Source: Bacteroidia bacterium (GTDB lineage Bacteria; Bacteroidota; Ignavibacteria; SZUA-365). From it: a stretch of DNA of 64,000 bases. The stretch's first letter is position 1. Each line of letters begins with the position of its first letter. The translations under genes and the position numbers were made by a program. Positions 1 through 64,000 of the stretch are shown here, piece after piece. The notes beneath the pieces are model-generated. The model saw nothing but the letters and a program-made list of their open reading frames with translations, was not told where the DNA came from and did not search any database. The stretch covers positions 1,193,131 to 1,257,130 of the forward strand of contig JAOSJT010000001.1 of NCBI GenBank assembly GCA_027493955.1, read 5' to 3'.

Positions 1-654
1 GGATGGCCAATAGGAAAACTTTGGCTGCAGGTGTTCGACACCCGGAACATACTCCTGCATGACGGGCCAGAATGCCCCGACAACGTCGGCGTAGGCGTCT
101 CCGGGGCTGAATCCCCAATCTTTGGCGAAGCCGTCTTCGAATTCCACATACAGTTCGAAAAGCGCCCCCATGGCGAAACCGCCCCAAACGGATGCATCCC
201 GTGAGAATCCCGACCATTCCAGTGATTTCTGTCCCAGGAAAGAGCCGAAGGCCCCGCCCAAAAAATGTCCGGCTTTGTCGACGTTCAACGCATAAATCGG
301 ATCATCCTGAAAATGGAAACTGGTGCGCTGATCGCTCCACCAGGCATTCCGCTGATAAATATGAATTCCCGTGACCAGGGCGCCGAGCGTACCGCCCACA
401 ATGGCCGCCCTGCCCCAGCGCACATCGGTGTGATTCGGGTCATAGCCCTCGAACGGGAGAGGTTTTGGCGTCTCCTCACCGGAGATCACCTCGCCAGTCT
501 CGCCGGTGCCGAGCGAGTCACCGCCGCTTTCCGGGAGCTCGATTCTGGAAGTGAGGCCAAGCGAATCCTTCGGCGATTGCGCGATGCCGGGGCAAGTAAC
601 CGCAGTGAGGAGTATCAGGAAAAGCAGGGTCTGGTGGGCGCGACGAAGGGGCAT
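1..654 (-). CDS. DUF2279-like (YfiM-type) exported protein, 3' end outside window
   Basis: Reading frame open from ATG at 654 to the window edge (218 codons visible, no stop), so the C-terminus is missing. Residues 1-25 look like a Sec signal peptide (MPLRRAHQ then a hydrophobic stretch ending near GIAQ). After an acidic, Gly/Ser-rich linker (about 26-70), a predicted membrane segment (VGGTLGALVTG) is followed by the motif DKAGHFLGG and then glycine-rich hydrophobic segments (GGFAMGALFELYVEFEDG, FSPGDAYADVVGA). The D-K-x-G-H-F motif with a later G-D-x-x-AD is typical of DUF2279 (predicted periplasmic or membrane lipoproteins). That assignment is from memory of the family. The function is unknown. 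It is transcribed away from the neighbouring T9SS-domain gene's terminator side, and no operon partner is visible. Confidence 0.72.
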   Translation of the reverse strand, partial: MPLRRAHQTLLFLILLTAVTCPGIAQSPKDSLGLTSRIELPESGGDSLGTGETGEVISGEETPKPLPFEGYDPNHTDVRWGRAAIVGGTLGALVTGIHIYQRNAWWSDQRTSFHFQDDPIYALNVDKAGHFLGGAFGSFLGQKSLEWSGFSRDASVWGGFAMGALFELYVEFEDGFAKDWGFSPGDAYADVVGAFWPVMQEYVPGVEHLQPKFSYWPS

Positions 655-874
655 GCATACATCCGGTTGCACAGAATATCAAGGTAAGATAGTGCTCTGT
701 GCGGCGAAGAACAATGGATTTGCGATTGACGAAGTACGATTTACGATATACGAGTTGACAAATTATCTGCAGCGGTACACGTTTGCTTTTGCGCAGCTTA
801 GCGCACGTATGGATCTCCCGGGATGCGTTCGCTACGCTCTCCGCCCTACGCCCTTCGCTCTCTGTCCCGAGTCG
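655..874. other. Intergenic spacer with heptamer-like low complexity
   Basis: No gene is seen. Around 724-765 the sequence contains several spaced copies of TACGA/ACGATT-like words (gattgacgaag, tacgatttacgatatacg). They resemble the period-7 low-complexity DNA found in other spacers of this window (for example 42311-42401). Confidence 0.4.
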
Positions 875-2044
875 TTATCGCAGCAGCAGCATCCTGTCTG
901 TTGTGCGTCCGTTTCCCATGAGACGAAGCAGATACACGCCCGCCGCCACGCGGCGGCCGGTTTGTGACGTCAGATCCCAGTTCAGCACTGTGCCTGATTC
1001 AATACCATCAAAGCGCTTCAGCTCGCGGCCAAGGAGATCGGTGACGAGCAGCAGCGCGGGAGGGGCGTCCGTATTGGTGACGTGTATGCTCACGTGATCG
1101 GCTGCGGGATTGGGCCAGACGCTGAGCGCCGCGCTGTTGGGGACGGACGCGAGCTCGACCCCGGCGATATCCGAGTACGCGGTACTGCCGTCGAAGTCGA
1201 GCTGTCGGAGTCGGTACTTCAACCGCTCCCCGGCGGGCAGTGATGCGGCGGTGACGTCCGTGTACTCGTAGTCCGCGCCCGCATGCTCAGCTGCGCGGGC
1301 GCGGATGAAATGCAGGTCGTCCCAGCTTTCGCTCTCTCCAGCAATCTGCCGTTGCACGGTGAAGCCGGCGTTTTGCACCTCGGCCTCCGTGCGCCAACGC
1401 AGGTGGACCTGATTATCCGGCAGCGGCGTTGCAGTGAAAGAACGAAAGGTGACAGGCCAGTAGTCAACGCCGTTTATGCGGGCATGATAGAGATAGGAGA
1501 TGCGCCCAAGATTGTTCATGTAATACCGCCCCAGTCCCTCGGCATAGCGGTAGTGGAAATGAAACGCCCCTCCCCCCCATACTCTTCGGGGCCGCTTGAA
1601 GTTGACATACAGCTCCCCTATGACGTCGGATGGCAGCGAGTCAATTCTCCAGGGTGCCATTGGAAATGTGTCCCCGCATCGAAAATACAGACTGTCGTTA
1701 CGGATGGAGAGGTTCAATTCCTCATATTCCGTCGTATCCGGGCAATACGCGGAAGCGTTGTGCGGGCCGCGATACCCGTACACGACGCCTGTCGTGCTGT
1801 CCACGCGCAGTGTGGTATTGTTGCTGAACACGAAGTAGCGTTTCCCGTTCGGGAAAAGCGAATCCTTGACGATGCGCACCTCATTCCAGCCTGAAAAGCG
1901 CTCTCCTTGCGGCGTCCAGTCGTAGACCTTGTACAGCCAGATATTGCCGTTGTGCAGAGGTAAATAGGAAAGATCGGTGGCGGTGGGCTGGGCTACCGCC
2001 GTTGTCGCGGCGAACAGCAGGATGAGACGGATCGGAATGTTCAT
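875..2044 (-). CDS. Secreted protein with T9SS type-A C-terminal sorting domain
   Basis: 390 codons from ATG at 2044. This start is preferred because AGGAGG lies about 9 nt upstream and the protein then begins with a clean signal peptide (MNIPIRLILLFAATTAVAQ). A longer in-frame upstream extension has no signal peptide. The middle (about 20-190) is a WYF-rich domain of unknown function (LPLHNGNIWLYKVYDW). Residues 200-300 resemble a fibronectin-III/beta-sandwich segment (TPLPDNQVHLRWRTEAEVQNAGF), the common spacer before sorting domains. The last 80 residues form a T9SS type-A sorting domain (VWPNPAADHVSI ... LGRELKRF ... GVYLLRL). The protein is therefore predicted to be exported by Sec, carried across the outer membrane by T9SS and anchored or released. 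Substrate or role is not recognisable. Confidence 0.85.
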   Translation of the reverse strand: MNIPIRLILLFAATTAVAQPTATDLSYLPLHNGNIWLYKVYDWTPQGERFSGWNEVRIVKDSLFPNGKRYFVFSNNTTLRVDSTTGVVYGYRGPHNASAYCPDTTEYEELNLSIRNDSLYFRCGDTFPMAPWRIDSLPSDVIGELYVNFKRPRRVWGGGAFHFHYRYAEGLGRYYMNNLGRISYLYHARINGVDYWPVTFRSFTATPLPDNQVHLRWRTEAEVQNAGFTVQRQIAGESESWDDLHFIRARAAEHAGADYEYTDVTAASLPAGERLKYRLRQLDFDGSTAYSDIAGVELASVPNSAALSVWPNPAADHVSIHVTNTDAPPALLLVTDLLGRELKRFDGIESGTVLNWDLTSQTGRRVAAGVYLLRLMGNGRTTDRMLLLR

Positions 2045-2448
2045 GCGAGATATTCCTCCTGATATCGCAGTGCAGCGTCCTTTCAATGCGCAGTCGAGAT
2101 GCACCGGCTCGGGGCAGAGCGAGCGGCACTTTGAATGACACATGAGATGTTTGAAAGTTACGAATATCCGAACTCTCTTTTTCCCTCAGCAGCCGTATCG
2201 TTATTCCCGCCGATTCGCGTGTGGAGATGCGACACCACTCGATGATGCTTCCCCGCGTCTGACCGGGCATCCGCGTACGAGTAACCTTCCCGACTTCACC
2301 GATGCGGCACCCAGATCAGACGAAACTATTTTGCCTGGCCAAGACAGGATGACAGAGAAGAAATAATCGCAAAGACGCCCCTTCTCTTTGCGCCTCTGCA
2401 ACTTTGCGCCTTTGCGTTCATTCCCATCTTTTTCTTCTCCCGACTCCT
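2045..2448. other. Intergenic region without a gene
   Basis: About 400 bases between the T9SS-domain gene and the cytochrome cluster. The only visible structure is a Shine-Dalgarno at about 2053-2058 (read on the minus strand) and a low-complexity tract at 2375-2420 in which CTTTGCGCCT-like words repeat. No convincing coding frame was found on either strand. Confidence 0.5.
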
Positions 2449-2480
2449 AAAAAAATCCCCCATCGGAAGACGGGGGAAAA
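2449..2480 (-). terminator. Rho-independent terminator of the multiheme cytochrome/porin operon
   Basis: A G5/C5 stem (2457-2461 with 2472-2476) extends inward with a GNRA-like loop. On the minus strand it is followed by a run of seven T residues (complement of 2449-2455). It lies about 25 bases past the stop codon of the 7-heme lipoprotein gene. Confidence 0.8.
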
Positions 2481-2502
2481 TGAAACAGATGCTGGCCGAA
2501 GC

Positions 2503-3330
2503 TTACCAGTCGGTGCGCTCCTGGCCGAAGACCTCGAGCTTGCCGTTGATGTGCTTCGCCTGTATCAACACACCGTTGTCATAGGCATTCGCGTGACAGC
2601 CGGTACAGTTCGTTACCGGGGAGTGCGGCGGTTTCGGCAACGGACTTCCGGTTGCGGGATCGCCGTGGCAGCTTCCGCACTTCGCCTGATCCGCGCCCTT
2701 CCATGCAACAGTGGCGTTGTTGCCGTTGGTGAAATTTCCGTGGCAATAGGTATTGGAGCAGGTTCCTGCGGCGGCATCATACGTCGGGGTCCCTGTCGTG
2801 CCTTTGGTTTGAATAGCGGCAAAGGCGTTGTTGAACATCACCTCAGCCTTACCCGGCGTGGTCTTGTCGATGTGGACGGGATCGCTGAAATTGGCCGGGA
2901 GGTCGTGGCAATCCGAACAAGCGACAGTCACCGCGGACAGCGTGCCGCCTTCAAGATGCAGCTTGTGGGCGTTGTACCACTGCGGATAGGCCTTTTTGGT
3001 CTGTGAATCTCCATGACAGAGATAGCAGGCCTCGGGACCTCCGTCGGCGGTAACATGGCAACCGCTGGCGTTACAGGACTGCCCGGTAAGACCACCGGCG
3101 TAATCGGGACCATGGCAGGTGCGGCAGGAGGAGATGTCCCAGCCGAGACGGTTGCGAATGTCCTTGCCGTGGAAATTGTCCGCGGTAAACACACCGTAGC
3201 CGTTGCCATGCGCCCCGTACAGCACGGGCTCGCCCGGGAGATCGGCCGGATCCTTGAGTTCACTCGAGCATGCCGCGAAGAGCAGCACCGAGACGAACAG
3301 CACAGAGAGAATCGGAGTGAGTCTTTTCAT
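2503..3330 (-). CDS. Seven-heme c-type cytochrome lipoprotein (CxxxxCH/CxxCH family)
   Basis: 275 aa. An N-terminal lipoprotein signal (MKRLTPILSVLFVSVLLFAAC, lipid cysteine at residue 21) is followed by seven heme-attachment motifs: CRTCH (69), CNASGCH (86), CYLCH (102), CSDCH (138), CSNTYCH (191), CGSCH (218) and CTGCH (242). Two of them have the expanded CxxxxCH spacing, and the fifth plus sixth (C-x4-CH, a W-K-G stretch, then CxxCHGDP) match the repeat known from Geobacter multiheme cytochromes. It is the last gene of a three-gene unit: its ATG overlaps the stop of the 11-heme gene (ATGA), and a terminator follows. Inference: it is the outer-surface, lipid-anchored terminal cytochrome of a porin-cytochrome conduit. 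It could instead face the periplasm. Confidence 0.88.
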   Translation of the reverse strand: MKRLTPILSVLFVSVLLFAACSSELKDPADLPGEPVLYGAHGNGYGVFTADNFHGKDIRNRLGWDISSCRTCHGPDYAGGLTGQSCNASGCHVTADGGPEACYLCHGDSQTKKAYPQWYNAHKLHLEGGTLSAVTVACSDCHDLPANFSDPVHIDKTTPGKAEVMFNNAFAAIQTKGTTGTPTYDAAAGTCSNTYCHGNFTNGNNATVAWKGADQAKCGSCHGDPATGSPLPKPPHSPVTNCTGCHANAYDNGVLIQAKHINGKLEVFGQERTDW

Positions 3331-4412
3331 CGCATACCTCCAGTCACGACTCCGGTATTATGGCAGGTGGCGCAAATGGGATCGCCGCCGTCAAGGTTGT
3401 GGCAGGTCGCGCAGCTTTCCATGTCCATTTTCGCGAGTTTGCCGTGTCGGTTCATGGCGCTGCCACCGCCGAGCGAAACGAAGCCCGCGAGCTGATGCGA
3501 TTGCGGAACAATGCGCATGCCGGAGGCATCGTGACCGTTCTGATGGCAGGGCTGGCAGAAGCTTTCGGGCTCATGACAGGTTTCGCAGCGGCTGGACTTC
3601 GCGCGCGCATCGAAACCGTGCGTGTAGCGATAGGTCAGCGGATGTGCTTTCTGGACGCTCAACACGTCGGGACGATCCATTTTCTCGCCTCTGGGCGAAG
3701 CGGGATTGTAGAAGCGATCCGCCGCGACGCCCGACGGCACGTCGTTCGTCGGCGTGTGGCATTCCTGACAGAAGCTTTGGGAGTGACAGCTTGCACAGTC
3801 GCGCGAAGCTTCACCGTTCATCGCCATTTTGCCGTGATTGGCGATGAAATCCGCGGTCATATGATTGTGCGGATACAGCCCGGCCAGCGTCGTGTGACAG
3901 GATTCGCAGCGGTTGCTTGCCGGAATCACTTTCGCGATGTCTTCGCTGCCGCGCAGGATGGGTGCGGTTGCATCGGCATCGTTGTGGCAGCGTGAGCAGA
4001 TGTCCATGGACGGATACGCGGACTCCTCATCGGCGACGATGCCGCCGTGACAGACGCCGCACGCTTGTTCCATTTCGGCATGCTGCTTGTGCGAGAAAAT
4101 GAGTCGGCGGTCTTTTACCTGGAGGACCTGCGCCGCAAGATCCGCGCTCTCGTCCAGCGACCAGTACCCGCGCACGTCGGCATCCTCATGGCAGCCGATG
4201 CACGTCTCGGGAGTCGGCATCAGATTGTCGCCGGCGGCTTCGCTTTCGGCCGCATTGTGGCAGGCACTGCATTCAGCCAGGTCTTTGTGAATGGCATGGG
4301 AGAATACCACTCCCCTGTCGCCGGCGACGACGCCGGAGGGAGAGGTGGTCAGTACCGCGCCGATTACCGAAGCGGTAAGCAGCAGGGCGAGGAAGATGTA
4401 GGTTCGTTTCAT
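3327..4412 (-). CDS. Eleven-heme periplasmic c-type cytochrome
   Basis: 361 aa from ATG at 4412, chosen because GGAGGAAG lies just upstream and the protein then starts with a signal peptide (MKRTYIFLALLLTASVIGAVL). Eleven CxxCH motifs are visible: CSACH, CIGCH, CGVCH, CSRCH, CESCH, CASCH, CQECH, CETCH, CQPCH, CATCH and CATCH. Many are preceded by distant F/S-H-x-x-H histidines (VFSHAIHKD, IFSHKQHAEM) that can act as distal axial ligands, as in cytochrome c3/c7-type multiheme wires. There is no lipobox, so it is probably a soluble periplasmic electron carrier. It lies 10 bases downstream of the porin gene and overlaps the next cytochrome gene by ATGA, so the three are very likely co-translated. 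Confidence 0.9.
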   Translation of the reverse strand: MKRTYIFLALLLTASVIGAVLTTSPSGVVAGDRGVVFSHAIHKDLAECSACHNAAESEAAGDNLMPTPETCIGCHEDADVRGYWSLDESADLAAQVLQVKDRRLIFSHKQHAEMEQACGVCHGGIVADEESAYPSMDICSRCHNDADATAPILRGSEDIAKVIPASNRCESCHTTLAGLYPHNHMTADFIANHGKMAMNGEASRDCASCHSQSFCQECHTPTNDVPSGVAADRFYNPASPRGEKMDRPDVLSVQKAHPLTYRYTHGFDARAKSSRCETCHEPESFCQPCHQNGHDASGMRIVPQSHQLAGFVSLGGGSAMNRHGKLAKMDMESCATCHNLDGGDPICATCHNTGVVTGGMR

Positions 4413-4422
4413 GGTCTTCCTC

Positions 4423-5706
4423 CTAATCCCAAAGCCCGAGCGCTTCGGAGAACCAGTAACTGACTCTGGCGAAGGCACGCATGTCTGATTCGTAAATTTT
4501 GTTGGTCATGTACTGTCCCTGTACGTCGAAAGAGAGCATTTTCCAAGGACGGACGGTTGCGCCCACGACACCGACCCAGGTCGAAGTCTTGTCCAGGTTC
4601 TCTCCGAGCGCATAGCTGCTGTACACGGCACCTACATGCGGCACGAGCATGCCCTGCATGAGCGGATAGGTGAATTGCAGATTGAAACCGTCGAGATCAC
4701 CGTCGTAGCTGACGTCCTTGGTGTACATGATGGAGGCGTACTTGTTGGCCGCGCCGAGAGAGACGCGCATGGCGTTGTCATCATCGTACATCACGGTGCT
4801 GACACGGCCGAGCAGAGTCAGTCGCGGATGGATGCGATAGTCCACGCCGAGGGCCACTTCCTGGTTCGCGCTCGCTTCGAGCAGCGCGAAATAAGAATTG
4901 TACGCCAGAACGGGCTCGCGATGAGCGAAGTTGAGACTCAGGCCCAGTGTGGGCAGAGCCTGGTACGTGGCGGCGACTTCGGCGCGTGAGGTGCGTTCGA
5001 AATTGAAATCGTAATCGAAGCGACCGTACAGCCACATGCGTCCGCTGGAATGCGCGACGTTGACGCTGCCGTACTGATTGGCGCGGGAGCCGTAGTCCAT
5101 GAGCGTCGGGGTAAGATTCATCTGCTCATCGGGGCGCCAGGTCCAGAACAGTTCTGCCTCGCGGTGGCGGTTCATGTAGCTGAGTCCGATCTTGGTATCC
5201 TCGATGAGATACAGCAACAATTGACCACCGACTTGCCAGTTCTCGTCGATGTTGTGGAAGAAATCCGGCTTTTGCGCGACCGGTGCGAGCCCGCCGCCGT
5301 ATGCGACGATTTCGACACCGTCCGTTGGCCGAATGTTGAGAGCGGCACCGTCGATGGTGCCGTAGTTGACGCCGGCGAACACCGGCTGGCGGCCGAGTTT
5401 AAGGTCGACCATGTCAAAGACATTCTTCACGCGCAGGTAGGCGTTGAAGAGACGGAGTGCGGGATCGTTGTGCATTTCATTGGAGAAATCCGTCGATCCT
5501 TGCAGATACGTGTGGAAGGAAACGTCGGAGGTACCGACGTTGAGCTGGATGTTTTCATAGGCACGGAGTTGTGACGTTGACGTGCCGTTGACATCCTGTC
5601 GTTCCCACCCGTAGGCTGATGTCACGAGCCGGCCGTTGATCGTCTGCGCATGCAGCGACCCGGCCAAAACGATCATGAACACCAGAAGGCTGTACACATG
5701 CTTCAT
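4423..5706 (-). CDS. Outer-membrane beta-barrel porin, partner of the multiheme cytochromes
   Basis: 427 aa with a signal peptide (MKHVYSLLVFMIVLAGSLHAQ) and an AGAGGGA ribosome-binding site. The mature protein is built of alternating-hydrophobicity strands with aromatic girdles (AYGWERQ, YLQGSTDFSN, LKLGRQPVFAGVNYGTIDG, LWTWRPDEQ, GSVNVAHSSGRMWLYGRFDYDF), as expected for a trans-membrane barrel. The last strand ends near FARVSYWF. The R-Q-x-V/F ... Y-G-T-I-D-G-A pattern resembles alginate/porin-like barrels, so a general porin is the alternative. Its place at the head of an operon with a periplasmic 11-heme cytochrome and a lipid-anchored 7-heme cytochrome suggests the sheath of a porin-cytochrome electron conduit. 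This is functional inference from context, since no homology to MtrB/OmbB can be verified here. Confidence 0.8.
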   Translation of the reverse strand: MKHVYSLLVFMIVLAGSLHAQTINGRLVTSAYGWERQDVNGTSTSQLRAYENIQLNVGTSDVSFHTYLQGSTDFSNEMHNDPALRLFNAYLRVKNVFDMVDLKLGRQPVFAGVNYGTIDGAALNIRPTDGVEIVAYGGGLAPVAQKPDFFHNIDENWQVGGQLLLYLIEDTKIGLSYMNRHREAELFWTWRPDEQMNLTPTLMDYGSRANQYGSVNVAHSSGRMWLYGRFDYDFNFERTSRAEVAATYQALPTLGLSLNFAHREPVLAYNSYFALLEASANQEVALGVDYRIHPRLTLLGRVSTVMYDDDNAMRVSLGAANKYASIMYTKDVSYDGDLDGFNLQFTYPLMQGMLVPHVGAVYSSYALGENLDKTSTWVGVVGATVRPWKMLSFDVQGQYMTNKIYESDMRAFARVSYWFSEALGLWD

Positions 5707-5821
5707 GCGCTATCCCTCTTGCCTGTTGTTGAGTTCGGAAACATCGGACACCGCGTTCCGGCATTCAGTGCCTTCGGCGCGGTGTCGTAACGCGGGAAAC
5801 GGTTGCTTCTATGCTGAAATG

Positions 5822-5851
5822 AAAAACCGGGCGGGCAATGCCGCCCGGTTT
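5822..5851 (-). terminator. Rho-independent terminator after the c554-like cytochrome gene
   Basis: A perfect 10-bp stem (5825-5834 pairing with 5841-5850) has a 6-nt loop, followed on the minus strand by a T-run (complement of 5822-5826). It lies 20 bases beyond the stop codon of the tetraheme cytochrome gene and separates it from the porin-cytochrome operon, so the two can be expressed independently. Confidence 0.85.
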
Positions 5852-5871
5852 GTGCATTCCGCGTTTCGGAT

Positions 5872-6393
5872 TTACTTGCCGGAAGGATGGGCGACCTTTT
5901 TCCAGGCCTCAGCGAACTTCAGCGGACGATAGGTCGGGCTCTTTTCGTTGTGGCAGGTCTTGCACTGCTTTTCGGCGCTGCCGTCGGCGACTTTCGGGAG
6001 CTGGAGACCCAACTTGACACCTTCTTCGACGCTCTTCGCATGCTTGTTCTTGTACTCGCTGCCCGCGCCGTGGCAGGATTCACATCCCACGCCCTCGGCG
6101 GCAAATTTCTTGTCGGTCACGTGGCAGCTCAGGCACTCCGGTGTTTCAGCGGCTTTGGTCTTGAAACCCTTCTCTGTGGCAATCTTGTCCGCTTCGGCAC
6201 TTTGAAGGGTCTTGAATGCGCTGGCGTGCGGCGATTTTTCCCAATGCTTGTAGGATTCGCCGCCCATTTTCGCGTTGCTGTGGCAGGCCTTGCAGGTCTT
6301 CGCGCCACCATTTGTGGGTCCGGTATTGCTGGTGAACGCCGACACCGCCATGAACATGACGGCGAGTGCGATGAAGGTTGCTGCGGTTTTCAT
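5872..6393 (-). CDS. Tetraheme cytochrome c554-family protein
   Basis: 173 aa from ATG at 6393. A GTG six bases upstream is in frame, but the GAGGTG sequence that includes it is better read as the ribosome-binding site. A signal peptide ends near AFTSN. Four CxxCH motifs occur: CKACH (SNAKMGGESYKHW follows), CLSCH, CESCH (GVGCESCHGAGSEY) and CKTCH near the C-terminus. The pattern CxxCH ... W...H...A...L ... CLSCH ... GVxCExCHG is that of the cytochrome c554/c-prime family seen in many FCB genomes. It is a periplasmic electron carrier whose redox partner is unknown. It sits between nuoN and the porin-cytochrome operon, with its own terminator. Confidence 0.88.
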   Translation of the reverse strand: MKTAATFIALAVMFMAVSAFTSNTGPTNGGAKTCKACHSNAKMGGESYKHWEKSPHASAFKTLQSAEADKIATEKGFKTKAAETPECLSCHVTDKKFAAEGVGCESCHGAGSEYKNKHAKSVEEGVKLGLQLPKVADGSAEKQCKTCHNEKSPTYRPLKFAEAWKKVAHPSGK

Positions 6394-6536
6394 GGTCACC
6401 TCGATAGTGATGTAGTGCGGGAATTCGTGTAAACTCTATGTTCAGTTTCAGACAGCGATCAGCCACAGACCTGTTACACGACACGCAAGTATGACAAGTT
6501 CCGAATTTCTTGACGGTATTAATACTTGCTAGTATG

Positions 6537-6554
6537 AAAAATACGGCCTTCCGT
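6537..6554 (-). terminator. Possible weak terminator of the nuo operon
   Basis: A short ACGG/CCGT stem (6543-6546 with 6551-6554) with a 4-nt loop is followed on the minus strand by a short T-run (complement of 6537-6540), 18 bases after the nuoN stop. The stem is only four to five pairs, so this is tentative. Confidence 0.35.
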
Positions 6555-6571
6555 GATACAAGACAAGTCTG

Positions 6572-8086
<1,515 letters not shown>

Positions 8087-8123
8087 GAGTCGTACTCTCG
8101 CTGTAAGCTCGTTCGGTATTCGA

Positions 8124-9704
8124 TCAGAATGCGCTCATCAGTACCTGGCCGGCACTGTTGTTGACGAAGTCCACAAGGTGTCCGAGTGACGTGCTCATCC
8201 AGTTCAATGCCGGAGACGGATACACGCCCAACGCGATGATGATAATCGCGAGCGGAAGCAGGGTGAATACTTCACGCCCGTTGACATCCGGCATCACGTT
8301 TTCCCACTTCTCCGGTAGTGTCCCCATGAACACGCGCTGGAAGGTCCAGAGCATATAGCCCGCACCCAGCACGATACCGAGCGTGGAGAGTATTGTCCAC
8401 AGTTTGTTGGTCTGGAAAGCACCGAGGAAGACAAAGGCTTCGCTGACGAAACCGCTCATGGACGGCAGGCCAATGGCCGCGAAAAACGCTATGACCGTGA
8501 AGAAGGAATACACGGGCATCTTGTTGTAAAGGCCGCCGAATTCGTTGAGCCCTCTCGTGTGGGCGCGGTCGTAGATGACGCCCACCAAGAGGAAGAGCAT
8601 TGCCGTTATGGTACCGTGATTGAACATCTGGAAAACGGCGCCGGTCATGCCCTGCACGTTGAGCGCCGCCATGCCCAGAAGCACATAGCCCATGTGCGAA
8701 ACCGAGGAATACGCGATCAGCTTCTTGAAATCCGTCTGCGCCATGGCACAGAGCGCACCGTACACGATATTGACGAAGCCCAGAATCATCATCGGTATCT
8801 GGAAGTACAGCGTCATCTCCGGGAAAATCGGAAAACTGATGCGCAGCAGACCGTACGTGCCCATTTTCAGAAGCACACCCGCCAGAATGACGGAAATGGC
8901 CGTCGGTGCCTCGACGTGTGCGTCGGGGAGCCAGGTATGGAAGGGGAAAATCGGCACCTTGATCGCGAAACCGATGAACAAGCCGATGAAGGCAAGCATG
9001 CGCGCCGTACTTCCCACAGTGGCGAACACGCCCTGCGTCACATTCGCGGGATCCATCATCGCGAGCATATTGAACGTGTGCACGCCCGTGGTCGGATCCA
9101 CGGTGCTGAAATACAGGCCGATCATCACCAGCAGCAGCAGCACCGAACCCGCGAGCGTGTAGATGAAGAACTTGATGGCCGCGTACTCGCGTCGGGGTCC
9201 GCCCCAGATGCCGATAAGAAAGTACATCGGCAGCAGCATCAGTTCCCAGAACACGTAGAACAGGAACATGTCGATGGCGCAAAACACGCCCATCATACCC
9301 GTATCCAGCAGCAGGAACATCACGAAATAACCCTTGACGGACTTCGTGATACTGAAGGAGGAAAAGGTGGCGATGAAGCTGATCAATGCCGTCAGCAAGA
9401 CCATGGGCATGGACAATCCGTCAATGCCGAGGAAATACTCGATTCGGATTTCGCCGAACCAGGGTGTCTCCGGGATGACTATCCATGGCAGACGTTCGAC
9501 GAACTGCATGGTGGCGATTTCGGTAATACCGACCTTGCTGGTGTCGAAATTCATCCAGATAAGGATGGCCAACACTACCTGTAACCCGGTCATGATCGCG
9601 GCAGTGATCTGAATGCTGCGGGTCTTTTCCTTCGGGAGGAAGAGAATGATGATCATGCCGAGTACCGGCAGGAAGGTGATCAGTGTAAGGATGGGGAATT
9701 GCAT
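8124..9704 (-). CDS. nuoM: NADH-quinone oxidoreductase subunit M
   Basis: 526 aa from ATG at 9704, with GGAGG four to five bases upstream. An in-frame TTG at 9707 is too close to that site. It is a 14-helix antiporter-like subunit with diagnostic stretches: LGIDGLSMPMVLLTA, FYVFWELMLLPMYFLIG (pump-site Glu), AIKVPIFPFHTWLPDAHVEAPT and KKLIAYSSVSHMGYVLLG. It forms one of the three proton channels of complex I between NuoN and NuoL. Spacing to nuoN is 37 bases and to nuoL 48 bases, consistent with one transcript. Confidence 0.97.
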   Translation of the reverse strand: MQFPILTLITFLPVLGMIIILFLPKEKTRSIQITAAIMTGLQVVLAILIWMNFDTSKVGITEIATMQFVERLPWIVIPETPWFGEIRIEYFLGIDGLSMPMVLLTALISFIATFSSFSITKSVKGYFVMFLLLDTGMMGVFCAIDMFLFYVFWELMLLPMYFLIGIWGGPRREYAAIKFFIYTLAGSVLLLLVMIGLYFSTVDPTTGVHTFNMLAMMDPANVTQGVFATVGSTARMLAFIGLFIGFAIKVPIFPFHTWLPDAHVEAPTAISVILAGVLLKMGTYGLLRISFPIFPEMTLYFQIPMMILGFVNIVYGALCAMAQTDFKKLIAYSSVSHMGYVLLGMAALNVQGMTGAVFQMFNHGTITAMLFLLVGVIYDRAHTRGLNEFGGLYNKMPVYSFFTVIAFFAAIGLPSMSGFVSEAFVFLGAFQTNKLWTILSTLGIVLGAGYMLWTFQRVFMGTLPEKWENVMPDVNGREVFTLLPLAIIIIALGVYPSPALNWMSTSLGHLVDFVNNSAGQVLMSAF

Positions 9705-9752
9705 CAATCCTCCAACAGTGAGCTCGTATAATGAATCAAATTCGTTCGTCTA

Positions 9753-11960
9753 TTAGCGGAACATGTAGAACAGCACTACCACGCCGACGAGCACGAAGGC
9801 GATGTAGGTCTGAATACGTCCGGTTTGTGTCTTTTTGAACATGATGCCGAAAAAGCCGACGACGTATGCGGTGAGATTGACGCCGCCGTCGACGACCCAT
9901 TTGTCGAACAGTCCGCTGATGCGCGACTGCAGTTGTGTTACGTACGCAGCGCCATTCACCGCTCCGTCCACCACCCAGGTGTCGAACCAGGCCATCATGC
10001 GTGCGGTAAGGTGAACGCCGGGTACGACGATCCATTTCTCATAGATCTCGTCGAAATACCATTTGTTCAGCAGGAAGGTGTGCAACGGTCGGAAACGATC
10101 CGCCATGCGATCGGGATCCACCATGCGACGGCGGTACATGGCGAAGGCGAACAAAATGCCCAGACCCGCCACGATGAGGGAAGTGATCATCGCCGGTGTA
10201 TGCGATTCGTGTACCGCATGCTCCAGTACCTCCTGTGCGGGATTGCCCTGCGGCACGCTTGCCGGGGCGGCATGCGTGTGATCGGTGTGGCCCGGTGGTG
10301 TGGCATGCGCGTTATCGCCGGCATGCGCGTCCGCCAGCGGATGCCACTCCCCTGCCGTCACCGTAACGGGGGTTTTAATCCCCTGCACGAACCAGCCGCT
10401 GGGTCCGGACAACGGATTCCACGAGTAGAAGAACCACAACGACAGCGACGCGAGCACGATGATGGGAATTTTCATCGTCATCGGCGACTCGTGTATATGC
10501 GCAAACACATCGGGTCGCTTGGCATCGCCCAGGAAGGTCAGGATCACGAGCCGGAACATGTAAAACGCCGTCATGGCTGCGACCAGGAAGCCGATCCAGG
10601 GTATGATCGCTGCGATGTCGCCCCGTAGGCCGCCGAACGCCCATGCGCCGGCCAAAATCTCATCCTTGCTCAGGAAGCCGGAGAACAAGGGTACGCCCGA
10701 AATGGCGAGCGTCGCCGCGAGGAAGGTATAAAAGGTGACGGGCATCTTTTTCGCCAGTCCGCCCATATTCCGGATGTCCTGCGGATCGGTGTCGTGATCG
10801 TGCAGGTGATGCAGGCTGTGATGCATGGCGTGTATGACCGAACCGGAGCCGAGGAACAGGCAGGCCTTGAACATGGCATGGGTCACAAGATGGAAGAAGC
10901 CGGCCGTGTACGCGCCGACGCCCAGGGCCATGATCATATAGCCAAGCTGACTGACGGTGGAATAGGCGAGGACTTTCTTGATGTCGTTCTGCACCAGGGC
11001 GATGGTCGCCGCAACGAACGCTGTGATCGTACCGACGATGGCGATAACCAGCAGCGCCTCGCCCGACAGCATGGGAAACACGCGCGCAACCAGATACACT
11101 CCTGCTGCGACCATGGTCGCGGCATGAATGAGCGCGCTCACGGGCGTCGGACCCTCCATCGCGTCGGGAAGCCAGGTGTGCAGAGGAAATTGCGCGCTCT
11201 TCCCTACCGCACCCATGAAGATGAGTATACCCGCCGCGGTGAGCCAGACTTCCGAGCCGAAAGGCAAATTGCCCGCGGCGATGGCGGCGAAAATCTCGTC
11301 GAAACGGAAAGTGCCATAGCTGGCGAAAATGATGAGTATACCGATCCACATCCCGATGTCGCCCACGCGATTCACCAGGAAAGCCTTGGTCCCGGCGTAT
11401 CCCGGCATGGGCTTTTCGTACCAGAAACCGATGAGAAGATAGGAACTCAGTCCCACCAATTCCCATGCCGCGTACATCATCAGGAGGTTGTTCGTTATCA
11501 CGATGCCCAGCATGGAGAAGGCGAACACCCCGAGATAGGCGAAATAACGGTGATACTTCGGATCGCCCTGCATGTAGCCGATGGAGAACAGATGCACCAG
11601 CGCGGTGATGAGCATGACGACGACGAGCATCACGGCGACGATCTTGTCGATCATGATGCCCAGTTCGATGCGCAACGGCACATGGGCGCCGAACACGTTC
11701 ATCGTCGTGTTGAAGTCCACCCACGTAAAGGACAGTTGCACCGGTGCTTCCGGAAAGCCCGGTATGGCCGCTGCCGGAGGAAGATTGAACGTGCCGATCA
11801 TCACCACGAAGGCGAGCGCCAGGCCGATAAACATCAGCGTGGTTGCTATCGTGTCCCCTTTCCGCGGCAGACGCTTGCCGAACGCAAGCAGCAGCGCAAA
11901 GGATGCGAGCGGGATGAACAGAACGACCAGTGAGAGAGTGAGCAGTGTTTGTGCCGTCAT
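9753..11960 (-). CDS. nuoL: NADH-quinone oxidoreductase subunit L
   Basis: 735 aa, longer than the usual ~610-660. The antiporter core is clear: LMMYAAWELVGLSSYLLIGFWYEKP, KAFLVNRVGDIG, GKSAQFPLHTWLPDAMEGPTPVSALIHAATMVAAG and KKVLAYSTVSQLGYM. The C-terminal part carries the transverse-helix region. The extra length includes a loop at roughly residues 540-590 rich in His, Ala and Pro (DAHAGDNAHATPPGHTDH), not part of the canonical subunit, followed by helices repeating the word WVVDGAVN/WVVDGGVN. It starts 45 bases after the OmpA/TSP3 gene that interrupts the operon. Confidence 0.96.
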   Translation of the reverse strand: MTAQTLLTLSLVVLFIPLASFALLLAFGKRLPRKGDTIATTLMFIGLALAFVVMIGTFNLPPAAAIPGFPEAPVQLSFTWVDFNTTMNVFGAHVPLRIELGIMIDKIVAVMLVVVMLITALVHLFSIGYMQGDPKYHRYFAYLGVFAFSMLGIVITNNLLMMYAAWELVGLSSYLLIGFWYEKPMPGYAGTKAFLVNRVGDIGMWIGILIIFASYGTFRFDEIFAAIAAGNLPFGSEVWLTAAGILIFMGAVGKSAQFPLHTWLPDAMEGPTPVSALIHAATMVAAGVYLVARVFPMLSGEALLVIAIVGTITAFVAATIALVQNDIKKVLAYSTVSQLGYMIMALGVGAYTAGFFHLVTHAMFKACLFLGSGSVIHAMHHSLHHLHDHDTDPQDIRNMGGLAKKMPVTFYTFLAATLAISGVPLFSGFLSKDEILAGAWAFGGLRGDIAAIIPWIGFLVAAMTAFYMFRLVILTFLGDAKRPDVFAHIHESPMTMKIPIIVLASLSLWFFYSWNPLSGPSGWFVQGIKTPVTVTAGEWHPLADAHAGDNAHATPPGHTDHTHAAPASVPQGNPAQEVLEHAVHESHTPAMITSLIVAGLGILFAFAMYRRRMVDPDRMADRFRPLHTFLLNKWYFDEIYEKWIVVPGVHLTARMMAWFDTWVVDGAVNGAAYVTQLQSRISGLFDKWVVDGGVNLTAYVVGFFGIMFKKTQTGRIQTYIAFVLVGVVVLFYMFR

Positions 11961-12005
11961 AACAGTATGCGCTGTGTTCTGAGACTCAAAGTCGTTGCTC
12001 CGCGA

Positions 12006-13940
12006 TCATTCGCGGATAATGGAAATTGTGACCATGTCGCCAGGGTTTCTCGCGGATTTGCCGCTTGCCTTCAGCCGCTCGGGAGCGACACCTTTGCCGG
12101 TCAGGTAGAGAACAATCGCTTCTGCGCGTATTTGCGCCAGACGCTGTTGCATGTCACCGGGTTTACCGCTCAGTGTTACGGTAATCTCTATCGCTGTTGA
12201 GGGATTATCGCTGAGCATTTGCTGGAGCGGTGCGAATTGCGTCCCCACATCCCCGAGTAACTTGACGCCGTCCTCGGAGAATTCCACACCGCGCAGCGGC
12301 GCGCTGAGACCGACACGGGGTTCAATGATAAGGGGCACGACGTCGGGGCAACCGTCGCTGTCGCGATAGCCGTTGATAATTTCCGGTTTGCCCGGACAGA
12401 GGTCTTTTCCGTCATGTATCCCATCGCCATCGCTGTCGAGCACGGTGGGATTGGCTCCGGCACGCACTTCATCGCCGTCCGTTACGCCGTCGTTGTCGGA
12501 ATCGGGCTGCAGGGGATTCGTCTTGTACTGATTGACCTCGGCCCCGTCGTCCAGTCCATCTCCATCGCTGTCGGGATTTGCGGGATCGGTGCCGAGCTCG
12601 AGCTCTTTCGCGTCAGCGAGACCGTCGCGATCCGAATCCGCGAGGCGTGGATCGGTTTTGTGCCGCATGATTTCCGCATAATCGTCGAGGCCGTCAGAAT
12701 CGGTATCAATACGCAACGGCGAACTTTTGTGCGTATGCACCTCGTCGCCGTCTTTGAGACCATCCTTATCGGTATCACCGTCAAAGGGATCCGTGCCGTG
12801 CGCCAATTCCTCACCGTCCTTGAGCCCGTCGTTATCGGTATCGGGATTGAGGGGGTCTGTTTTCTTCGCGATTTCTTCGGCGTCCGTCAGCCGGTCTTCG
12901 TCGGTGTCGGTCTTGAGCGGATCGGTGCGATACGAGTACACCTCTTCCCAGTCCGTGAGTCCGTCACCATCGGTGTCGGGATTCAACGGATCGGTGCCGG
13001 TACCGGCCTCGTAGGTATCGGAGAGGCCATCGCCGTCGCGGTCCTTGTGTCCGAAGAGGTATACCTGCACACCGAACGTCATGCTTCCCCAACTGTCCGC
13101 GTTTTCCGTGGAGCGGGTGCGGTCCACTCGTCCGGCGGTGTTGAACATTTCCTGCACATCCACCCCGAAACCATCCATCATGTCGTTGCCCGAACCGAGG
13201 AGGAAACGATAGCTGAGATCGAGGTTGAGGGCGATTGCATCGGTGAGGAGGAGATCGAAACCGAAACCGACGGGGATGACCGGCAGCGTATTCGCGCCTT
13301 CGGAAAGAGTGGATATTCCCTGCTTCACACCGGTGGGAGTGTCCACGCTGTACGTTTCGTCGCCAAGAGTCACATTCAACAGCGGTGAACCGTCCGGCAG
13401 CGTGCGCTCGATGTTCGAATTCTCATAGCGCATCATGCCCAGGCCGGTGGAGATGTACACATTGAGCCGGCTGCGGGGAAAGAGGTTCACCAGGCCGCGG
13501 ACTTCTCCAAAAAGCAGCTTGTCGGTTTCCATCACCTGATGGCGCATGGCGGGATCGTCCGCAAAAACTGAAAAGTCGCCTCCGGGAAATTCGGTGAGAC
13601 CGAGGAGACGCGGATCCTTATAAAACTGCCGTGTGTAAGCATCCTTGAACTCGTCGCGCAGGCGCCGGTTGTACACATACTTGCCAAAGCCGCCATCCAC
13701 CTGCAGTGCCACTTCCGGCATGAAAAAATACTTCACGTGGAAGTGTGCGGCGCCTCCGAAATTCTGATCGGTAAATTCGCCGAAGTACTTGGTCAGTCCT
13801 CCGCCGGCGCCAATGACGAGCATTTCATCCGGCGACCACGAATAGGTGACCTTTTGTGCGGATGCCGTGAACGATGCGACGGTCAGCAACAGCCACAGAG
13901 CCGGAAATGCGTAACGGCGATATGACGGGTACTTCGTCAT
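12006..13940 (-). CDS. OmpA-family outer-membrane protein with about ten thrombospondin type-3 repeats
   Basis: 644 aa from ATG at 13940, which overlaps the nuoK stop as ATGA. The longer open frame upstream runs through nuoK/nuoJ in the wrong frame and is rejected. A signal peptide ends near FTASAQ. Residues 30-295 look like an outer-membrane beta-barrel (GGGLTKYFGEF, LNVYISTGLGMMRYEN, LNLDLSYRFLLGSG). Residues about 300-530 contain ten calcium-binding D-x-D-x-DG-L-x-D repeats at roughly 23-residue spacing, ending in the GYRDSDGCPD motif typical before OmpA domains. Residues 545-644 are an OmpA-like peptidoglycan-associating domain (LRGVEFSEDGVKLL ... KGVAPERLKASGKS). It should tether the outer membrane to the wall. 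Its position inside the complex I operon is the odd feature. Confidence 0.9.
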   Translation of the reverse strand: MTKYPSYRRYAFPALWLLLTVASFTASAQKVTYSWSPDEMLVIGAGGGLTKYFGEFTDQNFGGAAHFHVKYFFMPEVALQVDGGFGKYVYNRRLRDEFKDAYTRQFYKDPRLLGLTEFPGGDFSVFADDPAMRHQVMETDKLLFGEVRGLVNLFPRSRLNVYISTGLGMMRYENSNIERTLPDGSPLLNVTLGDETYSVDTPTGVKQGISTLSEGANTLPVIPVGFGFDLLLTDAIALNLDLSYRFLLGSGNDMMDGFGVDVQEMFNTAGRVDRTRSTENADSWGSMTFGVQVYLFGHKDRDGDGLSDTYEAGTGTDPLNPDTDGDGLTDWEEVYSYRTDPLKTDTDEDRLTDAEEIAKKTDPLNPDTDNDGLKDGEELAHGTDPFDGDTDKDGLKDGDEVHTHKSSPLRIDTDSDGLDDYAEIMRHKTDPRLADSDRDGLADAKELELGTDPANPDSDGDGLDDGAEVNQYKTNPLQPDSDNDGVTDGDEVRAGANPTVLDSDGDGIHDGKDLCPGKPEIINGYRDSDGCPDVVPLIIEPRVGLSAPLRGVEFSEDGVKLLGDVGTQFAPLQQMLSDNPSTAIEITVTLSGKPGDMQQRLAQIRAEAIVLYLTGKGVAPERLKASGKSARNPGDMVTISIIRE

Positions 13941-14254
13941 TCCCTGAGTTTGTTGATCTGATCCGCTTCCACGGTGTTGTTCATTTTGTAAATGTGCAGC
14001 ACGATGGCGAGGGCGACCGCCGCTTCGGCCGCGGCCAGCACAATGACAAACAGGGCGACCACATGCCCCTGGAGTTTCAGTCCGTCGTAATACGCGAACG
14101 CGATGAAATTGATATTGGCCGCGTTGAGAATGAGCTCTATACCCATGAGCATGAGCACCGCGTTGCGGCGAATCGTGAGCGCAAGCACACCGAGGGAGAA
14201 GAGAATCGCGCTGACGACGAGGTAATGCGTCAATCCGATGTTCATCAGGTCCAT
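13937..14254 (-). CDS. nuoK: NADH-quinone oxidoreductase subunit K
   Basis: 105 aa from ATG at 14254, with AGGAG five bases upstream. An in-frame GTG at 14260, overlapping the nuoJ stop, is an alternative start. Three membrane helices contain the conserved glutamates (LMGIELILNAANINFIAF; AAAEAAVALAIVLHIYK). It forms the MRP-like proton path next to NuoJ and NuoN in complex I. Its stop overlaps the start of the OmpA/TSP3 gene by ATGA. Confidence 0.96.
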   Translation of the reverse strand: MDLMNIGLTHYLVVSAILFSLGVLALTIRRNAVLMLMGIELILNAANINFIAFAYYDGLKLQGHVVALFVIVLAAAEAAVALAIVLHIYKMNNTVEADQINKLRE

Positions 14255-14256
14255 GA

Positions 14257-14751
14257 TCACTCCTGACGGCGGGCGATGAACGCCGCGCCCATGATGGCCG
14301 CGAGCAGCAGTATGCCCGCGAGTTCGAACGGCATGATGAAAGTAGTGAGCAGAAGCTCGCCGATTTCCATGGTCGTACCTTCAATATCCGGCATCATCCC
14401 GCTTGTCGGCCATGTAGCGCTGGTAAACACGTTGACAAGCGTTCCCATGACGAGACCGACGACGATGAGCGCCGGGATAGTTTTCATGGTCGGTGCCTGC
14501 ACTTCGGCGTCGGTCGCCTTGCGCGTCAGCATGACACCAAACACCATCAGGATGAGAATGCCGCCGATATACACCATGATTTGTGCGACGGCCACGAAAT
14601 CGGCATTGAGCAGCACGTAGAGGCCGGCGACGCCGAGGAAGGTGAACAGCAGCGAAAAGGCCGCATAGATCACGCTGCGCGAGAACACCACGACGAAACC
14701 GGAGATCACGGCGAGCGCTGCGAAGACGTAAAAAAGTATTGCGATTTCCAT
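14257..14751 (-). CDS. nuoJ: NADH-quinone oxidoreductase subunit J
   Basis: 164 aa, five predicted helices. Family marks are SRSVIYAAFSLLFTFLGVAGLYVLLNADFVAVAQIMVYIGGILILMVFGVML, including the conserved Y-x-G-x-I/L-x-L-x-F-x-V-M-L in helix 3 (the pi-bulge helix involved in coupling). It lies two bases from nuoK and 32 bases after nuoI, so it belongs to the same operon. Confidence 0.97.
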   Translation of the reverse strand: MEIAILFYVFAALAVISGFVVVFSRSVIYAAFSLLFTFLGVAGLYVLLNADFVAVAQIMVYIGGILILMVFGVMLTRKATDAEVQAPTMKTIPALIVVGLVMGTLVNVFTSATWPTSGMMPDIEGTTMEIGELLLTTFIMPFELAGILLLAAIMGAAFIARRQE

Positions 14752-14783
14752 GTGTGTTGTATCGTTTTTTCGCCGATGGAGAA

Positions 14784-15389
14784 CTACTGACCTTCTGAGG
14801 GGGATGCATTCGCCGCCGCGTCCGCATCCGCCTTGGCCTTGGCTTCGGCGTCCGCTTTCGCTTTGGCTTCGGCTGCGGCCTTTTTCTTGGCTTCCTGTTC
14901 GAGACGAAGCTTCTCGGCGTTCGCTTTCTTCTCCTCCACTTCTTCAGGAGACATGGTCGAGAAGCGATAGAGAAGGTCATCGCGGTTGTATTCGGAGAAT
15001 TCGAACACGTCGGTCATTTCAATGCATTCCGTCGGGCAAGGTGGTACGCAGAGCCCGCAATAGCAGCATTTGGCGATGTCGATGTCGAACTGCGTGACCC
15101 AGAGCCGTTTGCGATTGCCGGTGGAGGTTTCACCGAGATCCTCTTCGGCGAGGGCTTTCACCGTTTCGATAGTGATGCAATTTACCGGACAGGCCTTGGC
15201 GCATTGATCACAGCCGATGCAGTCGTCCATGTTGACGTAGAGTCTGTTACGCACGCGCTCCGGCATTTCGCGCTTCACCGTAGGATACTGAATGGTCACG
15301 TTTTTCGTGAACAGATGTCCCCAGGTGATGCGCATGCCTATCAGCGCCGTGGCGATTCCGTCATAAATATCTTTGAAATATCCGCCCAT
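14784..15389 (-). CDS. nuoI: NADH-quinone oxidoreductase subunit I with Ala/Lys/Glu-rich C-terminal tail
   Basis: 201 aa. Two 4Fe-4S motifs, CIGCDQCAKACP (about 56-67) and CCYCGLCVPPCP (about 103-114), bind clusters N6a and N6b, which pass electrons from the peripheral arm to NuoB. After the canonical C-terminal region (FEFSEYNRDDLLYRF), the last ~55 residues are a low-complexity, probably helical tail of E, K and A (EEVEEKKANAEKL ... AAAEAKAKADAEAKAK). This tail is not part of typical NuoI. It lies 13 bases after nuoH. Confidence 0.96.
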   Translation of the reverse strand: MGGYFKDIYDGIATALIGMRITWGHLFTKNVTIQYPTVKREMPERVRNRLYVNMDDCIGCDQCAKACPVNCITIETVKALAEEDLGETSTGNRKRLWVTQFDIDIAKCCYCGLCVPPCPTECIEMTDVFEFSEYNRDDLLYRFSTMSPEEVEEKKANAEKLRLEQEAKKKAAAEAKAKADAEAKAKADADAAANASPSEGQ

Positions 15390-15401
15390 GTGCGAATGCC
15401 T

Positions 15402-16514
15402 TTACTTGAGGAGGATAACGAGTAAACCGACGAGCAACGCGATACCGAAGGAAAACGGGATGAGCACCTTCCAGCACATGTACATGAGCTGATCCACCCG
15501 CAGTCGCGGCAGCGTCCAGCGAAGCCAAATCATGGCAAAGACGAAAAACAGACCTTTGAACGCGAGCCAGCCGAACTGCTCCACCGGCACCAGCCAGGAC
15601 ACACCTACCAGATCGCCGAGATACGCGCCGAAGGGACTGTGCCAACCGCCGAAGAACAGCACCGCGGTTACGGCCGACACGAGAAACATGTTGGCGTATT
15701 CGGACATGAAGAACATCGCGAATTTCATGCCGCTGTATTCCGTGTGGTAGCCCGATACAAGCTCGGATTCGGCTTCGGGGATGTCGAAAGGCGTACGGTT
15801 GGTTTCGGCCAGCGCGGAGATGTAGTAGATAACGAACGTGGCAAGGAAAAGCGGTAAAAAGACCAGATTCGCCCAGGATCCGGCGAGTACCGTGCCGCCC
15901 GCGAGCACGACATCGTTCTTCGGTCCGCCGAAGACAAGCCAGTTCCAGACGGGACCTGCCTGTGCGTGCACGATGTCCTGAAAATTGAGACTGCCGACGA
16001 ACATCACGACAATGACGAAAGCCATCGCGGCCGGAACTTCATACGATACGATTTGCGCAACCGCGCGCATGGCGCCGAAGAGACTGTATTTGTTATGCGA
16101 CGCCCACCCCGCCATCATGATGGCGGCCACGTTCAGAGAGCCGATAGCGAGCAGGTAGAACAAGCCGAGATTCAGATCCGCGCCGACATAGAGACTGCTG
16201 AACGGAATCACGGCGAACGCCGCGTACGCGCTCATGAAGGACAGGAAGGGTGCGAGATTGAACAGCGTCTTGTCCGCGCTGGAGGGTGTGATGTCTTCCT
16301 TCTGCAGCAGCTTGAAGACGTCGGCGATCGGCTGGATAATACCCCACGGTCCGGTGCGCATAGGACCGAGACGGTCCTGCATCCAGGCGGATATTTTCAC
16401 CTCGCCGAGAATGGCGAGCAGAGCGTAGAGCAGCAGGAAAACCAGCGGCAGCGCGCAGTACAGGATCAGTGTGAGGTAATTGTCGCCGAGCAGAGATTGG
16501 AGCAAAGATTCCAT
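15402..16514 (-). CDS. nuoH: NADH-quinone oxidoreductase subunit H
   Basis: 370 aa, eight to nine membrane helices. Characteristic stretches form the quinone-access region: ILGEVKISAWMQDRLGPMRTGPWGIIQPIADVFKLLQKED near the N-terminus, and ALAETNRTPFDIPEAESELVSGYHTEYSGMKFAMFFMSEYANMF with its conserved acidic residues. Length is somewhat above the E. coli protein. It is 29 bases downstream of nuoD. Confidence 0.97.
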   Translation of the reverse strand: MESLLQSLLGDNYLTLILYCALPLVFLLLYALLAILGEVKISAWMQDRLGPMRTGPWGIIQPIADVFKLLQKEDITPSSADKTLFNLAPFLSFMSAYAAFAVIPFSSLYVGADLNLGLFYLLAIGSLNVAAIMMAGWASHNKYSLFGAMRAVAQIVSYEVPAAMAFVIVVMFVGSLNFQDIVHAQAGPVWNWLVFGGPKNDVVLAGGTVLAGSWANLVFLPLFLATFVIYYISALAETNRTPFDIPEAESELVSGYHTEYSGMKFAMFFMSEYANMFLVSAVTAVLFFGGWHSPFGAYLGDLVGVSWLVPVEQFGWLAFKGLFFVFAMIWLRWTLPRLRVDQLMYMCWKVLIPFSFGIALLVGLLVILLK

Positions 16515-16543
16515 AAATGCCAGCAGTTCAAGTGGTGCGTCTG

Positions 16544-17701
16544 TTACCTGTCAATTTCGCCGAGCACGATGTCGACGCTTCCGAGAATAGCCACGATATC
16601 CGCGATGAGATGTCCGCGGGAAATGTCGTCCATCACCGAGAGGTTGACGAAGCTGGGGCCGCGCGCCTTCACGCGGAAGGGATTGCCCGTGCCATCGCTG
16701 ACGACGTAGTAGCCGAGTTCCCCGCGCGGATTTTCGACGCGGGTGTAGATTTCGCCTTTCGGCGGTCGAATTTTCTTGGGAATCGCGGAGGTGACGTCGC
16801 CCTCGGGAAAGGATGCAAGCGCCTGTTCTATGATGCGGCAGCTCTGTTCCATTTCGCGTACGCGTACCATGTGACGGTCCCAGCAGTCGCCGAGCGTCCC
16901 CGCTTCGCCGGTTCCGACAACCACGTCCCAATCAAAACGATCATAGATGCAGTACGGATCATCGCGGCGCAAATCCCAGTTCACGCCGGAACCGCGCAAC
17001 ATGGGTCCCGAGCAGGAATAGCTCAGCGCCACATCCGCCGGCAGCACGCCGATATTGGCGGTACGTTCGATGAAAATCTTGTTGTAGTTCAACAGATTAT
17101 TCACCTCCACCACTGTCGGCCGGAAGTGCTTGATGAAGGCAGCGACCTCCTGCACGAAGCCGTCGTGCACGTCGTGCGACACGCCTCCCACCCACATGTA
17201 ATTGTACAGCAGGCGAGCACCACAGGTCTTCTCGAAAATATCGAGAATGTATTCGCGGTCGCGGAAGCAGTACAGGAATGGTGTGAACGCACCGATGTCC
17301 ATGCCGAAGGTACCGATTGCCACGAGATGCGAGGCGATGCGCTGCAGTTCCGCCATGATAATGCGAATGTACTCCACCCGATCCGGCAACTCGATACCCA
17401 TGAGCCGCTCCACCGCGAGCACATAGCCGTGATTGTTGTTCATCGCGGCCAGATAGTCCATGCGGTCGGTGTAGGGAATGACCTGGGGATAGGTCATGTT
17501 TTCGGCATGCTTCTCGAAGCAGCGGTGCAGGTAGCCCATATGCGGGATGACCTTTACGACCATTTCGCCGTCGAGGACCAGTTCGAGTCGCAGCACACCG
17601 TGCGTGGACGGATGCTGCGGACCCATGTTGAGTACCATCTCGTCGGTGGTCAGCCGGCCGGAGGCGATGTCTTCCTGAAGGGATTCGAAGGTGTGATTCA
17701 T
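16544..17701 (-). CDS. nuoD: NADH-quinone oxidoreductase subunit D (not fused to NuoC)
   Basis: 385 aa. It is the 49-kDa subunit that forms the quinone-reduction site with NuoB. Hallmarks are LNMGPQHPSTHGVLRLELVLDGE (His-loop of the Q pocket), GYLHRCFEKHAEN, the tyrosine/histidine region PYTDRMDYLAAM, and the C-terminal DPxxGEID-like ending (VDIVLGEIDR). NuoC and NuoD are separate genes, with an 11-base gap. Confidence 0.97.
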   Translation of the reverse strand: MNHTFESLQEDIASGRLTTDEMVLNMGPQHPSTHGVLRLELVLDGEMVVKVIPHMGYLHRCFEKHAENMTYPQVIPYTDRMDYLAAMNNNHGYVLAVERLMGIELPDRVEYIRIIMAELQRIASHLVAIGTFGMDIGAFTPFLYCFRDREYILDIFEKTCGARLLYNYMWVGGVSHDVHDGFVQEVAAFIKHFRPTVVEVNNLLNYNKIFIERTANIGVLPADVALSYSCSGPMLRGSGVNWDLRRDDPYCIYDRFDWDVVVGTGEAGTLGDCWDRHMVRVREMEQSCRIIEQALASFPEGDVTSAIPKKIRPPKGEIYTRVENPRGELGYYVVSDGTGNPFRVKARGPSFVNLSVMDDISRGHLIADIVAILGSVDIVLGEIDR

Positions 17702-17712
17702 ATCCGCCAGTC

Positions 17713-18183
17713 TCAGTACGGGACTTTCATGCCGTTGTAGAATTCAGGGACCTGGTAGTCTTTCCGCAGCGGATGCCCCTCCCAGTCGTCCGGGAGCAGG
17801 ATGCGGCGGTGATCGCGATGGCCCTCAAAGGTAACTCCGATGAGATCGTACGCCTCCCGTTCGTGCCAGTCGGCGGTTCGCCAGACTTTTTCCACCGTCG
17901 GGATGAGCGGATTATCCGCGGGCACGATGACCTTCAGCGTCAGCTTGTGCATGAGCCTGGTGCTGTGCAGGTGATACACGGCACCCAGCGTGCCGTCGCC
18001 GTAATCCATGCCGCTGAGGCACATAAGGTTGTCGAAGAGCAGCGACTCGTCATCACGCAATTGCAGTGAGACATCCTTTATTGCCGTGGCGGGTACGATG
18101 ATGCAGGGCACGGCTTCATCGAGCGTCAGTGCATGCTCGGGGAAGAGCGTGGTGAGGTATGCGTGAATGTCGTTTGCAGTCAT
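17713..18183 (-). CDS. nuoC: NADH-quinone oxidoreductase subunit C
   Basis: 156 aa from ATG at 18183. A longer open frame upstream runs antiparallel-like through nuoB out of frame and is rejected. The 30-kDa signature is clear: VEKVWRTADWHEREAYDLIGVTFEGHRDHRRILLPDDWEGHPLRKDY. It is a peripheral-arm subunit contacting NuoD. The C-terminus (PEFYNGMKVPY) ends without fusion to NuoD. Confidence 0.96.
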   Translation of the reverse strand: MTANDIHAYLTTLFPEHALTLDEAVPCIIVPATAIKDVSLQLRDDESLLFDNLMCLSGMDYGDGTLGAVYHLHSTRLMHKLTLKVIVPADNPLIPTVEKVWRTADWHEREAYDLIGVTFEGHRDHRRILLPDDWEGHPLRKDYQVPEFYNGMKVPY

Positions 18184-18230
18184 GGGAGTGATCGTGCTGT
18201 GATTATTGCCCGGCGTGTTGCGCTGCGAAC

Positions 18231-18737
18231 TTACGCGGCCGCTTCGCTTTTCTCTTGTTTGACCACGGTGAAGGTGCGCACTTTTTCCTGCAGGCGCATC
18301 CAGCCTTCGAGCAGTGCTTCGGGACGAGGCGGACACCCGGGGATATACACGTCCACGGGTACGACACGATCGACCCCTTTGAGGACGTGGTAGCCGTGTT
18401 CCCAGTACGGGCCGCCGCAGTTCGAGCAGCTCCCCATGGACACGACGTAGCGCGGTTCGGCCATTTGCTCGTACAGGCGCTTGACGCGCGAGGCCATTTT
18501 GAGCGTGACGGTACCGGCCACGATCATCACGTCGCATTGACGGGGGCTGGGGCGCGGCAGAACGCCGAAACGCATGATATCGTTGTGCGACGCGCTCGCC
18601 GCCATCATCTCGATGGCACAGCACGCGAGACCGAAGGACATCTGCCAAAGCGAGCAGAGGCGCGCCCAATTCAGCACACCTTCGACGCTGGTGATGACGA
18701 TGTTGCTGTTGTCAAATTGCTTGCTGAGAAGTCCCAT
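18231..18737 (-). CDS. nuoB: NADH-quinone oxidoreductase subunit B
   Basis: 168 aa from ATG at 18737, with AAAGGACA upstream. The open frame extends further upstream but overlaps nuoA. Cluster N2 ligands are visible: the tandem cysteines [11 protein letters not shown], then [12 protein letters not shown] and [18 protein letters not shown]. It passes electrons from the NuoI clusters to quinone at the NuoD interface. Confidence 0.97.
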
Positions 18738-18751
18738 GTTCTGTCCTTTCG

Positions 18752-19207
18752 CTATTCCGTCGTTCCGGCGGTCTGTACGTCGCCCGTCTGTACTCTTCGC
18801 AGCGGGGATCGGTCCACAATATCGTCGAGACGCGGAATGCGCGGCTCCGGACGGACCCATTCAAGATCGCCTTTCGCCCAGAGATAGAAGTCCGCGAGGA
18901 AGAGAATGATGATGAACAATGCCCCTGCCGCATAGGCGAACATCCCCAGCTTCTGATAGATGAGCGCCCAGGGAAAGAGCACGACGAGTTCGACGTCGAA
19001 CAGAATAAAAATCAGCGCGACAACGTAGAAGCGGATGTTGAAGCGCATCCACTGCGGACCGATGGGATCCTCGCCGCACTCGTAGGGAAGGAGCTTCTCG
19101 TGCGTGGGATTGTGCGGCCGCAGAAGCTTCGCGACAAGCAGACCACCGGCCACGAACACCAATCCGAGGATGATGAAGATCAGGGCTTTGCCGAATTCCG
19201 TGAGCAT
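18752..19207 (-). CDS. nuoA: NADH-quinone oxidoreductase subunit A, first gene of the operon
   Basis: 151 aa, three helices. The family signature is [45 protein letters not shown], including the ordered loop between helices 1 and 2 that closes on the quinone site. The C-terminal tail (about 125-151) is longer than usual. It lies 14 bases before nuoB. The 100-bp region upstream separates it from the next minus-strand gene (DUF4389) and should hold the operon promoter, though I could not single out one. Confidence 0.96.
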
Positions 19208-19307
19208 GTGTTATTGTCAGATGTTGCTAGAGACAACGAAGTCGGAACAAGCTAATGGAAAAAACAGACAAATCAAAAGATGGCGATAATGCAATCTGAT
19301 ACCCTGA

Positions 19308-19910
19308 TTACATTTCGTCGGAAAAACGCTCCAGAGCGGCCTGCGGCTGACTTCCGTTGAAGGGCGGGTATTCATCCACCAGGAGCAGAGAATACGCGCG
19401 CAAACGGGCATTATAGATGAAATATGCTTTCAGCCACGCATACTGCCAGTCCGCAAGGCGGCCGAGTACGAGGATGGTGAGCGTCGCCATCATATGTGTG
19501 ATAAAAAACGGAACGAAATAGCCGACGGAAAAGAAAAAATGCGGAAAGAGCAGCAAGGGACGCAGCAGCGTCGTCCAGCGCGACAGGCGCTGCGGATACT
19601 CGACCAGAACACCGATACCGCGACGTTTTTCCGCATCGCCGGTAAACGGCGGATACATGTCGGTGAGATAGAGGGCATAGGCCGCCAGCGTCGCCGTAAA
19701 GCGAAAATACCCTTCGAGAAAATCCCAGAGAAGCTGGGGATTTCTACCGAGAAGAACGGTCGCAACCCACGCGACTGTATGCACGAGCGCCATCAGCACC
19801 GTGTAAGGTATGGCCCAGAGCCAGAGCGGCAGCAGCAAAAACGGACGCAGCAACAGCATGAGCCGGGAGGGATGTTCGGGTTTGAGGATGTGGAACACCG
19901 CTGGATACAT
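19308..19910 (-). CDS. DUF4389-type membrane protein, internally duplicated
   Basis: 200 aa from ATG at 19910. The frame stays open upstream but would run into the divergent glnB gene. Two homologous halves are visible: residues 20-105 and 115-195 each start RPF/RPL-LL-P, pass through two membrane helices with V-T-x-L-L-G-R / L-T-I-L-V-L-G-R, and end in AYALYLTDMYPPF or AYSLLLVDEYPPF. That ending is the hallmark of DUF4389, so the protein contains two such domains. The function is unknown. It is divergent from glnB (154-bp shared spacer) and lies upstream of nuoA on the same strand. Confidence 0.8.
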   Translation of the reverse strand: MYPAVFHILKPEHPSRLMLLLRPFLLLPLWLWAIPYTVLMALVHTVAWVATVLLGRNPQLLWDFLEGYFRFTATLAAYALYLTDMYPPFTGDAEKRRGIGVLVEYPQRLSRWTTLLRPLLLFPHFFFSVGYFVPFFITHMMATLTILVLGRLADWQYAWLKAYFIYNARLRAYSLLLVDEYPPFNGSQPQAALERFSDEM

Positions 19911-20007
19911 GCCGTAACTTGCCCTCTTGTGATCAGAATGAAAACATGATGGAGACCGCCGTGCGTGAACGTACAGTACAATGCTACGAAACGCGGGCCA
20001 AAGATAA

Positions 20008-20403
<396 letters not shown>

Positions 20404-20659
20404 GTACGAGGAAGCTACCGTCACTCACTATCAATTTCCGGCTACCGGGGAAGCTCCATTCTGTCGTAATACCTGTTAACGGGCGACTACCGTTGATGCT
20501 TTGGCTGGATTATCGCCAAGGTACCCCTGGTCTGCATGCATATCGGATATTGCATGTTCCCCCATGCAATTATACTTTGGGGATACAGTTATCATTTTCT
20601 TGGTTCCGGAGCCCGCCGGGCGCATTGTTCCGCACCTTTCACAGCAGGGTATAGAGATC
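20404..20659. other. Intergenic spacer with a perfect 8-bp inverted repeat
   Basis: The spacer between glnB and the next plus-strand gene. ATTGCATG (20549-20556) and CATGCAAT (20563-20570) form a perfect inverted repeat with a 6-base loop, about 90 bases before the next start codon. No T-run follows it, so it could be an operator or an RNA hairpin; its role is unknown. No coding frame was seen. Confidence 0.4.
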
Positions 20660-22609
20660 ATGAACACACCGTTTCTTCTGACTCGCATGGCGCTGCTTGC
20701 GGCGCTTGTTCTTATGCTGCTCGCTTCATGCAGCGAGGATCCTGCCAACGATATCGGCAATGGCCTCGATCCGGCAAATGTGCTGGAATCCACGAAAACA
20801 AGTATCGGAGCTGAGGGTGGTACCGTATCCCTGAGCGATGGCTGTAGGGTCGACATCACCGCGGGCGCGCTATCCGCCGCCACGGAGATACAGCTCGCAA
20901 AACTGCGGCAGGATGACTTTTTCACGGGAGCGGGCTTGCTCGTATACGATGTGAGCGCCGCGAACGCCCCCTCCGCTATCACCGTGACGCTGCCTGCGTC
21001 CAAAGGACAAACCAGCGAGGATTTCGCCGTCTTCAACTACGACCCGACCTATGAGGAGGAAATCGACGGCCGTGATGTGCCGTTCACCTATGACTCGGTC
21101 AGCGGCTCTATCTCGGCCGTGATTCAGACCGATGGCGTTCGAGGCGGAGCCGGTCCCCGGAAAGCGCTCACGGGAATCAAGCGCACACGCATCGTCGTGG
21201 CGAACGAAGCCCTGGTCGAACCCAGTGTGAGCACGAAAACCATCCCGATGCCCTTTTATCAGCAGGATGCGAAAACATGCTATGCCACCTGCGTAAAAAT
21301 GCTCGCACGCGCATACTCGCCACAAGGAACGACGCAGGTCTGCGACATATTGAAGTGGATTGATTATCCGCCGACGACCGGGCCGAACTCGTACATGTAT
21401 CAGTGGCACATGCCGTCGCTGATACGGCGGAGTACGGGATCGACAGCGCAGAGCGGACGGTACTGGTGGGCGCGATCGGCGTTCAACAACCTCATTACGC
21501 AACTCGATGCAGGATATCCGGTCGTCATAGGGCGTATGGGGCATTCCATTCTGGTCATCGGCTATGAAAAAACATCTCCGCTGAAAGGTCCGAGCTCCTA
21601 TCGCTATCTCGTCAACGATCCCTCCGGCGACTACGCGCCGAACACCTGGAAAAACTGGGACTGGCTGTTTCAGCGCAGTTTCGATTTCAACACCTTTGTC
21701 GAAATCTGGATACCGCAGGCACCTCCCGGCAGCCGAACGCTGCAAACTCTCGGCATGCCGATGACTTCAGCCACGGGACGTGTTGAATTTTTGCAGACGA
21801 ATGAAGACACCGGCGAAGACATTCCGATGGTGTCGCTCGATTTCAACAAGGCGCAAACAACCGGGTACGGCTGGAAATACCGCACGCAATGGGTATCGCG
21901 CATCCCGGAGGAGGCGTCGAAAATCCGTGTGCAGGCGCAACTGCGCAATGCCGATGCAACGAAGACTCCTCGCCTGGGCGTGTCCATGAAAATTGCGCAA
22001 CACGGCACGGGAGGAGGAATATTCACTGCAACAGATTTCCTGACTCCGCCTTCATCCGGCGCGAAGAGCGAGTACATGAAGACCGTCCCGTTGTCGGACT
22101 TCTACAAAGCCGGTGGTGATACGACGTGCACTCTGACGATGGAACTGTTCGATGCACAAGGCACCACCGTTGACAAATGGTCGGTTGATTTCACCCTCTC
22201 CCCTGCCGCCGCCGAATATCGCATCATCAAGGAAAGCGGCAACGCCACGCCGTCGGGCATCACCCTCACGCTCCCGACGCAGGTAGAGTTCGGAAAGTCC
22301 TACCACATTCGCGGCGTATGGGCGGACGTACCGACCTATCCCGACGCGCAATACTCCGTGCTGGGTGGTTTTGTCAGCGATGAAACGGACCTCGAGAAGG
22401 AACTCTGGGTGCAGGCGGTGTTCCGTGAAAAGTTCGTCGATCTGAAAGGTTTTCACCATTATTTCGACGACAATATCAGCATTCCCGACACGGACAAAAC
22501 CCGCAAATACTTCAAGCTCCAGATCACCATGCGCGCATACGACGCATCCAACGCCTCGGCACCGTACTGGCTTCAGACGAGGATATACAAGATTCCTATA
22601 AAGCAGTGA
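20660..22609 (+). CDS. Lipoprotein with ZU5-like and C39/papain-like cysteine peptidase domains
   Basis: 649 aa from ATG at 20660, chosen because the protein then begins with a lipoprotein signal (MNTPFLLTRMALLAALVLMLLASC, lipid Cys 24). Residues 45-120 (IGAEGGTVSLSDGCRVDITAGALS) resemble the ZU5 fold. Residues about 195-355 look like a papain/C39-type peptidase: QQDAKTCYATCVKM carries the putative catalytic Cys, GHSILVIGYEK the His and VNDPSGDY the Asp. The C-terminal ~280 residues are beta-rich and unrecognised. It is predicted to be anchored in the outer or inner membrane facing outward from the cytoplasm. Its substrate is unknown. An alternative reading is a catalytically inactive papain-like binding domain, but all three expected residues are present. 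Confidence 0.7.
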   Translation: MNTPFLLTRMALLAALVLMLLASCSEDPANDIGNGLDPANVLESTKTSIGAEGGTVSLSDGCRVDITAGALSAATEIQLAKLRQDDFFTGAGLLVYDVSAANAPSAITVTLPASKGQTSEDFAVFNYDPTYEEEIDGRDVPFTYDSVSGSISAVIQTDGVRGGAGPRKALTGIKRTRIVVANEALVEPSVSTKTIPMPFYQQDAKTCYATCVKMLARAYSPQGTTQVCDILKWIDYPPTTGPNSYMYQWHMPSLIRRSTGSTAQSGRYWWARSAFNNLITQLDAGYPVVIGRMGHSILVIGYEKTSPLKGPSSYRYLVNDPSGDYAPNTWKNWDWLFQRSFDFNTFVEIWIPQAPPGSRTLQTLGMPMTSATGRVEFLQTNEDTGEDIPMVSLDFNKAQTTGYGWKYRTQWVSRIPEEASKIRVQAQLRNADATKTPRLGVSMKIAQHGTGGGIFTATDFLTPPSSGAKSEYMKTVPLSDFYKAGGDTTCTLTMELFDAQGTTVDKWSVDFTLSPAAAEYRIIKESGNATPSGITLTLPTQVEFGKSYHIRGVWADVPTYPDAQYSVLGGFVSDETDLEKELWVQAVFREKFVDLKGFHHYFDDNISIPDTDKTRKYFKLQITMRAYDASNASAPYWLQTRIYKIPIKQ

Positions 22610-22618
22610 GGGGATGGG

Positions 22619-22667
22619 TGAAGAGTGAAGAGTGAAGAGTGAAGAGTGAAGAGTGAAGAGTAAAGAG
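22619..22667. repeat. Heptamer tandem repeat (GTGAAGA)7
   Basis: Seven consecutive 7-bp units: six are GTGAAGA, the last GTAAAGA. The array starts 9 bases after the stop codon of the peptidase lipoprotein. An inverted counterpart lies about 100 bases further on. Confidence 0.9.
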
Positions 22668-22763
22668 GTCTGTAAGTGCTATATTTGCGGCCGGACCCGG
22701 GAATCGGGAGCGCGTCTCCTGTCCGTCGGGATTTTTCTCCTTTTTCTTTTTAACCCTTTACAG

Positions 22764-22799
22764 CCCTTCACTCTTTACTCTTGACTCTTCACTCTTTCC
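22764..22799. repeat. Inverted counterpart of the heptamer repeat
   Basis: Units of TTCACTC/TTTACTC/TTGACTC with period 7, i.e. the reverse complement of the array at 22619-22667 with a few substitutions. The two arrays could pair across a 100-base loop between the convergent genes ending at 22609 and 22822, possibly serving as a bidirectional terminator. Confidence 0.85.
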
Positions 22800-22821
22800 G
22801 TACCTCCTCACAATAACCGCT

Positions 22822-24462
22822 TCAACGAAGCAATGTGACTCTGCAATGTGCATTTCCCGAAACGGAGGCAATGCGCGCTATGTAGAGGCCGGCGGGCAAG
22901 TGTCCGGTATGCCAGCGCAGAGTGTGCGTGCCCTCCGCTTTCCAGCCCTCGGAAAATGACGCAACGCGGCTGCCGCGAATGTCATAGAGGTCAATATGCG
23001 CGTTCCCGGCACGGGGCAAAGTGTACTCGATCAATGCGCTGTCGCGCACAGGATTGGTCAACGCCTTGATATGGACGTGCAGCGGCAGGCCTGCAGCCGG
23101 CGCGGCGGAGAGTGTACTATAGTCGAACGGCTCGTTGACGAGATGGTAGTACTCTTCGGATTGTCCGTCGTAGTTCCGCCGGAGATAGGGGCACACGAGC
23201 GGAGTACGCGGCATTTCCTCCAACACAGCGAGTTGCGGTGTCCCACCATTCCAATCGTACACCGGTATTCGCCGGGGATCCATTTGTCCGAGCAGGCCGC
23301 GCTCGCGGGCGAGGTGAAACAGTCCGAAGTTGCCGGGTTCATGACCCGCGAGCCAGGTACCGACGACGTCCACAAGCAATGGATCCTTCCCGAAGATCAG
23401 GACATTGCTCATGAAATCCTGCGGTGTGTCGTTGGGTCCCGGTCCCTTGGTGAAACCGTTGCCGTTTCTCCCGTAAATGCCCTCGATAATGTTCAATCCG
23501 ACATTGGTGACACGTATCGAGTCCAGTGTGCGATGCGCCCAGGTCTCCATGCCCAGACCACCCATGCCGTCCGTTTCGGGTCTGTCCCAGCGGGGAATGC
23601 CAGCGGCGCGATGCCGGGCGTATGCTTCGGTGACGCGCTGCTCGATGTCCGCGTGAAACACGCTCCTCTCGGCGCCGCTGCGGTTTTTCGTGGCTTCCAG
23701 TCCCTCGCAGAAATGCACGAGCGGGGCAACGACCATTCCCTGGAGGTTCTTCGTGCACAGCGTCATCCCCATACCATGCGTTTTGAACTTGGCAATGTTC
23801 AGCAGCCAGCTCTGTTCGTCGTTGCAGGGCGCGAGAAAACCGATGCGGTTGAACATGACGCCGTCGGGGACGTCGCGCCAAATCACTTCCGTACCGGTTT
23901 GCAGATCCTGAAAGCGCATGTCATAGATATTGCGGCCCGATGGAAAATCGAAGAGATGCATGCCATGTTTTGCGGTCACGGCTTGCATGCGCTGTCCCGT
24001 CACGAGGTACTCACCGGTACAATACCCATTGGCCATCCAGTTGGCTTCGCGTGCGAACATGTTATAGCCGGGGAAACCCGTTTCGCGAATGCCGCCGAAC
24101 AATCCGTCCATGAAGTCGATGTCGGTGATGATCCCCATTCCTTCCGGCGTATTTCCCGTGCCCGTCGTGCAGGTGAGATTGGGTTTCACAGCGAGGGCGT
24201 GAGAGAAAGGAATACCGGTACTTTCATGCCCGGTGAAATACTCCCGCGCGAAGGACAGTCCCTCCGCGCGTTTCGCGTTCGTATCGAGCTTATCTCCCAC
24301 GTTGGTCCTGCGGATAAACACCGACTCCGGATGGGCCTCCACGAAGGGATGCGGCTGCAGGTGCGAAGGCGCCGGTGTTCTCCTCCCCCATCCCGTGCGC
24401 GGGAACAGCACACCCGCCGCCGCCGCCGTTGTGACCCCTGCAAGAAAATCACGTCGTTTCAT
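22822..24462 (-). CDS. DUF362 protein with twin-arginine signal and T9SS sorting domain
   Basis: 546 aa from ATG at 24462, where the protein opens with a Tat signal (MKRRDFLAGVTTAAAAGVLF). Residues about 50-440 match DUF362: ALAVKPNLTCTTGTGNTPEGMG, LNIAKFKTHGMGMTLCTKNLQGMVV and VLIFGKDPLLVDVVGTWLAGHEPGNFG. This is a metal or Fe-S associated family of uncertain activity. The final ~85 residues are a T9SS type-A sorting domain (LTNPVRDSALIEYTL ... IDLYDIRGSRVASF ... PAGLYIARI). The protein is predicted to be folded before inner-membrane export and then passed to T9SS. It is convergent with the peptidase lipoprotein gene. Confidence 0.82.
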   Translation of the reverse strand: MKRRDFLAGVTTAAAAGVLFPRTGWGRRTPAPSHLQPHPFVEAHPESVFIRRTNVGDKLDTNAKRAEGLSFAREYFTGHESTGIPFSHALAVKPNLTCTTGTGNTPEGMGIITDIDFMDGLFGGIRETGFPGYNMFAREANWMANGYCTGEYLVTGQRMQAVTAKHGMHLFDFPSGRNIYDMRFQDLQTGTEVIWRDVPDGVMFNRIGFLAPCNDEQSWLLNIAKFKTHGMGMTLCTKNLQGMVVAPLVHFCEGLEATKNRSGAERSVFHADIEQRVTEAYARHRAAGIPRWDRPETDGMGGLGMETWAHRTLDSIRVTNVGLNIIEGIYGRNGNGFTKGPGPNDTPQDFMSNVLIFGKDPLLVDVVGTWLAGHEPGNFGLFHLARERGLLGQMDPRRIPVYDWNGGTPQLAVLEEMPRTPLVCPYLRRNYDGQSEEYYHLVNEPFDYSTLSAAPAAGLPLHVHIKALTNPVRDSALIEYTLPRAGNAHIDLYDIRGSRVASFSEGWKAEGTHTLRWHTGHLPAGLYIARIASVSGNAHCRVTLLR

Positions 24463-24730
24463 CGCTACCTCACTCGTTCGTGAACGGAATACTCGGCACA
24501 TACGGTAGACACATGAGCGGGCAATTCGTTCCCTACCGGAGATAATAATTGCACGCTTGGCGATGTTACGACGAAATCCTGACGAACGCAAATGTATCCA
24601 TCATTCGGGTCCGAAACTGAAGTGCATTGAAATAACCTGACGGAAAGTCGATACAGTCGCCGGAGAAATCGTGAACGATCCGTCGCTCATAAGGGCCGGA
24701 CGCGCCGGGCGGAAGCGGCCGGGCCATACC
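24463..24730. other. Upstream spacer of the DUF362 gene
   Basis: About 270 bases between the DUF362 start and the large repeat array. No gene and no clear signal was seen. Confidence 0.35.
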
Positions 24731-25640
24731 GGAGTGCTTCATGAATCACCCACTTTTGCATCGAATGTGGGAGGTTCATGAATCGCCCACTTTTATGACG
24801 AATATCGGTGTTTCATGGATCGGCCAAGGGATACGTACGCCGATCAACACGGATTGGAGCGGATTTACACGGCGCTTTTTGATATGCGTGGTGCTCGGAA
24901 CATCCCCTCTTGCTGCATTCATGGGTGCTTCACGAATCGCCCACTTTTATGACGAATATCGGTGTTTCATGGATCGGCCAAGGGATACGTGCGCCGATCA
25001 ACACGGATTGGAGCGGATTTACACGGCGCTTTTTGATATGGGTGGTGCTTGGAACATCCCCTCTTGCTGCATTCATGGGAGCTTCATGAATCGCCCACTT
25101 TTGCATCGAATGTGGGAGCTTCATGAATCGCCCACTTTTATGACGAATATCGGTGTTTCATGGATCGGCCAAGGGATACGTACGCCGATCAACACGGATT
25201 GGAGCGGATTTACACGGCGCTTTTTGATATGGGTGGTGCTCGGAACATCCCCTCTTGCTGCATTCATGGGAGCTTCATGAATCGCCCACTTTTGCAAGAA
25301 ATGTGGGTGGTTCATGAATCGGTCAAGGGATACGTACGCCGATCAACACGGATTGGAGCGGATTTACACGGCGCTTTTTGATATGGGTGGTGCTCGGAAC
25401 ATCCCCTCTTGCTGCATTCATGGGAGCTTCATGAATCGCCCACTTTTGCAAGAAATATGGGTGGTTCATGAACCGGTCAAGGGATACGTACGCCGATCAA
25501 CACGGATTGGAGCGGATTTACACGGCGCTTTTTGATATGGGTGGTGCTTGGAACATCCCCTCTTGCTGCATTCATGGGAGCTTCATGAATCGCCCACTTT
25601 TGCATCGAATGTGGGAGGTTCATGAATCGCCCACTTTTGT
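24731..25640. repeat. Higher-order tandem array (154-bp unit) containing a 37-bp palindromic repeat
   Basis: Five copies of a ~95-bp core, starting GGGATACG at 24828, 24982, 25173, 25327 and 25481 and carrying AACACGGATTGGAGCGG. Spacings are 154, 191, 154 and 154 bases; 191 equals 154 plus one extra 37-bp unit. Between the cores sit one or two copies of a palindrome of the form GTGGG..(TTCATGAA)..CCCAC, linked by TTTTGCATCGAAT or a degenerate form. In reverse complement this palindrome plus linker is the same 37-bp unit that makes up the array at 45982-46256. There are no variable spacers, so it is not CRISPR. Frames open through the array are accidental. Confidence 0.92.
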
Positions 25641-25881
25641 GCCATATGTGAGTACTGAAACGACGAAGTCCGGAGTCGGCTCCGGCAAACTCGCAGAAAT
25701 GGTGCAACCGCCGCCATGCCGCACGAACCTTGAAGCGCGGTACCATCCGAAGCGCCATTAATCCTGCACGATCACCCGTCGGTCAGGGAATTATTGTTTC
25801 CGCCCGGCTTTCCCTCTTCTGTTGGCGTATGGCAACGACACCTGTCGTATATTCCATTTTTTCATGTACGGATGATTTGCC
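25641..25881. other. Spacer between repeat array and the next gene
   Basis: 240 bases without a recognisable gene or element. The promoter of the following plus-strand gene should lie here, but no clear motif was identified. Confidence 0.35.
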
Positions 25882-27198
25882 ATGCTGACACAACTATTTT
25901 CCGGTGACTACTCTCAGGACGAACGAAGAAAGCGATTTGAATTGACGACGTGCTGGAGTGAAGGAGCCGCGGAAAAGGCGATCTCGATCGCCGAGGAACT
26001 CCTTCGCGAGACCACGAACGACCCCGCTCTCTGGGCCGCCTACCTCGTGAACCAGCTTGACATGCAGGTTGATTTGGAGTCCCACGAAATCATCATCAAG
26101 ACCTTCGTGGAGAACGACAGTGCACTGTCCGTGAAACTCGCCGCAGTCTGTATGACGATGGACCAGGTGCAAACGCCAGACGTCAGGACCCTGGTCGGCG
26201 AGACCTTTATCCAGCTCAAACGCTCCGCTCCCTACGATCAGGAAGCAGTCGAAATGTGTATTCCCTTTGTGGAAGCGTTGCTGGCGTCAGGGTATTTGAG
26301 CCTCGCACGCGATGTCGCGGAATTGCTGGCGCATGAGTCGCGTACAGAGCGCATTGATGCCCGTCTCGCTCTTCTCCTCGGCGCAATCGGCGATGTGATC
26401 GAGAATCCGATGTGCACACTCACCACAATGGTGGCGCAATATCTTGGAGGCCTCGCTCCATCACGCGAAGGGATGGCAGCCTCAAGTATTACCATGTTGC
26501 TGCCCTTCGGATTCGCCGCCTGGAAGGAGCTTCGTGAAACCCAGACCAAGCTGGACTACCTCCATCTCGATAGAGACGAAAGAAGCGTCTTGCTCGAGAG
26601 TTTTGCGCTGCAATTTCAGCACTTCCACGAGAACCCTTCAGAGGTGGAGTTGTATGAGGTCATTGAAGCGATGTCTCAGGAAATACTCGGTTGGAAAATC
26701 GCGCACGGCTACCCGACGAAAGACATGAGGCTGGCGCCTGAGCAACCGGAAGGATCGGTGCCGCGCATTCCGGAAATGGACGACGAAGACTATCTGCGGT
26801 TCGTGGATTATGTCACGGATCGTTTCGAGAGGATTTTCCCCGAACATCCTCCCGAGCACTCGGTGTTGACCATACTGAGCTTGCTTTCTGTGTACGCCGA
26901 AGGATATCGCATCACCGATGTGCATGCCGCTCTCGAAGCCGGAAACACCGAGAACGAGCTACTCGCCTACATGCGCGAAATGCTGGCGGTTGTCGAAGAT
27001 CTTTGGACCCTCCACACAAGGCACGACGAAGTGGACAAAGCCATGTCCATCATGGAAATCTATGACAATGCGGCGGATCTCTGTGGCAGGGATCTCGCCT
27101 ATGAGGTGCTCGAGCTTCAGCTCGCGACACTACACCTGGAAAGAAAAACCATACAGAAGCTCATCAAAGAGGCAGTACGGGAGAGGAAGAAACCCTGA
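25882..27198 (+). CDS. Hypothetical cytoplasmic alpha-helical protein
   Basis: 438 aa, with no signal peptide or membrane segment. Composition is acidic and strongly helical, with recurring helix pairs rich in A, E and L (AAEKAISIAEELLRETTNDPALWAAYLVN; ARDVAELLAHESRTERIDARLALLLGAIGD; YMREMLAVVEDLWTLHTRHDEVDKAMSIMEIYDNAAD). This suggests a TPR/HEAT-like alpha-solenoid scaffold rather than an enzyme. No catalytic motif was recognised. Codon structure and length support a real gene. It stands alone, between the large repeat array and a convergent outer-membrane protein gene. Confidence 0.72.
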   Translation: MLTQLFSGDYSQDERRKRFELTTCWSEGAAEKAISIAEELLRETTNDPALWAAYLVNQLDMQVDLESHEIIIKTFVENDSALSVKLAAVCMTMDQVQTPDVRTLVGETFIQLKRSAPYDQEAVEMCIPFVEALLASGYLSLARDVAELLAHESRTERIDARLALLLGAIGDVIENPMCTLTTMVAQYLGGLAPSREGMAASSITMLLPFGFAAWKELRETQTKLDYLHLDRDERSVLLESFALQFQHFHENPSEVELYEVIEAMSQEILGWKIAHGYPTKDMRLAPEQPEGSVPRIPEMDDEDYLRFVDYVTDRFERIFPEHPPEHSVLTILSLLSVYAEGYRITDVHAALEAGNTENELLAYMREMLAVVEDLWTLHTRHDEVDKAMSIMEIYDNAADLCGRDLAYEVLELQLATLHLERKTIQKLIKEAVRERKKP

Positions 27199-27261
27199 CC
27201 CGAGCACTCCGCTTATTCCTGACATTCGCGAAATCCACAATGCCAGCCCGCGGCAGACCGT

Positions 27262-27291
27262 AAAAACGAACCCGCCACGGACGGCGGGTTC
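27262..27291 (-). terminator. Rho-independent terminator of the outer-membrane protein gene
   Basis: A 9-bp stem (27268-27276 with 27283-27291) has a 6-nt loop and is followed on the minus strand by five T residues (complement of 27262-27266). It lies 29 bases past the stop at 27320. It may also terminate the convergent hypothetical gene, though it lacks a T-run on the plus side. Confidence 0.85.
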
Positions 27292-27319
27292 GGGGTGTGC
27301 GCGGACTTCATGTGTGCGC

Positions 27320-28036
27320 TCACATTTTCAGCACGATACCCAACTGCGCCTGCACGCCGGTGAAGTCCTTTTGTCCGGTAAACAGTTCTTCCTCGAATTC
27401 CAGATTCTGATACTTCGCGGCGGCGGAGATACCGAATTCCGGAGACAGAAACACGTCCAACCCCAGACCGAAATACCAGCCGAAGCGAATGTGGCTGTCG
27501 TCATCGTTGAGTTCGTTGCGTTCGGAAATCTTCAGACTGCGGCCAGTCAGTCCGAAGTAGGCGCCACCACCAAGCATCGCATAGGGCTGAAAGGGATTGT
27601 CCGGCAGAGGCGCAACGGAAAGCCCGAGCGTGACGGGAACGATCACCACCCAGGAATCGGCATTGAGGATGTCTTCGGCGTTCGCGACAGAGGTACTACG
27701 CAGCTTATACGTGTAACTGGAGTACCATCCGGAGACCGCGAGATCCACGTACATCGGACGCCCGAGATTGCGTCGGTAGTGGAAATCGAGACCAAGTGCC
27801 TGCGACTGGTCGATGTCGCCTTCGGCTTCGTTGATGGAAACATCATTGAACTTGAATCCCTTCTCCCAATCCTTCGGGAACCACACTCCCGCACGAATCG
27901 AATAGTAGTTCTGCTTCTCGGGTTGATCCTGCTGAATGACGATGGTGGTTCTGTCGTCCCGCGGCTTATCCTGCTGCGCGACAATAGATGCCGTGAATAG
28001 CACCACGAGAAGGAAAATGGAAATGACGTACTTCAT
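27320..28036 (-). CDS. Outer-membrane beta-barrel protein (OmpW/OMP_b-brl-like)
   Basis: 238 aa with a signal peptide (MKYVISIFLLVVLFTASIVAQ) and an AGGAGG ribosome-binding site about 5 bases before ATG. The mature part consists of amphipathic strands (YYSIRAGVWFP, ALGLDFHYRRNLGRPMYVDLAVSGWYSSYTYKL, PYAMLGGGAYFGLTG, RFGWYFGLGLDVFL, FGISAAAKYQNLEF) and ends in LGIVLKM, as in small 8-strand barrels. The AMLGGGAYFG and GLGLDVFLSPEFGI segments are typical of OmpW-like and Bacteroidota porin-family barrels. Ligand unknown; it is a monocistronic gene with its own terminator. Confidence 0.82.
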   Translation of the reverse strand: MKYVISIFLLVVLFTASIVAQQDKPRDDRTTIVIQQDQPEKQNYYSIRAGVWFPKDWEKGFKFNDVSINEAEGDIDQSQALGLDFHYRRNLGRPMYVDLAVSGWYSSYTYKLRSTSVANAEDILNADSWVVIVPVTLGLSVAPLPDNPFQPYAMLGGGAYFGLTGRSLKISERNELNDDDSHIRFGWYFGLGLDVFLSPEFGISAAAKYQNLEFEEELFTGQKDFTGVQAQLGIVLKM

Positions 28037-28489
28037 GCTGCCTCCTGGACTATGAATTCTGACTACCTTGTTTTCCTGATGAACACCGGCCTCGGCGCGG
28101 CTTACGGAAGTCCTGTGAATTTCGAATGTTCAAAGGTAGCGATATTGCGTCAAAGGAAAAAAAAGTATTGATCGCCTGCCCGCCGAAGCATCGTACGTGA
28201 AAGGCACAACCGTTGGTGACGAAGAGCGAAGGCGGGACCATGTACGATGTTGCTCTACTCCGGGCGTCATAGAGGATTCGTTCTACCGATTCTCCACGCA
28301 CTCCACCGCGCCGACCGACGCAATACGTCTGATCCGAAAACAGCAATACTATATCCCAATTACTTTTTCACCATTGTACCCTTTTTCCTTTTCACGAAGA
28401 ACATCGCCCCTATTACTTCGTAGGTCGTACATCATACGTCGTAATTCTTGTATCTTAAATGATTGATCAGATTGATGAATTCCGTTTTT
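28037..28489. other. Intergenic region containing one dispersed inverted repeat
   Basis: 450 bases between divergent genes with no convincing coding frame. It contains a copy (28174-28237) of the GCCTGCCCGCC...GGCGGG element also found twice at 42.1 kb, and an inverted-repeat-like stretch of TACGT/ACGTA words at 28420-28445. Confidence 0.5.
28174..28237. repeat. Dispersed ~65-bp GC-rich inverted repeat, copy 1
   Basis: Starts GCCTGCCCGCCGAAGCATCG and ends AGGCGGGA. The ends share CCCGCC/GGCGGG complementarity. The middle is more divergent than in the two copies at 42081-42147 and 42179-42244, but ACAACCGT and the terminal blocks are conserved. Confidence 0.75.
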
Positions 28490-30388
28490 ATGGTTCTTTT
28501 CACCTGTACGAAACTCAGTAAAGCATTTCACGATACCGCGCTCTTCACCGAAGTATCCTTCGGCATGGAGGATGGCGACCGTGTAGGATTGATCGGTCGG
28601 AATGGCGCGGGTAAAACCACGCTCCTGCGCATCATCGCCGGTATGGAAGCGGCGGACAGCGGTACGGTGGCTTTCAACAACGCCGCCACGTGGGAGTATC
28701 TCGAGCAGATGCCGGGATTCGAGGCGGAGCAATCGGTGCTGGATGCGGTGATGGACGGGCGCGCGGATATCCGGGCCCTGCTCGACCGTCACGCGGAACT
28801 CTGCCTTCTGGTCGCGCGCACACATGACCTGACGACGCAGCGGGAACTGGACGACGTGGATTCCCGCATCGAGCATGCGAATGGCTGGGCCCTCGAAAGC
28901 GAGGCCAAGGCCATGCTGCAGAAACTGGGTGTGACGGAATTCGATGCGGACGTGCGCCGACTCTCCGGCGGACAGCGCAAGCGCGTTGCGCTGGCCCGCG
29001 CACTGTTGCGCGATCCCGACCTCCTCATTCTCGATGAACCGACAAACCATCTGGACGCCGACTCGGTGCAATGGTTGCAGGACCGCCTGCAGCAATCGCG
29101 CAAGGCGCTGCTGCTGATCACGCATGATCGCTACTTCCTCGATGCCGTGGTGAATCGTATTGTGGAAATGGAGCAACTGCAACTCTTAAGTTTCCCGGGG
29201 AATTACGAGGATTATCTCGAGCGCAAGGAGGCCATGATCAGTGCGCAGGAAGCGGAGGCCGAGCGGCTGCGCTCGAAGATGCGCACCGAGCTGGCGTGGC
29301 TGCAACGCGGTGCTCCCGCGCGGCGCACGAAGCAAAAGAGTCGCGTCGACTGGATATCCCGAATGGAAGCCGCTCCCCGCCCCGTGCAGGAGAAGAATAT
29401 CAAAATCGAGGTGGGCAGCAGTTTCCTTGGCAGCAAGGTGATCGAAGCGGTGAACATAAGCAAACGCATCGGCGGCAAGTTGCTGTTCGAGCGCTTCACA
29501 CACCACTCCACACCCGGTGAACGCATCGGCATCATCGGACCCAACGGCTGCGGAAAATCCACCTTGCTGAACGTCCTCTGCGGCGATCTGCAACCGGATA
29601 CGGGAAGCGTGAAAATCGGCGTGTCGGTCAGTATCGGCTATTTCCGGCAGGAGAACGACGACTTCGATCCCACAATGAGCGTGCTGGCAACGCTGCGTTC
29701 CGTTGCAGAATATATCGATACCGGCATCGGACGCGACCGCTACCTCTCCGCGTCGGACATGCTCAACAAATTCCATTTCCCGTACAAAAAACAAAATGCG
29801 CTGGTGGGTACGCTCTCAGGCGGTGAGCGGCGCCGTCTTGCGCTGCTCATGGTGCTCATGCGCAATCCCAACGTGCTGTTTCTCGATGAGCCCACGAACG
29901 ACTTCGACATTCAGACGCTCAACGCACTCGAAGAGTATCTCCAGCATTTCCAGGGTTTTCTCGTCATAGTGTCGCATGATCGCATGTTTCTCGATCGTAC
30001 GGTGGACTACATTTACGCCTTCGACGGCGAGGGGGGAATCAGACAGTACCCGGGCAATTACACGAATTACCTGCAACGACGGGAGAGTGAAAAATCCGAG
30101 GCGGCCACGCGGGACGACGGCAAAGCGAAGAAGGAGCAGTCCGACGCTTCCGACAAACCGAAAAATGTCAAGCCCCTCACCTGGAAGGAAGAGCGCGAAC
30201 TCGAAGCAATCGAACGCGAAATCGCCGCTCTCGAAACGGAACAGAGCGAAATCTCATCGCGCCTCTCCACCGGCAACGAAGACTATACCGTGCTCGGTGA
30301 ACTGAGCAACCGCATTCGGGATATTGACCTGCGCGTATCCGCGCTGTCCGAGCGATGGATGGAACTGGAGGAAAAACGGGAGAGGTGA
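28490..30388 (+). CDS. ABC-F family ATPase (Uup-like) with C-terminal coiled coil
   Basis: 632 aa from ATG at 28490, aligning with the usual ABC-F start (MVLFTCTKLSKAFHDTALF). Upstream in-frame codons exist, but no ribosome-binding site favours them. There are two nucleotide-binding domains in one chain and no membrane segment. NBD1 has GRNGAGKTT, LSGGQRKRVALARALL and LLILDEPTNHLD; NBD2 has GPNGCGKST, LSGGERRRLALLMVL and VLFLDEPTNDFD. The linker between them carries the basic PtIM-like segment, with LAWLQRGAPARRTKQKSR. The last ~90 residues form a charged coiled coil (EERELEAIEREIAALETEQ), as in Uup. Such proteins act on the ribosome or in DNA/replication-related processes rather than in transport. 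Confidence 0.93.
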   Translation: MVLFTCTKLSKAFHDTALFTEVSFGMEDGDRVGLIGRNGAGKTTLLRIIAGMEAADSGTVAFNNAATWEYLEQMPGFEAEQSVLDAVMDGRADIRALLDRHAELCLLVARTHDLTTQRELDDVDSRIEHANGWALESEAKAMLQKLGVTEFDADVRRLSGGQRKRVALARALLRDPDLLILDEPTNHLDADSVQWLQDRLQQSRKALLLITHDRYFLDAVVNRIVEMEQLQLLSFPGNYEDYLERKEAMISAQEAEAERLRSKMRTELAWLQRGAPARRTKQKSRVDWISRMEAAPRPVQEKNIKIEVGSSFLGSKVIEAVNISKRIGGKLLFERFTHHSTPGERIGIIGPNGCGKSTLLNVLCGDLQPDTGSVKIGVSVSIGYFRQENDDFDPTMSVLATLRSVAEYIDTGIGRDRYLSASDMLNKFHFPYKKQNALVGTLSGGERRRLALLMVLMRNPNVLFLDEPTNDFDIQTLNALEEYLQHFQGFLVIVSHDRMFLDRTVDYIYAFDGEGGIRQYPGNYTNYLQRRESEKSEAATRDDGKAKKEQSDASDKPKNVKPLTWKEERELEAIEREIAALETEQSEISSRLSTGNEDYTVLGELSNRIRDIDLRVSALSERWMELEEKRER

Positions 30389-30647
30389 TCCGCTCGCCGG
30401 GCCGCCGCGCGCCCACACAGGGATTGTATCACGGCATGTTGTCCCGGGATGATCCGCAACGTCTGAATGCGTGCGAGACGACAGTGCCGCTGTTGTGACG
30501 CGCAGCTAAATCTTATCCGCCTCAGGCTCGGAACGGATACGGCCCGTTGTTCGTCCGCTTCCGGCACTGCGGTGCATCCGCTTTTCCCTGCCGATCCCTT
30601 GCGTCTTTTCGTATATTTCCATCTTGTCTCAAAGCCGCGGTACCTGC

Positions 30648-33644
30648 ATGCGTAATGCGTTTTTCCTCCTGCTTTTTCTGTCCGCAAGCATCATCGCGTC
30701 CGCACAGGACAGTGTGGATGTCACTTTCAGATATACACCCGCCGGGAATCCCTCCATTGTTCATCTCCCGGGCGAGTTCAACAATTGGGCCAACAACAGC
30801 GGGGGCAGTATCAATCCGGATCCCCGGTGGACGATGTCGAAGGATGCGGAGGGGGTGTGGAGCAAGACCGTGCGACTGCGCGTGGGCGGTGGCGGCGCTC
30901 CCGGCGGAGCGTATGAGTACAAATTCAACGAGGGCGGCTCCTCCTCCGGTTGGCTGGCCGATCCGCTGAATCCGCGAAGCTACGGATCCTTCGGCAACAG
31001 CATCATCCATGTGAGACGTCCGACCGTGCTGCACGTCCTTCCGCGCCCCGGAAGCATTGTCGGCACCGCCACACCCGAAGTGATTGCCGAGGTGTTTGCC
31101 TCGGTGAATGGCCAGGTGGATACCGCCGCGTCGCATATCCTTGTCAATGGCGTCCGGATGGCGGAGTTCGGAGGGCGCTTCGACGCATCCACGGGATATC
31201 TTCGTGTCACACTGCCCGTCATGAGCGACGGGGAGCATTCGGTCGTCGTGGTCGCGGTGGAAACGGGCGGCTATGAAACACGCGACTCGACACGCTTCAC
31301 CGTACGCGCCGCGCCGTTGCAATGGCTGACGCGTCCGAATCCCCGTGTTTTGCGCGACAGCGCTCTGCTCACACTCAAGGCCACCGACGCGGGCATCACT
31401 GCTGTGCGCATGATCCGAAACGGTACGGATACGCTCGACGGCATGCTCAGCGGCGATACCTACACGGCACGGTTCGCGCTGGAAGAAGGCGACAACATGT
31501 TTGTGGCGTTTGGGATGAAGGACGGAGCCCCTGTGGCGGCATCGCCTCTCACTTTGCGCCGCTTCGTTGATCACACCCCGCGCGCGGTGATATTGTATGG
31601 GATCAGCAGCGGCATGGTGACACTCAATGCACTGGCGAGCGACGATCCTGACGGTGATTCGCTGCGCTTCCGATGGATTTCCGAAGACGACATCAATCCT
31701 CTCGCGTTGAACATCGACCGCGAGGGCGTGTTCTGCAGTTTCCCGCTTCCGTCGGTGCCCGGAGAATACTATTTCAGACTGGAAGCACGCGATCCCGCGG
31801 ACAACATCGGCATCGCCCGCAATTATCTGCGTGTTCCCGCCGGCCCGGGCGAGGCCAATATGCCGACCACCCCGAACGAGAATCCCTCCTGGGTCCGGGA
31901 TGCCATAGTGTACGAGGTATTTGTCCCCGCTTTTTCCTCCCGGGGAGACCTGCAGGGCGTGATCGACGGCATACCTCATATGCGACGACTCGGTGTGAAC
32001 ACCCTGTGGCTGATGCCCATCATGGACAATCTCGGCGGCATCAACAGCTTCAACGGTGGCTACAACATCGTGGATTTCTACAACGTGGATGAAAGCATCG
32101 GCACACTGGCGGATTACGACCGACTGGTGGACAGCTGCCGCGCCAACGGTATACGACTCATTCTCGACATAACCCCGAATCATGTATCCGGGTCGCATCC
32201 CTGGGTCGAGGACATTCGCGCCTGGAAAGACTACTCCATCTACCGTCCGTTCATCGAGGCCCGTCGTCTGGGAGGCGACCGGGGTCTCGGGCAGTCGGTG
32301 CTTTCAGAGAGCGGCTATGCGCTATACGCCCGTTACTCGAACTGGACGCTCGCGAATCTCAATCTCGAACATCCCGAAACCCGCGATGCCATGCTCGATG
32401 TGTACCGCTACTGGCTTGTGGACAGACGCGCCGACGGATTCCGGCTGGACGTGTACTGGGGTCCGCAGGAGCGGTATGGGTCGGCGACATGGTGGCGTCC
32501 CTTCCGCGAGGCCATCAAACGCTACAAACCGGAGGTTTTTATCCTCGGCGAAACCGACGGTACAGGTCCGGGGAGCGAGGTGAACTATGCCGATCGGGGA
32601 GGCGCGATGGATGCCGGATACGACTGGAGCTGGTACGGGCAAATGAAAAACACTCTGGGCAACGGTGACGTCGCCATGCTGCACAACCGCACCATCAACT
32701 ATTCACCGGACGGCCGGTACAACTATCACACCGGACCCAACGCGCATTATTTCCGCTTTATGGAGAATCATGACGAGGACCGCGTCGCCCAGATCTTTCG
32801 GAGCAATACCGAGCGCACGAAGCCCGGCGTGGTGACCATGTTCATGGCTCCCGGCATCCCCATGCTGTATGCGGGACAGGAAGTCGGCTGGCAGGGACAG
32901 CGCGACCGCATCAATTTCACGTCACCACCACGGCCTGATTTTCTCGACTTCTACGCAAAGCTGATCAACACGAGGTCGCGCTTTCCGGGTCTGCGAACAG
33001 CGGTGGCGCACCATCTTGAACATGGCACACCGGGTGTGTACGCCTTTGTTCGACCCTGGTTGAACGGCAACACCATCGTTGTCTCGAATTACCGCGACAT
33101 CGCCGTCAGCGTCACGATCAACGTCGAGGAGCGCTTGCTCACATTGGCCTCACCCCTGACGCAAGGCGCTCTGCTCTACCTGAACGATGTCCTGCGGGAT
33201 TCGAGTTACGCGATACGCGCGGAGACGCTCGCCGCGCTGCCATTCCGTCTCGACGCCTTCGCGTCACGAGTTCTCGTGCTGTCGGACAGTGCGTACTTTC
33301 CGGTGGTCACTTCCACGAAGCACCCCCCCGAGGCCGCACCTTTTGCATTCTCCCTTGCACAAACCTGGCCCAATCCGCTGCCGTCCGGACGCGATGCCGT
33401 GCTGGAGTACAGTCTTGACGGCCGCAGCGCGGATCGCTACGACGTCGTTGTCGAAATCTACGACATGCTCGGACGCCGGGTATTCAGCCAGGCCGCCGGA
33501 GAACGCGGAGCAGGCCTTCACAGCGAGGTGTTGCGGACCGGCAGTGCGCTGCATCCCGGTAGTTACCTGTACCGCCTCGTGGCAAGAAATCTTTCAAGCG
33601 GCGAGGCTCGGAGCGCAAGCCGCATACTGACAATGACGCGCTGA
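30648..33644 (+). CDS. Secreted GH13 alpha-amylase-family glycosidase with CBM48-like and T9SS domains
   Basis: 998 aa from ATG at 30648. The signal peptide is MRNAFFLLLFLSASIIASAQ. Residues 25-130 resemble a glycogen-binding CBM48/E-set domain (VTFRYTPAGNPSIVHLPGEFNNW). They are followed by beta-sandwich linkers. The GH13 barrel spans about 415-790: AIVYEVFVPAF, LGVNTLWLMPIMDN, LILDITPNHV, GFRLDV (nucleophile Asp), FILGETDG (acid/base Glu) and FMENHDED (third Asp). An amylase C-terminal sheet follows, then a T9SS type-A sorting domain (TWPNPLPSGRDAVLEYSL ... MLGRRVFSQ ... GSYLYRL). It probably cleaves alpha-glucans at the cell surface or outside; the exact substrate cannot be told. Confidence 0.92.
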   Translation: MRNAFFLLLFLSASIIASAQDSVDVTFRYTPAGNPSIVHLPGEFNNWANNSGGSINPDPRWTMSKDAEGVWSKTVRLRVGGGGAPGGAYEYKFNEGGSSSGWLADPLNPRSYGSFGNSIIHVRRPTVLHVLPRPGSIVGTATPEVIAEVFASVNGQVDTAASHILVNGVRMAEFGGRFDASTGYLRVTLPVMSDGEHSVVVVAVETGGYETRDSTRFTVRAAPLQWLTRPNPRVLRDSALLTLKATDAGITAVRMIRNGTDTLDGMLSGDTYTARFALEEGDNMFVAFGMKDGAPVAASPLTLRRFVDHTPRAVILYGISSGMVTLNALASDDPDGDSLRFRWISEDDINPLALNIDREGVFCSFPLPSVPGEYYFRLEARDPADNIGIARNYLRVPAGPGEANMPTTPNENPSWVRDAIVYEVFVPAFSSRGDLQGVIDGIPHMRRLGVNTLWLMPIMDNLGGINSFNGGYNIVDFYNVDESIGTLADYDRLVDSCRANGIRLILDITPNHVSGSHPWVEDIRAWKDYSIYRPFIEARRLGGDRGLGQSVLSESGYALYARYSNWTLANLNLEHPETRDAMLDVYRYWLVDRRADGFRLDVYWGPQERYGSATWWRPFREAIKRYKPEVFILGETDGTGPGSEVNYADRGGAMDAGYDWSWYGQMKNTLGNGDVAMLHNRTINYSPDGRYNYHTGPNAHYFRFMENHDEDRVAQIFRSNTERTKPGVVTMFMAPGIPMLYAGQEVGWQGQRDRINFTSPPRPDFLDFYAKLINTRSRFPGLRTAVAHHLEHGTPGVYAFVRPWLNGNTIVVSNYRDIAVSVTINVEERLLTLASPLTQGALLYLNDVLRDSSYAIRAETLAALPFRLDAFASRVLVLSDSAYFPVVTSTKHPPEAAPFAFSLAQTWPNPLPSGRDAVLEYSLDGRSADRYDVVVEIYDMLGRRVFSQAAGERGAGLHSEVLRTGSALHPGSYLYRLVARNLSSGEARSASRILTMTR

Positions 33645-33739
33645 CAGCTCCGCCAGCATCGGCTCGTGAGCCCTGGGACATCGCGATGACCGGTCAGGAA
33701 GGTCCGGGTACTACAGACTCCATGGACATCGGGGGCATG

Positions 33740-33768
33740 AAAAAAGCGGTCGACACTCCGTCGACCGC
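33740..33768 (-). terminator. Rho-independent terminator of the DUF3078 gene
   Basis: A perfect 9-bp stem (33746-33754 with 33760-33768) with a 5-nt loop is followed on the minus strand by six T residues (complement of 33740-33745). It lies 35 bases past the stop at 33803 and faces the convergent amylase gene. Confidence 0.88.
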
Positions 33769-33802
33769 TTTCCCGTTCGGCAAAAGCGCAAGCGTGGACC
33801 GC

Positions 33803-34687
33803 TCAGATCAAGGTATAGCGCAGTCCCAGAGCGAGCACTTGCTTTACCTGCGTACGCAGCGTCTGTGCGGGTTCGTGCACGACGAGCACGTTGAGCGACG
33901 CGTTCATATAATCGTTCACCTTCGCGTTGATCGAGGTATCCCAGCGGACATTCCAGACGTCCAGATTGTCGAAGGCCGAAAAGAGATTGAGCTGCGAAGT
34001 GAAGAGCACATTTTCCATAACGGTAAATTTTACGCCCGTTGCGGACTCTATACCGGTTTCGAAACGGAAAGTCTCGATTTCATCTGTCGTTTCCTTGTCG
34101 TCGGCGAAACCGTAATCGCTGGAAAAGGTCTCTTTAAATGCGACGCCGAGACGCGTGTAGAAGGCGTCGGATGGTCCGTATTTGAAACCGATGGACTGGA
34201 TCAGATAGCCCGGATCGAAGAAACCCGAGGTCTGTACGCGTTCGTCCAGACCGGTCTGTTCGTTTTTCATCAGGACGTACCCGGGGGCGATCTGCGTACG
34301 GAGCTGATTCGCCACGTACGGATCCACCGGCCACCCGATGTTGCGGGAATAGATGCTTTCCCAGAACAACTCGTCATCGGCTTTTTCAAAATCCGCATCA
34401 CCGAGTTTCGTTTGGCCATATGTGAGTTTCAGGATATTCTGCCAGGTCCAGTCGGCCTGCACATGGTTGAATTGACCGTTCACCAGAAAGGTCCAGGCGA
34501 GGGTGTTCTCGCCACCCTGCGTCCAGTCATGTAAGCTGACCTGTGTCAGATTGAGGCCGGCCACGAGCGTATTTTGCCAGCCAAGGGGTTTTTCCTTTTT
34601 CTCGGCGTCCTGGGCTTGCGCAGAAACCGTGAACGCCAGGAGAAGTACCGCAGTACCTGTGAGACACATCTTGCAATAGATATTCAT
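33803..34687 (-). CDS. DUF3078 family protein (probable outer-membrane barrel)
   Basis: 294 aa. The signal peptide ends near SAQAQ, and AGAGGG lies upstream of ATG. The DUF3078 hallmark LNLTQVSLHDWTQGGENTLAWTF is present at residues 47-69, followed by WQNILKLTYGQTKLGDADFEKADDELFW. The remainder alternates like beta-strands (FKYGPSDAFYTRLGVAFKETFSSDYGF; VLALGLRYTLI at the C-terminus), fitting an outer-membrane barrel with a terminal strand. The family is almost confined to Bacteroidota and relatives, and its function is not established. It is monocistronic with a strong terminator. Confidence 0.88.
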   Translation of the reverse strand: MNIYCKMCLTGTAVLLLAFTVSAQAQDAEKKEKPLGWQNTLVAGLNLTQVSLHDWTQGGENTLAWTFLVNGQFNHVQADWTWQNILKLTYGQTKLGDADFEKADDELFWESIYSRNIGWPVDPYVANQLRTQIAPGYVLMKNEQTGLDERVQTSGFFDPGYLIQSIGFKYGPSDAFYTRLGVAFKETFSSDYGFADDKETTDEIETFRFETGIESATGVKFTVMENVLFTSQLNLFSAFDNLDVWNVRWDTSINAKVNDYMNASLNVLVVHEPAQTLRTQVKQVLALGLRYTLI

Positions 34688-34787
34688 ACTACCCTCTCGT
34701 TTTTATTGTGAAGATCCTGCGTGCATACAATGGAGAGATTTCTCTACGGAAAAACGCATAAACTCCCCGGAAATGCAAACGTGACGG

Positions 34788-36434
34788 TCAATAATCGTAC
34801 TGGAGCCGCGCGCTCATGCGTCGTACCCGCACCGCGGCGAAGCGCTCGAACAACAACGTCATCACGGCGAGCACGACAAGGGTGATGGCGGTAGCGGCCT
34901 GGGACGGGTAAATGAGATGGGCGAGAATGTTGATGATAATGGTCATGCTCAATGCCGCGACTATGATCCCAACGAACACACCGGCGGTGCGTTCGCCTTT
35001 GCGCACCGGTCTGGAGAACGGCAGAAAGGGATTCGTCACCACCAGGACCTGAAGAATGAGATGCGAAATGATACCGAGCATGAACACATGAATGAGCACA
35101 TTGAGGAAGCTTTCGAAGAAAATCGAAAACACGACGCCCAGGCCCAGCACATAGGGAAAAATGAAAAATATCACCAGCACGTCCTTGACGGCCAGCACGA
35201 TTTTTCCTTTGTCCGACGGAGTGACGTAGAATATCCAGCTCGCCTGATACGAATCACTCCGTCCGAGGGAGGCCATGAGCAGAACCGGGAAAAAAGCCAT
35301 GGCAAAGTACAGGAGATTCGCCTTCTGAACATGCCGTGACGGCTCCACGAAAGGATCCGCCAAACCGCTCCCCTCCGCCAGACCGGTCAGCAAATACAGC
35401 AGCGTCAGCGGAACGATGGCCAGCACCGCCATGCGGAACTTATGATCGTGCTTGAACTGATTGTGTATCAGCAGCGCAGCCGCCCGGCCTTCGCCGTGCC
35501 GGAACCAGCCAAGCGGACCGGCTATTTTGCCGGATGCGCGGATCGGTTCCGTCACCTCGCTCAAACGCGACAGCAAGGAGGCGTACTCAAGAGACAGCTT
35601 GCCGTACGAATACACGAGCAGCATCGCCGTGAGACCGACACCGAAGCCTATGGAAAGCGTGGTGGTGAAACTCGCCTCGCCCGTCACGATGAGCATGAGA
35701 CTCACGAACCAGGTAGAGGGCAGCAAAAGCGTCCATGGCTCCTGCGTCATCATGACATCGGACAGCGCCCCGGAATTGAGCATTGTCGAAAATATCATGC
35801 CGCTGCCGTACACGAGGAAGGAGAGCACGAGCTGGAGATACGAAAAAATCCGTTTCAGTTTTTTCGGGTGCACCCAACGCATCAGGTTGACGTACAGAAA
35901 GATGATGGCGAGTGTGATCAGTACCGATGCACCGAACATCCCGGCCAGTGACGCCAATCCCAGTAGCGGTCGGAAGCCATCGAGAAACGTGTACAGTATA
36001 GCGGGTATGATGCCTATCGCCAGCGTCATGACGCCGATGTAGATCATCAGGTTGCTCATGCGTGCCGCGAAAAACGTGCGGGAATTCACAGGGCGCGGCG
36101 ACAGAATGTGAAAATCTTCGGGAGAGACGATCACACTCTGGAACTCGACCAGCACGGACATGGCGACCGCGAACATGCCGATGGCGATCAGCACCGAACC
36201 GGTGAAAAACTCATTGGAGTTCTCGATAATCGTGAAACTCATCACCAGGCCGAGAAAGCCGTAAAAGAGCGGTATCTGCCACAACCCGGGCAGGCCCTTT
36301 CGCCGTTTTCCGGATTTCTTCTTCCTGGATGCGTTGAACAGCCCGGTACGAAAATCCACCCGCAGCGAGAGGAGCAGCAGCGCACGGAACTGCACCGGAT
36401 CTATGCCGAGTGCCCGTAACACGGCGTTGACCAT
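34788..36434 (-). CDS. ABC-2 type exporter permease
   Basis: 548 aa from ATG at 36434, whose A is the last base of the ATPase stop (TGATG), so translation is coupled. There are about twelve membrane helices in two groups (IPLFYGFLGLVMSF, GSVLIAIGMFAVAMSVLVEF, LMIYIGVMTLAIGIIPAILYTF, ... ILAHLIYPSQAATAITLVVLAVMTLLF), with a basic N-terminal cytoplasmic region (RKKKSGKRRKG). There is a conserved-looking loop FQSVIVSPEDFHILSPRPV after the first helices. It pairs with the adjacent ATPase to form an exporter; the substrate is unknown. Confidence 0.85.
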   Translation of the reverse strand: MVNAVLRALGIDPVQFRALLLLSLRVDFRTGLFNASRKKKSGKRRKGLPGLWQIPLFYGFLGLVMSFTIIENSNEFFTGSVLIAIGMFAVAMSVLVEFQSVIVSPEDFHILSPRPVNSRTFFAARMSNLMIYIGVMTLAIGIIPAILYTFLDGFRPLLGLASLAGMFGASVLITLAIIFLYVNLMRWVHPKKLKRIFSYLQLVLSFLVYGSGMIFSTMLNSGALSDVMMTQEPWTLLLPSTWFVSLMLIVTGEASFTTTLSIGFGVGLTAMLLVYSYGKLSLEYASLLSRLSEVTEPIRASGKIAGPLGWFRHGEGRAAALLIHNQFKHDHKFRMAVLAIVPLTLLYLLTGLAEGSGLADPFVEPSRHVQKANLLYFAMAFFPVLLMASLGRSDSYQASWIFYVTPSDKGKIVLAVKDVLVIFFIFPYVLGLGVVFSIFFESFLNVLIHVFMLGIISHLILQVLVVTNPFLPFSRPVRKGERTAGVFVGIIVAALSMTIIINILAHLIYPSQAATAITLVVLAVMTLLFERFAAVRVRRMSARLQYDY

Positions 36435-37201
36435 CACACACGCTCCAGCGCCGCGAGAACGTCGTCCGAGAGATCGGCAGCGGTACGAATTCCTGTCAGC
36501 TTGGTAAACGCCTCCTCGAGCGAATGCGAGTCCGTCCCTTCCATGATCTCCAGCGTGGTGCCGGAAATAATCTGCTGCCCCTTGTCGATAATGATGATGC
36601 GCGAGCAAATACGCTCCACCACCTCGAGGATATGGGAACAGAAAAATATCGTTTTTCCCTGGGCTGCCAGCTTGCGCAGCAACTCCTTCACCACCAGCGC
36701 GGCATTGGCATCGAGACCGTTCAGCGGTTCGTCGAGAAACAGCACATCCGGTTTATGGACCAGCGCGGACGCGATGAGCACCTTTTGCCTGGTCCCTTTG
36801 GACAGTTCCGCGATGCGCTGATCCCGAAAGCGGGTGATGTCAAAAATCTCGAGCAAATCGTTGAAGCGGTTCGTCGCCACCGAGGGATCGATGTGATAGA
36901 GACTCGCGACAAAATCCAGATACTCCACGGGTGTGAGCGAATCATACATTGCCCCGCTCTCGGGAATGTACCCGATGCGCTCTTTCATCGGCAGTTGATC
37001 TTTTACGACATCAAAGCCGGCAACTTCACCCCGGCCGCTCGTGGGTAACAGCATGCCCGTGAGCATTTTCACGGTGGTTGATTTGCCCGCGCCATTTGTT
37101 CCGAGAAAACCGAGGATTTCACCCGGATGCACCTCGAAACTGAGATGATCCACCGCCTTGAAATCGTTGAAGGTCTTGGTCAGTTCGTATGCACGGATCA
37201 T
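36434..37201 (-). CDS. ABC transporter ATPase subunit (exporter type)
   Basis: 255 aa from ATG at 37201. A much longer open frame upstream overlaps the YCF48 gene out of frame and is rejected. Motifs: Walker A GTNGAGKSTT, Q-loop region YIPESGAMYDSLTP, signature LSKGTRQKVLIASAL (LSKGT rather than LSGGQ, common in ABC-2 ATPases), Walker B VLFLDEPLNGLD, and switch His in FFCSHIL. It energises the permease encoded immediately downstream. The order ATPase then permease, with a TGATG junction, is typical of drug, lipid or gliding-type exporters. Confidence 0.93.
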   Translation of the reverse strand: MIRAYELTKTFNDFKAVDHLSFEVHPGEILGFLGTNGAGKSTTVKMLTGMLLPTSGRGEVAGFDVVKDQLPMKERIGYIPESGAMYDSLTPVEYLDFVASLYHIDPSVATNRFNDLLEIFDITRFRDQRIAELSKGTRQKVLIASALVHKPDVLFLDEPLNGLDANAALVVKELLRKLAAQGKTIFFCSHILEVVERICSRIIIIDKGQQIISGTTLEIMEGTDSHSLEEAFTKLTGIRTAADLSDDVLAALERV

Positions 37202-37278
37202 GACGGCTACTGTGAGGGGAGTTGAACGCGGAGCGTAGTGATTTCCGCAGGAAGGTACGAAGAAGGAGGTGGTGGAAA

Positions 37279-37310
37279 TCCCGTCCCCGCACGACGGCGG
37301 GGACGGGATA
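37279..37310 (-). terminator. Hairpin terminator of the YCF48-like gene
   Basis: A 13-bp perfect GC-rich stem (37279-37291 with 37298-37310) has a 6-nt loop and lies 31 bases past the stop at 37341. Only a short T-run follows on the minus strand, so its efficiency is uncertain. Confidence 0.65.
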
Positions 37311-37340
37311 ACAGGACTCAGGCAGGGACGGACGGGTCGT

Positions 37341-39176
37341 TTACCATTCGCAACGGAGAATGGTGCCGTTGTGGCCGACAATCCACTGCAATTTCGAATT
37401 GATGGCGGCAACGTCCATGACGCCGACATCGGAGACTTTCGGAAGATTCGTCCACGTGCGGCCGCCATTGTTCGTGACCAGCACGGTGCCTTCCGGCGCC
37501 ACCGCCATGCCGTTGAGTTCGCTGGAGAAATGAATGGAAGCGACCGGCAGGAAGAGATTGGTACGCGCCTTGGACCAGGTTTGACCTCCATCCTCGGTGT
37601 ACAGAATCGCGCCGCGGGAACCGCTCGCCCAGCCCGTGCGCATGTTGTGGAAATGCACACTCAGGAAATCGGATTTGAAATCCTCGATATTGGAGAAATC
37701 CACCTGTTTCCAGGAGGCACCGTCGTCACACGAGCGGAACATCGTGGTCTGATCGCCGACGGCCACCCAGCAGCCGTCGCCCAGTGTCGCGATGTCGAGC
37801 ATCTTCACCTTGAGGGGGAAGGTCGCTTCCTCCCACGTCGTGCCGTTGTTGCTGCTGCGCAGATACACGCCTTCGTTGCCAACCGCGATGCCTGTGCCTT
37901 TCTTGTTGAACGCGATGGCATAGAGATGCGCGCCTTTTTCCTGACGTGCGGGAGTCCAGGAACGTCCGCCGTCGTTGGTCTTGGCGATATACCCCATGTG
38001 TCCGCAAATCCACGCGTTGCTGGCATCGAGCATGTGCAAACCCGACAGTTCGATTGCGCCGGGGACCTTGGCATCGGTCCAGGTAGCACCACCATCGGCG
38101 GTGGCTTTCGTCATCGCTTCGTTGGACAGTACGATACCGTTGTTCTCATCCACGAAATCCACCTGATAGAAGCTCGCGCGGGACCCCTTGGACACGCTGT
38201 ACCATGAATCGCCCCAGTCGGTTGAGCGGAGCAACGTACCCTCGACGCCCAGCACGATACCCGTGCCGGTGCCGTCTTCACTGAACGACACGTCCATCAA
38301 ATCCTTATCCGTACCGGAGTTCACTTTGGCCCATGTTTCTCCGCCGTCGGTGGTCTTGATGACGACACCGCCTTTCCCCACGCACCAGCCATTCTTTTCA
38401 CCGACGAAGTACATGGAGATAAGCGTCACGCCGGTGGGCGTCGGGATCATGCGCCATTTTTCACCGCGGTCTGTGGTCTTGAGCATGAGGCCATTGCCGC
38501 CGCAGATCAGGCGGGTGGTATTGTTGACGTAGTAAATATATTCGGGATTTCCGGGGAGGTCGAAGTTTTTCTTGATCCAGCTGTTGCCTCCATCGAGCGT
38601 TTCCAGGATCAGACCATTCCAACCCATCGCCCAGCCCCGCTTGTCGTCATCGAAGTAAATCGAGCGGAGGAAAAAGGGCTCGTTGTATGAACGGTCCATC
38701 CAACTCTGTCCGCCGTCCGTGGTGTGCAGAATCAAACCACCGACGCCGCAGGCCCAACCCTCTTCCCTGCTGAAAAAATTCACGGCGTAGACGCGTTTGG
38801 ATGTGCGGGTATTCTGCCGCTTCCAGGTTTTTCCGCCGTCCTTGGTATGGCTGATGATGCCATCTTCGCCACAGGCCCAGCCATATTCGGCGTCAATGAA
38901 GCTCTGGTCGTGGAAGGAAATAGTGGTATTGCTTTCCGTCAGCTTCCAGGTAACACCATCGTCGGTGGAACGGATGATACGCCCCTGATCGCCGACAATC
39001 ACTATGTGATTGGACTGCGGACGCTGAATACTGTTGTTCGTGACGCCGTGTGGCAAGGGATTGATCCACGTCAACGTCTGTGCCGACACGGACACCGCCG
39101 TCAGCAAAACGAGCGAGAAGAAAGACGCCAGAAAAACGGCTCGTTGTTTGAACACCGGAGCAATACGGTCACTCAT
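37341..39176 (-). CDS. Secreted YCF48/BNR-repeat beta-propeller protein
   Basis: 611 aa; a signal peptide (about residues 13-33, ending VSVSAQ) follows a short basic N-terminus, and AGAGGA lies upstream of ATG. The mature protein is made of about a dozen repeats of 40-45 residues with the S/T-x-DGG-x-TW pattern (RSTDDGVTWK, HTKDGGKTWKR, HTTDGGQSWMD, KTTDRGEKWRM, KTTDGGETWAK, YTEDGGQTWSK, VTNNGGRTWTN), alternating with GWACG/G-W-x-x-G segments. This is the YCF48/sortilin-like propeller fold used in photosystem assembly factors and many extracellular Bacteroidota proteins. It has no T9SS sorting domain, so it may stay periplasmic. Role unknown. Confidence 0.88.
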   Translation of the reverse strand: MSDRIAPVFKQRAVFLASFFSLVLLTAVSVSAQTLTWINPLPHGVTNNSIQRPQSNHIVIVGDQGRIIRSTDDGVTWKLTESNTTISFHDQSFIDAEYGWACGEDGIISHTKDGGKTWKRQNTRTSKRVYAVNFFSREEGWACGVGGLILHTTDGGQSWMDRSYNEPFFLRSIYFDDDKRGWAMGWNGLILETLDGGNSWIKKNFDLPGNPEYIYYVNNTTRLICGGNGLMLKTTDRGEKWRMIPTPTGVTLISMYFVGEKNGWCVGKGGVVIKTTDGGETWAKVNSGTDKDLMDVSFSEDGTGTGIVLGVEGTLLRSTDWGDSWYSVSKGSRASFYQVDFVDENNGIVLSNEAMTKATADGGATWTDAKVPGAIELSGLHMLDASNAWICGHMGYIAKTNDGGRSWTPARQEKGAHLYAIAFNKKGTGIAVGNEGVYLRSSNNGTTWEEATFPLKVKMLDIATLGDGCWVAVGDQTTMFRSCDDGASWKQVDFSNIEDFKSDFLSVHFHNMRTGWASGSRGAILYTEDGGQTWSKARTNLFLPVASIHFSSELNGMAVAPEGTVLVTNNGGRTWTNLPKVSDVGVMDVAAINSKLQWIVGHNGTILRCEW

Positions 39177-39494
39177 GAGCTAAGTCCTCTTTGGTTGCAA
39201 AGGCTGGTAGCGTAACGCAATTAGGAAAATACGTGCAATTTCACTGAAATGAAAACCCACAGATTGACGAATTGACGACGTACGGTTGACGAATTCTCCG
39301 CCTCCGCCGGAATGATGTAGGCGCCTCTGGCGGAACGATGCACGATGATCGTCAAGTATTTGCATTACAATGGAGCTGCTTTCCTTTTTAGCACAATACG
39401 AGACGCGCTCTATCCTCTTTACTCTTGACTCTTCACCCTTTCCTCTTCTTCCCGGCCCATCGCAAATAACGCGCTTTCACAGTACATTGTACAG
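39177..39494. other. Intergenic region with low-complexity period-7 tracts
   Basis: No gene. Two tracts stand out: TTGACGAATTGACGACG-like words at 39258-39290, with CCGCCTCCGCCGG / GCGCCTCTGGCGG hairpin-like blocks just after, and a CTCTTTACTCTTGACTCTTC tract at 39410-39445. The latter is the same heptamer family as at 22764-22799. The znuA-like promoter should lie here; I saw no convincing Zur or Fur box. Confidence 0.5.
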
Positions 39495-40403
39495 ATGAAA
39501 CACGCACTGCCGCTTTCGACGATTCTTCTTGTGTTGTTGCTGTCCGCGGGCTGCGCGGATCGGCGTGAGGACGATGCGCGTCCGCTCGTCGTGGTCAGCA
39601 TTCAGCCCCTGGCGCATTGGGTGGACGCGGTGGGGGGGGACGCACTGCGCGTGATTACCTTGCTCCCGTCCAACGCGAATCCGCACACCTTCGAGCTTCT
39701 GCCCCGGCAGATCGAGGACGCGTCCGATGCGCGCCTGCTGCTCACCATAGGAGCCGGACTGGAACCCTGGGCCGACAAGTTGGCACAAAACATGAAATCG
39801 GACAGCACCCTCCGTCTCGTGCTCAGCGACGGGGAGCAATTGCTGCAGGATGCGCACGAGCATCATCACGGGCACGATCACGGACATGTACACGCCTTCG
39901 GCAATCCCCATCTCTGGCTCGATCCGCTATTTGCCGTACGTTCTGTTGAGAAAATCAGAGATGCGCTGGGACGCCTGTATCCGCAGAACGCGCAACGCTT
40001 CCGCGAGCGCGCCGCACACTACATCGACTCGCTCAGGCAACTCCACGCGGATATCGAAGCCGTAACGACCACCTGGACGCAGCGCCGCTTCATCGCCGAT
40101 CACAGCTCCTGGGTATACTTCGCGGAGCGCTACGGACTGCGCGAGGCCGGAGCCATCGAGCAGCAACCGGGGCGCGAAATCTCCGCGCGTGAATTGGCCG
40201 GCCTCATCCGCATGATGCGCGCGAGCGGTATCAGGGCCATTTTCGCCGACAAGCGCAGCAACGCACGCGGCGTGACGCTGCTTGCAGAAGAAAGCGGTGC
40301 GCGCATCGCTTTTCTCGATCCCCTCGGCGGTGCGCTCACGTCGGCGAGCTATCTCACACTGATGCGTGAAAACCTGGCCGCCATGGACGGCGTCATGCGA
40401 TGA
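39495..40403 (+). CDS. znuA: Metal (zinc/manganese) ABC transporter substrate-binding lipoprotein
   Basis: 302 aa with a lipoprotein signal (MKHALPLSTILLVLLLSAGC, lipid Cys 20). It has the cluster A-1 (TroA/ZnuA) fold, with metal-ligand positions in PSNANPHTFELLP, the FGNPHLWLDP region, HSSWVYFAERYGL (ADHS motif) and FADKRSN. Between them is a His-rich loop (HEHHHGHDHGHVH, about 117-129) characteristic of zinc-specific members. It delivers Zn2+ to the permease encoded two genes downstream. Its stop overlaps the ATPase start (ATGA). Confidence 0.92.
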   Translation: MKHALPLSTILLVLLLSAGCADRREDDARPLVVVSIQPLAHWVDAVGGDALRVITLLPSNANPHTFELLPRQIEDASDARLLLTIGAGLEPWADKLAQNMKSDSTLRLVLSDGEQLLQDAHEHHHGHDHGHVHAFGNPHLWLDPLFAVRSVEKIRDALGRLYPQNAQRFRERAAHYIDSLRQLHADIEAVTTTWTQRRFIADHSSWVYFAERYGLREAGAIEQQPGREISARELAGLIRMMRASGIRAIFADKRSNARGVTLLAEESGARIAFLDPLGGALTSASYLTLMRENLAAMDGVMR

Positions 40404-41203
40404 GCGATATACCGGACATAGAATTCCGTAACGTCTCGGTCTCGTACGGACAGCTCCCCGCGCTCGAAGATGTCAGCATCGTCATACCACACGGGAGCTT
40501 TTGGGGCATTATCGGCCCCAACGGATCGGGGAAAAGCACGCTCGTGAAAGCGGCGCTGGGGCTTCTCACACCCTGGCGCGGCGAGGTCCGCACCTTTGGT
40601 CGCCCTCCGGCGCAGCTCGGGGAACTGCGCGCGCGCATCGGCTACGTGCCACAATACACGCAGATGGATTTCAGTTTTCCCATTCGCGTCATCGACGCGG
40701 TGATGATGGGCCTGTACGGGAGTATCGGGCTGTTCGGACGCGTCCGCAAAGAGCATCGTGAGCAGGCCATGCACGCCTTACGCATGGTACAGCTCGAGGA
40801 TTTCGCCGGAAGGCATATCAGCGAGCTCTCGGGCGGACAGCGCCAGCGCGTGCTCATCGCACGCGCGCTGGTGGTGCAACCACGGCTACTCATTCTCGAC
40901 GAGCCCACCGCCGCGCTGGACCACTCCTCCGCGGAAAATCTCTACGACTGGATCAACGAGTTGCATCTCTCACACGACATGACCATTCTGCTCATCACGC
41001 ACGAAATCGGCGTGGTGAGCCGGCATGTGGACACCATCGCCTGCATGAACCGCACGCTTGTCGCGCATGGACGGCCACAGGAAGTGCTGACCGCTCCCAC
41101 GCTCGAGACGATGTACGGCTGCGGTGCGGTACTGTTTTCTCACGGCGAAGTGCCGCACATGGTCGTACGTCCCGAGTCGGATGCACACGGGCATCATCAT
41201 TGA
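40400..41203 (+). CDS. znuC: Metal ABC transporter ATPase
   Basis: 267 aa. It overlaps znuA by four bases. Walker A GPNGSGKST, Q-loop YVPQYTQMDFSFP (the Q-x-x-x-x-x-FP form common to metal importers), signature LSGGQRQRVLIARAL, Walker B LLILDEPTAALD and switch region LLITHEIG. The C-terminal tail ends in a short His cluster (DAHGHHH), again suggesting zinc. It energises ZnuB. Confidence 0.94.
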   Translation: MSDIPDIEFRNVSVSYGQLPALEDVSIVIPHGSFWGIIGPNGSGKSTLVKAALGLLTPWRGEVRTFGRPPAQLGELRARIGYVPQYTQMDFSFPIRVIDAVMMGLYGSIGLFGRVRKEHREQAMHALRMVQLEDFAGRHISELSGGQRQRVLIARALVVQPRLLILDEPTAALDHSSAENLYDWINELHLSHDMTILLITHEIGVVSRHVDTIACMNRTLVAHGRPQEVLTAPTLETMYGCGAVLFSHGEVPHMVVRPESDAHGHHH

Positions 41204-41237
41204 TTTTGACACAACGGGAATTTCGACGCACGGTACA

Positions 41238-42044
41238 ATGACAGAGCTTCTCTCCCATACGTTCATGCAGCGGGCCCTGATCGAGGCGGTGCTCGTGGGC
41301 GGCGTCTGCGCACTGATCGGCGTGTATGTCGTTCTCAACGGATTGTCGTTCATCGGTGCGGGAATATCGCACTCCACCTTTGCCGGCGTGGCCTTCGGAC
41401 TGCTGCTCGGCATTGATCCGGTCCTGACCGCGTTGCTGTTCTCCATGGCCGTCGCGCTGAGCATCGGTGCGGTGAGCGAGCACTCCACGCTGTCGCACGA
41501 CACCGCGGTCGGCATTTTCTTCGCCGCCACGATGGCGCTGGGCGTGTTGCTCATTTCCCTCATGGACAATTACTACGTTGATATTTTCAGCTACCTCTTC
41601 GGCAACATTCTCGCGCTTACGGCCGCGGATCTCTGGATCAGCGGTATCATGGCGGCGCTGATCGGCGTCGTGATCGCCCTTTTGTACAAGGAACTGCTCG
41701 CGCTCAGTTTCGATGCGGAGCTGGCGGGAGTGATGGGCCTGCCGGTACGTTTTCTCCGTTATTTGCTGCTCGCGCTCATGGCGCTGACCGTCGTGCTGAG
41801 CGTGAAATCCGTCGGCATCGTCCTGGTCTCCGCGCTCATCGTCACACCTGCCGCCGCCGCACAGCAGCTCACGCGCAGTTTCAGCCGCATGATGCTCCTC
41901 TCGGTGATCTTCGGAGCCGGAAGCTCTATAGCCGGTCTCCTCCTCTCCTACTGGATAAACGTCCCTTCCGGAGCGGGCATCGTGCTCGTCGCCACACTCG
42001 TGTTTTTTATCGCCTGGGCAGTATCACCCGCACGACGACAATGA
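41238..42044 (+). CDS. znuB: Metal ABC transporter permease
   Basis: 268 aa from ATG at 41238; an ATG at 41181 overlapping znuC is less likely. There are eight to nine helices of the ABC-3 family: ALIEAVLVGGVCALIGVYVVLNGLSFIGAGISHSTFAGVAFG, DNYYVDIFSYLFGNILALTAADLW, LALSFDAELAGVMGLPVRFLRYLLLALMALTVVLSVKSVG and SALIVTPAAAAQQLTRSF. It completes a znuACB-order importer. Metal preference rests on the His-rich partner proteins. Confidence 0.94.
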   Translation: MTELLSHTFMQRALIEAVLVGGVCALIGVYVVLNGLSFIGAGISHSTFAGVAFGLLLGIDPVLTALLFSMAVALSIGAVSEHSTLSHDTAVGIFFAATMALGVLLISLMDNYYVDIFSYLFGNILALTAADLWISGIMAALIGVVIALLYKELLALSFDAELAGVMGLPVRFLRYLLLALMALTVVLSVKSVGIVLVSALIVTPAAAAQQLTRSFSRMMLLSVIFGAGSSIAGLLLSYWINVPSGAGIVLVATLVFFIAWAVSPARRQ

Positions 42045-42310
42045 ATTACGACTTTCGACAAACGATTTACGACTTACGATTGCCTGCCCGCCGAAGCATC
42101 GTAGGAACATAGAACAACCGTCGGTACATGAGCGCGCAGGCGGGACGACTTACGACTGACGATTTACGATTCACGATTGCCTGCCCGCCGAAGCATCGTA
42201 GGAACATTGAACAACCGTCGGTACATGAGAGCGCAGGCGGGACGACTTACGATTTACGATTTATCCGCCTCAGGCTGACCGATTAACTCCGCCTCTGGCG
42301 GACCGATGAA
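42045..42310. repeat. Intergenic repeat cluster: two copies of the dispersed ~65-bp inverted repeat plus period-7 linkers
   Basis: Copies at 42081-42147 and 42179-42244, 98 bases apart and nearly identical (GCCTGCCCGCCGAAGCATCG ... GCAGGCGGGACG). They are joined and flanked by TTACGAT/TTACGAC heptamer-like words. Just downstream (42265-42300) come TCCGCCTCAGG and a perfect small hairpin TCCGCC-TCT-GGCGGA. No gene is present in this spacer. Confidence 0.85.
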
Positions 42311-42401
42311 CGATTCCCGATTCCCGATTCCCGATTCACGATTCACGATTAACGGTTCACGATTAACGATTCCCGATTAACGATTCACGATTAACGATTC
42401 C
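42311..42401. repeat. Heptamer tandem array, 13 units of CGATTNN, directly upstream of rsmA
   Basis: Thirteen uninterrupted 7-bp units: CGATTCC, CGATTCA or CGATTAA, with one CGGTTCA at 42353. The array ends nine bases before the rsmA start codon, so it occupies the whole normal promoter-proximal leader and the ribosome-binding position. Confidence 0.95.
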
Positions 42402-42410
42402 CTCGTCCGT

Positions 42411-43232
42411 ATGGATCAAAGCAACTACACGCCGAAAAAATCGCTCGGGCAGCATTTTTTGCACGACATGAACATCGCGCGGAAAATTGTGGAGGAATTG
42501 CGTCCGGCGGTAGGCGACACGATACTCGAAATCGGGCCTGGCAAAGGTGTATTGACAGGGTTGCTCGTGGCAAGCGGCGCGCGTGTTGTGGCGGCGGATA
42601 TCGACGAACGTTCGATCGAAGCCCTGCGCGACCGTTTCCCCGCAAACAGCACGCCCAACCTCCGCTTGCTGCATGCGGACATTCTGGATGTCGCGCTCGC
42701 GGATGTTGATTGGCTGCACGGTGTCCCGGTGCGTGTCATCGGTAATTTGCCCTACAACATCACCAGTCAGATTCTCTTCCGCCTGTTCGACCAGCACGAG
42801 CGGATTCGCGACGCGGTGTTCATGATGCAGCGTGAGGTGGCGGACCGGCTCGTCGCGCCACACGGGGGCAAGGACTACGGGATACTCTCGGTAGTGACGC
42901 AGGTACATGCACGCGTACACCGCTGTTTTCACGTATCGCCGAATGTGTTCACGCCCCGTCCAAAAGTGTGGTCCAGCGTGGTGCATCTCGATTTCCACGG
43001 TGCGTTACTGGGAGAAATCAGGAATTATTCGTTTTTTAGAAGTCTGGTCAAGGCCACGTTCGGGAAACGGCGAAAAACCCTCGCCAACACCCTGCGATTT
43101 GCGGAAATTGACAGTTCTGCGCTTCAGGACACGCATGCGGACTGGCTTGCATTACGGCCCGAACAGCTCGCCATCGGCGATTTCATCACATTAAGCAACA
43201 TCCTGCTGGGATATGAGCGACGAACCGATTGA
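42411..43232 (+). CDS. rsmA: 16S rRNA (adenine1518-N6/adenine1519-N6)-dimethyltransferase
   Basis: 273 aa. It dimethylates two adjacent adenines in the 3'-terminal hairpin of 16S rRNA using S-adenosylmethionine. Motifs: KKSLGQHFLHD at the N-terminus, EIGPGKGVLTGLL (SAM motif I), AADIDERSI, NLPYNITSQILF (the N-L-P-Y catalytic motif IV), HVSPNVFTPRPKVWSSVV, and RSLVKATFGKRRKTLANTL. The ATG lies just past a heptamer repeat array with no obvious ribosome-binding site. Its 3' end overlaps mgtE by 20 bases. Confidence 0.97.
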   Translation: MDQSNYTPKKSLGQHFLHDMNIARKIVEELRPAVGDTILEIGPGKGVLTGLLVASGARVVAADIDERSIEALRDRFPANSTPNLRLLHADILDVALADVDWLHGVPVRVIGNLPYNITSQILFRLFDQHERIRDAVFMMQREVADRLVAPHGGKDYGILSVVTQVHARVHRCFHVSPNVFTPRPKVWSSVVHLDFHGALLGEIRNYSFFRSLVKATFGKRRKTLANTLRFAEIDSSALQDTHADWLALRPEQLAIGDFITLSNILLGYERRTD

Positions 43233-44628
43233 CAACAGAGAGGAAGACGTTTTCTACGATTCCGTCGACGGCGTGCAATCCACCACGACGCTCGCCGATC
43301 CGGAACTGCTGGAAGATATCCGTGTGCTGGTCGAAACGCAGTCGGCCGCGGCGTTGCTGAACATTCTCACCGATTTACGCTCCGCCGACATTGCGGACAT
43401 TCTCAATCAGCTCCCGGACGAAGACGCACGCTATCTGTTCGAGCTCCTGCCACCGGAAGAGGCCTCCGAGGTACTGCTCGATTTGCAGGAACATGTGCGC
43501 GAAGCTCTCATGGTGGAGCTCACCGCCGAGCGATTGAGTGAGATCGTCGTCGAGCTGGATTCCGACGACGCGGTGGACATCGTTTCCGAACTTGCGGAAG
43601 AGATCGCCGAGCAGATTCTCGATACCCTCGAGCCGGACGATTCCGCCGAACTCCGCGAACTGCTCGGCTACGACGAGGATACCGCCGGCGGTCTCATGGC
43701 GACGGAATTCCCCGTGGTCCGCTTCTCCGGGACCGCGCAGGACGCCATCGAAGCGGTTCGGAGCACCGCCGAGGACACACCGGACGTGTACGAAGTCTAC
43801 GCCGTAGACGAAGACGGCAAGCTGCGCGGCATCATTGACCTGAAAAACCTCCTGCTCGTCAAAGCCGATACACCAGTGACGGACATCATGGACGTGGACA
43901 TCATCAGCGTGCGCACGGACGTGGACCAGGAGGATGTGGCGAACGTCATGCGTAAGTACGACCTGCTGACGTTGCCGGTGGTGGACGCGGAGAATCACCC
44001 TGTGGGCATCATCACCTTCGACGATATCGCGGACGTCATCCACGAAGAGGCGCAGGAAGACATTTCGCGCATGTCGGGTATCATGGACGATACCGACACA
44101 TCCTCTTCCGTGTTCGATATTTTCCGTGGGCGCCTCCCCTGGCTGCTCGTGGGTTTCGCGGGCGAAATACTCGCGGCCTTCGTTCTGAGCAATTTCGAGG
44201 AGGAGATCAGCAAGGTCGTCATCGCCGCGTTTTTCATACCCATCATCATGGCCATGGGCGGCAACGCGGGCATACAGGCCTCCTCCGTCGTCGTACGCGG
44301 CCTTGCCACCGGTGAACTTGCCTTGAGCCGAACATTCCGGCGACTCGTGCGGGAATTCACCTCCGCCCTGCTCATGGGTGTCGCCCTGGGTTTGCTGCTG
44401 TTCGTTATCGTCATCGCGTGGTCCGGCGACGGCAATTTCGGTCTCACCGTGTCGCTTTCCCTGCTCATCGTGATCACCAACGCCACCATTGTCGGAGCCA
44501 CCGTTCCCCTTATGCTGGATCGCATGAACATCGATCCGGCCCTCGCGACCGGCCCCTTCATCACAACGTCCAACGACGCGCTCGGATTGTTGATTTACCT
44601 CGCATTGCTGACACTGATTTATCTGTAA
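43213..44628 (+). CDS. mgtE: Magnesium transporter MgtE
   Basis: 471 aa. Domain order is as in the family: an acidic helical N domain (residues 25-150, with DLRSADIADILNQLPDEDARYLFELLPPEEASEVLLDL and LLGYDEDTAGGLMATEFPVV), two CBS domains (about 150-275; VRSTAEDTPDVYEVYAVDEDGKLRGIIDL and LTLPVVDAENHPVGIITFDDIADVIHEEA), and five membrane helices with FIPIIMAMGGNAGIQASSVVVRGLATGEL forming the Mg2+ pore. The N and CBS domains gate by sensing cytoplasmic Mg2+. It is translated from within the rsmA 3' end. Confidence 0.96.
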   Translation: MSDEPIDNREEDVFYDSVDGVQSTTTLADPELLEDIRVLVETQSAAALLNILTDLRSADIADILNQLPDEDARYLFELLPPEEASEVLLDLQEHVREALMVELTAERLSEIVVELDSDDAVDIVSELAEEIAEQILDTLEPDDSAELRELLGYDEDTAGGLMATEFPVVRFSGTAQDAIEAVRSTAEDTPDVYEVYAVDEDGKLRGIIDLKNLLLVKADTPVTDIMDVDIISVRTDVDQEDVANVMRKYDLLTLPVVDAENHPVGIITFDDIADVIHEEAQEDISRMSGIMDDTDTSSSVFDIFRGRLPWLLVGFAGEILAAFVLSNFEEEISKVVIAAFFIPIIMAMGGNAGIQASSVVVRGLATGELALSRTFRRLVREFTSALLMGVALGLLLFVIVIAWSGDGNFGLTVSLSLLIVITNATIVGATVPLMLDRMNIDPALATGPFITTSNDALGLLIYLALLTLIYL

Positions 44629-44793
44629 CGACGAGATGTGTGATGCGGGGAGAGCGACAGCGGGAGTGTTGCTGTTGTTGGCAACAACGCAACGAAAGCA
44701 AAAGATTTCTTACATTGAACATCGTTCTGAAGCGGTCCTCACGCTCCCTGCCGGACCGCCGGAATTCATGCGCTCACACAATCCGGACATATT

Positions 44794-45780
44794 GTGCCGA
44801 AACGTCTCCTGAAATCCCTGCTCGCGCATTACACGAGTATGGATCTGGTCAACAGCGTGTTTTTCATGCTGCTTGCGCTCTTTACACTGCTCTACCACCA
44901 GGACATTCCCGGTTGGGAGCTCTTTCTCGTTTCGGATGCGCTGGTCATCGGGGCTATCGTGGTGCTTGCGCGTTTCGCCGCACGACGAGGGCATATCTGG
45001 AATCTGCTGCACGGCTTTTACATGATGTTGTGCATACCGATCGCGTTCAAGCAAATGTATTTTCTGGTCCCCGCCATCAATCCCATCGATTATGATCGCG
45101 CGCTGATGGCTATTGACCGGGCCTTGTTCCGCTCCGATCCGACGCATGTACTCATGGCTATCGCCCATCCGGTACTGACCGAAGTGCTGCAAATCGCGTA
45201 CGGCAGTTTTTATCTCCTGCCGCTCATCCTCGCGGTGGATCTGTACCGGAAAATGCGCATGAAGGCCTTCAAGACGGTGTTCATGATGGTCATACTCGGA
45301 TTCTATCTCTCCTATCTCGGCTATGTCGCCGTGCCGGCCATCGGACCGCGATTCACGTTACATACTTTCGACAGCAAAGACGCCGAGCTGCCGGGACTGC
45401 TGCTGACCACGCCGCTCCGTGCGTATACGAACACCGGCGAATCCATTCCTCCCGGTACGCCTGATCCCGCCGCGACGGTACAGCGGGATGTGTTTCCCAG
45501 CGGCCACACGCAGATCACCCTGCTCGTCATGCTGCTGGCGTTCCGTTACCGTGCCCGGACGCGCTGGTTTCTGCTGGTGACAGGTTCGCTGCTCATACTC
45601 GCGACCGTGTATCTCCGCTATCATTACGTGATCGATCTGATCGGGGGCGCATTGTTCGCAGTGCTCACCCTTCAGCTGGGCCGCATCATCGACGACTGGT
45701 GGACAGCGCGTCGTCAGCGTTACGCTGCGCAGACCATGCACTGGCGGACAGATGTCCGCGGTGCTTCACATCCCTCGTAG
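44794..45780 (+). CDS. PAP2-superfamily membrane protein (inositol-phosphorylceramide-synthase-like)
   Basis: 328 aa from a GTG at 44794; an in-frame ATG 45 bases further on (MDLVNSVFF) is an alternative start. About six membrane helices. PAP2 active-site motifs: VPAIGPRF (first block), FPSGHTQITLL (P-S-G-H block) and RYHYVIDLIGG (H-x-x-x-D block), the order and spacing of the AUR1/PAP2_3 subgroup that transfers or hydrolyses lipid phosphate head groups. It acts at the membrane. Phosphatase versus head-group transferase activity cannot be told from sequence. There is no operon partner. Confidence 0.87.
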   Translation: MPKRLLKSLLAHYTSMDLVNSVFFMLLALFTLLYHQDIPGWELFLVSDALVIGAIVVLARFAARRGHIWNLLHGFYMMLCIPIAFKQMYFLVPAINPIDYDRALMAIDRALFRSDPTHVLMAIAHPVLTEVLQIAYGSFYLLPLILAVDLYRKMRMKAFKTVFMMVILGFYLSYLGYVAVPAIGPRFTLHTFDSKDAELPGLLLTTPLRAYTNTGESIPPGTPDPAATVQRDVFPSGHTQITLLVMLLAFRYRARTRWFLLVTGSLLILATVYLRYHYVIDLIGGALFAVLTLQLGRIIDDWWTARRQRYAAQTMHWRTDVRGASHPS

Positions 45781-45800
45781 ACGCTCCGTACAGCACTGCT

Positions 45801-45957
45801 TCAGGAGTACTGCTCCGACGCATCGCGCGGGAAGACCTCCAGCTCGTCATCTACATTGATAACGCCTCCGTTGAGCACACGGGCGAAGATCCCCTCCCGC
45901 GGCATGACGCAATCACCGGCCTTGTCGTAAATGGCGCAGCGGGTGTGGCAATGCTTG
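45801..45957 (-). pseudogene. Duplicated 3' fragment of the MOSC-domain gene
   Basis: The minus-strand frame here encodes CHTRCAIYDKAGDCV, then MPREGIFARVLNGGVINV and DDELEVFP. This is nearly identical to the C-terminal ~45 residues of the intact MOSC gene at 46380-46847; nucleotide identity over the shared ~130 bases is about nine in ten by eye. The frame continues upstream only into the 37-bp repeat array, so there is no proper N-terminus. It is read as a partial duplication, not a functional gene. The stop codon (45801) and last residues (PRDASEQYS) differ from those of the intact copy. Confidence 0.82.
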
Positions 45958-45981
45958 CTGCTTCGCACGCCCGGCGTAAAA

Positions 45982-46256
45982 GTGGGTGTTTCATGAACCG
46001 CCCACATTCGATGCAAAAGTGGGTGTTTCATGAACCGCCCACATTCGGTGTAAAAGTGGGTGTTCCATGATCCGCCCACATTCGATGCAAAAGTGGGTGT
46101 TTCATGAACCGCCCACATTCGATGCAAAAGTGGGTGTTTCATGAACCGCCCACATTCGATGCAAAAGTGGGTGTTTCATGAACCGCCCACATTCGATGCA
46201 AAAGTGGGTGTTTCATGAACCGCCCACATTCGGTGTAAAATTGGGTGTTCCTTGTA
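45982..46256. repeat. Tandem array of a 37-bp palindromic unit (7 copies plus a partial)
   Basis: Units start at 45982, 46019, 46056, 46093, 46130, 46167 and 46204, exactly 37 bases apart, with a degenerate eighth at 46241. Each consists of a near-palindrome GTGGGTG..TTCATGAA..CGCCCAC and a 13-base linker ATTCGATGCAAAA (ATTCGGTGTAAAA in two). There is no variable spacer. The same unit occurs in reverse orientation in the 24.7-25.6 kb array. Confidence 0.95.
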
Positions 46257-46379
46257 TCTCAATATCCGCGCAGTACCCTCATTCCGCCCCAAATCCTCGG
46301 AACCCATCGAAAAAACACTCATACACGGCTTACGATGGGTCGTCGCAGAGGAAGAATCTTCCCCTTGTGAAGCGGACGG
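46257..46379. other. Spacer between repeat array and MOSC gene
   Basis: About 120 bases of unique sequence separating the 37-bp array from the stop of the intact MOSC gene. No gene or clear terminator was seen. Confidence 0.35.
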
Positions 46380-46847
46380 CTAGCGCACGGTCACCGACTC
46401 GGCGCACGGCAACACCTCCACCTCGTCGCCCACATTGATCACGCCTCCGTTGAGCACACGGGCAAAGATCCCCTCCCGCGGCATGACGCAATCACCGGCC
46501 TTGTAGTAAATGGCGCAGCGGGTGTGGCACTCCTTGCCAATCTGTGTGATCTCGAGTACTGTGCCTCCGATGCGGAGCAACGTACCGATCGCGAGTTCCG
46601 GCAGCGTAATGAATTGTGTCGTGATGTTTTCGGCGAATGCGCCGGGACGCACCTTGAGTCCTTTCGCCCGCATGGTGTCTATGCTCTCCATGGCGAGCAA
46701 ACTGACCTGACGATGCCAGTTCCCCGCGTGCGCGTCGCCCACTATACCCCATTCCTCCTTCAATTCCGCGCTTGTTCTGTTCGATTTCGGAATGCCCTTG
46801 CGAGCACTGATCGAGATTGCGGCGACGCTGCCGTGCAGTGTGTTCAT
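46380..46847 (-). CDS. MOSC-domain protein
   Basis: 155 aa; GGAGA lies eight bases before ATG. A single MOSC domain runs through VGDAHAGNWHRQVSLLAMESI (residues 36-56), GAFAENITTQFITLPELAIGTLLRIGG and the invariant-cysteine block CHTRCAIYYKAGDCVMPREGIFARVL. MOSC proteins bind molybdenum cofactor, or its sulfurated form, and pass it on or use it. Alone it resembles the MoaC/MogA-associated small MOSC proteins. Its position downstream of moaA and the nitrate reductase/ACIII block links it to cofactor supply for NarG. Confidence 0.9.
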   Translation of the reverse strand: MNTLHGSVAAISISARKGIPKSNRTSAELKEEWGIVGDAHAGNWHRQVSLLAMESIDTMRAKGLKVRPGAFAENITTQFITLPELAIGTLLRIGGTVLEITQIGKECHTRCAIYYKAGDCVMPREGIFARVLNGGVINVGDEVEVLPCAESVTVR

Positions 46848-46923
46848 ATCGTTCGTCTCCGGGTGTGATGCGAATGTTCTGCTGAAACGAGACTGTTGAT
46901 CAAAAGGTGACAGGCCGTCATGC

Positions 46924-47913
46924 TCACCCCCCTATCCGAATCATGGACCTGTTGTGCAAATCCACGAGTTGCCGCACGCCGGGATGCGCTTTCCACTTCC
47001 CCGCAAGCGCGTCGTTCATCACCCCGGCGATGCTCGCATCGTCCGCACCCGAGCGGAGCAACGAGCGGATATTGCATTCGCTTGTCGAGAACAGACAGGG
47101 TTTGAGCGAGCCGTCGGCGGTGAGACGCAACCGGTTGCAGGTGTCGCAGAAATGCTCGGACATCGCGGAGATGAAACCTACACGGCCCGCGAAACCGGGT
47201 ATACGGTACATGCGGGCCACGCCGGCATGCGTATCGCCGACCGCAGGATGCAGCGTGTACTCGCGGGAAAGACATTCGCGCATTTCTGACGCCGTCATCA
47301 GGCCGCCAGAGGACCAGGCGTTGGCGTCGAAGGGCATGTACTCGATAAAACGGATATCGAGAGCCCTTTCACGCGTGAGTTCCGCGACGTCGCAGAGTTC
47401 GTCGTCGTTGACCCCACGCATGACCACCATGTTGATTTTCACTTTCGCGAAGCCGGCACGCAAGGCCGCGGCGACACCTGCCATAACGGCGCTGTGATCG
47501 TCTCGTCGTGTTATGCGCGCGAAGCGCTCCGGCCGCAATGTGTCGAGACTGATGTTCACCGCATCGAGGCCGGCATCGCACAACACATCGGCGGAGCGCG
47601 CAAGCAAGGTGCCGTTCGTGGTCATACCCAGTTGCCGGAGGCCCGGGAGCGCGCGCAGGCGCCGGACGATTTCCGGGAGATCGCTTCGAACGAGCGGTTC
47701 GCCACCGGTGAGGCGGATTTTCGTGACACCGGCGTCCACCGCCACACGCGCCACACGCACGATTTCCTCCGTGGTGAGCATGTGCTCTCTGGGCTGCAGA
47801 CTGAGCCCGTCGGCGGGCATGCAGTAAGTGCAGCGTAAATTGCAGCGCTCGGTTACCGCGATGCGGAGGTAGGTGTGCTTTCGATGATGTCCGTCTATGA
47901 GAGATGGTCGCAT
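46924..47913 (-). CDS. moaA: GTP 3',8-cyclase (molybdenum cofactor biosynthesis protein A)
   Basis: 329 aa from ATG at 47913, with AAGGAA nine bases upstream; a longer open frame upstream is rejected. Radical-SAM motif TERCNLRCTYCMP (N-terminal 4Fe-4S), TGGEPLVR, SLDTLRPERF and the C-terminal second cluster CDTCNRLRLTADGSLKPCLFS. The chain ends in RIGG, the essential C-terminal double glycine. It converts GTP to 3',8-cyclo-dihydro-GTP with MoaC, the first step of Moco synthesis. It is 76 bases upstream of the MOSC gene and 255 bases downstream of actF on the same strand. Confidence 0.97.
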   Translation of the reverse strand: MRPSLIDGHHRKHTYLRIAVTERCNLRCTYCMPADGLSLQPREHMLTTEEIVRVARVAVDAGVTKIRLTGGEPLVRSDLPEIVRRLRALPGLRQLGMTTNGTLLARSADVLCDAGLDAVNISLDTLRPERFARITRRDDHSAVMAGVAAALRAGFAKVKINMVVMRGVNDDELCDVAELTRERALDIRFIEYMPFDANAWSSGGLMTASEMRECLSREYTLHPAVGDTHAGVARMYRIPGFAGRVGFISAMSEHFCDTCNRLRLTADGSLKPCLFSTSECNIRSLLRSGADDASIAGVMNDALAGKWKAHPGVRQLVDLHNRSMIRIGG

Positions 47914-48167
47914 GGCGTTCGTTCCTTGTGATACAGCCGGTCCGGGGTGGACAGGCAGATGGCGACGGTGTGGAGCGATCCATTCCGCGACGCGCATCTC
48001 CTTTCCAGGCCGGGGGGCGCCGCTGTTTCCGGTTGCGCCGTACTCCCTTGCGGGAGGGATCCAGTGATCCACGGTCGCACCGCCATTCCGCTGCGCGGGG
48101 CAGACGGGGCGACTCGGAGATGAGATATGTCAATACTCCGCGCCGTCTGTGACGGCACGAACAGGTA
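47914..48167 (-). other. Structured-looking leader between actF and moaA
   Basis: 254 bases without a gene. In the transcribed (minus) sense it contains a perfect 5-bp stem with a GCAA tetraloop (48043-48056), several GC-rich self-complementary blocks (around 48000-48035), and a CCGTC/GACGG-type pair just after the actF stop. A cofactor-sensing leader upstream of moaA is conceivable, but I cannot verify the fold. Confidence 0.35.
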
Positions 48168-49343
48168 TCAGCTGTGGTAGTGCAGACTTTCGACCAGTGT
48201 CGGATCCTGCACAGGTACGATCTGCTTCCTGGTCAGTCCTTTCAGGGTAATGAGCAAAAACAGGGCGACAGCGGCCGCGAGCGGCGCGACTTCCCACAGA
48301 CCCACGGACGGAGCGTCGGGCATGAACGGCGGCGCGATCATCCAGAACAGATCGATCCAATGTCCGATGAGTATGATGACGCTCACATTGAGCAGCAGGC
48401 CTTCAGCACGCTTTGCCCTGGCGGAGAGTAAGGCGACAAAAGGCAGCAGCCAATTGAACACGACATTGAGAATAGTGAACGTAAGCCAACCGCCCTGCTG
48501 CCGTGAGAGATAATAGCCGGTTTCCTCCGGGATATTGGAGTACCAGATGAGCATATACTGACTGAACCAAATGTACATCCAGAAGGTGCTGAAGGCGAAC
48601 ATCAGTTTCCCGAGGTCATGCAAATGATCGGGCCGAATGAGATCGCCGAACACCCCGCGGCGCTTGAGGCCGATCAGCAGAGCGGTGAGGGCCGCGGTGC
48701 CGGTCAGAAGAATACCCGAAATGTGATAGACGCCGAAAATGGTACTGAACCAATGCGCTTCCAGCGACATGATCCAATCCGTGGACGCCAGCCAGATCGT
48801 CAATGCGACAAGAACGAGAAAGAGCGCCGATATGCGCATATTCCTGTCCGTCAGCCGCTCATCGCCGGTGCGGTCCTGCAGCTCGGAATTTCGTCGCAAT
48901 GCCGCGGTGAAACCGATCCAGATCACAAAGAACACCACAATGCGTCCAACGAAAAACGGGACATTGAGCCAGGGTGCCTTGGAGGCGATGAGATGATCCT
49001 GCGCGAGTACGCTTGTGTGACTCCATTCGTAGAGCGTGGAGATCCCGAATGCCGTCAGCAGCATGAGAGCGAAACTCACCGGCAGCGAGCGCGTCATCGC
49101 TTCGGGTACGCGGCGGAACACCGTACTCCAGCCCGCGCGGGTGATAAAGGTCAGCGCGATAAAGATGCCCCCCGCCAGCGCCAGGCCCACGATGTAGTAA
49201 TTCGCCAGCAGGATGGCCGGCCAGATGCGCACCGGAGCGAGAAGCAGTCCCGCCGCGCTGCCCAGTGCGCCGAGCGCGATCACGAGCACAAGATTGCGCA
49301 GCAGCGCCGGGCGAATGGTGTAGGTCGTATGTTCCGCGGTCAT
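48168..49343 (-). CDS. actF: Alternative complex III subunit ActF (membrane)
   Basis: 391 aa with about ten membrane helices and no cofactor motif. It is one of the two large NrfD-related or derived integral subunits of the quinol:cytochrome c/electron acceptor oxidoreductase (ACIII). Typical stretches are GWSTVFRRVPEAMTRSLPV, STDWIMSLEAHWFSTIFGVYHISG, FSTFWMYIWFSQYMLIWYSNIPEETGYYL and LNVVFNWLLPF. It is the last gene of the act set; its start overlaps the actE stop (ATGA). No cytochrome oxidase gene follows. Confidence 0.93.
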   Translation of the reverse strand: MTAEHTTYTIRPALLRNLVLVIALGALGSAAGLLLAPVRIWPAILLANYYIVGLALAGGIFIALTFITRAGWSTVFRRVPEAMTRSLPVSFALMLLTAFGISTLYEWSHTSVLAQDHLIASKAPWLNVPFFVGRIVVFFVIWIGFTAALRRNSELQDRTGDERLTDRNMRISALFLVLVALTIWLASTDWIMSLEAHWFSTIFGVYHISGILLTGTAALTALLIGLKRRGVFGDLIRPDHLHDLGKLMFAFSTFWMYIWFSQYMLIWYSNIPEETGYYLSRQQGGWLTFTILNVVFNWLLPFVALLSARAKRAEGLLLNVSVIILIGHWIDLFWMIAPPFMPDAPSVGLWEVAPLAAAVALFLLITLKGLTRKQIVPVQDPTLVESLHYHS

Positions 49344-49924
49344 TGCATACCTCCTGTCGTCTGCCCGGCCGTCTGTTGCATGGAACGAATGTGGAGAATT
49401 GACCTCCGGATATCCGCCGGCGTGATTTGTGAGCGATACTGCGGCATATTGCCCCGACCGTCGGCGATGATGCTGTACAGCGCGCTGTCACTGAGGCGCA
49501 GCGCATTTTCAGCGAGCAGCGACGGCGGCGGCGGATAGCCGCGTTTCGCCACTTCTCCGTCTCCGGCCCCGGCAGCTCCGTGACAAGGCCGGCAGAAAAT
49601 GTCATACACCTCCCGTCCGCGCGGCAAAGCAGCGCTCAGCCGTTGCTGCGCGCTGCTGTCGGTCGACGACAGGGCCTCGGCGGGAAGCACGCCCGGCGTC
49701 GTTTCTTCCCGCGCGACGCGTGTGCCCGGTACCGGATTCGGACTTCTGCGTCGCATTTCTGCCACCCAGCGCTCGGTCTGTCCCTCGACAGGAACGGAAT
49801 ACACCATACCAGGGAGGAATTCCAGATTGCGCTTCGTCCAGACGGTCTCGATGGACATGGTCAGAATCACGACAATGGCGATGAGCAGCGCGAGCAGAAT
49901 ATGATGAAAACGCAGTGTCTTCAT
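49340..49924 (-). CDS. actE: Alternative complex III subunit ActE (monoheme cytochrome c)
   Basis: 194 aa from ATG at 49924, overlapping the actD stop by ATGA. An N-terminal membrane anchor (HILLALLIAIVVILTMSI) is followed by a periplasmic cytochrome c domain with one CRPCH motif (about 127-131) and a distal methionine candidate in GRGNMPQY. It carries electrons from the ActA/ActB side to a soluble acceptor. It sits between actD and actF, the conserved ACIII order. Confidence 0.93.
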   Translation of the reverse strand: MKTLRFHHILLALLIAIVVILTMSIETVWTKRNLEFLPGMVYSVPVEGQTERWVAEMRRRSPNPVPGTRVAREETTPGVLPAEALSSTDSSAQQRLSAALPRGREVYDIFCRPCHGAAGAGDGEVAKRGYPPPPSLLAENALRLSDSALYSIIADGRGNMPQYRSQITPADIRRSILHIRSMQQTAGQTTGGMQ

Positions 49925-50469
49925 GAGAGCACCTCCACGCGTTCCTCTATCACCGAAGCGTGATGCGCACGGCACAGCGCCTCGATGGCGCGAACGTCAA
50001 ACGCGGCATTGTCCTGATGCAGCAGTAACCCGAAGCCATCGTCGGTAACGCGCTGATGCACCACTGCCGCCTTGCGTCCGGGCCAGAGCCGCGAGCGCAG
50101 CAGGAACGTGGCCACAGTGCCGAGCCCGGCGAAGAGCACTGTGATCTCGAACGTCACCGGCACGAAGGCTGGTACGGACGCCAGTGGCTTGCCACCGACG
50201 TTCAGCGGCCAGCTCCCGGCGGAGGTCCAGACCTGAAACCAGAGTTTGGCGGCTGCGCCCGACAGGCCGAAAAGCAGACAAACGAGAGGAAGCCGCGACG
50301 GACGCTGCCCCAACGCTTTGTCCAGGCCATGGACCGCATAAGGAGTGAAGGATTCGAGAATGGTGATGCCGCGCGCGCGCAGCGCTTTCGCGGCGGCGAG
50401 AATATCGTGCTCGTTGTCGAACACCGCCAGAAGCACGCGTCGGGTTGAATCTGCGATCGGGGGGGTCAT
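49921..50469 (-). CDS. actD: Alternative complex III subunit ActD (DUF3341)
   Basis: 182 aa from ATG at 50469. A ferredoxin-like cytoplasmic N-terminal half (LLAVFDNEHDILAAAKALRARGITILESFTPYAVHGLD) leads into two membrane helices (LPLVCLLFGLSGAAAKLWFQVW; VPAFVPVTFEITVLFAGLGTVATFLL). This is the DUF3341 architecture, without cofactors. It is a structural subunit in contact with ActC and ActF. Fourteen bases separate it from actC. Confidence 0.92.
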   Translation of the reverse strand: MTPPIADSTRRVLLAVFDNEHDILAAAKALRARGITILESFTPYAVHGLDKALGQRPSRLPLVCLLFGLSGAAAKLWFQVWTSAGSWPLNVGGKPLASVPAFVPVTFEITVLFAGLGTVATFLLRSRLWPGRKAAVVHQRVTDDGFGLLLHQDNAAFDVRAIEALCRAHHASVIEERVEVLS

Positions 50470-50483
50470 AAGCTTTCTCACTT

Positions 50484-51941
50484 TCACTGTACGCTTGAAT
50501 GCACCGCGTCCTTTTTCTCCGTGCGTGTCGCGCCCGGAGCCGCCGCTTTGCCGTTCTTTCTCACCAGCGCTCCCGCCGCATCGAGAACGGTGCGGCCGTA
50601 CCCCAGCACGCTTTTCACCTCCGCCACCGCTATCATGGGCAGCAGGCGCGCGAAGATCAGGAAGAGCGCGAAAAACAGACCGAAGGAACCGACCATGGTG
50701 CCGATTTCTATCCACGTGGGTGTGTACGCAGACCAGCTGCCGGGCAGGAAATCACGGGTGAGCGACGTCATGATGATCACGAAACGCTCGAACCACATAC
50801 CCACGTTGATGACGATGGAAAGAATGAACACCGTCACCACCGAGCGGCGTAACCTGCGTATCCAGAAAAACTGCGGCGCGATCACGTTGCACGACACCAT
50901 GATCCAGTACGCCCAGGCGTAGGGACCGAACATGCGGTTGGCAAATGCGAATTGTTCGTATTCATTGCCGGAATACCAGGCCGTGAACAACTCCGTCAGA
51001 TACGCGAAGCCCACGATACTGCCCGTTGCGATGATGATCTTGGTCATGGACTCGATGTGATGCAGCGTGATGTACTCTTCGAAATGCAGCACCTTGCGTG
51101 TGATGATCATCAGCGTGAGCACCATCGCGAAGCCGGAAAACACCGCGCCCGCAACGAAGTACGGCGGGAAAATGGTCGTATGCCAGCCCGGTATCACGGA
51201 CGTCGCGAAGTCCCAGCTCACGATAGTATGCACCGACACCACCAGCGGTGTCGCGAGGCCGGCGAGCAGCAGATACACCGATTCGTAGCGTATCCAATGC
51301 CGACCGGAGCCATTCCACCCGAGACTGAAAATGCCCGCCAGTTTTCTGCGCAGCTTGCTCTTCGCGCGGTCGCGCAGAGTTGCCAGATCCGGTATCAAGC
51401 CCACATACCAGAACACCAGGGAAATCGTCAGGTAGGTGCTGATCGCGAACATGTCCCAGATCAGCGGCGAGCGGAAATTCACCCACAGCGGACCACGGAA
51501 ATTCGGATACGGCACGAACCAGAACGCGAGCCACGGCCGTCCCATGTGAATGATGGGATAGATGCCCGCGCAGATAACGGCGATGATGGTCATGGCCTCG
51601 GCGGAACGATTGACGGACGTGCGCCATTTCTGGCGGAACAGGAAGAGAATCGCCGAGATCAGCGTGCCCGCGTGACCGATGCCGATCCAAAACACGAAGT
51701 TCGTAATGTCGAACGCCCAGCCCACGGTGTTGTTCAGACCCCAGGTACCTACGCCCGTCATGATCTGATATACTGTCGTCACCACACCCGCGGCGACCAT
51801 GGTCATGGCCATGGTAAATGCCAGCCACCACAGCGGCCCCGCCTTCGCATCCATCGGCGCGCAGATGTCGTCGGTGACCTGGCGCAGGGATTTATCGCCC
51901 AGGACCAGCGGTGTGCGGAGTTTCGAATACACTTCAGCCAT
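50484..51941 (-). CDS. actC: Alternative complex III subunit ActC (NrfD/PsrC-like)
   Basis: 485 aa from ATG at 51941, with AGGAG seven bases upstream; the in-frame ATG at 51947 is too close to that site. About ten helices of the NrfD/PsrC family (WWLAFTMAMTMVAAGVVTTVYQIMTGVGTWGLNNTVGWAFDITNFVFWIGIGHAGTLISAIL). The quinol-binding site of ACIII is placed in this subunit. Other family marks are FSLGWNGSGRHW and HTIVSWDFATSVIPGWHTTIFPPYFVAGAVFSG. Its 5' end overlaps the actB stop by eight bases. Confidence 0.95.
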   Translation of the reverse strand: MAEVYSKLRTPLVLGDKSLRQVTDDICAPMDAKAGPLWWLAFTMAMTMVAAGVVTTVYQIMTGVGTWGLNNTVGWAFDITNFVFWIGIGHAGTLISAILFLFRQKWRTSVNRSAEAMTIIAVICAGIYPIIHMGRPWLAFWFVPYPNFRGPLWVNFRSPLIWDMFAISTYLTISLVFWYVGLIPDLATLRDRAKSKLRRKLAGIFSLGWNGSGRHWIRYESVYLLLAGLATPLVVSVHTIVSWDFATSVIPGWHTTIFPPYFVAGAVFSGFAMVLTLMIITRKVLHFEEYITLHHIESMTKIIIATGSIVGFAYLTELFTAWYSGNEYEQFAFANRMFGPYAWAYWIMVSCNVIAPQFFWIRRLRRSVVTVFILSIVINVGMWFERFVIIMTSLTRDFLPGSWSAYTPTWIEIGTMVGSFGLFFALFLIFARLLPMIAVAEVKSVLGYGRTVLDAAGALVRKNGKAAAPGATRTEKKDAVHSSVQ

Positions 51942-54900
51942 GGCCATTCTCCTTGACGGGTGTCGCGGCATGTCGTACCTGCATCAGATAACCGACCGAT
52001 GGTCTGACGCCCAGTTCTTCGAGGACGCGATAATGCCGGGGATTGCGCATTTCCTTCGCAACGGCGCTTTCACGGTCGTTCATATCGCCGAAACGGATTG
52101 CACGGGTGGGACAGGACTGCATGCAGGCGGGTTGTATTTCGCCGTCGGCGGGTACGCGTCCCTCCCCTTTTGCCACGATTTTCGCTTCCTGAATGCGCTG
52201 CACACAGAAGGAGCATTTCTCCATCACGCCGCGGGAACGCACGGTGACATCGGGATTGAGGACAAGATTTTCCTCTTCCTCCCGTTCGTAATTGAACCAA
52301 TTGAATCGGCGGACCTTATACGGGCAGTTGTTCGAGCAGTAGCGCGTGCCCACGCAGCGATTGTACACCTGCTGATTGAGTCCTTCGCCGGAATGCACGG
52401 TGGCGAGAACGGGACATACCGTTTCGCAGGGCGCATTGTCGCAGTGATGGCAGAGCATGGGTTGATGCGCCACGCGCAGATCGCCATCGGTGTCGTGGAA
52501 ATAGTAGCGATCAATGCGCAGCCAGTGCATATCGCGATTGCGGCGCACCTCGTCCTTGCCGACGACGGGGATGTTGTTTTCCACCTGGCAACCGATCACG
52601 CAGGCGGAGCAGCCCGTGCAGGCGTTCACGTCAATAGTCATGCCCCAGTGATGCCCGTTGTACGCGTGCTCTTTCCACATACTGTGCAGCTCATGCGCCG
52701 GGCCATGGGGAAGCTTTCCCGCCGCAAGCTGCGCGAGAGTAATCTCCTGCACGCAGGGTCTCTGTTTGCCGCTGCCGTCCCCTTCCGGTCCGGGAACTGC
52801 GAGATACTGATACTCCTGCGCCAGCGCGAGTTGCGTGTGTTTTCCGCTCGGGACCGCCGACACATGCAGTCCGTCGTCGCGCAGTACGCCATCCACAAAA
52901 ACCCGCACGCCGCTCACGCGTACGCCCACACCGCCGTCGGCGCCGGTCGTGGGCCGACCGAACCACCAGGATGCCTGCGGCTTCGCGAAACGCCGTCCCA
53001 CAAGTGTGCCGTAGCCCATCGCCACGGCGAGTGTACCGTCCGCCTGCCCCTCCTGAATGAGCACGGGCAGCTCTATCGCCTGTCCACCCTCATTTTTTCC
53101 GCCGATGCGGAGCAAATCACCCTGTTGCAGCTTGTACTTCCTGGCCGTGTTCTTGCTCAGGGACGCGACATTCTCCCAGGAGCATTTCGTGACGGGATCG
53201 GGGAGTTCGAGCAACCAGGCATTGCCACCGGAAGTGCTGTCCGGCATGCCGACACGGGGATGGATGATCAGCTCCAATTCACCGGCGCCCTGTTTCGGCA
53301 TCCGCTGATCGGTTGCTATCATCGTCGAAGAAATTGCCTCCCGAACCGGAAGCGACTCCGTGACCCGTATGCTACCCGTGGCGAGCGTCGCGTTCCACCA
53401 GTCGTCGAAATCTGCTGCGCCGCTTCGCGGGAACACCGCGTCGCGCCAGTACTCGCGTATGAGATCGTAGGCACGCGCAGTGGTTCCGTTCCAGATGTTG
53501 AGGGCCTCAAGTACTGGACGATACTCGTTTGACGGCGGTATCATCGGTTGTGAAAGTGTGAACACACCCGCGACGGGCCGCGCATCGCTCCACTCCTCGA
53601 GGAAATGCGGCGTCGGGCAAACGTAGGCCGCGTACCGCGTTGTTTCGTCGGTGTGCGAAGTGCAATGAATGCTGAGGGGCACGCGCTGCAGCGCATCGCC
53701 CAGTTTCCAGGAATCGGGCGCGTCGTATACAGGATTCACATTGACGGTGATCAGCGCGTCCACGCCGCCGCCATGCATTTCCTGCACGAGGGCGTGAAAC
53801 TGCTCGTCGCTGCCCTGCTTCTGCCGCGACGGGCCGGCGACGTCGATGGTTGTGCCGTAGCTGCCGAGCATGCTGTTGATATGCAGCGCCAAACGTTGCG
53901 ACGCTCTGTCGTTCGTTCCGCAGAGCAGCAGCGCGGCACCGCGCGCCTCCCACAGTTTGTCCGTCAGCAGATCGAGCGTGGCTTCGGGGAGCGGGAGCTT
54001 CGTCCGGGGGGCGGGAACGCTTTGTCCGGCACGCTGCGCGATGCGATGCCGCAGATGCAGCAGCACGGCGTACCGATCCGCACCGCCGAGCGCGATACGG
54101 TAATCGGCTTTCGTCCCGGTCAGCGACATGCGCGCTTCGATGTGCGCATGCCACGACATCTGCGCGTCCTTTCCGTCCAAAGTCCGGCCGGCTATCCACG
54201 CCGCGCTGTATTCGACGGGAGAAATCCAGGTTCCCAGGAAATCCGCATCGAACGACACGATCACGCGCGCCTCGCCGAGAAGGAAGCGCGGCAGCATCCG
54301 TACTCCGAAGGCCTCAGCATGCGCGTCAAGCAGCGCCGACACCGAAAGCGCATCGTACATCACATGCTTCCCGTCCGCAAAACCGGAAAGAAAGGCGTCA
54401 ATGGCGCGCTGCAGCGTGGGACTCGTGATGCTGCCGCTGAGGATGCGCACGCGCGCGGAGGTCTTCCGCAGTCGGTCAAACTCTTTCCCGAGATCGGTAT
54501 CAAGTCGCTCCCAGGTCGTGCGTTCCCCTTTGCGCAAAGGCGCTTTCAGGCGATGACTGTCATACAACGCAAGCAGCGAGGCCTGTCCCGCAGCGCACAG
54601 ACCGCCTTTGGAGACGGGATGCTCCGGCAGTCCTTCGATTTTCACGGGACGGTTGTCCCGGTTGCGCACGAGTATACCGCAGCCCGCGCTGCACGCGGCA
54701 CAAGTACCGGCGTACCACGCCGAGGTACCCGGAGTGACTTCGGGCTCGAGCCTTACGTGAGGAAGCGTCTTGCTGTCGCGGGGTTGCTCGCAACCCACCG
54801 TCAGCGCTGCGAGCGTAAAGCCGGTGAGTTTGAGGAAATCGCGCCGAGGCACGCCGCGAACCTGCTCCTCACCCTCCGCTTCTGCGTGCACGTGGTGAAC

Positions 54901-54945
54901 ATGCTCACGTATTTCGCTTGCTTTGTCTGCTGTGTTCATACGCAT
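51934..54945 (-). CDS. actB: Alternative complex III subunit ActB (fused molybdopterin-like and Fe-S domains)
   Basis: 1003 aa. A twin-arginine signal (VPRRDFLKLTGFTLAALTVGC) precedes a molybdoenzyme-like domain (B1, about 60-730) with a CAACSAGCG iron-sulfur start. In ACIII this domain lacks a metal-pterin cofactor. The C-terminal ferredoxin domain (B2, about 760-1000) holds four cysteine clusters: CTGCSACVIGCQ, CHHCDNAPCETVCP, CVGTRYCSNNCP and CSFCVQRIQEAK ... CMQSCP. It wires electrons from quinol oxidation at ActC to the hemes of ActA and ActE on the periplasmic face. The two domains are fused, as is usual in Bacteroidota-type ACIII. Confidence 0.96.
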   Translation of the reverse strand: MRMNTADKASEIREHVHHVHAEAEGEEQVRGVPRRDFLKLTGFTLAALTVGCEQPRDSKTLPHVRLEPEVTPGTSAWYAGTCAACSAGCGILVRNRDNRPVKIEGLPEHPVSKGGLCAAGQASLLALYDSHRLKAPLRKGERTTWERLDTDLGKEFDRLRKTSARVRILSGSITSPTLQRAIDAFLSGFADGKHVMYDALSVSALLDAHAEAFGVRMLPRFLLGEARVIVSFDADFLGTWISPVEYSAAWIAGRTLDGKDAQMSWHAHIEARMSLTGTKADYRIALGGADRYAVLLHLRHRIAQRAGQSVPAPRTKLPLPEATLDLLTDKLWEARGAALLLCGTNDRASQRLALHINSMLGSYGTTIDVAGPSRQKQGSDEQFHALVQEMHGGGVDALITVNVNPVYDAPDSWKLGDALQRVPLSIHCTSHTDETTRYAAYVCPTPHFLEEWSDARPVAGVFTLSQPMIPPSNEYRPVLEALNIWNGTTARAYDLIREYWRDAVFPRSGAADFDDWWNATLATGSIRVTESLPVREAISSTMIATDQRMPKQGAGELELIIHPRVGMPDSTSGGNAWLLELPDPVTKCSWENVASLSKNTARKYKLQQGDLLRIGGKNEGGQAIELPVLIQEGQADGTLAVAMGYGTLVGRRFAKPQASWWFGRPTTGADGGVGVRVSGVRVFVDGVLRDDGLHVSAVPSGKHTQLALAQEYQYLAVPGPEGDGSGKQRPCVQEITLAQLAAGKLPHGPAHELHSMWKEHAYNGHHWGMTIDVNACTGCSACVIGCQVENNIPVVGKDEVRRNRDMHWLRIDRYYFHDTDGDLRVAHQPMLCHHCDNAPCETVCPVLATVHSGEGLNQQVYNRCVGTRYCSNNCPYKVRRFNWFNYEREEEENLVLNPDVTVRSRGVMEKCSFCVQRIQEAKIVAKGEGRVPADGEIQPACMQSCPTRAIRFGDMNDRESAVAKEMRNPRHYRVLEELGVRPSVGYLMQVRHAATPVKENGHG

Positions 54946-54999
54946 TCGTCATTCTGTGATCGTGTGCCGACGCAGCAGAGCGCGACGGCGCGGTTACTG

Positions 55000-55659
55000 C
55001 TAATAGTGACAGGCGACGCAGTCTATCGGCGCATTGACCTTTCTGCCTCCGACACCGATGGCGTTGCTTTCGCGGTGACAATTCACGCACCAGCCCATCG
55101 AGAGATCCTCGACCTGCCGCACGCGCTCCATGGTCTGTACTTCGCCGTGGCATTGCTGGCATTGCACGCCCGCGCGTACGTGAGGACGGTGATCGAAATA
55201 CACGAAGTCGGGCAAATTGTGCACGCGCACCCATTCGACCGGCGCCGCGGCCATAGAGGAATCCGGCTGTAATTCGTCATTCCAACCTGCGGAGATGTAC
55301 AGCGGCCTGAGGGCTGGGCTGATCACACGCCGGGGACTGCGTTCCTTTTTCGTGGCCGCTTCGCTCTCCGCGCGCACTGCGGCGAAGGGCGCGGAAATAA
55401 AGCCGTGGCAATTCATGCAGACGTTTGTCGGTGGAACGCCGGCGCTTTTGCTTCGCTCGGCGCCAAAATGACAGTAGCGGCAGTCAATACCCAATTCCCC
55501 CGCATGCAGGCGATGGGAATAGCTGATCGGCTGCGCAGGTTCATAGCCCTGATTGTTCCCCGGCAAATTCACCGAAGTCCTGGCCGTGTCGATGAGCGCG
55601 AGCGCGGCAAGAAACAGACCGGCGCTCAACAGTAATGTCAACAAACGGGAACGTGTCAT
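55000..55659 (-). CDS. actA: Alternative complex III subunit ActA (pentaheme cytochrome c)
   Basis: 219 aa from ATG at 55659, with AGGTG six bases upstream; the in-frame GTG at 55668 is less likely. An N-terminal membrane anchor (LLTLLLSAGLFLAALALIDTA) is followed by five CxxCH motifs: CRYCH, CMNCH, CQQCH, CVNCH and CVACH, and paired distal histidines (SYSHRLHAGELGIDCRYCH, YFDHRPHVRAGVQCQQCH). It forms the periplasmic heme wire of ACIII with ActE. It begins nine bases after the narK stop, joining the nar and act genes into one unit. Confidence 0.95.
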   Translation of the reverse strand: MTRSRLLTLLLSAGLFLAALALIDTARTSVNLPGNNQGYEPAQPISYSHRLHAGELGIDCRYCHFGAERSKSAGVPPTNVCMNCHGFISAPFAAVRAESEAATKKERSPRRVISPALRPLYISAGWNDELQPDSSMAAAPVEWVRVHNLPDFVYFDHRPHVRAGVQCQQCHGEVQTMERVRQVEDLSMGWCVNCHRESNAIGVGGRKVNAPIDCVACHY

Positions 55660-55668
55660 CTGCAACAC

Positions 55669-57000
55669 CTACGAAGGTTTTTCAGCGCCCTTGCGCGTGT
55701 AATACCACCAATTGATGAACGTCGCCAAGAGATAGTATGCGGCGATCGCCATGAAAAAGGGCATAGCGGAACCGGTGGACGAAATCGCGGAGCCGATAAG
55801 AACGGAGAAAAGGAAGGGTCCATATGCCGCGACCGCCGCGGTGAACCCGATGACGCCCGCCGCCTGTCGCGGCGAATGCGAAAAGATCACCGGATACTGC
55901 CGGAATGTCGACGCGTTGCCCACGCCGCTGAAGAAAAACATCACCAGCATCAGCGTCACGAACAGCGGAAAGCTGTCGTAGGAATCCGGAGTCAATACTC
56001 CGGTAAATACCATCGCGAGCGCGGTGAGCAGCAGACCGATGCCCACGATATGCGTCAGTATGCCGCCGCCGATGCGGTCCGCCACCGGACCGAACAACAC
56101 GCGCACCGCGCTGCCCACGAGCGGTCCGAGAAACGCGTACGCCAACGGATCAGGCGCTTCCGGAAATCCGCCGTACACGGTTTTTATCATCAGCGGAAAC
56201 GCCGCCGACAGTCCGGAAAACGATCCGAAGGTCATCACATAGGTTATGGTGCAAAACCAGGTGTGCTTGTTGCGGAAAATGTCCATCTGCTCGCGCACGG
56301 AAGCCTGTACCGGCACGCGCCGCAGCAGGGTCCACGCGAGTACCGTCATGAGCAACAGCGGAATCGCGTACACAAACGCGGCGTTCTGCAGCCAGATGGA
56401 CACCACGGCGCCGTCTTTCGTCATGCTCTGCGGTCCTCCCGCCAGTGCGCCGAAGGCCGCGAAACCGATGATCCACGGCGTGACGAATTGCACGATGCTC
56501 ACGCCGAAATTGCCTATGCCCGCCTGTATGCCGAGCGCAGTGCCCTGCAATCGTTTCGGGAAGAACAGACTGGTGCTCGGCATGTAGGAGGAGAAATCTC
56601 CCCCACCGAATCCGGCGCTGAACGCCAATACCATGAATATCCACCACGGCGTGTCCGGATTCATGACCGCGAGTCCGATACCGATCACCGGAAGCAGTTT
56701 GATGAAGGTCGCAATGGTGATCACATTGCGCGTGCCGAATAACGGTATCAGAAACGTGTGCAGAATACGCAACGTACCACCCGCCAGCCCGGGCATCGCC
56801 GCGAGCCAGAACAACTCCATCGTCGTGAAGGTGAAGCCGATGGCAGGTAGACGAACCACGACAGCGCTCATCATGAACCAGGTGGCGAAGGACAGCAGCA
56901 GGGAGAATGTGGTGATCCACAGCGTGCGCCACGCGATGCTGCTGCCCCGGGCGGACCAGAATTCCGCCTGCTCCGGTTGCCAGATCTCGAGGCGCGTCAT
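55669..57000 (-). CDS. narK: Nitrate/nitrite transporter (NarK family), second copy
   Basis: 443 aa, twelve helices of the major facilitator superfamily. The nitrate-signature glycine-rich motifs are seen in GIQAGIGNFGVSIVQFVTPWIIG and GNASTFRQYPVIF ... GVIGFTAAVAAYGPFLFS, with a conserved transmembrane Arg candidate in RLPAIGF/R-I-L-H-T. It is predicted to import nitrate and/or exchange it for nitrite. Its start overlaps the stop of the upstream narK by ATGA, and actA follows nine bases downstream. Confidence 0.92.
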   Translation of the reverse strand: MTRLEIWQPEQAEFWSARGSSIAWRTLWITTFSLLLSFATWFMMSAVVVRLPAIGFTFTTMELFWLAAMPGLAGGTLRILHTFLIPLFGTRNVITIATFIKLLPVIGIGLAVMNPDTPWWIFMVLAFSAGFGGGDFSSYMPSTSLFFPKRLQGTALGIQAGIGNFGVSIVQFVTPWIIGFAAFGALAGGPQSMTKDGAVVSIWLQNAAFVYAIPLLLMTVLAWTLLRRVPVQASVREQMDIFRNKHTWFCTITYVMTFGSFSGLSAAFPLMIKTVYGGFPEAPDPLAYAFLGPLVGSAVRVLFGPVADRIGGGILTHIVGIGLLLTALAMVFTGVLTPDSYDSFPLFVTLMLVMFFFSGVGNASTFRQYPVIFSHSPRQAAGVIGFTAAVAAYGPFLFSVLIGSAISSTGSAMPFFMAIAAYYLLATFINWWYYTRKGAEKPS

Positions 57001-58598
57001 GCGTTCCCTCCGTGTTCACCGTGCGCCACGCTCGTCTCGCTCGCTGCAGGCATTGCCGCGAGCCCGTCCAGCGGCGCGATGGTGACAGCGCCGGCGGGTG
57101 AAACCTCCACCGCACCGTCAAGATGCGCGTCAAACGATCCCTTCGGTTCTTTCAGAAGGACCAGACAGGAGAGAAAGCTGACGGCGGCGCCGGCCGCGAG
57201 GATGAAGAAAAAACTGCTCGCATCCACATAGGAGAAAATGACCAGGTACAGCACAGCGCCCACATTGCCGTATGCTCCCGCCATCCCGGCAATCTGTCCC
57301 GTCATATTCTTTTTTATCAGCGGAATAATGGCGAAGGTGGCCCCCTCGGCACCTTGTACGAAAAAGGAGCACAGCACCGTCACCGCCACGGCCAGCCATA
57401 TCGGCCAGGCCCCGGTGATCAACCCCATGGTCGCGAACCCCCCGGTGATACCGAGCATGTACAAGCTCATCACCAGCTTGCGGTTGTGCATTTTATCGGA
57501 GATCAGACCACCAAGCGGACGAGCGACAAGATTGACGAAGGCGAAACTCGAGGCGATCAATCCCGCCGATTCCGCCCCGAGCAGGAAGGTGCTCTCGAAG
57601 AATGCCGGCAGCATGGATACCACGGCCAGCTCGGCACCGAAATTCGCAATGTAGGTCATGTTCAAAGCTGCGACGCTGCTGAAGGGATATCTCTCCGCCT
57701 CAGGGACCCCTCTCCTGAGAATCGGAATATTCACCTGCAAAGTCTTCAATACGTGCATCACATAGATCACAACGAGAATAGCGAAGATCATGTACAGGTA
57801 CTCCGCACTCAACAGCGTCGCGCCACTATTGTCCGCTCCGGGAAGCTCGATCACATGTATGCGCCAGGCCAGCAATCCCAGCGCGCCGACCAGCGGAAAG
57901 GACCAGACGAGGTATTGCACGAGATCACCGTATGACGACACCTCCATCGGCTGCATTTTTTTCGCCCCCACGAAAACAACGCCCTTCGGTGTGTCGCGCA
58001 CGAGAAAGTAGTACAGCACCCCGTACACCAGCGCCACTACACCGTTGATGAACAGCGCCCAGCGCCAGCCCCCCTCCGTCATGCCGAACCACTCCCCCAT
58101 CAACGTCAGAGCCAGCCACGGCAAGGTCACCGCCGCCCAGGCCGATCCGAAGTTGCCCCAGCCAGCATAAAACCCCTCCGCGCGACCGATCATCATCGGC
58201 GGAAACCACTGCGAGACCATGCGTATGCCGATGACAAAACTCGCGCCCACCGAGCCCAGCACCAACCGCGCCACGAGCAATTGCAGGAAACTGTCGCCAA
58301 AGGCGAAAATAAAGGTCGGAATAGCCATCAACACCAGCAAACCCGAAAACACTACGCGCGGACCGTAACGGTCTATCAGCACGCCAATCAGTATGCGCGC
58401 AGGAATGGTCAGCGCCACATTGCAGATTGCCAGAATTTTCAAATGCTCGGGTGTGAGCCAGCCGATTTCCCGCAGCATGGTCGTCGCAAGCGGCGCCATG
58501 TTGAACCAGATGTAGAAGGATATGAAAAACGCTATCCACGTAAAATGAAGGACACGGATGCGCTCCTGCGCGAAATCGAGCAACTCGGGCTTTTTCAT
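56997..58598 (-). CDS. narK: Nitrate/nitrite transporter (NarK family), first copy
   Basis: 533 aa, twelve helices. The protein differs clearly from the second NarK. It has RILIGVLIDRYGPRVVFSGL, FVIGIRMVSQWFPPMMIGRAEGFYAGWGNFGSAWAAVTLP and GMAGAYGNVGAVLYLVIFSYV, the two nitrate-signature motifs, plus a long central loop and a ~45-residue cytoplasmic C-terminal tail. Two unlike NarK copies in tandem are common in denitrifiers, typically one proton/nitrate symporter and one nitrate/nitrite antiporter. Which is which cannot be told here. It follows narI after one base. Confidence 0.93.
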   Translation of the reverse strand: MKKPELLDFAQERIRVLHFTWIAFFISFYIWFNMAPLATTMLREIGWLTPEHLKILAICNVALTIPARILIGVLIDRYGPRVVFSGLLVLMAIPTFIFAFGDSFLQLLVARLVLGSVGASFVIGIRMVSQWFPPMMIGRAEGFYAGWGNFGSAWAAVTLPWLALTLMGEWFGMTEGGWRWALFINGVVALVYGVLYYFLVRDTPKGVVFVGAKKMQPMEVSSYGDLVQYLVWSFPLVGALGLLAWRIHVIELPGADNSGATLLSAEYLYMIFAILVVIYVMHVLKTLQVNIPILRRGVPEAERYPFSSVAALNMTYIANFGAELAVVSMLPAFFESTFLLGAESAGLIASSFAFVNLVARPLGGLISDKMHNRKLVMSLYMLGITGGFATMGLITGAWPIWLAVAVTVLCSFFVQGAEGATFAIIPLIKKNMTGQIAGMAGAYGNVGAVLYLVIFSYVDASSFFFILAAGAAVSFLSCLVLLKEPKGSFDAHLDGAVEVSPAGAVTIAPLDGLAAMPAASETSVAHGEHGGNA

Positions 58599-58599
58599 G

Positions 58600-59310
58600 T
58601 CACGCCCTCCGGTTAATCAATCTGCGAATGCCATACCAGCGCACGACTTGCGGACGTCGCCACAGGTAATGATTGGGCACGACCAGCACATGCACGAGAC
58701 GCGTGAAGGGAAACACGGCCACCAACACCCAAGCCATCACGATATGCGCCTTAACCATGAACGGCATGGCCGAGACGGATGCCGCATCCGGAGAGAGCGT
58801 GACGATGGACCAGAGATACGGCGCGGCCGAGGCGGCGAACCACGACGATCCCCAACCGTGAAACAGCGCTACATACAAACCGCTGAACACGTTTAGTAGC
58901 AAAATGCTCAGCACAATGCGGTCCGCTCTGCTCGTGACGATGCGCAGCTTGGGATCGCGCAGGCGCCGTACGATGAGTCCGATCAGACCGACAAAGGTCA
59001 GCAGTCCGAAAATCAGCGCGGAAACCTCCAGCACGTACAGGCGCAACGGGTTGCTGTTCCACGACAGCACCTCGGCAGGCAGAAGAAAGCCGATGAGATG
59101 TCCGAGCGCGAGCGCGATGATGCCGTAATGAAACGGCACCAGCGCCCAAAAGTGATGCTGATTCTCCAGGAATTGCGAGGAGAGACTGGAGTAGGTGAAC
59201 ATCTTGCCCCGGTAGCGCTGTATCGAGACGAGGAGGAACACCGCCGCCGCGATGTAGGGAAACACCACGAGCAGTAATGTGTCGAGACTGAGCAGCATGC
59301 TGTCAAACAT
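58600..59310 (-). CDS. narI: Respiratory nitrate reductase gamma subunit (cytochrome b)
   Basis: 236 aa from ATG at 59310. Five helices with the four histidines that hold two b hemes: FHYGIIALALGHLIGF (helix 2) and KAHIVMAWVLVAVFPFTRLVHVL (helix 5). It oxidises quinol at the periplasmic side and passes electrons to NarH. NarJ overlaps its 5' end by eight bases. Confidence 0.95.
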   Translation of the reverse strand: MFDSMLLSLDTLLLVVFPYIAAAVFLLVSIQRYRGKMFTYSSLSSQFLENQHHFWALVPFHYGIIALALGHLIGFLLPAEVLSWNSNPLRLYVLEVSALIFGLLTFVGLIGLIVRRLRDPKLRIVTSRADRIVLSILLLNVFSGLYVALFHGWGSSWFAASAAPYLWSIVTLSPDAASVSAMPFMVKAHIVMAWVLVAVFPFTRLVHVLVVPNHYLWRRPQVVRWYGIRRLINRRA

Positions 59311-59860
59311 CCGCGTGTACTCCTTGCTGAGTTGGGCACAGTGAAAGCAGAAGTGATTGCAGCGCGTCGAGCAAACGCCGGTAGGGATTCTCCGGCCCTT
59401 CCCACGCATCCATCAACACCGACATCCCCCGGAGCAGATATTGCTCAACCATGCCCGTGCGCTGCGTGTCGCTCATGCGACCGAAGAGCTGCAAGACATG
59501 GGTAAGGTGATCCGGCAGCTCACAGCCCTCGGCTATACCGTATTCGCGAAGCTGCTGGCGCATCAGCACCAGAAAGGCGCCGCGCTCGTAGCGCTCGCCG
59601 TACAGATGCCAGCCGAGCTCCAGCGATGCCGACGGGTTGATGTCGAAGGTACGCGTGTACAGCTCCTCGAGCTCCGTGGGTGAAAGCTGCCCGACGGCGA
59701 CGGCGAATTCCCGCAGCGCACGATGCGTCTCCGGATAGCGCTCATGCACCTCCGCCCCGGAAAAGCAGAGCAGCGTGCGCACGAGGGCCTTTTCGGTTTC
59801 CGCTGTGGGATAGGCGAAGAGCACCGCCAGATCGTCAAATACTGTCTGTGACAGGCGCAT
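59303..59860 (-). CDS. narJ: Nitrate reductase molybdenum cofactor assembly chaperone
   Basis: 185 aa from ATG at 59860, whose A is shared with the narH stop (TGATG); a GTG three bases upstream is an alternative. It is an all-helical TorD-like chaperone: VFDDLAVLFAYPTAETEKAL, LEELYTRTFDINPSASLELGWHLYGERYERGAFLVLM and LPDHLTHVLQLFGRMSD. It assists cofactor insertion and membrane attachment of NarG/NarH and is not part of the final enzyme. Confidence 0.94.
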   Translation of the reverse strand: MRLSQTVFDDLAVLFAYPTAETEKALVRTLLCFSGAEVHERYPETHRALREFAVAVGQLSPTELEELYTRTFDINPSASLELGWHLYGERYERGAFLVLMRQQLREYGIAEGCELPDHLTHVLQLFGRMSDTQRTGMVEQYLLRGMSVLMDAWEGPENPYRRLLDALQSLLLSLCPTQQGVHADV

Positions 59861-61350
59861 CACAGCCCCCTCTCCGGTCCGCTCACGAAGCCAAAGCCCA
59901 CGGACGATTTGTGCTGGCCAACGTCCTCCATCATTTCAATCGCTTCCTCGCGGTGCATGGGCGGAATGACGAAGCGGTCGTCGAAGGTGCACAGCGAGGT
60001 GAGTTTGTAAATGGCCTCCGCCTCTTCGGCCGTACAATCCGCTTCTTTCAGCGCACGCTCGGCAGCATCGGCGGTAATGTCGCCCACGGTCACCGCGCGA
60101 CGATGCATGCGAATGGCCTTCATTTTCTTGAGCGCATACAGCAACTTGCCCTCATGCCCCGCGCCGAAAAGCTTCGCGAGATACTTCAGCGGCACGCGTG
60201 AATTTTCTATGTCATGGAAAAAGCTGCCGTCCACACTGCTCACCACGTTTTCGTCCAGATTCGCCATCACGGGTGAAAGAGGCGGCACGTAAAACAGCAT
60301 CGGCAGCGTGCGATACTCGATATGCGGCGGCAGGGCGATTTTCCACTCCTTGACGAAACGGTACACGGGCGACTTCTGTGCGTACTCGATAACGGAGTCG
60401 TGTATGTTATTTTTTCGCGCCGCTTCGATCACCACCGGATCGTGCGGATCCAAAATCAGACTGCGCTGTCCTTCCACCAGCTCGTCGTCCGGCAGTGCGG
60501 CCACCTCGGTGATGCGGTCCGCATCGTACAGCAACACGCCGAGATAACGGATACGCCCGACGCAGGAATGGAAACATGCGGGGGCCTGGCCGGTCTCGAG
60601 ACGGGGATAGCAGAGTATGCATTTCTCGGACTTGCCGGTGTTCCAGTTGTAAAAGGTTTTCTTGTACGGACACGCGGCCACACAGGCGCGCCAGCCGCGG
60701 CAGCGCTTCTGGTCAATGAGCACGATGCCGTCTTCACCCCGCTTGTACAGTGCGCCGGATGGACACGCGGCCACGCAGCCGGGATTGAGGCAGTGATTGC
60801 AGATGCGCGGGAAATAGAAAAACACCAGCCGTTCTATGGCGAACATCTGTTTGCGCATGTCCTCGGGCAGCGCGTCCAGATTCGGATCGTTTTCCGCATA
60901 CACGGGCGAACCACCGAGATCGTCGTCCCAATTCGGTCCCGCCTCCACGTTGATGGGCTCGCCCGTCACCATGGAAATCGGCCGCGCAGTCGGCTGATCC
61001 GAACCCTCGGGCGCGTTGAACAATTCGTCGTACTTGTACGTCCATGGCTCGTAGTAATCGTCCATGCTCGGCTGCGACGGATTGTGGAAAATGTTCGGCA
61101 CGATGCGCGCCTTGCCCGTGGACTTCAGCCGCAACGTGTCGCCGTGCTTTTCCCAGCCACCGCGATACTGTTCCTGATCCTCCCATTTTGTCGGATAGCC
61201 GGTGCCGGGCTTGGTCTCGACATTGTTCCACCACATGTATTCGGTGCCCTTGCGGTCGGTCCACACGTTCTTGCAGGCGATGCTGCATGTGTGACAACCG
61301 ATGCATTTGTCGAGATGAAACACCATGGATATCTGCGAGCGGACGTTCAT
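59860..61350 (-). CDS. narH: Respiratory nitrate reductase beta subunit
   Basis: 496 aa. Four Fe-S motifs: CIGCHTCSIACKN (16-28), CNHCLNPGCVAACPSGA, CRGWRACVAACPYKK (a tryptophan in place of one cysteine, giving the 3Fe-4S cluster next to NarI) and CILCYPRLETGQAPACFHSCVG. It transfers electrons from NarI hemes to the NarG cluster and molybdenum site in the cytoplasm. Length and motif order are canonical. It starts 60 bases after narG. Confidence 0.97.
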   Translation of the reverse strand: MNVRSQISMVFHLDKCIGCHTCSIACKNVWTDRKGTEYMWWNNVETKPGTGYPTKWEDQEQYRGGWEKHGDTLRLKSTGKARIVPNIFHNPSQPSMDDYYEPWTYKYDELFNAPEGSDQPTARPISMVTGEPINVEAGPNWDDDLGGSPVYAENDPNLDALPEDMRKQMFAIERLVFFYFPRICNHCLNPGCVAACPSGALYKRGEDGIVLIDQKRCRGWRACVAACPYKKTFYNWNTGKSEKCILCYPRLETGQAPACFHSCVGRIRYLGVLLYDADRITEVAALPDDELVEGQRSLILDPHDPVVIEAARKNNIHDSVIEYAQKSPVYRFVKEWKIALPPHIEYRTLPMLFYVPPLSPVMANLDENVVSSVDGSFFHDIENSRVPLKYLAKLFGAGHEGKLLYALKKMKAIRMHRRAVTVGDITADAAERALKEADCTAEEAEAIYKLTSLCTFDDRFVIPPMHREEAIEMMEDVGQHKSSVGFGFVSGPERGL

Positions 61351-61410
61351 GCGGTGGTCTCCTGTCGTGTCGTGCGTGCTGTAGGGAGTTTTGTCGATGC
61401 GCTCATGCCG

Positions 61411-64000
61411 TCACCAGATGAGTTCGGGAAGTTTGCGGACCAGCACATGCGTATCTCTGTTGCAGCCGGTCGGGCCCCAGTAGTTGAAATGGAAGGTGAA
61501 CTGCCCGTAGCCGCCTACCATGAGATTGGGCTTGAGGCGCGTGCGTGTCAGCGAATTGTGTCCGCCCGCGCGCTTGTTGTTGCGCAGCGGCGATTTCGGC
61601 ACGGAGTACGTGCGCTCCGGCGAGTGGTAAATGATGCAGATGCCGCGGGGAATGCGCGCGCTTACCGCCGCCCGCGTCACCACCACACCGTGATCGTTGT
61701 GTACCTCCACCCAGTCGTTGTCCACTATACCGATGTCTTCGGCATCCTTGTCGTTGATCCAGAAGGGTTCGACGCCGCGGGACAGCGTGGTCATACGCTG
61801 ATTGTCGCCGTAGGTGGAGTGGATGTGCCACTTGCCGTGCGGCGTGAGATAGTTGAGCATGATGGTCTTCCCCACTTCCTCGCTGAAGCGTAAATCCGAG
61901 TACTGCGTGGGCAGCGGCTTGGGCTTGTACGTCGGCACATGCTCGCCGAAATGAATGTAGCCGGGATGGTCGAGATACAGATGCTGGCGTCCCGTCAATG
62001 TTCTCCAGGGCACGAGCGCTTCCTTGTTGTAGGTGAAGGGCGCATAGGCGCGTCCGTTCTCGGTAAGACCCGACCACATCGGACTGTTGAGCAAACGCAT
62101 GGGTCTGCCCTGCAACTCTTTGTAGCTGATGCGTACGCCGCGATTTTTCTCGGCCAGATGCGCCAGAGGCAAACCCACCTTTTCTTCCATGTTGCGATAC
62201 GAGCGCCAGGCGAGTTCGCCGTTGGTGACGGTTGCGAGTTTGAGAATGGCGTCGCAGACCTGTGTGTCTTCTTTGAGCGAGGGCATGCGCAGACCATTGC
62301 TGAATTCCGACGGTTGCTCCGCGGCGAGCTTGTCGTATTCATCCTCGACCATGTAAATCGTGCCGTGCGCGCCAAGACCGTTGCTGCGCACGCGAGGACC
62401 CAGCGTCGTATACTGCTCGTACAGCTTCCGGTAATCGCGAGTGACGATAGTCATGCCGGGCATGGTCTTGCCGGGCACGGCCTCGATCTCGCCTTTGTAC
62501 CAGTCGCGCATGTCGGGCTGAGCGATCTCCGCGGCCGAATCATGCGCCAGCGGCGTGAGCACGAGGTCGCGCACGGGCTCGGGAAAATGCCGCGCCGCCA
62601 GTTCCGAAAACTTTTTCGATATGGCGGAAAAAATCTGCCAATCGCTTTTCGATTCCCAACAGGGCGGCACGGCTGCGGACAGCGGATGGATAAAGCTGTG
62701 CATGTCCGTCGAATTCAGATCGGCCTTCTCGTACCAGGTGGCCGCGGGAAGGACGATGTCCGAATACAGCGCCGAAGTGTCCATGCGGAAATTGAGATCC
62801 ACGACGAGATCCATTTTGCCATGCGGCACCTTGTCATGCCACACGATTTCCTTGACGCTGTCTTTTGCCAACTCGCCCGCTATGGCGTTGTCATGTGTAC
62901 CGAGGTAATGCCGCAGGAAGTATTCATGGCCTTTGCTGCTGGACATCAGGGCGTTGCCGCGCCAGATGTACCACACGCGCGGCCAGTTTTCCTCCGCGTC
63001 AGGATCCTGCACGGAAAAGGTTAAACGACCATCTTTCAGCCGGGCGATGACCTCCTCACGAATGGAGGCGTCGTCGCTCTTCCCTTCCGCGGCCAATTCC
63101 TGCATCAGCGCGACGGTGTTGCGGTTGAATTGCGGGTAGAACGGCAGCCACCCCTGACGCACGGCGCGGACTTGCACGTCTATCGTATGCCCCTTCGCGA
63201 TCGATCCCTGCATCTCGCGCTGCGGCACGGTGTGATAATCGGTGAATTCCTTTTCGTAGCGCCACTGATCGGTGTTGACGTAATGCCAGCTCGGCGCGTT
63301 CTGCAGGCGCGAGGCGGCGTGCCAGTCCTTGGCGAAGGCGATGGCGCCCCAGGATTCGCCTGGAGCGAGTTTTTCCTGCCCCACATAATGCGCCAGTCCG
63401 CCGCCGTTGACGCCCACGCAGCCGGCGAACATCAGCGCGTGTATCGCGGCGCGGTACATCAGATTCGCGTGATACCAGTGATTGATGCCGGCACCGATGA
63501 TCACGGTGCATTTGCCGCCGGTGCGCTCGGCCGTCACCGCCCACTCGCGCGCGAATTGAATGAGGTCCTGCCTGCTGATGCCGGTGTACTTTTCCGACCA
63601 GGCCGGCGTGTACGGCGAATTCTCGTCGTCGTAATCCATCGGATAATCGCCCTTCAGTCCGCGGCTCACTCCGTACTGCGCCATGAGAATGTCGTACACG
63701 GTGGTGACCAGAGCGACGGAGCCGTCCGCCAGTGTCAGGCGACGCACGGGGACGTCGCGATACAGATTGCGGCCTTCGGCGAAATCGTCGAAACGGACGG
63801 GTACGACGTCGTCGCGTGCGTCCAGGAAGCTCAGCTCGGGTTCTATGGCGCTGCCGTCGCTGCCGTCTTTCAGTTCCAGATTCCATTTCCCTTTTTCGCT
63901 GCCCCAGCGATGCCCGGCGCTGCCCATGGGCATTTTCGGCGCATCGCTCGCTGCATCCCACATGAGGAATTTCCACTCGCCGTGCTCTTCGCCGGAGTAA
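61411..64000 (-). CDS. narG: Respiratory nitrate reductase alpha subunit, 5' part outside window
   Basis: 863 codons of the C-terminal part are present. The frame is open to the window edge ([19 protein letters not shown]), so the true start, the N-terminal Fe-S motif and the Mo-ligand region lie beyond. NarG hallmarks: [60 protein letters not shown] and the C-terminal [36 protein letters not shown]. It reduces nitrate to nitrite at a bis-MGD molybdenum centre. It heads the visible nar-act block. Confidence 0.96.

What the first reader, a model, noticed from the sequence alone, without database searches (positions are those of the whole stretch)
2503..5706. Probable porin-cytochrome conduit for electron transfer across the outer membrane
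Three tightly packed genes (10-base gap, then ATGA overlap, then a terminator) encode an outer-membrane barrel, an 11-heme periplasmic cytochrome and a 7-heme lipoprotein with Geobacter-type CxxxxCH/CxxCH repeats. Porin plus periplasmic and lipid-anchored multiheme cytochromes is the composition of Pcc/Mtr conduits (OmbB-OmaB-OmcB, MtrB-MtrA-MtrC). The chain lengths, heme counts and gene order differ from the textbook cases, so this may be a distinct conduit type. A c554-like tetraheme cytochrome with its own terminator sits directly upstream.
Basis: partly seen in the sequence, partly recalled or inferred. Interest (0 to 1): 0.72.

Follow-up and report, generated by a model that had tools for sequence, protein, structure and literature searches.

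The report
Ignavibacterial outer-membrane electron conduit operon
Four neighbouring genes most likely build an insulated heme wire through the outer membrane of an Ignavibacteria bacterium, so that it can pass respiratory electrons to minerals outside the cell; the same cassette was already noted in Ignavibacterium album in 2014, and here it proves widespread in the class with a shortened 11-heme version.

Summary
The conduit reading is well supported by inference, not by experiment. The porin models as a confident 22-strand, plug-free barrel. Both associated cytochromes have enough extra histidines to ligate every heme, as wires do. The lipoprotein lacks the inner-membrane retention Asp+2. 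Homologous porins occur, one copy each, in 95 of 149 sampled class genomes and essentially not elsewhere in the phylum; where contigs allow, the order c554-porin-periplasmic cytochrome-lipoprotein is almost always kept. The genome also encodes ImcH-like and CbcL-like quinol oxidases.
It is not a new kind. Shi et al. 2014 (PMC4245776) described IALB_1840-1837 of Ignavibacterium album as a Pcc cluster with the same anatomy (14-heme periplasmic member). The window belongs to one clade that lacks hemes 3, 13 and 14 of that pattern. The porin family has no Pfam or NCBIfam model and is not MtrB/PioB. Not shown: threading of the barrel, surface exposure, direction of flow, substrate.

The parts
4423..5706 (-). 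outer-membrane porin of the conduit, 427 aa, signal peptide, predicted 22-strand plug-free beta-barrel
   Evidence: AlphaFold2 pLDDT 88.7, pTM 0.76; best superpositions are the barrels of 22-strand TonB-dependent receptors, Z about 20; single copy; homologues class-wide
3327..4412 (-). 11-heme periplasmic c-type cytochrome, 361 aa, predicted barrel-inserted wire
   Evidence: 11 CxxCH and 12 other His; signal peptide with VVA|GD-type cleavage site, AxA-type in the family relatives; c7 / ActA-like N-terminal half; 37-member alignment
2503..3330 (-). 7-heme lipoprotein cytochrome (5 CxxCH + 2 CxxxxCH), predicted outer-surface terminal
   Evidence: TIGR01904 CxxxxCH/CxxCH domain E 4e-15; lipobox LFAAC, +2 Ser; 7 hemes and 7 other His; alignment
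5872..6393 (-). c554-like tetraheme periplasmic cytochrome, predicted electron feeder of the conduit
   Evidence: Pfam PF13435 E 3e-12; same position in nearly all relatives; 4 hemes and 4 other His
2456..2477 (-). intrinsic-terminator-like hairpin closing the three-gene unit
5824..5851 (-). intrinsic-terminator-like hairpin after c554
6572..11960 (-). complex I genes nuoN, nuoM, nuoL directly upstream on the same strand; neighbour, not part of the conduit
   Evidence: translations; nuoN/nuoM homologues lie next to the cassette in all 12 sampled genomes of the same family

Best explanation
The cassette encodes a porin-cytochrome (Pcc) trans-outer-membrane electron conduit of the Ignavibacterium type. 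Proposed path: menaquinol is oxidised in the inner membrane by ImcH-like and CbcL-like multiheme proteins encoded elsewhere in the genome (G000:C1:2194903-2198853); the c554-like tetraheme cytochrome carries electrons across the periplasm; the 11-heme cytochrome sits in the lumen of the 22-strand barrel and forms the membrane-spanning heme wire; the 7-heme lipoprotein on the outer face receives the electrons and hands them to Fe(III) minerals, electrodes or other extracellular partners. Shown here: gene content, order, conservation, barrel fold (model), His saturation, presence of the quinol-oxidase candidates. Inferred: threading of the barrel, surface location, direction and acceptor.
For: Gene cassette conserved in order: 37 of 40 relatives' stretches carry the porin with the periplasmic cytochrome, most with the lipoprotein and c554 too; 63 of 80 named Ignavibacteria contigs have the full c554-porin-periplasmic-lipoprotein order and most of the rest are cut by contig ends. 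Barrel: confident 22-strand model without plug, amphipathic strands with a polar, Arg-rich and more conserved inward face. MtrB has 26 strands, of which the first four do not touch MtrA (PMC7198977), so 22 strands is plausible for the same job. Hemes: 11 + 7, with 12 and 7 extra His for distal ligation. The periplasmic cytochrome and barrel have near-constant length while the lipoprotein varies up to 28 hemes, the pattern reported for conserved inner and variable outer parts of Geobacter conduits (PMC6148476). Own genome has ImcH-like (NapC domain, N-terminal hydrophobic segments, 6 hemes) and CbcL-like (13 hemes + cytochrome b561 domain) genes side by side, and CbcL-like homologues lie directly before c554 in the Melioribacter/Stygiobacter-type loci. 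Precedent: IALB_1840-1837 (PMC4245776). Melioribacter roseus respires Fe(III) (PMC3534657).
Against: No experiment on this or any ignavibacterial copy was found. The 11-heme protein could not be modelled (pLDDT 56, hemes absent) and no complex could be predicted, so threading is untested. The porin has weak similarity to general porins (Porin_4 below cut-off). Surface exposure of the lipoprotein rests on sequence signals only.
Confidence: 0.86

Rival explanations
1. Same conduit, opposite use: electrons enter the cell (Fe(II) oxidation, electrode or interspecies electron uptake), with the CbcL-like protein reducing quinone.
For: Pcc/Mtr conduits are used in both directions and CbcL/MtoC-type proteins occur in Fe(II) oxidisers (PMC6295460).
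Against: The genome carries an ImcH-like gene, and ImcH homologues are reported only from Fe(III) reducers (PMC6295460); in all 12 sampled family members the cassette follows complex I genes, which fits an oxidative chain.
Confidence: 0.15
2. An ExtI-like oxyanion or metal system: the barrel lets a soluble acceptor into the periplasm and the cytochromes reduce it there.
For: ExtI porin of Geobacter is needed for selenite and tellurite reduction (PMC5877670); the modelled lumen is Arg-rich.
Against: No match to the NCBIfam Ext selenite/tellurite models for the porin; 22 strands is wider than the usual 14-18-strand solute porins; every heme has a candidate His ligand, leaving no obvious catalytic heme; porin and 11-heme genes are 10 bases apart and stay together across the class.
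Confidence: 0.07
3. The cytochromes are a periplasmic electron store or relay to a periplasmic reductase and the porin is an unrelated neighbour.
For: Multiheme c7-type proteins often act in the periplasm (established knowledge).
Against: Porin and periplasmic cytochrome stay adjacent in 37 relatives from 13 families of the class and in nearly all of 80 named contigs.
Confidence: 0.04

Closest known systems
Pcc cluster IALB_1840-1839-1838-1837 of Ignavibacterium album JCM 16511 (Shi et al. 2014, PMC4245776)
   Same: periplasmic cytochrome, porin, large multiheme periplasmic cytochrome, outer-membrane cytochrome with atypical CX3-15CH motifs, one cluster per genome
   Different: periplasmic wire has 14 hemes and 400 aa there, 11 hemes and 361 aa here; the I. 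album protein sequences themselves were not retrieved, so identity was judged from the description and from Ignavibacterium sp. relatives
OmbB-OmaB-OmcB of Geobacter sulfurreducens
   Same: porin - periplasmic cytochrome - lipoprotein cytochrome gene order; porin of similar strand number (18-22 predicted for Pcc porins)
MtrAB(C) of Shewanella
   Same: barrel-sheathed multiheme wire, about one heme difference in the wire
   Different: porin is a 26-strand MtrB/PioB family member; no MtrB/PioB model matches any of 37 porins
ExtABCD / ExtEFG / ExtHIJKL of Geobacter
   Same: functional analogues with 18-21 predicted strands and small lipoprotein cytochromes in some
   Different: different gene sets; no Ext porin model hit

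Membership tests
Pcc porin-cytochrome conduit (sensu Shi et al. [quoted passage not shown]
   22-strand model, pLDDT 88.7
Pcc porin-cytochrome conduit (sensu Shi et al. 2014) | adjacent gene for a periplasmic multiheme c-type cytochrome (5-14 hemes) | tested here: met
   11 CxxCH, cleavable signal peptide pattern, 10 bases from porin
Pcc porin-cytochrome conduit (sensu Shi et al. 2014) | gene for an outer-membrane (lipoprotein) multiheme cytochrome, usually in the cluster | tested here: met
   lipobox, Ser+2, 7 hemes incl. CxxxxCH; the membrane location itself is inferred
Pcc porin-cytochrome conduit (sensu Shi et al. 2014) | complex forms and conducts electrons across the outer membrane | not testable with these tools
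   needs reconstitution or mutants
Pcc porin-cytochrome conduit (sensu Shi et al. 2014) | sequence similarity to OmbB/OmaB/OmcB | not tested
   Geobacter sequences were not held; a 2020 study assigned ignavibacterial clusters to an OmbB-like HMM (PMC7399161)
MtrAB/PioAB family | porin matches MtrB/PioB model (TIGR03509, Pfam MtrB_PioB) | tested here: not met
   no hit among 37 porins in Pfam or NCBIfam
ExtHIJKL selenite/tellurite system | porin matches NCBIfam models of the Ext operon | tested here: not met
   no such NCBIfam hit among 37 porins
TonB-dependent receptor | N-terminal plug domain | tested here: not met
   first barrel strand starts at residue 21, right after the signal peptide; only the barrel size is shared

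The most novel reading that the evidence does not exclude
The ignavibacterial conduit is its own barrel family, independent of MtrB and of the Geobacter porins, inherited as a near-core trait of the class together with its c554 feeder and a CbcL-like quinol oxidase, and one lineage has shortened its wire from 14 to 11 hemes while keeping it functional, which would show that heme number in such wires is free to change.
Probability: 0.45. Interest if true: 0.5.

Novelty: new member of a known kind. Interest (0 to 1): 0.36.

Why it matters
Extracellular respiration in Ignavibacteria is usually argued case by case. A single-copy cassette present in roughly two thirds of sampled class genomes gives one testable locus for the trait, and its natural 14-, 12- and 11-heme versions in an otherwise constant barrel are a ready-made series for asking how many hemes a trans-membrane wire needs.

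Tried and rejected
Degenerate scans of genome contigs with A1 and A4 failed for lack of a conserved stretch; a four-member alignment worked. AlphaFold2 of the 11-heme protein was poor, and its Foldseek hits only showed the ActA/c7-like N-terminal part, so no claim is based on that model. The porin against PDB sequences found nothing; MtrB did not appear among the listed structural matches, which is not evidence of a different fold. The MtrB/PioB search of the own genome found nothing, but no control genome rang either. Promoter scan was at chance level. Considered and dropped: an enzyme role for the cytochromes (no spare heme without a His ligand); T9SS export of the lipoprotein (no sorting domain).

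Full report
OBSERVATION. The porin is 427 aa, the middle gene 361 aa with 11 CxxCH, the last gene 275 aa with 5 CxxCH and 2 CxxxxCH motifs and a lipobox (LFAAC-SSELKD). The c554-like gene upstream has 4 CxxCH and hits Pfam Cytochrome_C554. The order porin - periplasmic - lipoprotein is that of ombB-omaB-omcB.

CONSERVATION. The porin is single-copy in its genome (5.24 Mb, one contig). Homologues occur in 43 of 61 genomes searched as relatives (own genome included) and in 95 of 149 genomes drawn from the class, one each; in a sample of 296 genomes of the phylum all 42 strong hits are in the same class and one weak, broken hit lies outside. Named contigs identify the class as Ignavibacteria, with Melioribacter, Ignavibacterium, Stygiobacter and the isolate Stygiobacter electus. 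Neighbourhoods were read in 40 unnamed-genome stretches and 80 named contigs (some genomes are in both sets): 63 of the 80 show c554-porin-periplasmic cytochrome-lipoprotein cytochrome in that order, and most of the rest end at a contig border. In all 12 sampled genomes of the window's family the cassette follows nuoN/nuoM.

THE PORIN. No Pfam or NCBIfam porin model describes the family: of 37 members only a few have weak hits to general barrel models (window member Porin_4, 21.8 bits against a cut-off of 27). AlphaFold2 on the 37-member alignment gives a confident barrel (pLDDT 88.7, pTM 0.76) in which I count 22 strands from the DSSP list, with the first strand right after the signal peptide, hence no plug. 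The best structural matches are the 22-strand barrels of TonB-dependent receptors (Z about 20 over 340-370 residues, rmsd about 4 A); this is a shared barrel size, not kinship. Strand-parity analysis shows an amphipathic barrel with a polar, Arg-rich inward face that is somewhat more conserved than the outward face (entropy 1.65 vs 1.91 bits, one-sided p 0.03). Standard barrel geometry gives a backbone radius near 20 A for 22 strands against 23.5 A for 26 (assumed shear numbers). In MtrAB, MtrB has 26 strands and its first four do not touch MtrA, which measures about 80 x 30 x 35 A (PMC7198977); a 22-strand sheath is therefore plausible but tight. This is inference.

THE CYTOCHROMES. Alignment of 37 periplasmic members shows a widespread 14-heme pattern of about 400 aa. 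Twelve-heme forms lack the two C-terminal hemes and appear in several branches; the 11-heme form lacks these and heme 3 and is one clade with support 1.0 in both the porin and the cytochrome tree. That 14 is ancestral is the simplest reading, not proved. The window protein has 12 non-motif His for 11 hemes, the lipoprotein 7 for 7 and c554 4 for 4, as expected for bis-His electron wires rather than enzymes with an open catalytic heme. The N-terminal half resembles c7 / ActA / QrcA modules. The signal peptide ends in VVA-GD, and AxA-type sites are seen in its family relatives. The lipoprotein carries one CxxxxCH heme position conserved in all 32 aligned members and no member has Asp at +2; many have acidic residues at +3 to +7, reminiscent of surface-export signals of Bacteroidota lipoproteins (my knowledge, untested). 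Its size varies widely between genomes (up to 28 hemes) while barrel and wire do not, which fits an exposed terminal.

ELECTRON SUPPLY. The genome encodes, side by side at G000:C1:2194903-2198853, a NapC-domain protein with six hemes and N-terminal hydrophobic segments (ImcH-like) and a 13-heme protein fused to a cytochrome b561 / FdnI-type domain (CbcL-like). CbcL is nine c-hemes plus a di-heme b-type six-helix domain, ImcH has three N-terminal helices and seven hemes, and homologues with 6-10 (ImcH) and 3-23 (CbcL) hemes are reported, Ignavibacteriae included (PMC9129911, PMC6295460). CbcL-like homologues lie immediately upstream of c554 in the Melioribacter/Stygiobacter-type loci. An alternative complex III-like cluster also lies in the window. 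That these feed the conduit is inference.

KNOWN OR NEW. Shi et al. 2014 list one pcc cluster in Ignavibacterium album: IALB_1840 (periplasmic cytochrome), IALB_1839 (porin), IALB_1838 (400 aa, 14 hemes, the largest then known) and IALB_1837 (outer-membrane cytochrome with atypical motifs), and note that the porin and periplasmic members fall outside their groups (PMC4245776). By anatomy that is this cassette. Later work reported ignavibacterial clusters as OmbB-like and found Ignavibacteria on anodes (PMC7399161). Melioribacter roseus grows with Fe(III) (PMC3534657). The window adds an 11-heme version and a view of class-wide distribution; it is a new member of a known kind.

LIMITS. No complex was predicted, no OmbB-family sequence was at hand, the I. 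album proteins themselves were not retrieved, and nothing here fixes the direction of flow or the acceptor.

Noticed in passing
L198:4315-5808 (G000:C1:3255314-3256807), outside the window: An 8-heme c554-type cytochrome with a C-terminal type IX secretion sorting domain: a candidate T9SS-exported surface cytochrome that could take electrons from the conduit. A literature search for multiheme cytochromes together with type IX secretion and extracellular electron transfer found no paper.
   Followed up: partly
window 49340-55668: Alternative complex III-like cluster on the - strand: ActA-like multiheme cytochrome (55000-55668), 1003-aa molybdopterin/FeS protein, NrfD protein, cytochrome c.
   Followed up: partly
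window 6572-11960: nuoN-nuoM-nuoL next to the cassette; nuoN/nuoM homologues adjoin it in all 12 sampled family members but were not found next to it in other families of the class.
   Followed up: partly
L099, L126, L150 (lipoprotein genes): The outer lipoprotein is expanded to 12-28 hemes in some relatives.
   Followed up: no
window 875-2044: Protein with a type IX secretion sorting domain downstream of the cassette, same strand, behind the terminator.
   Followed up: no
L050 (G012, same order): A diverged locus with a weakly similar porin followed by a 7-heme lipoprotein-like cytochrome; may be a different conduit.
   Followed up: no
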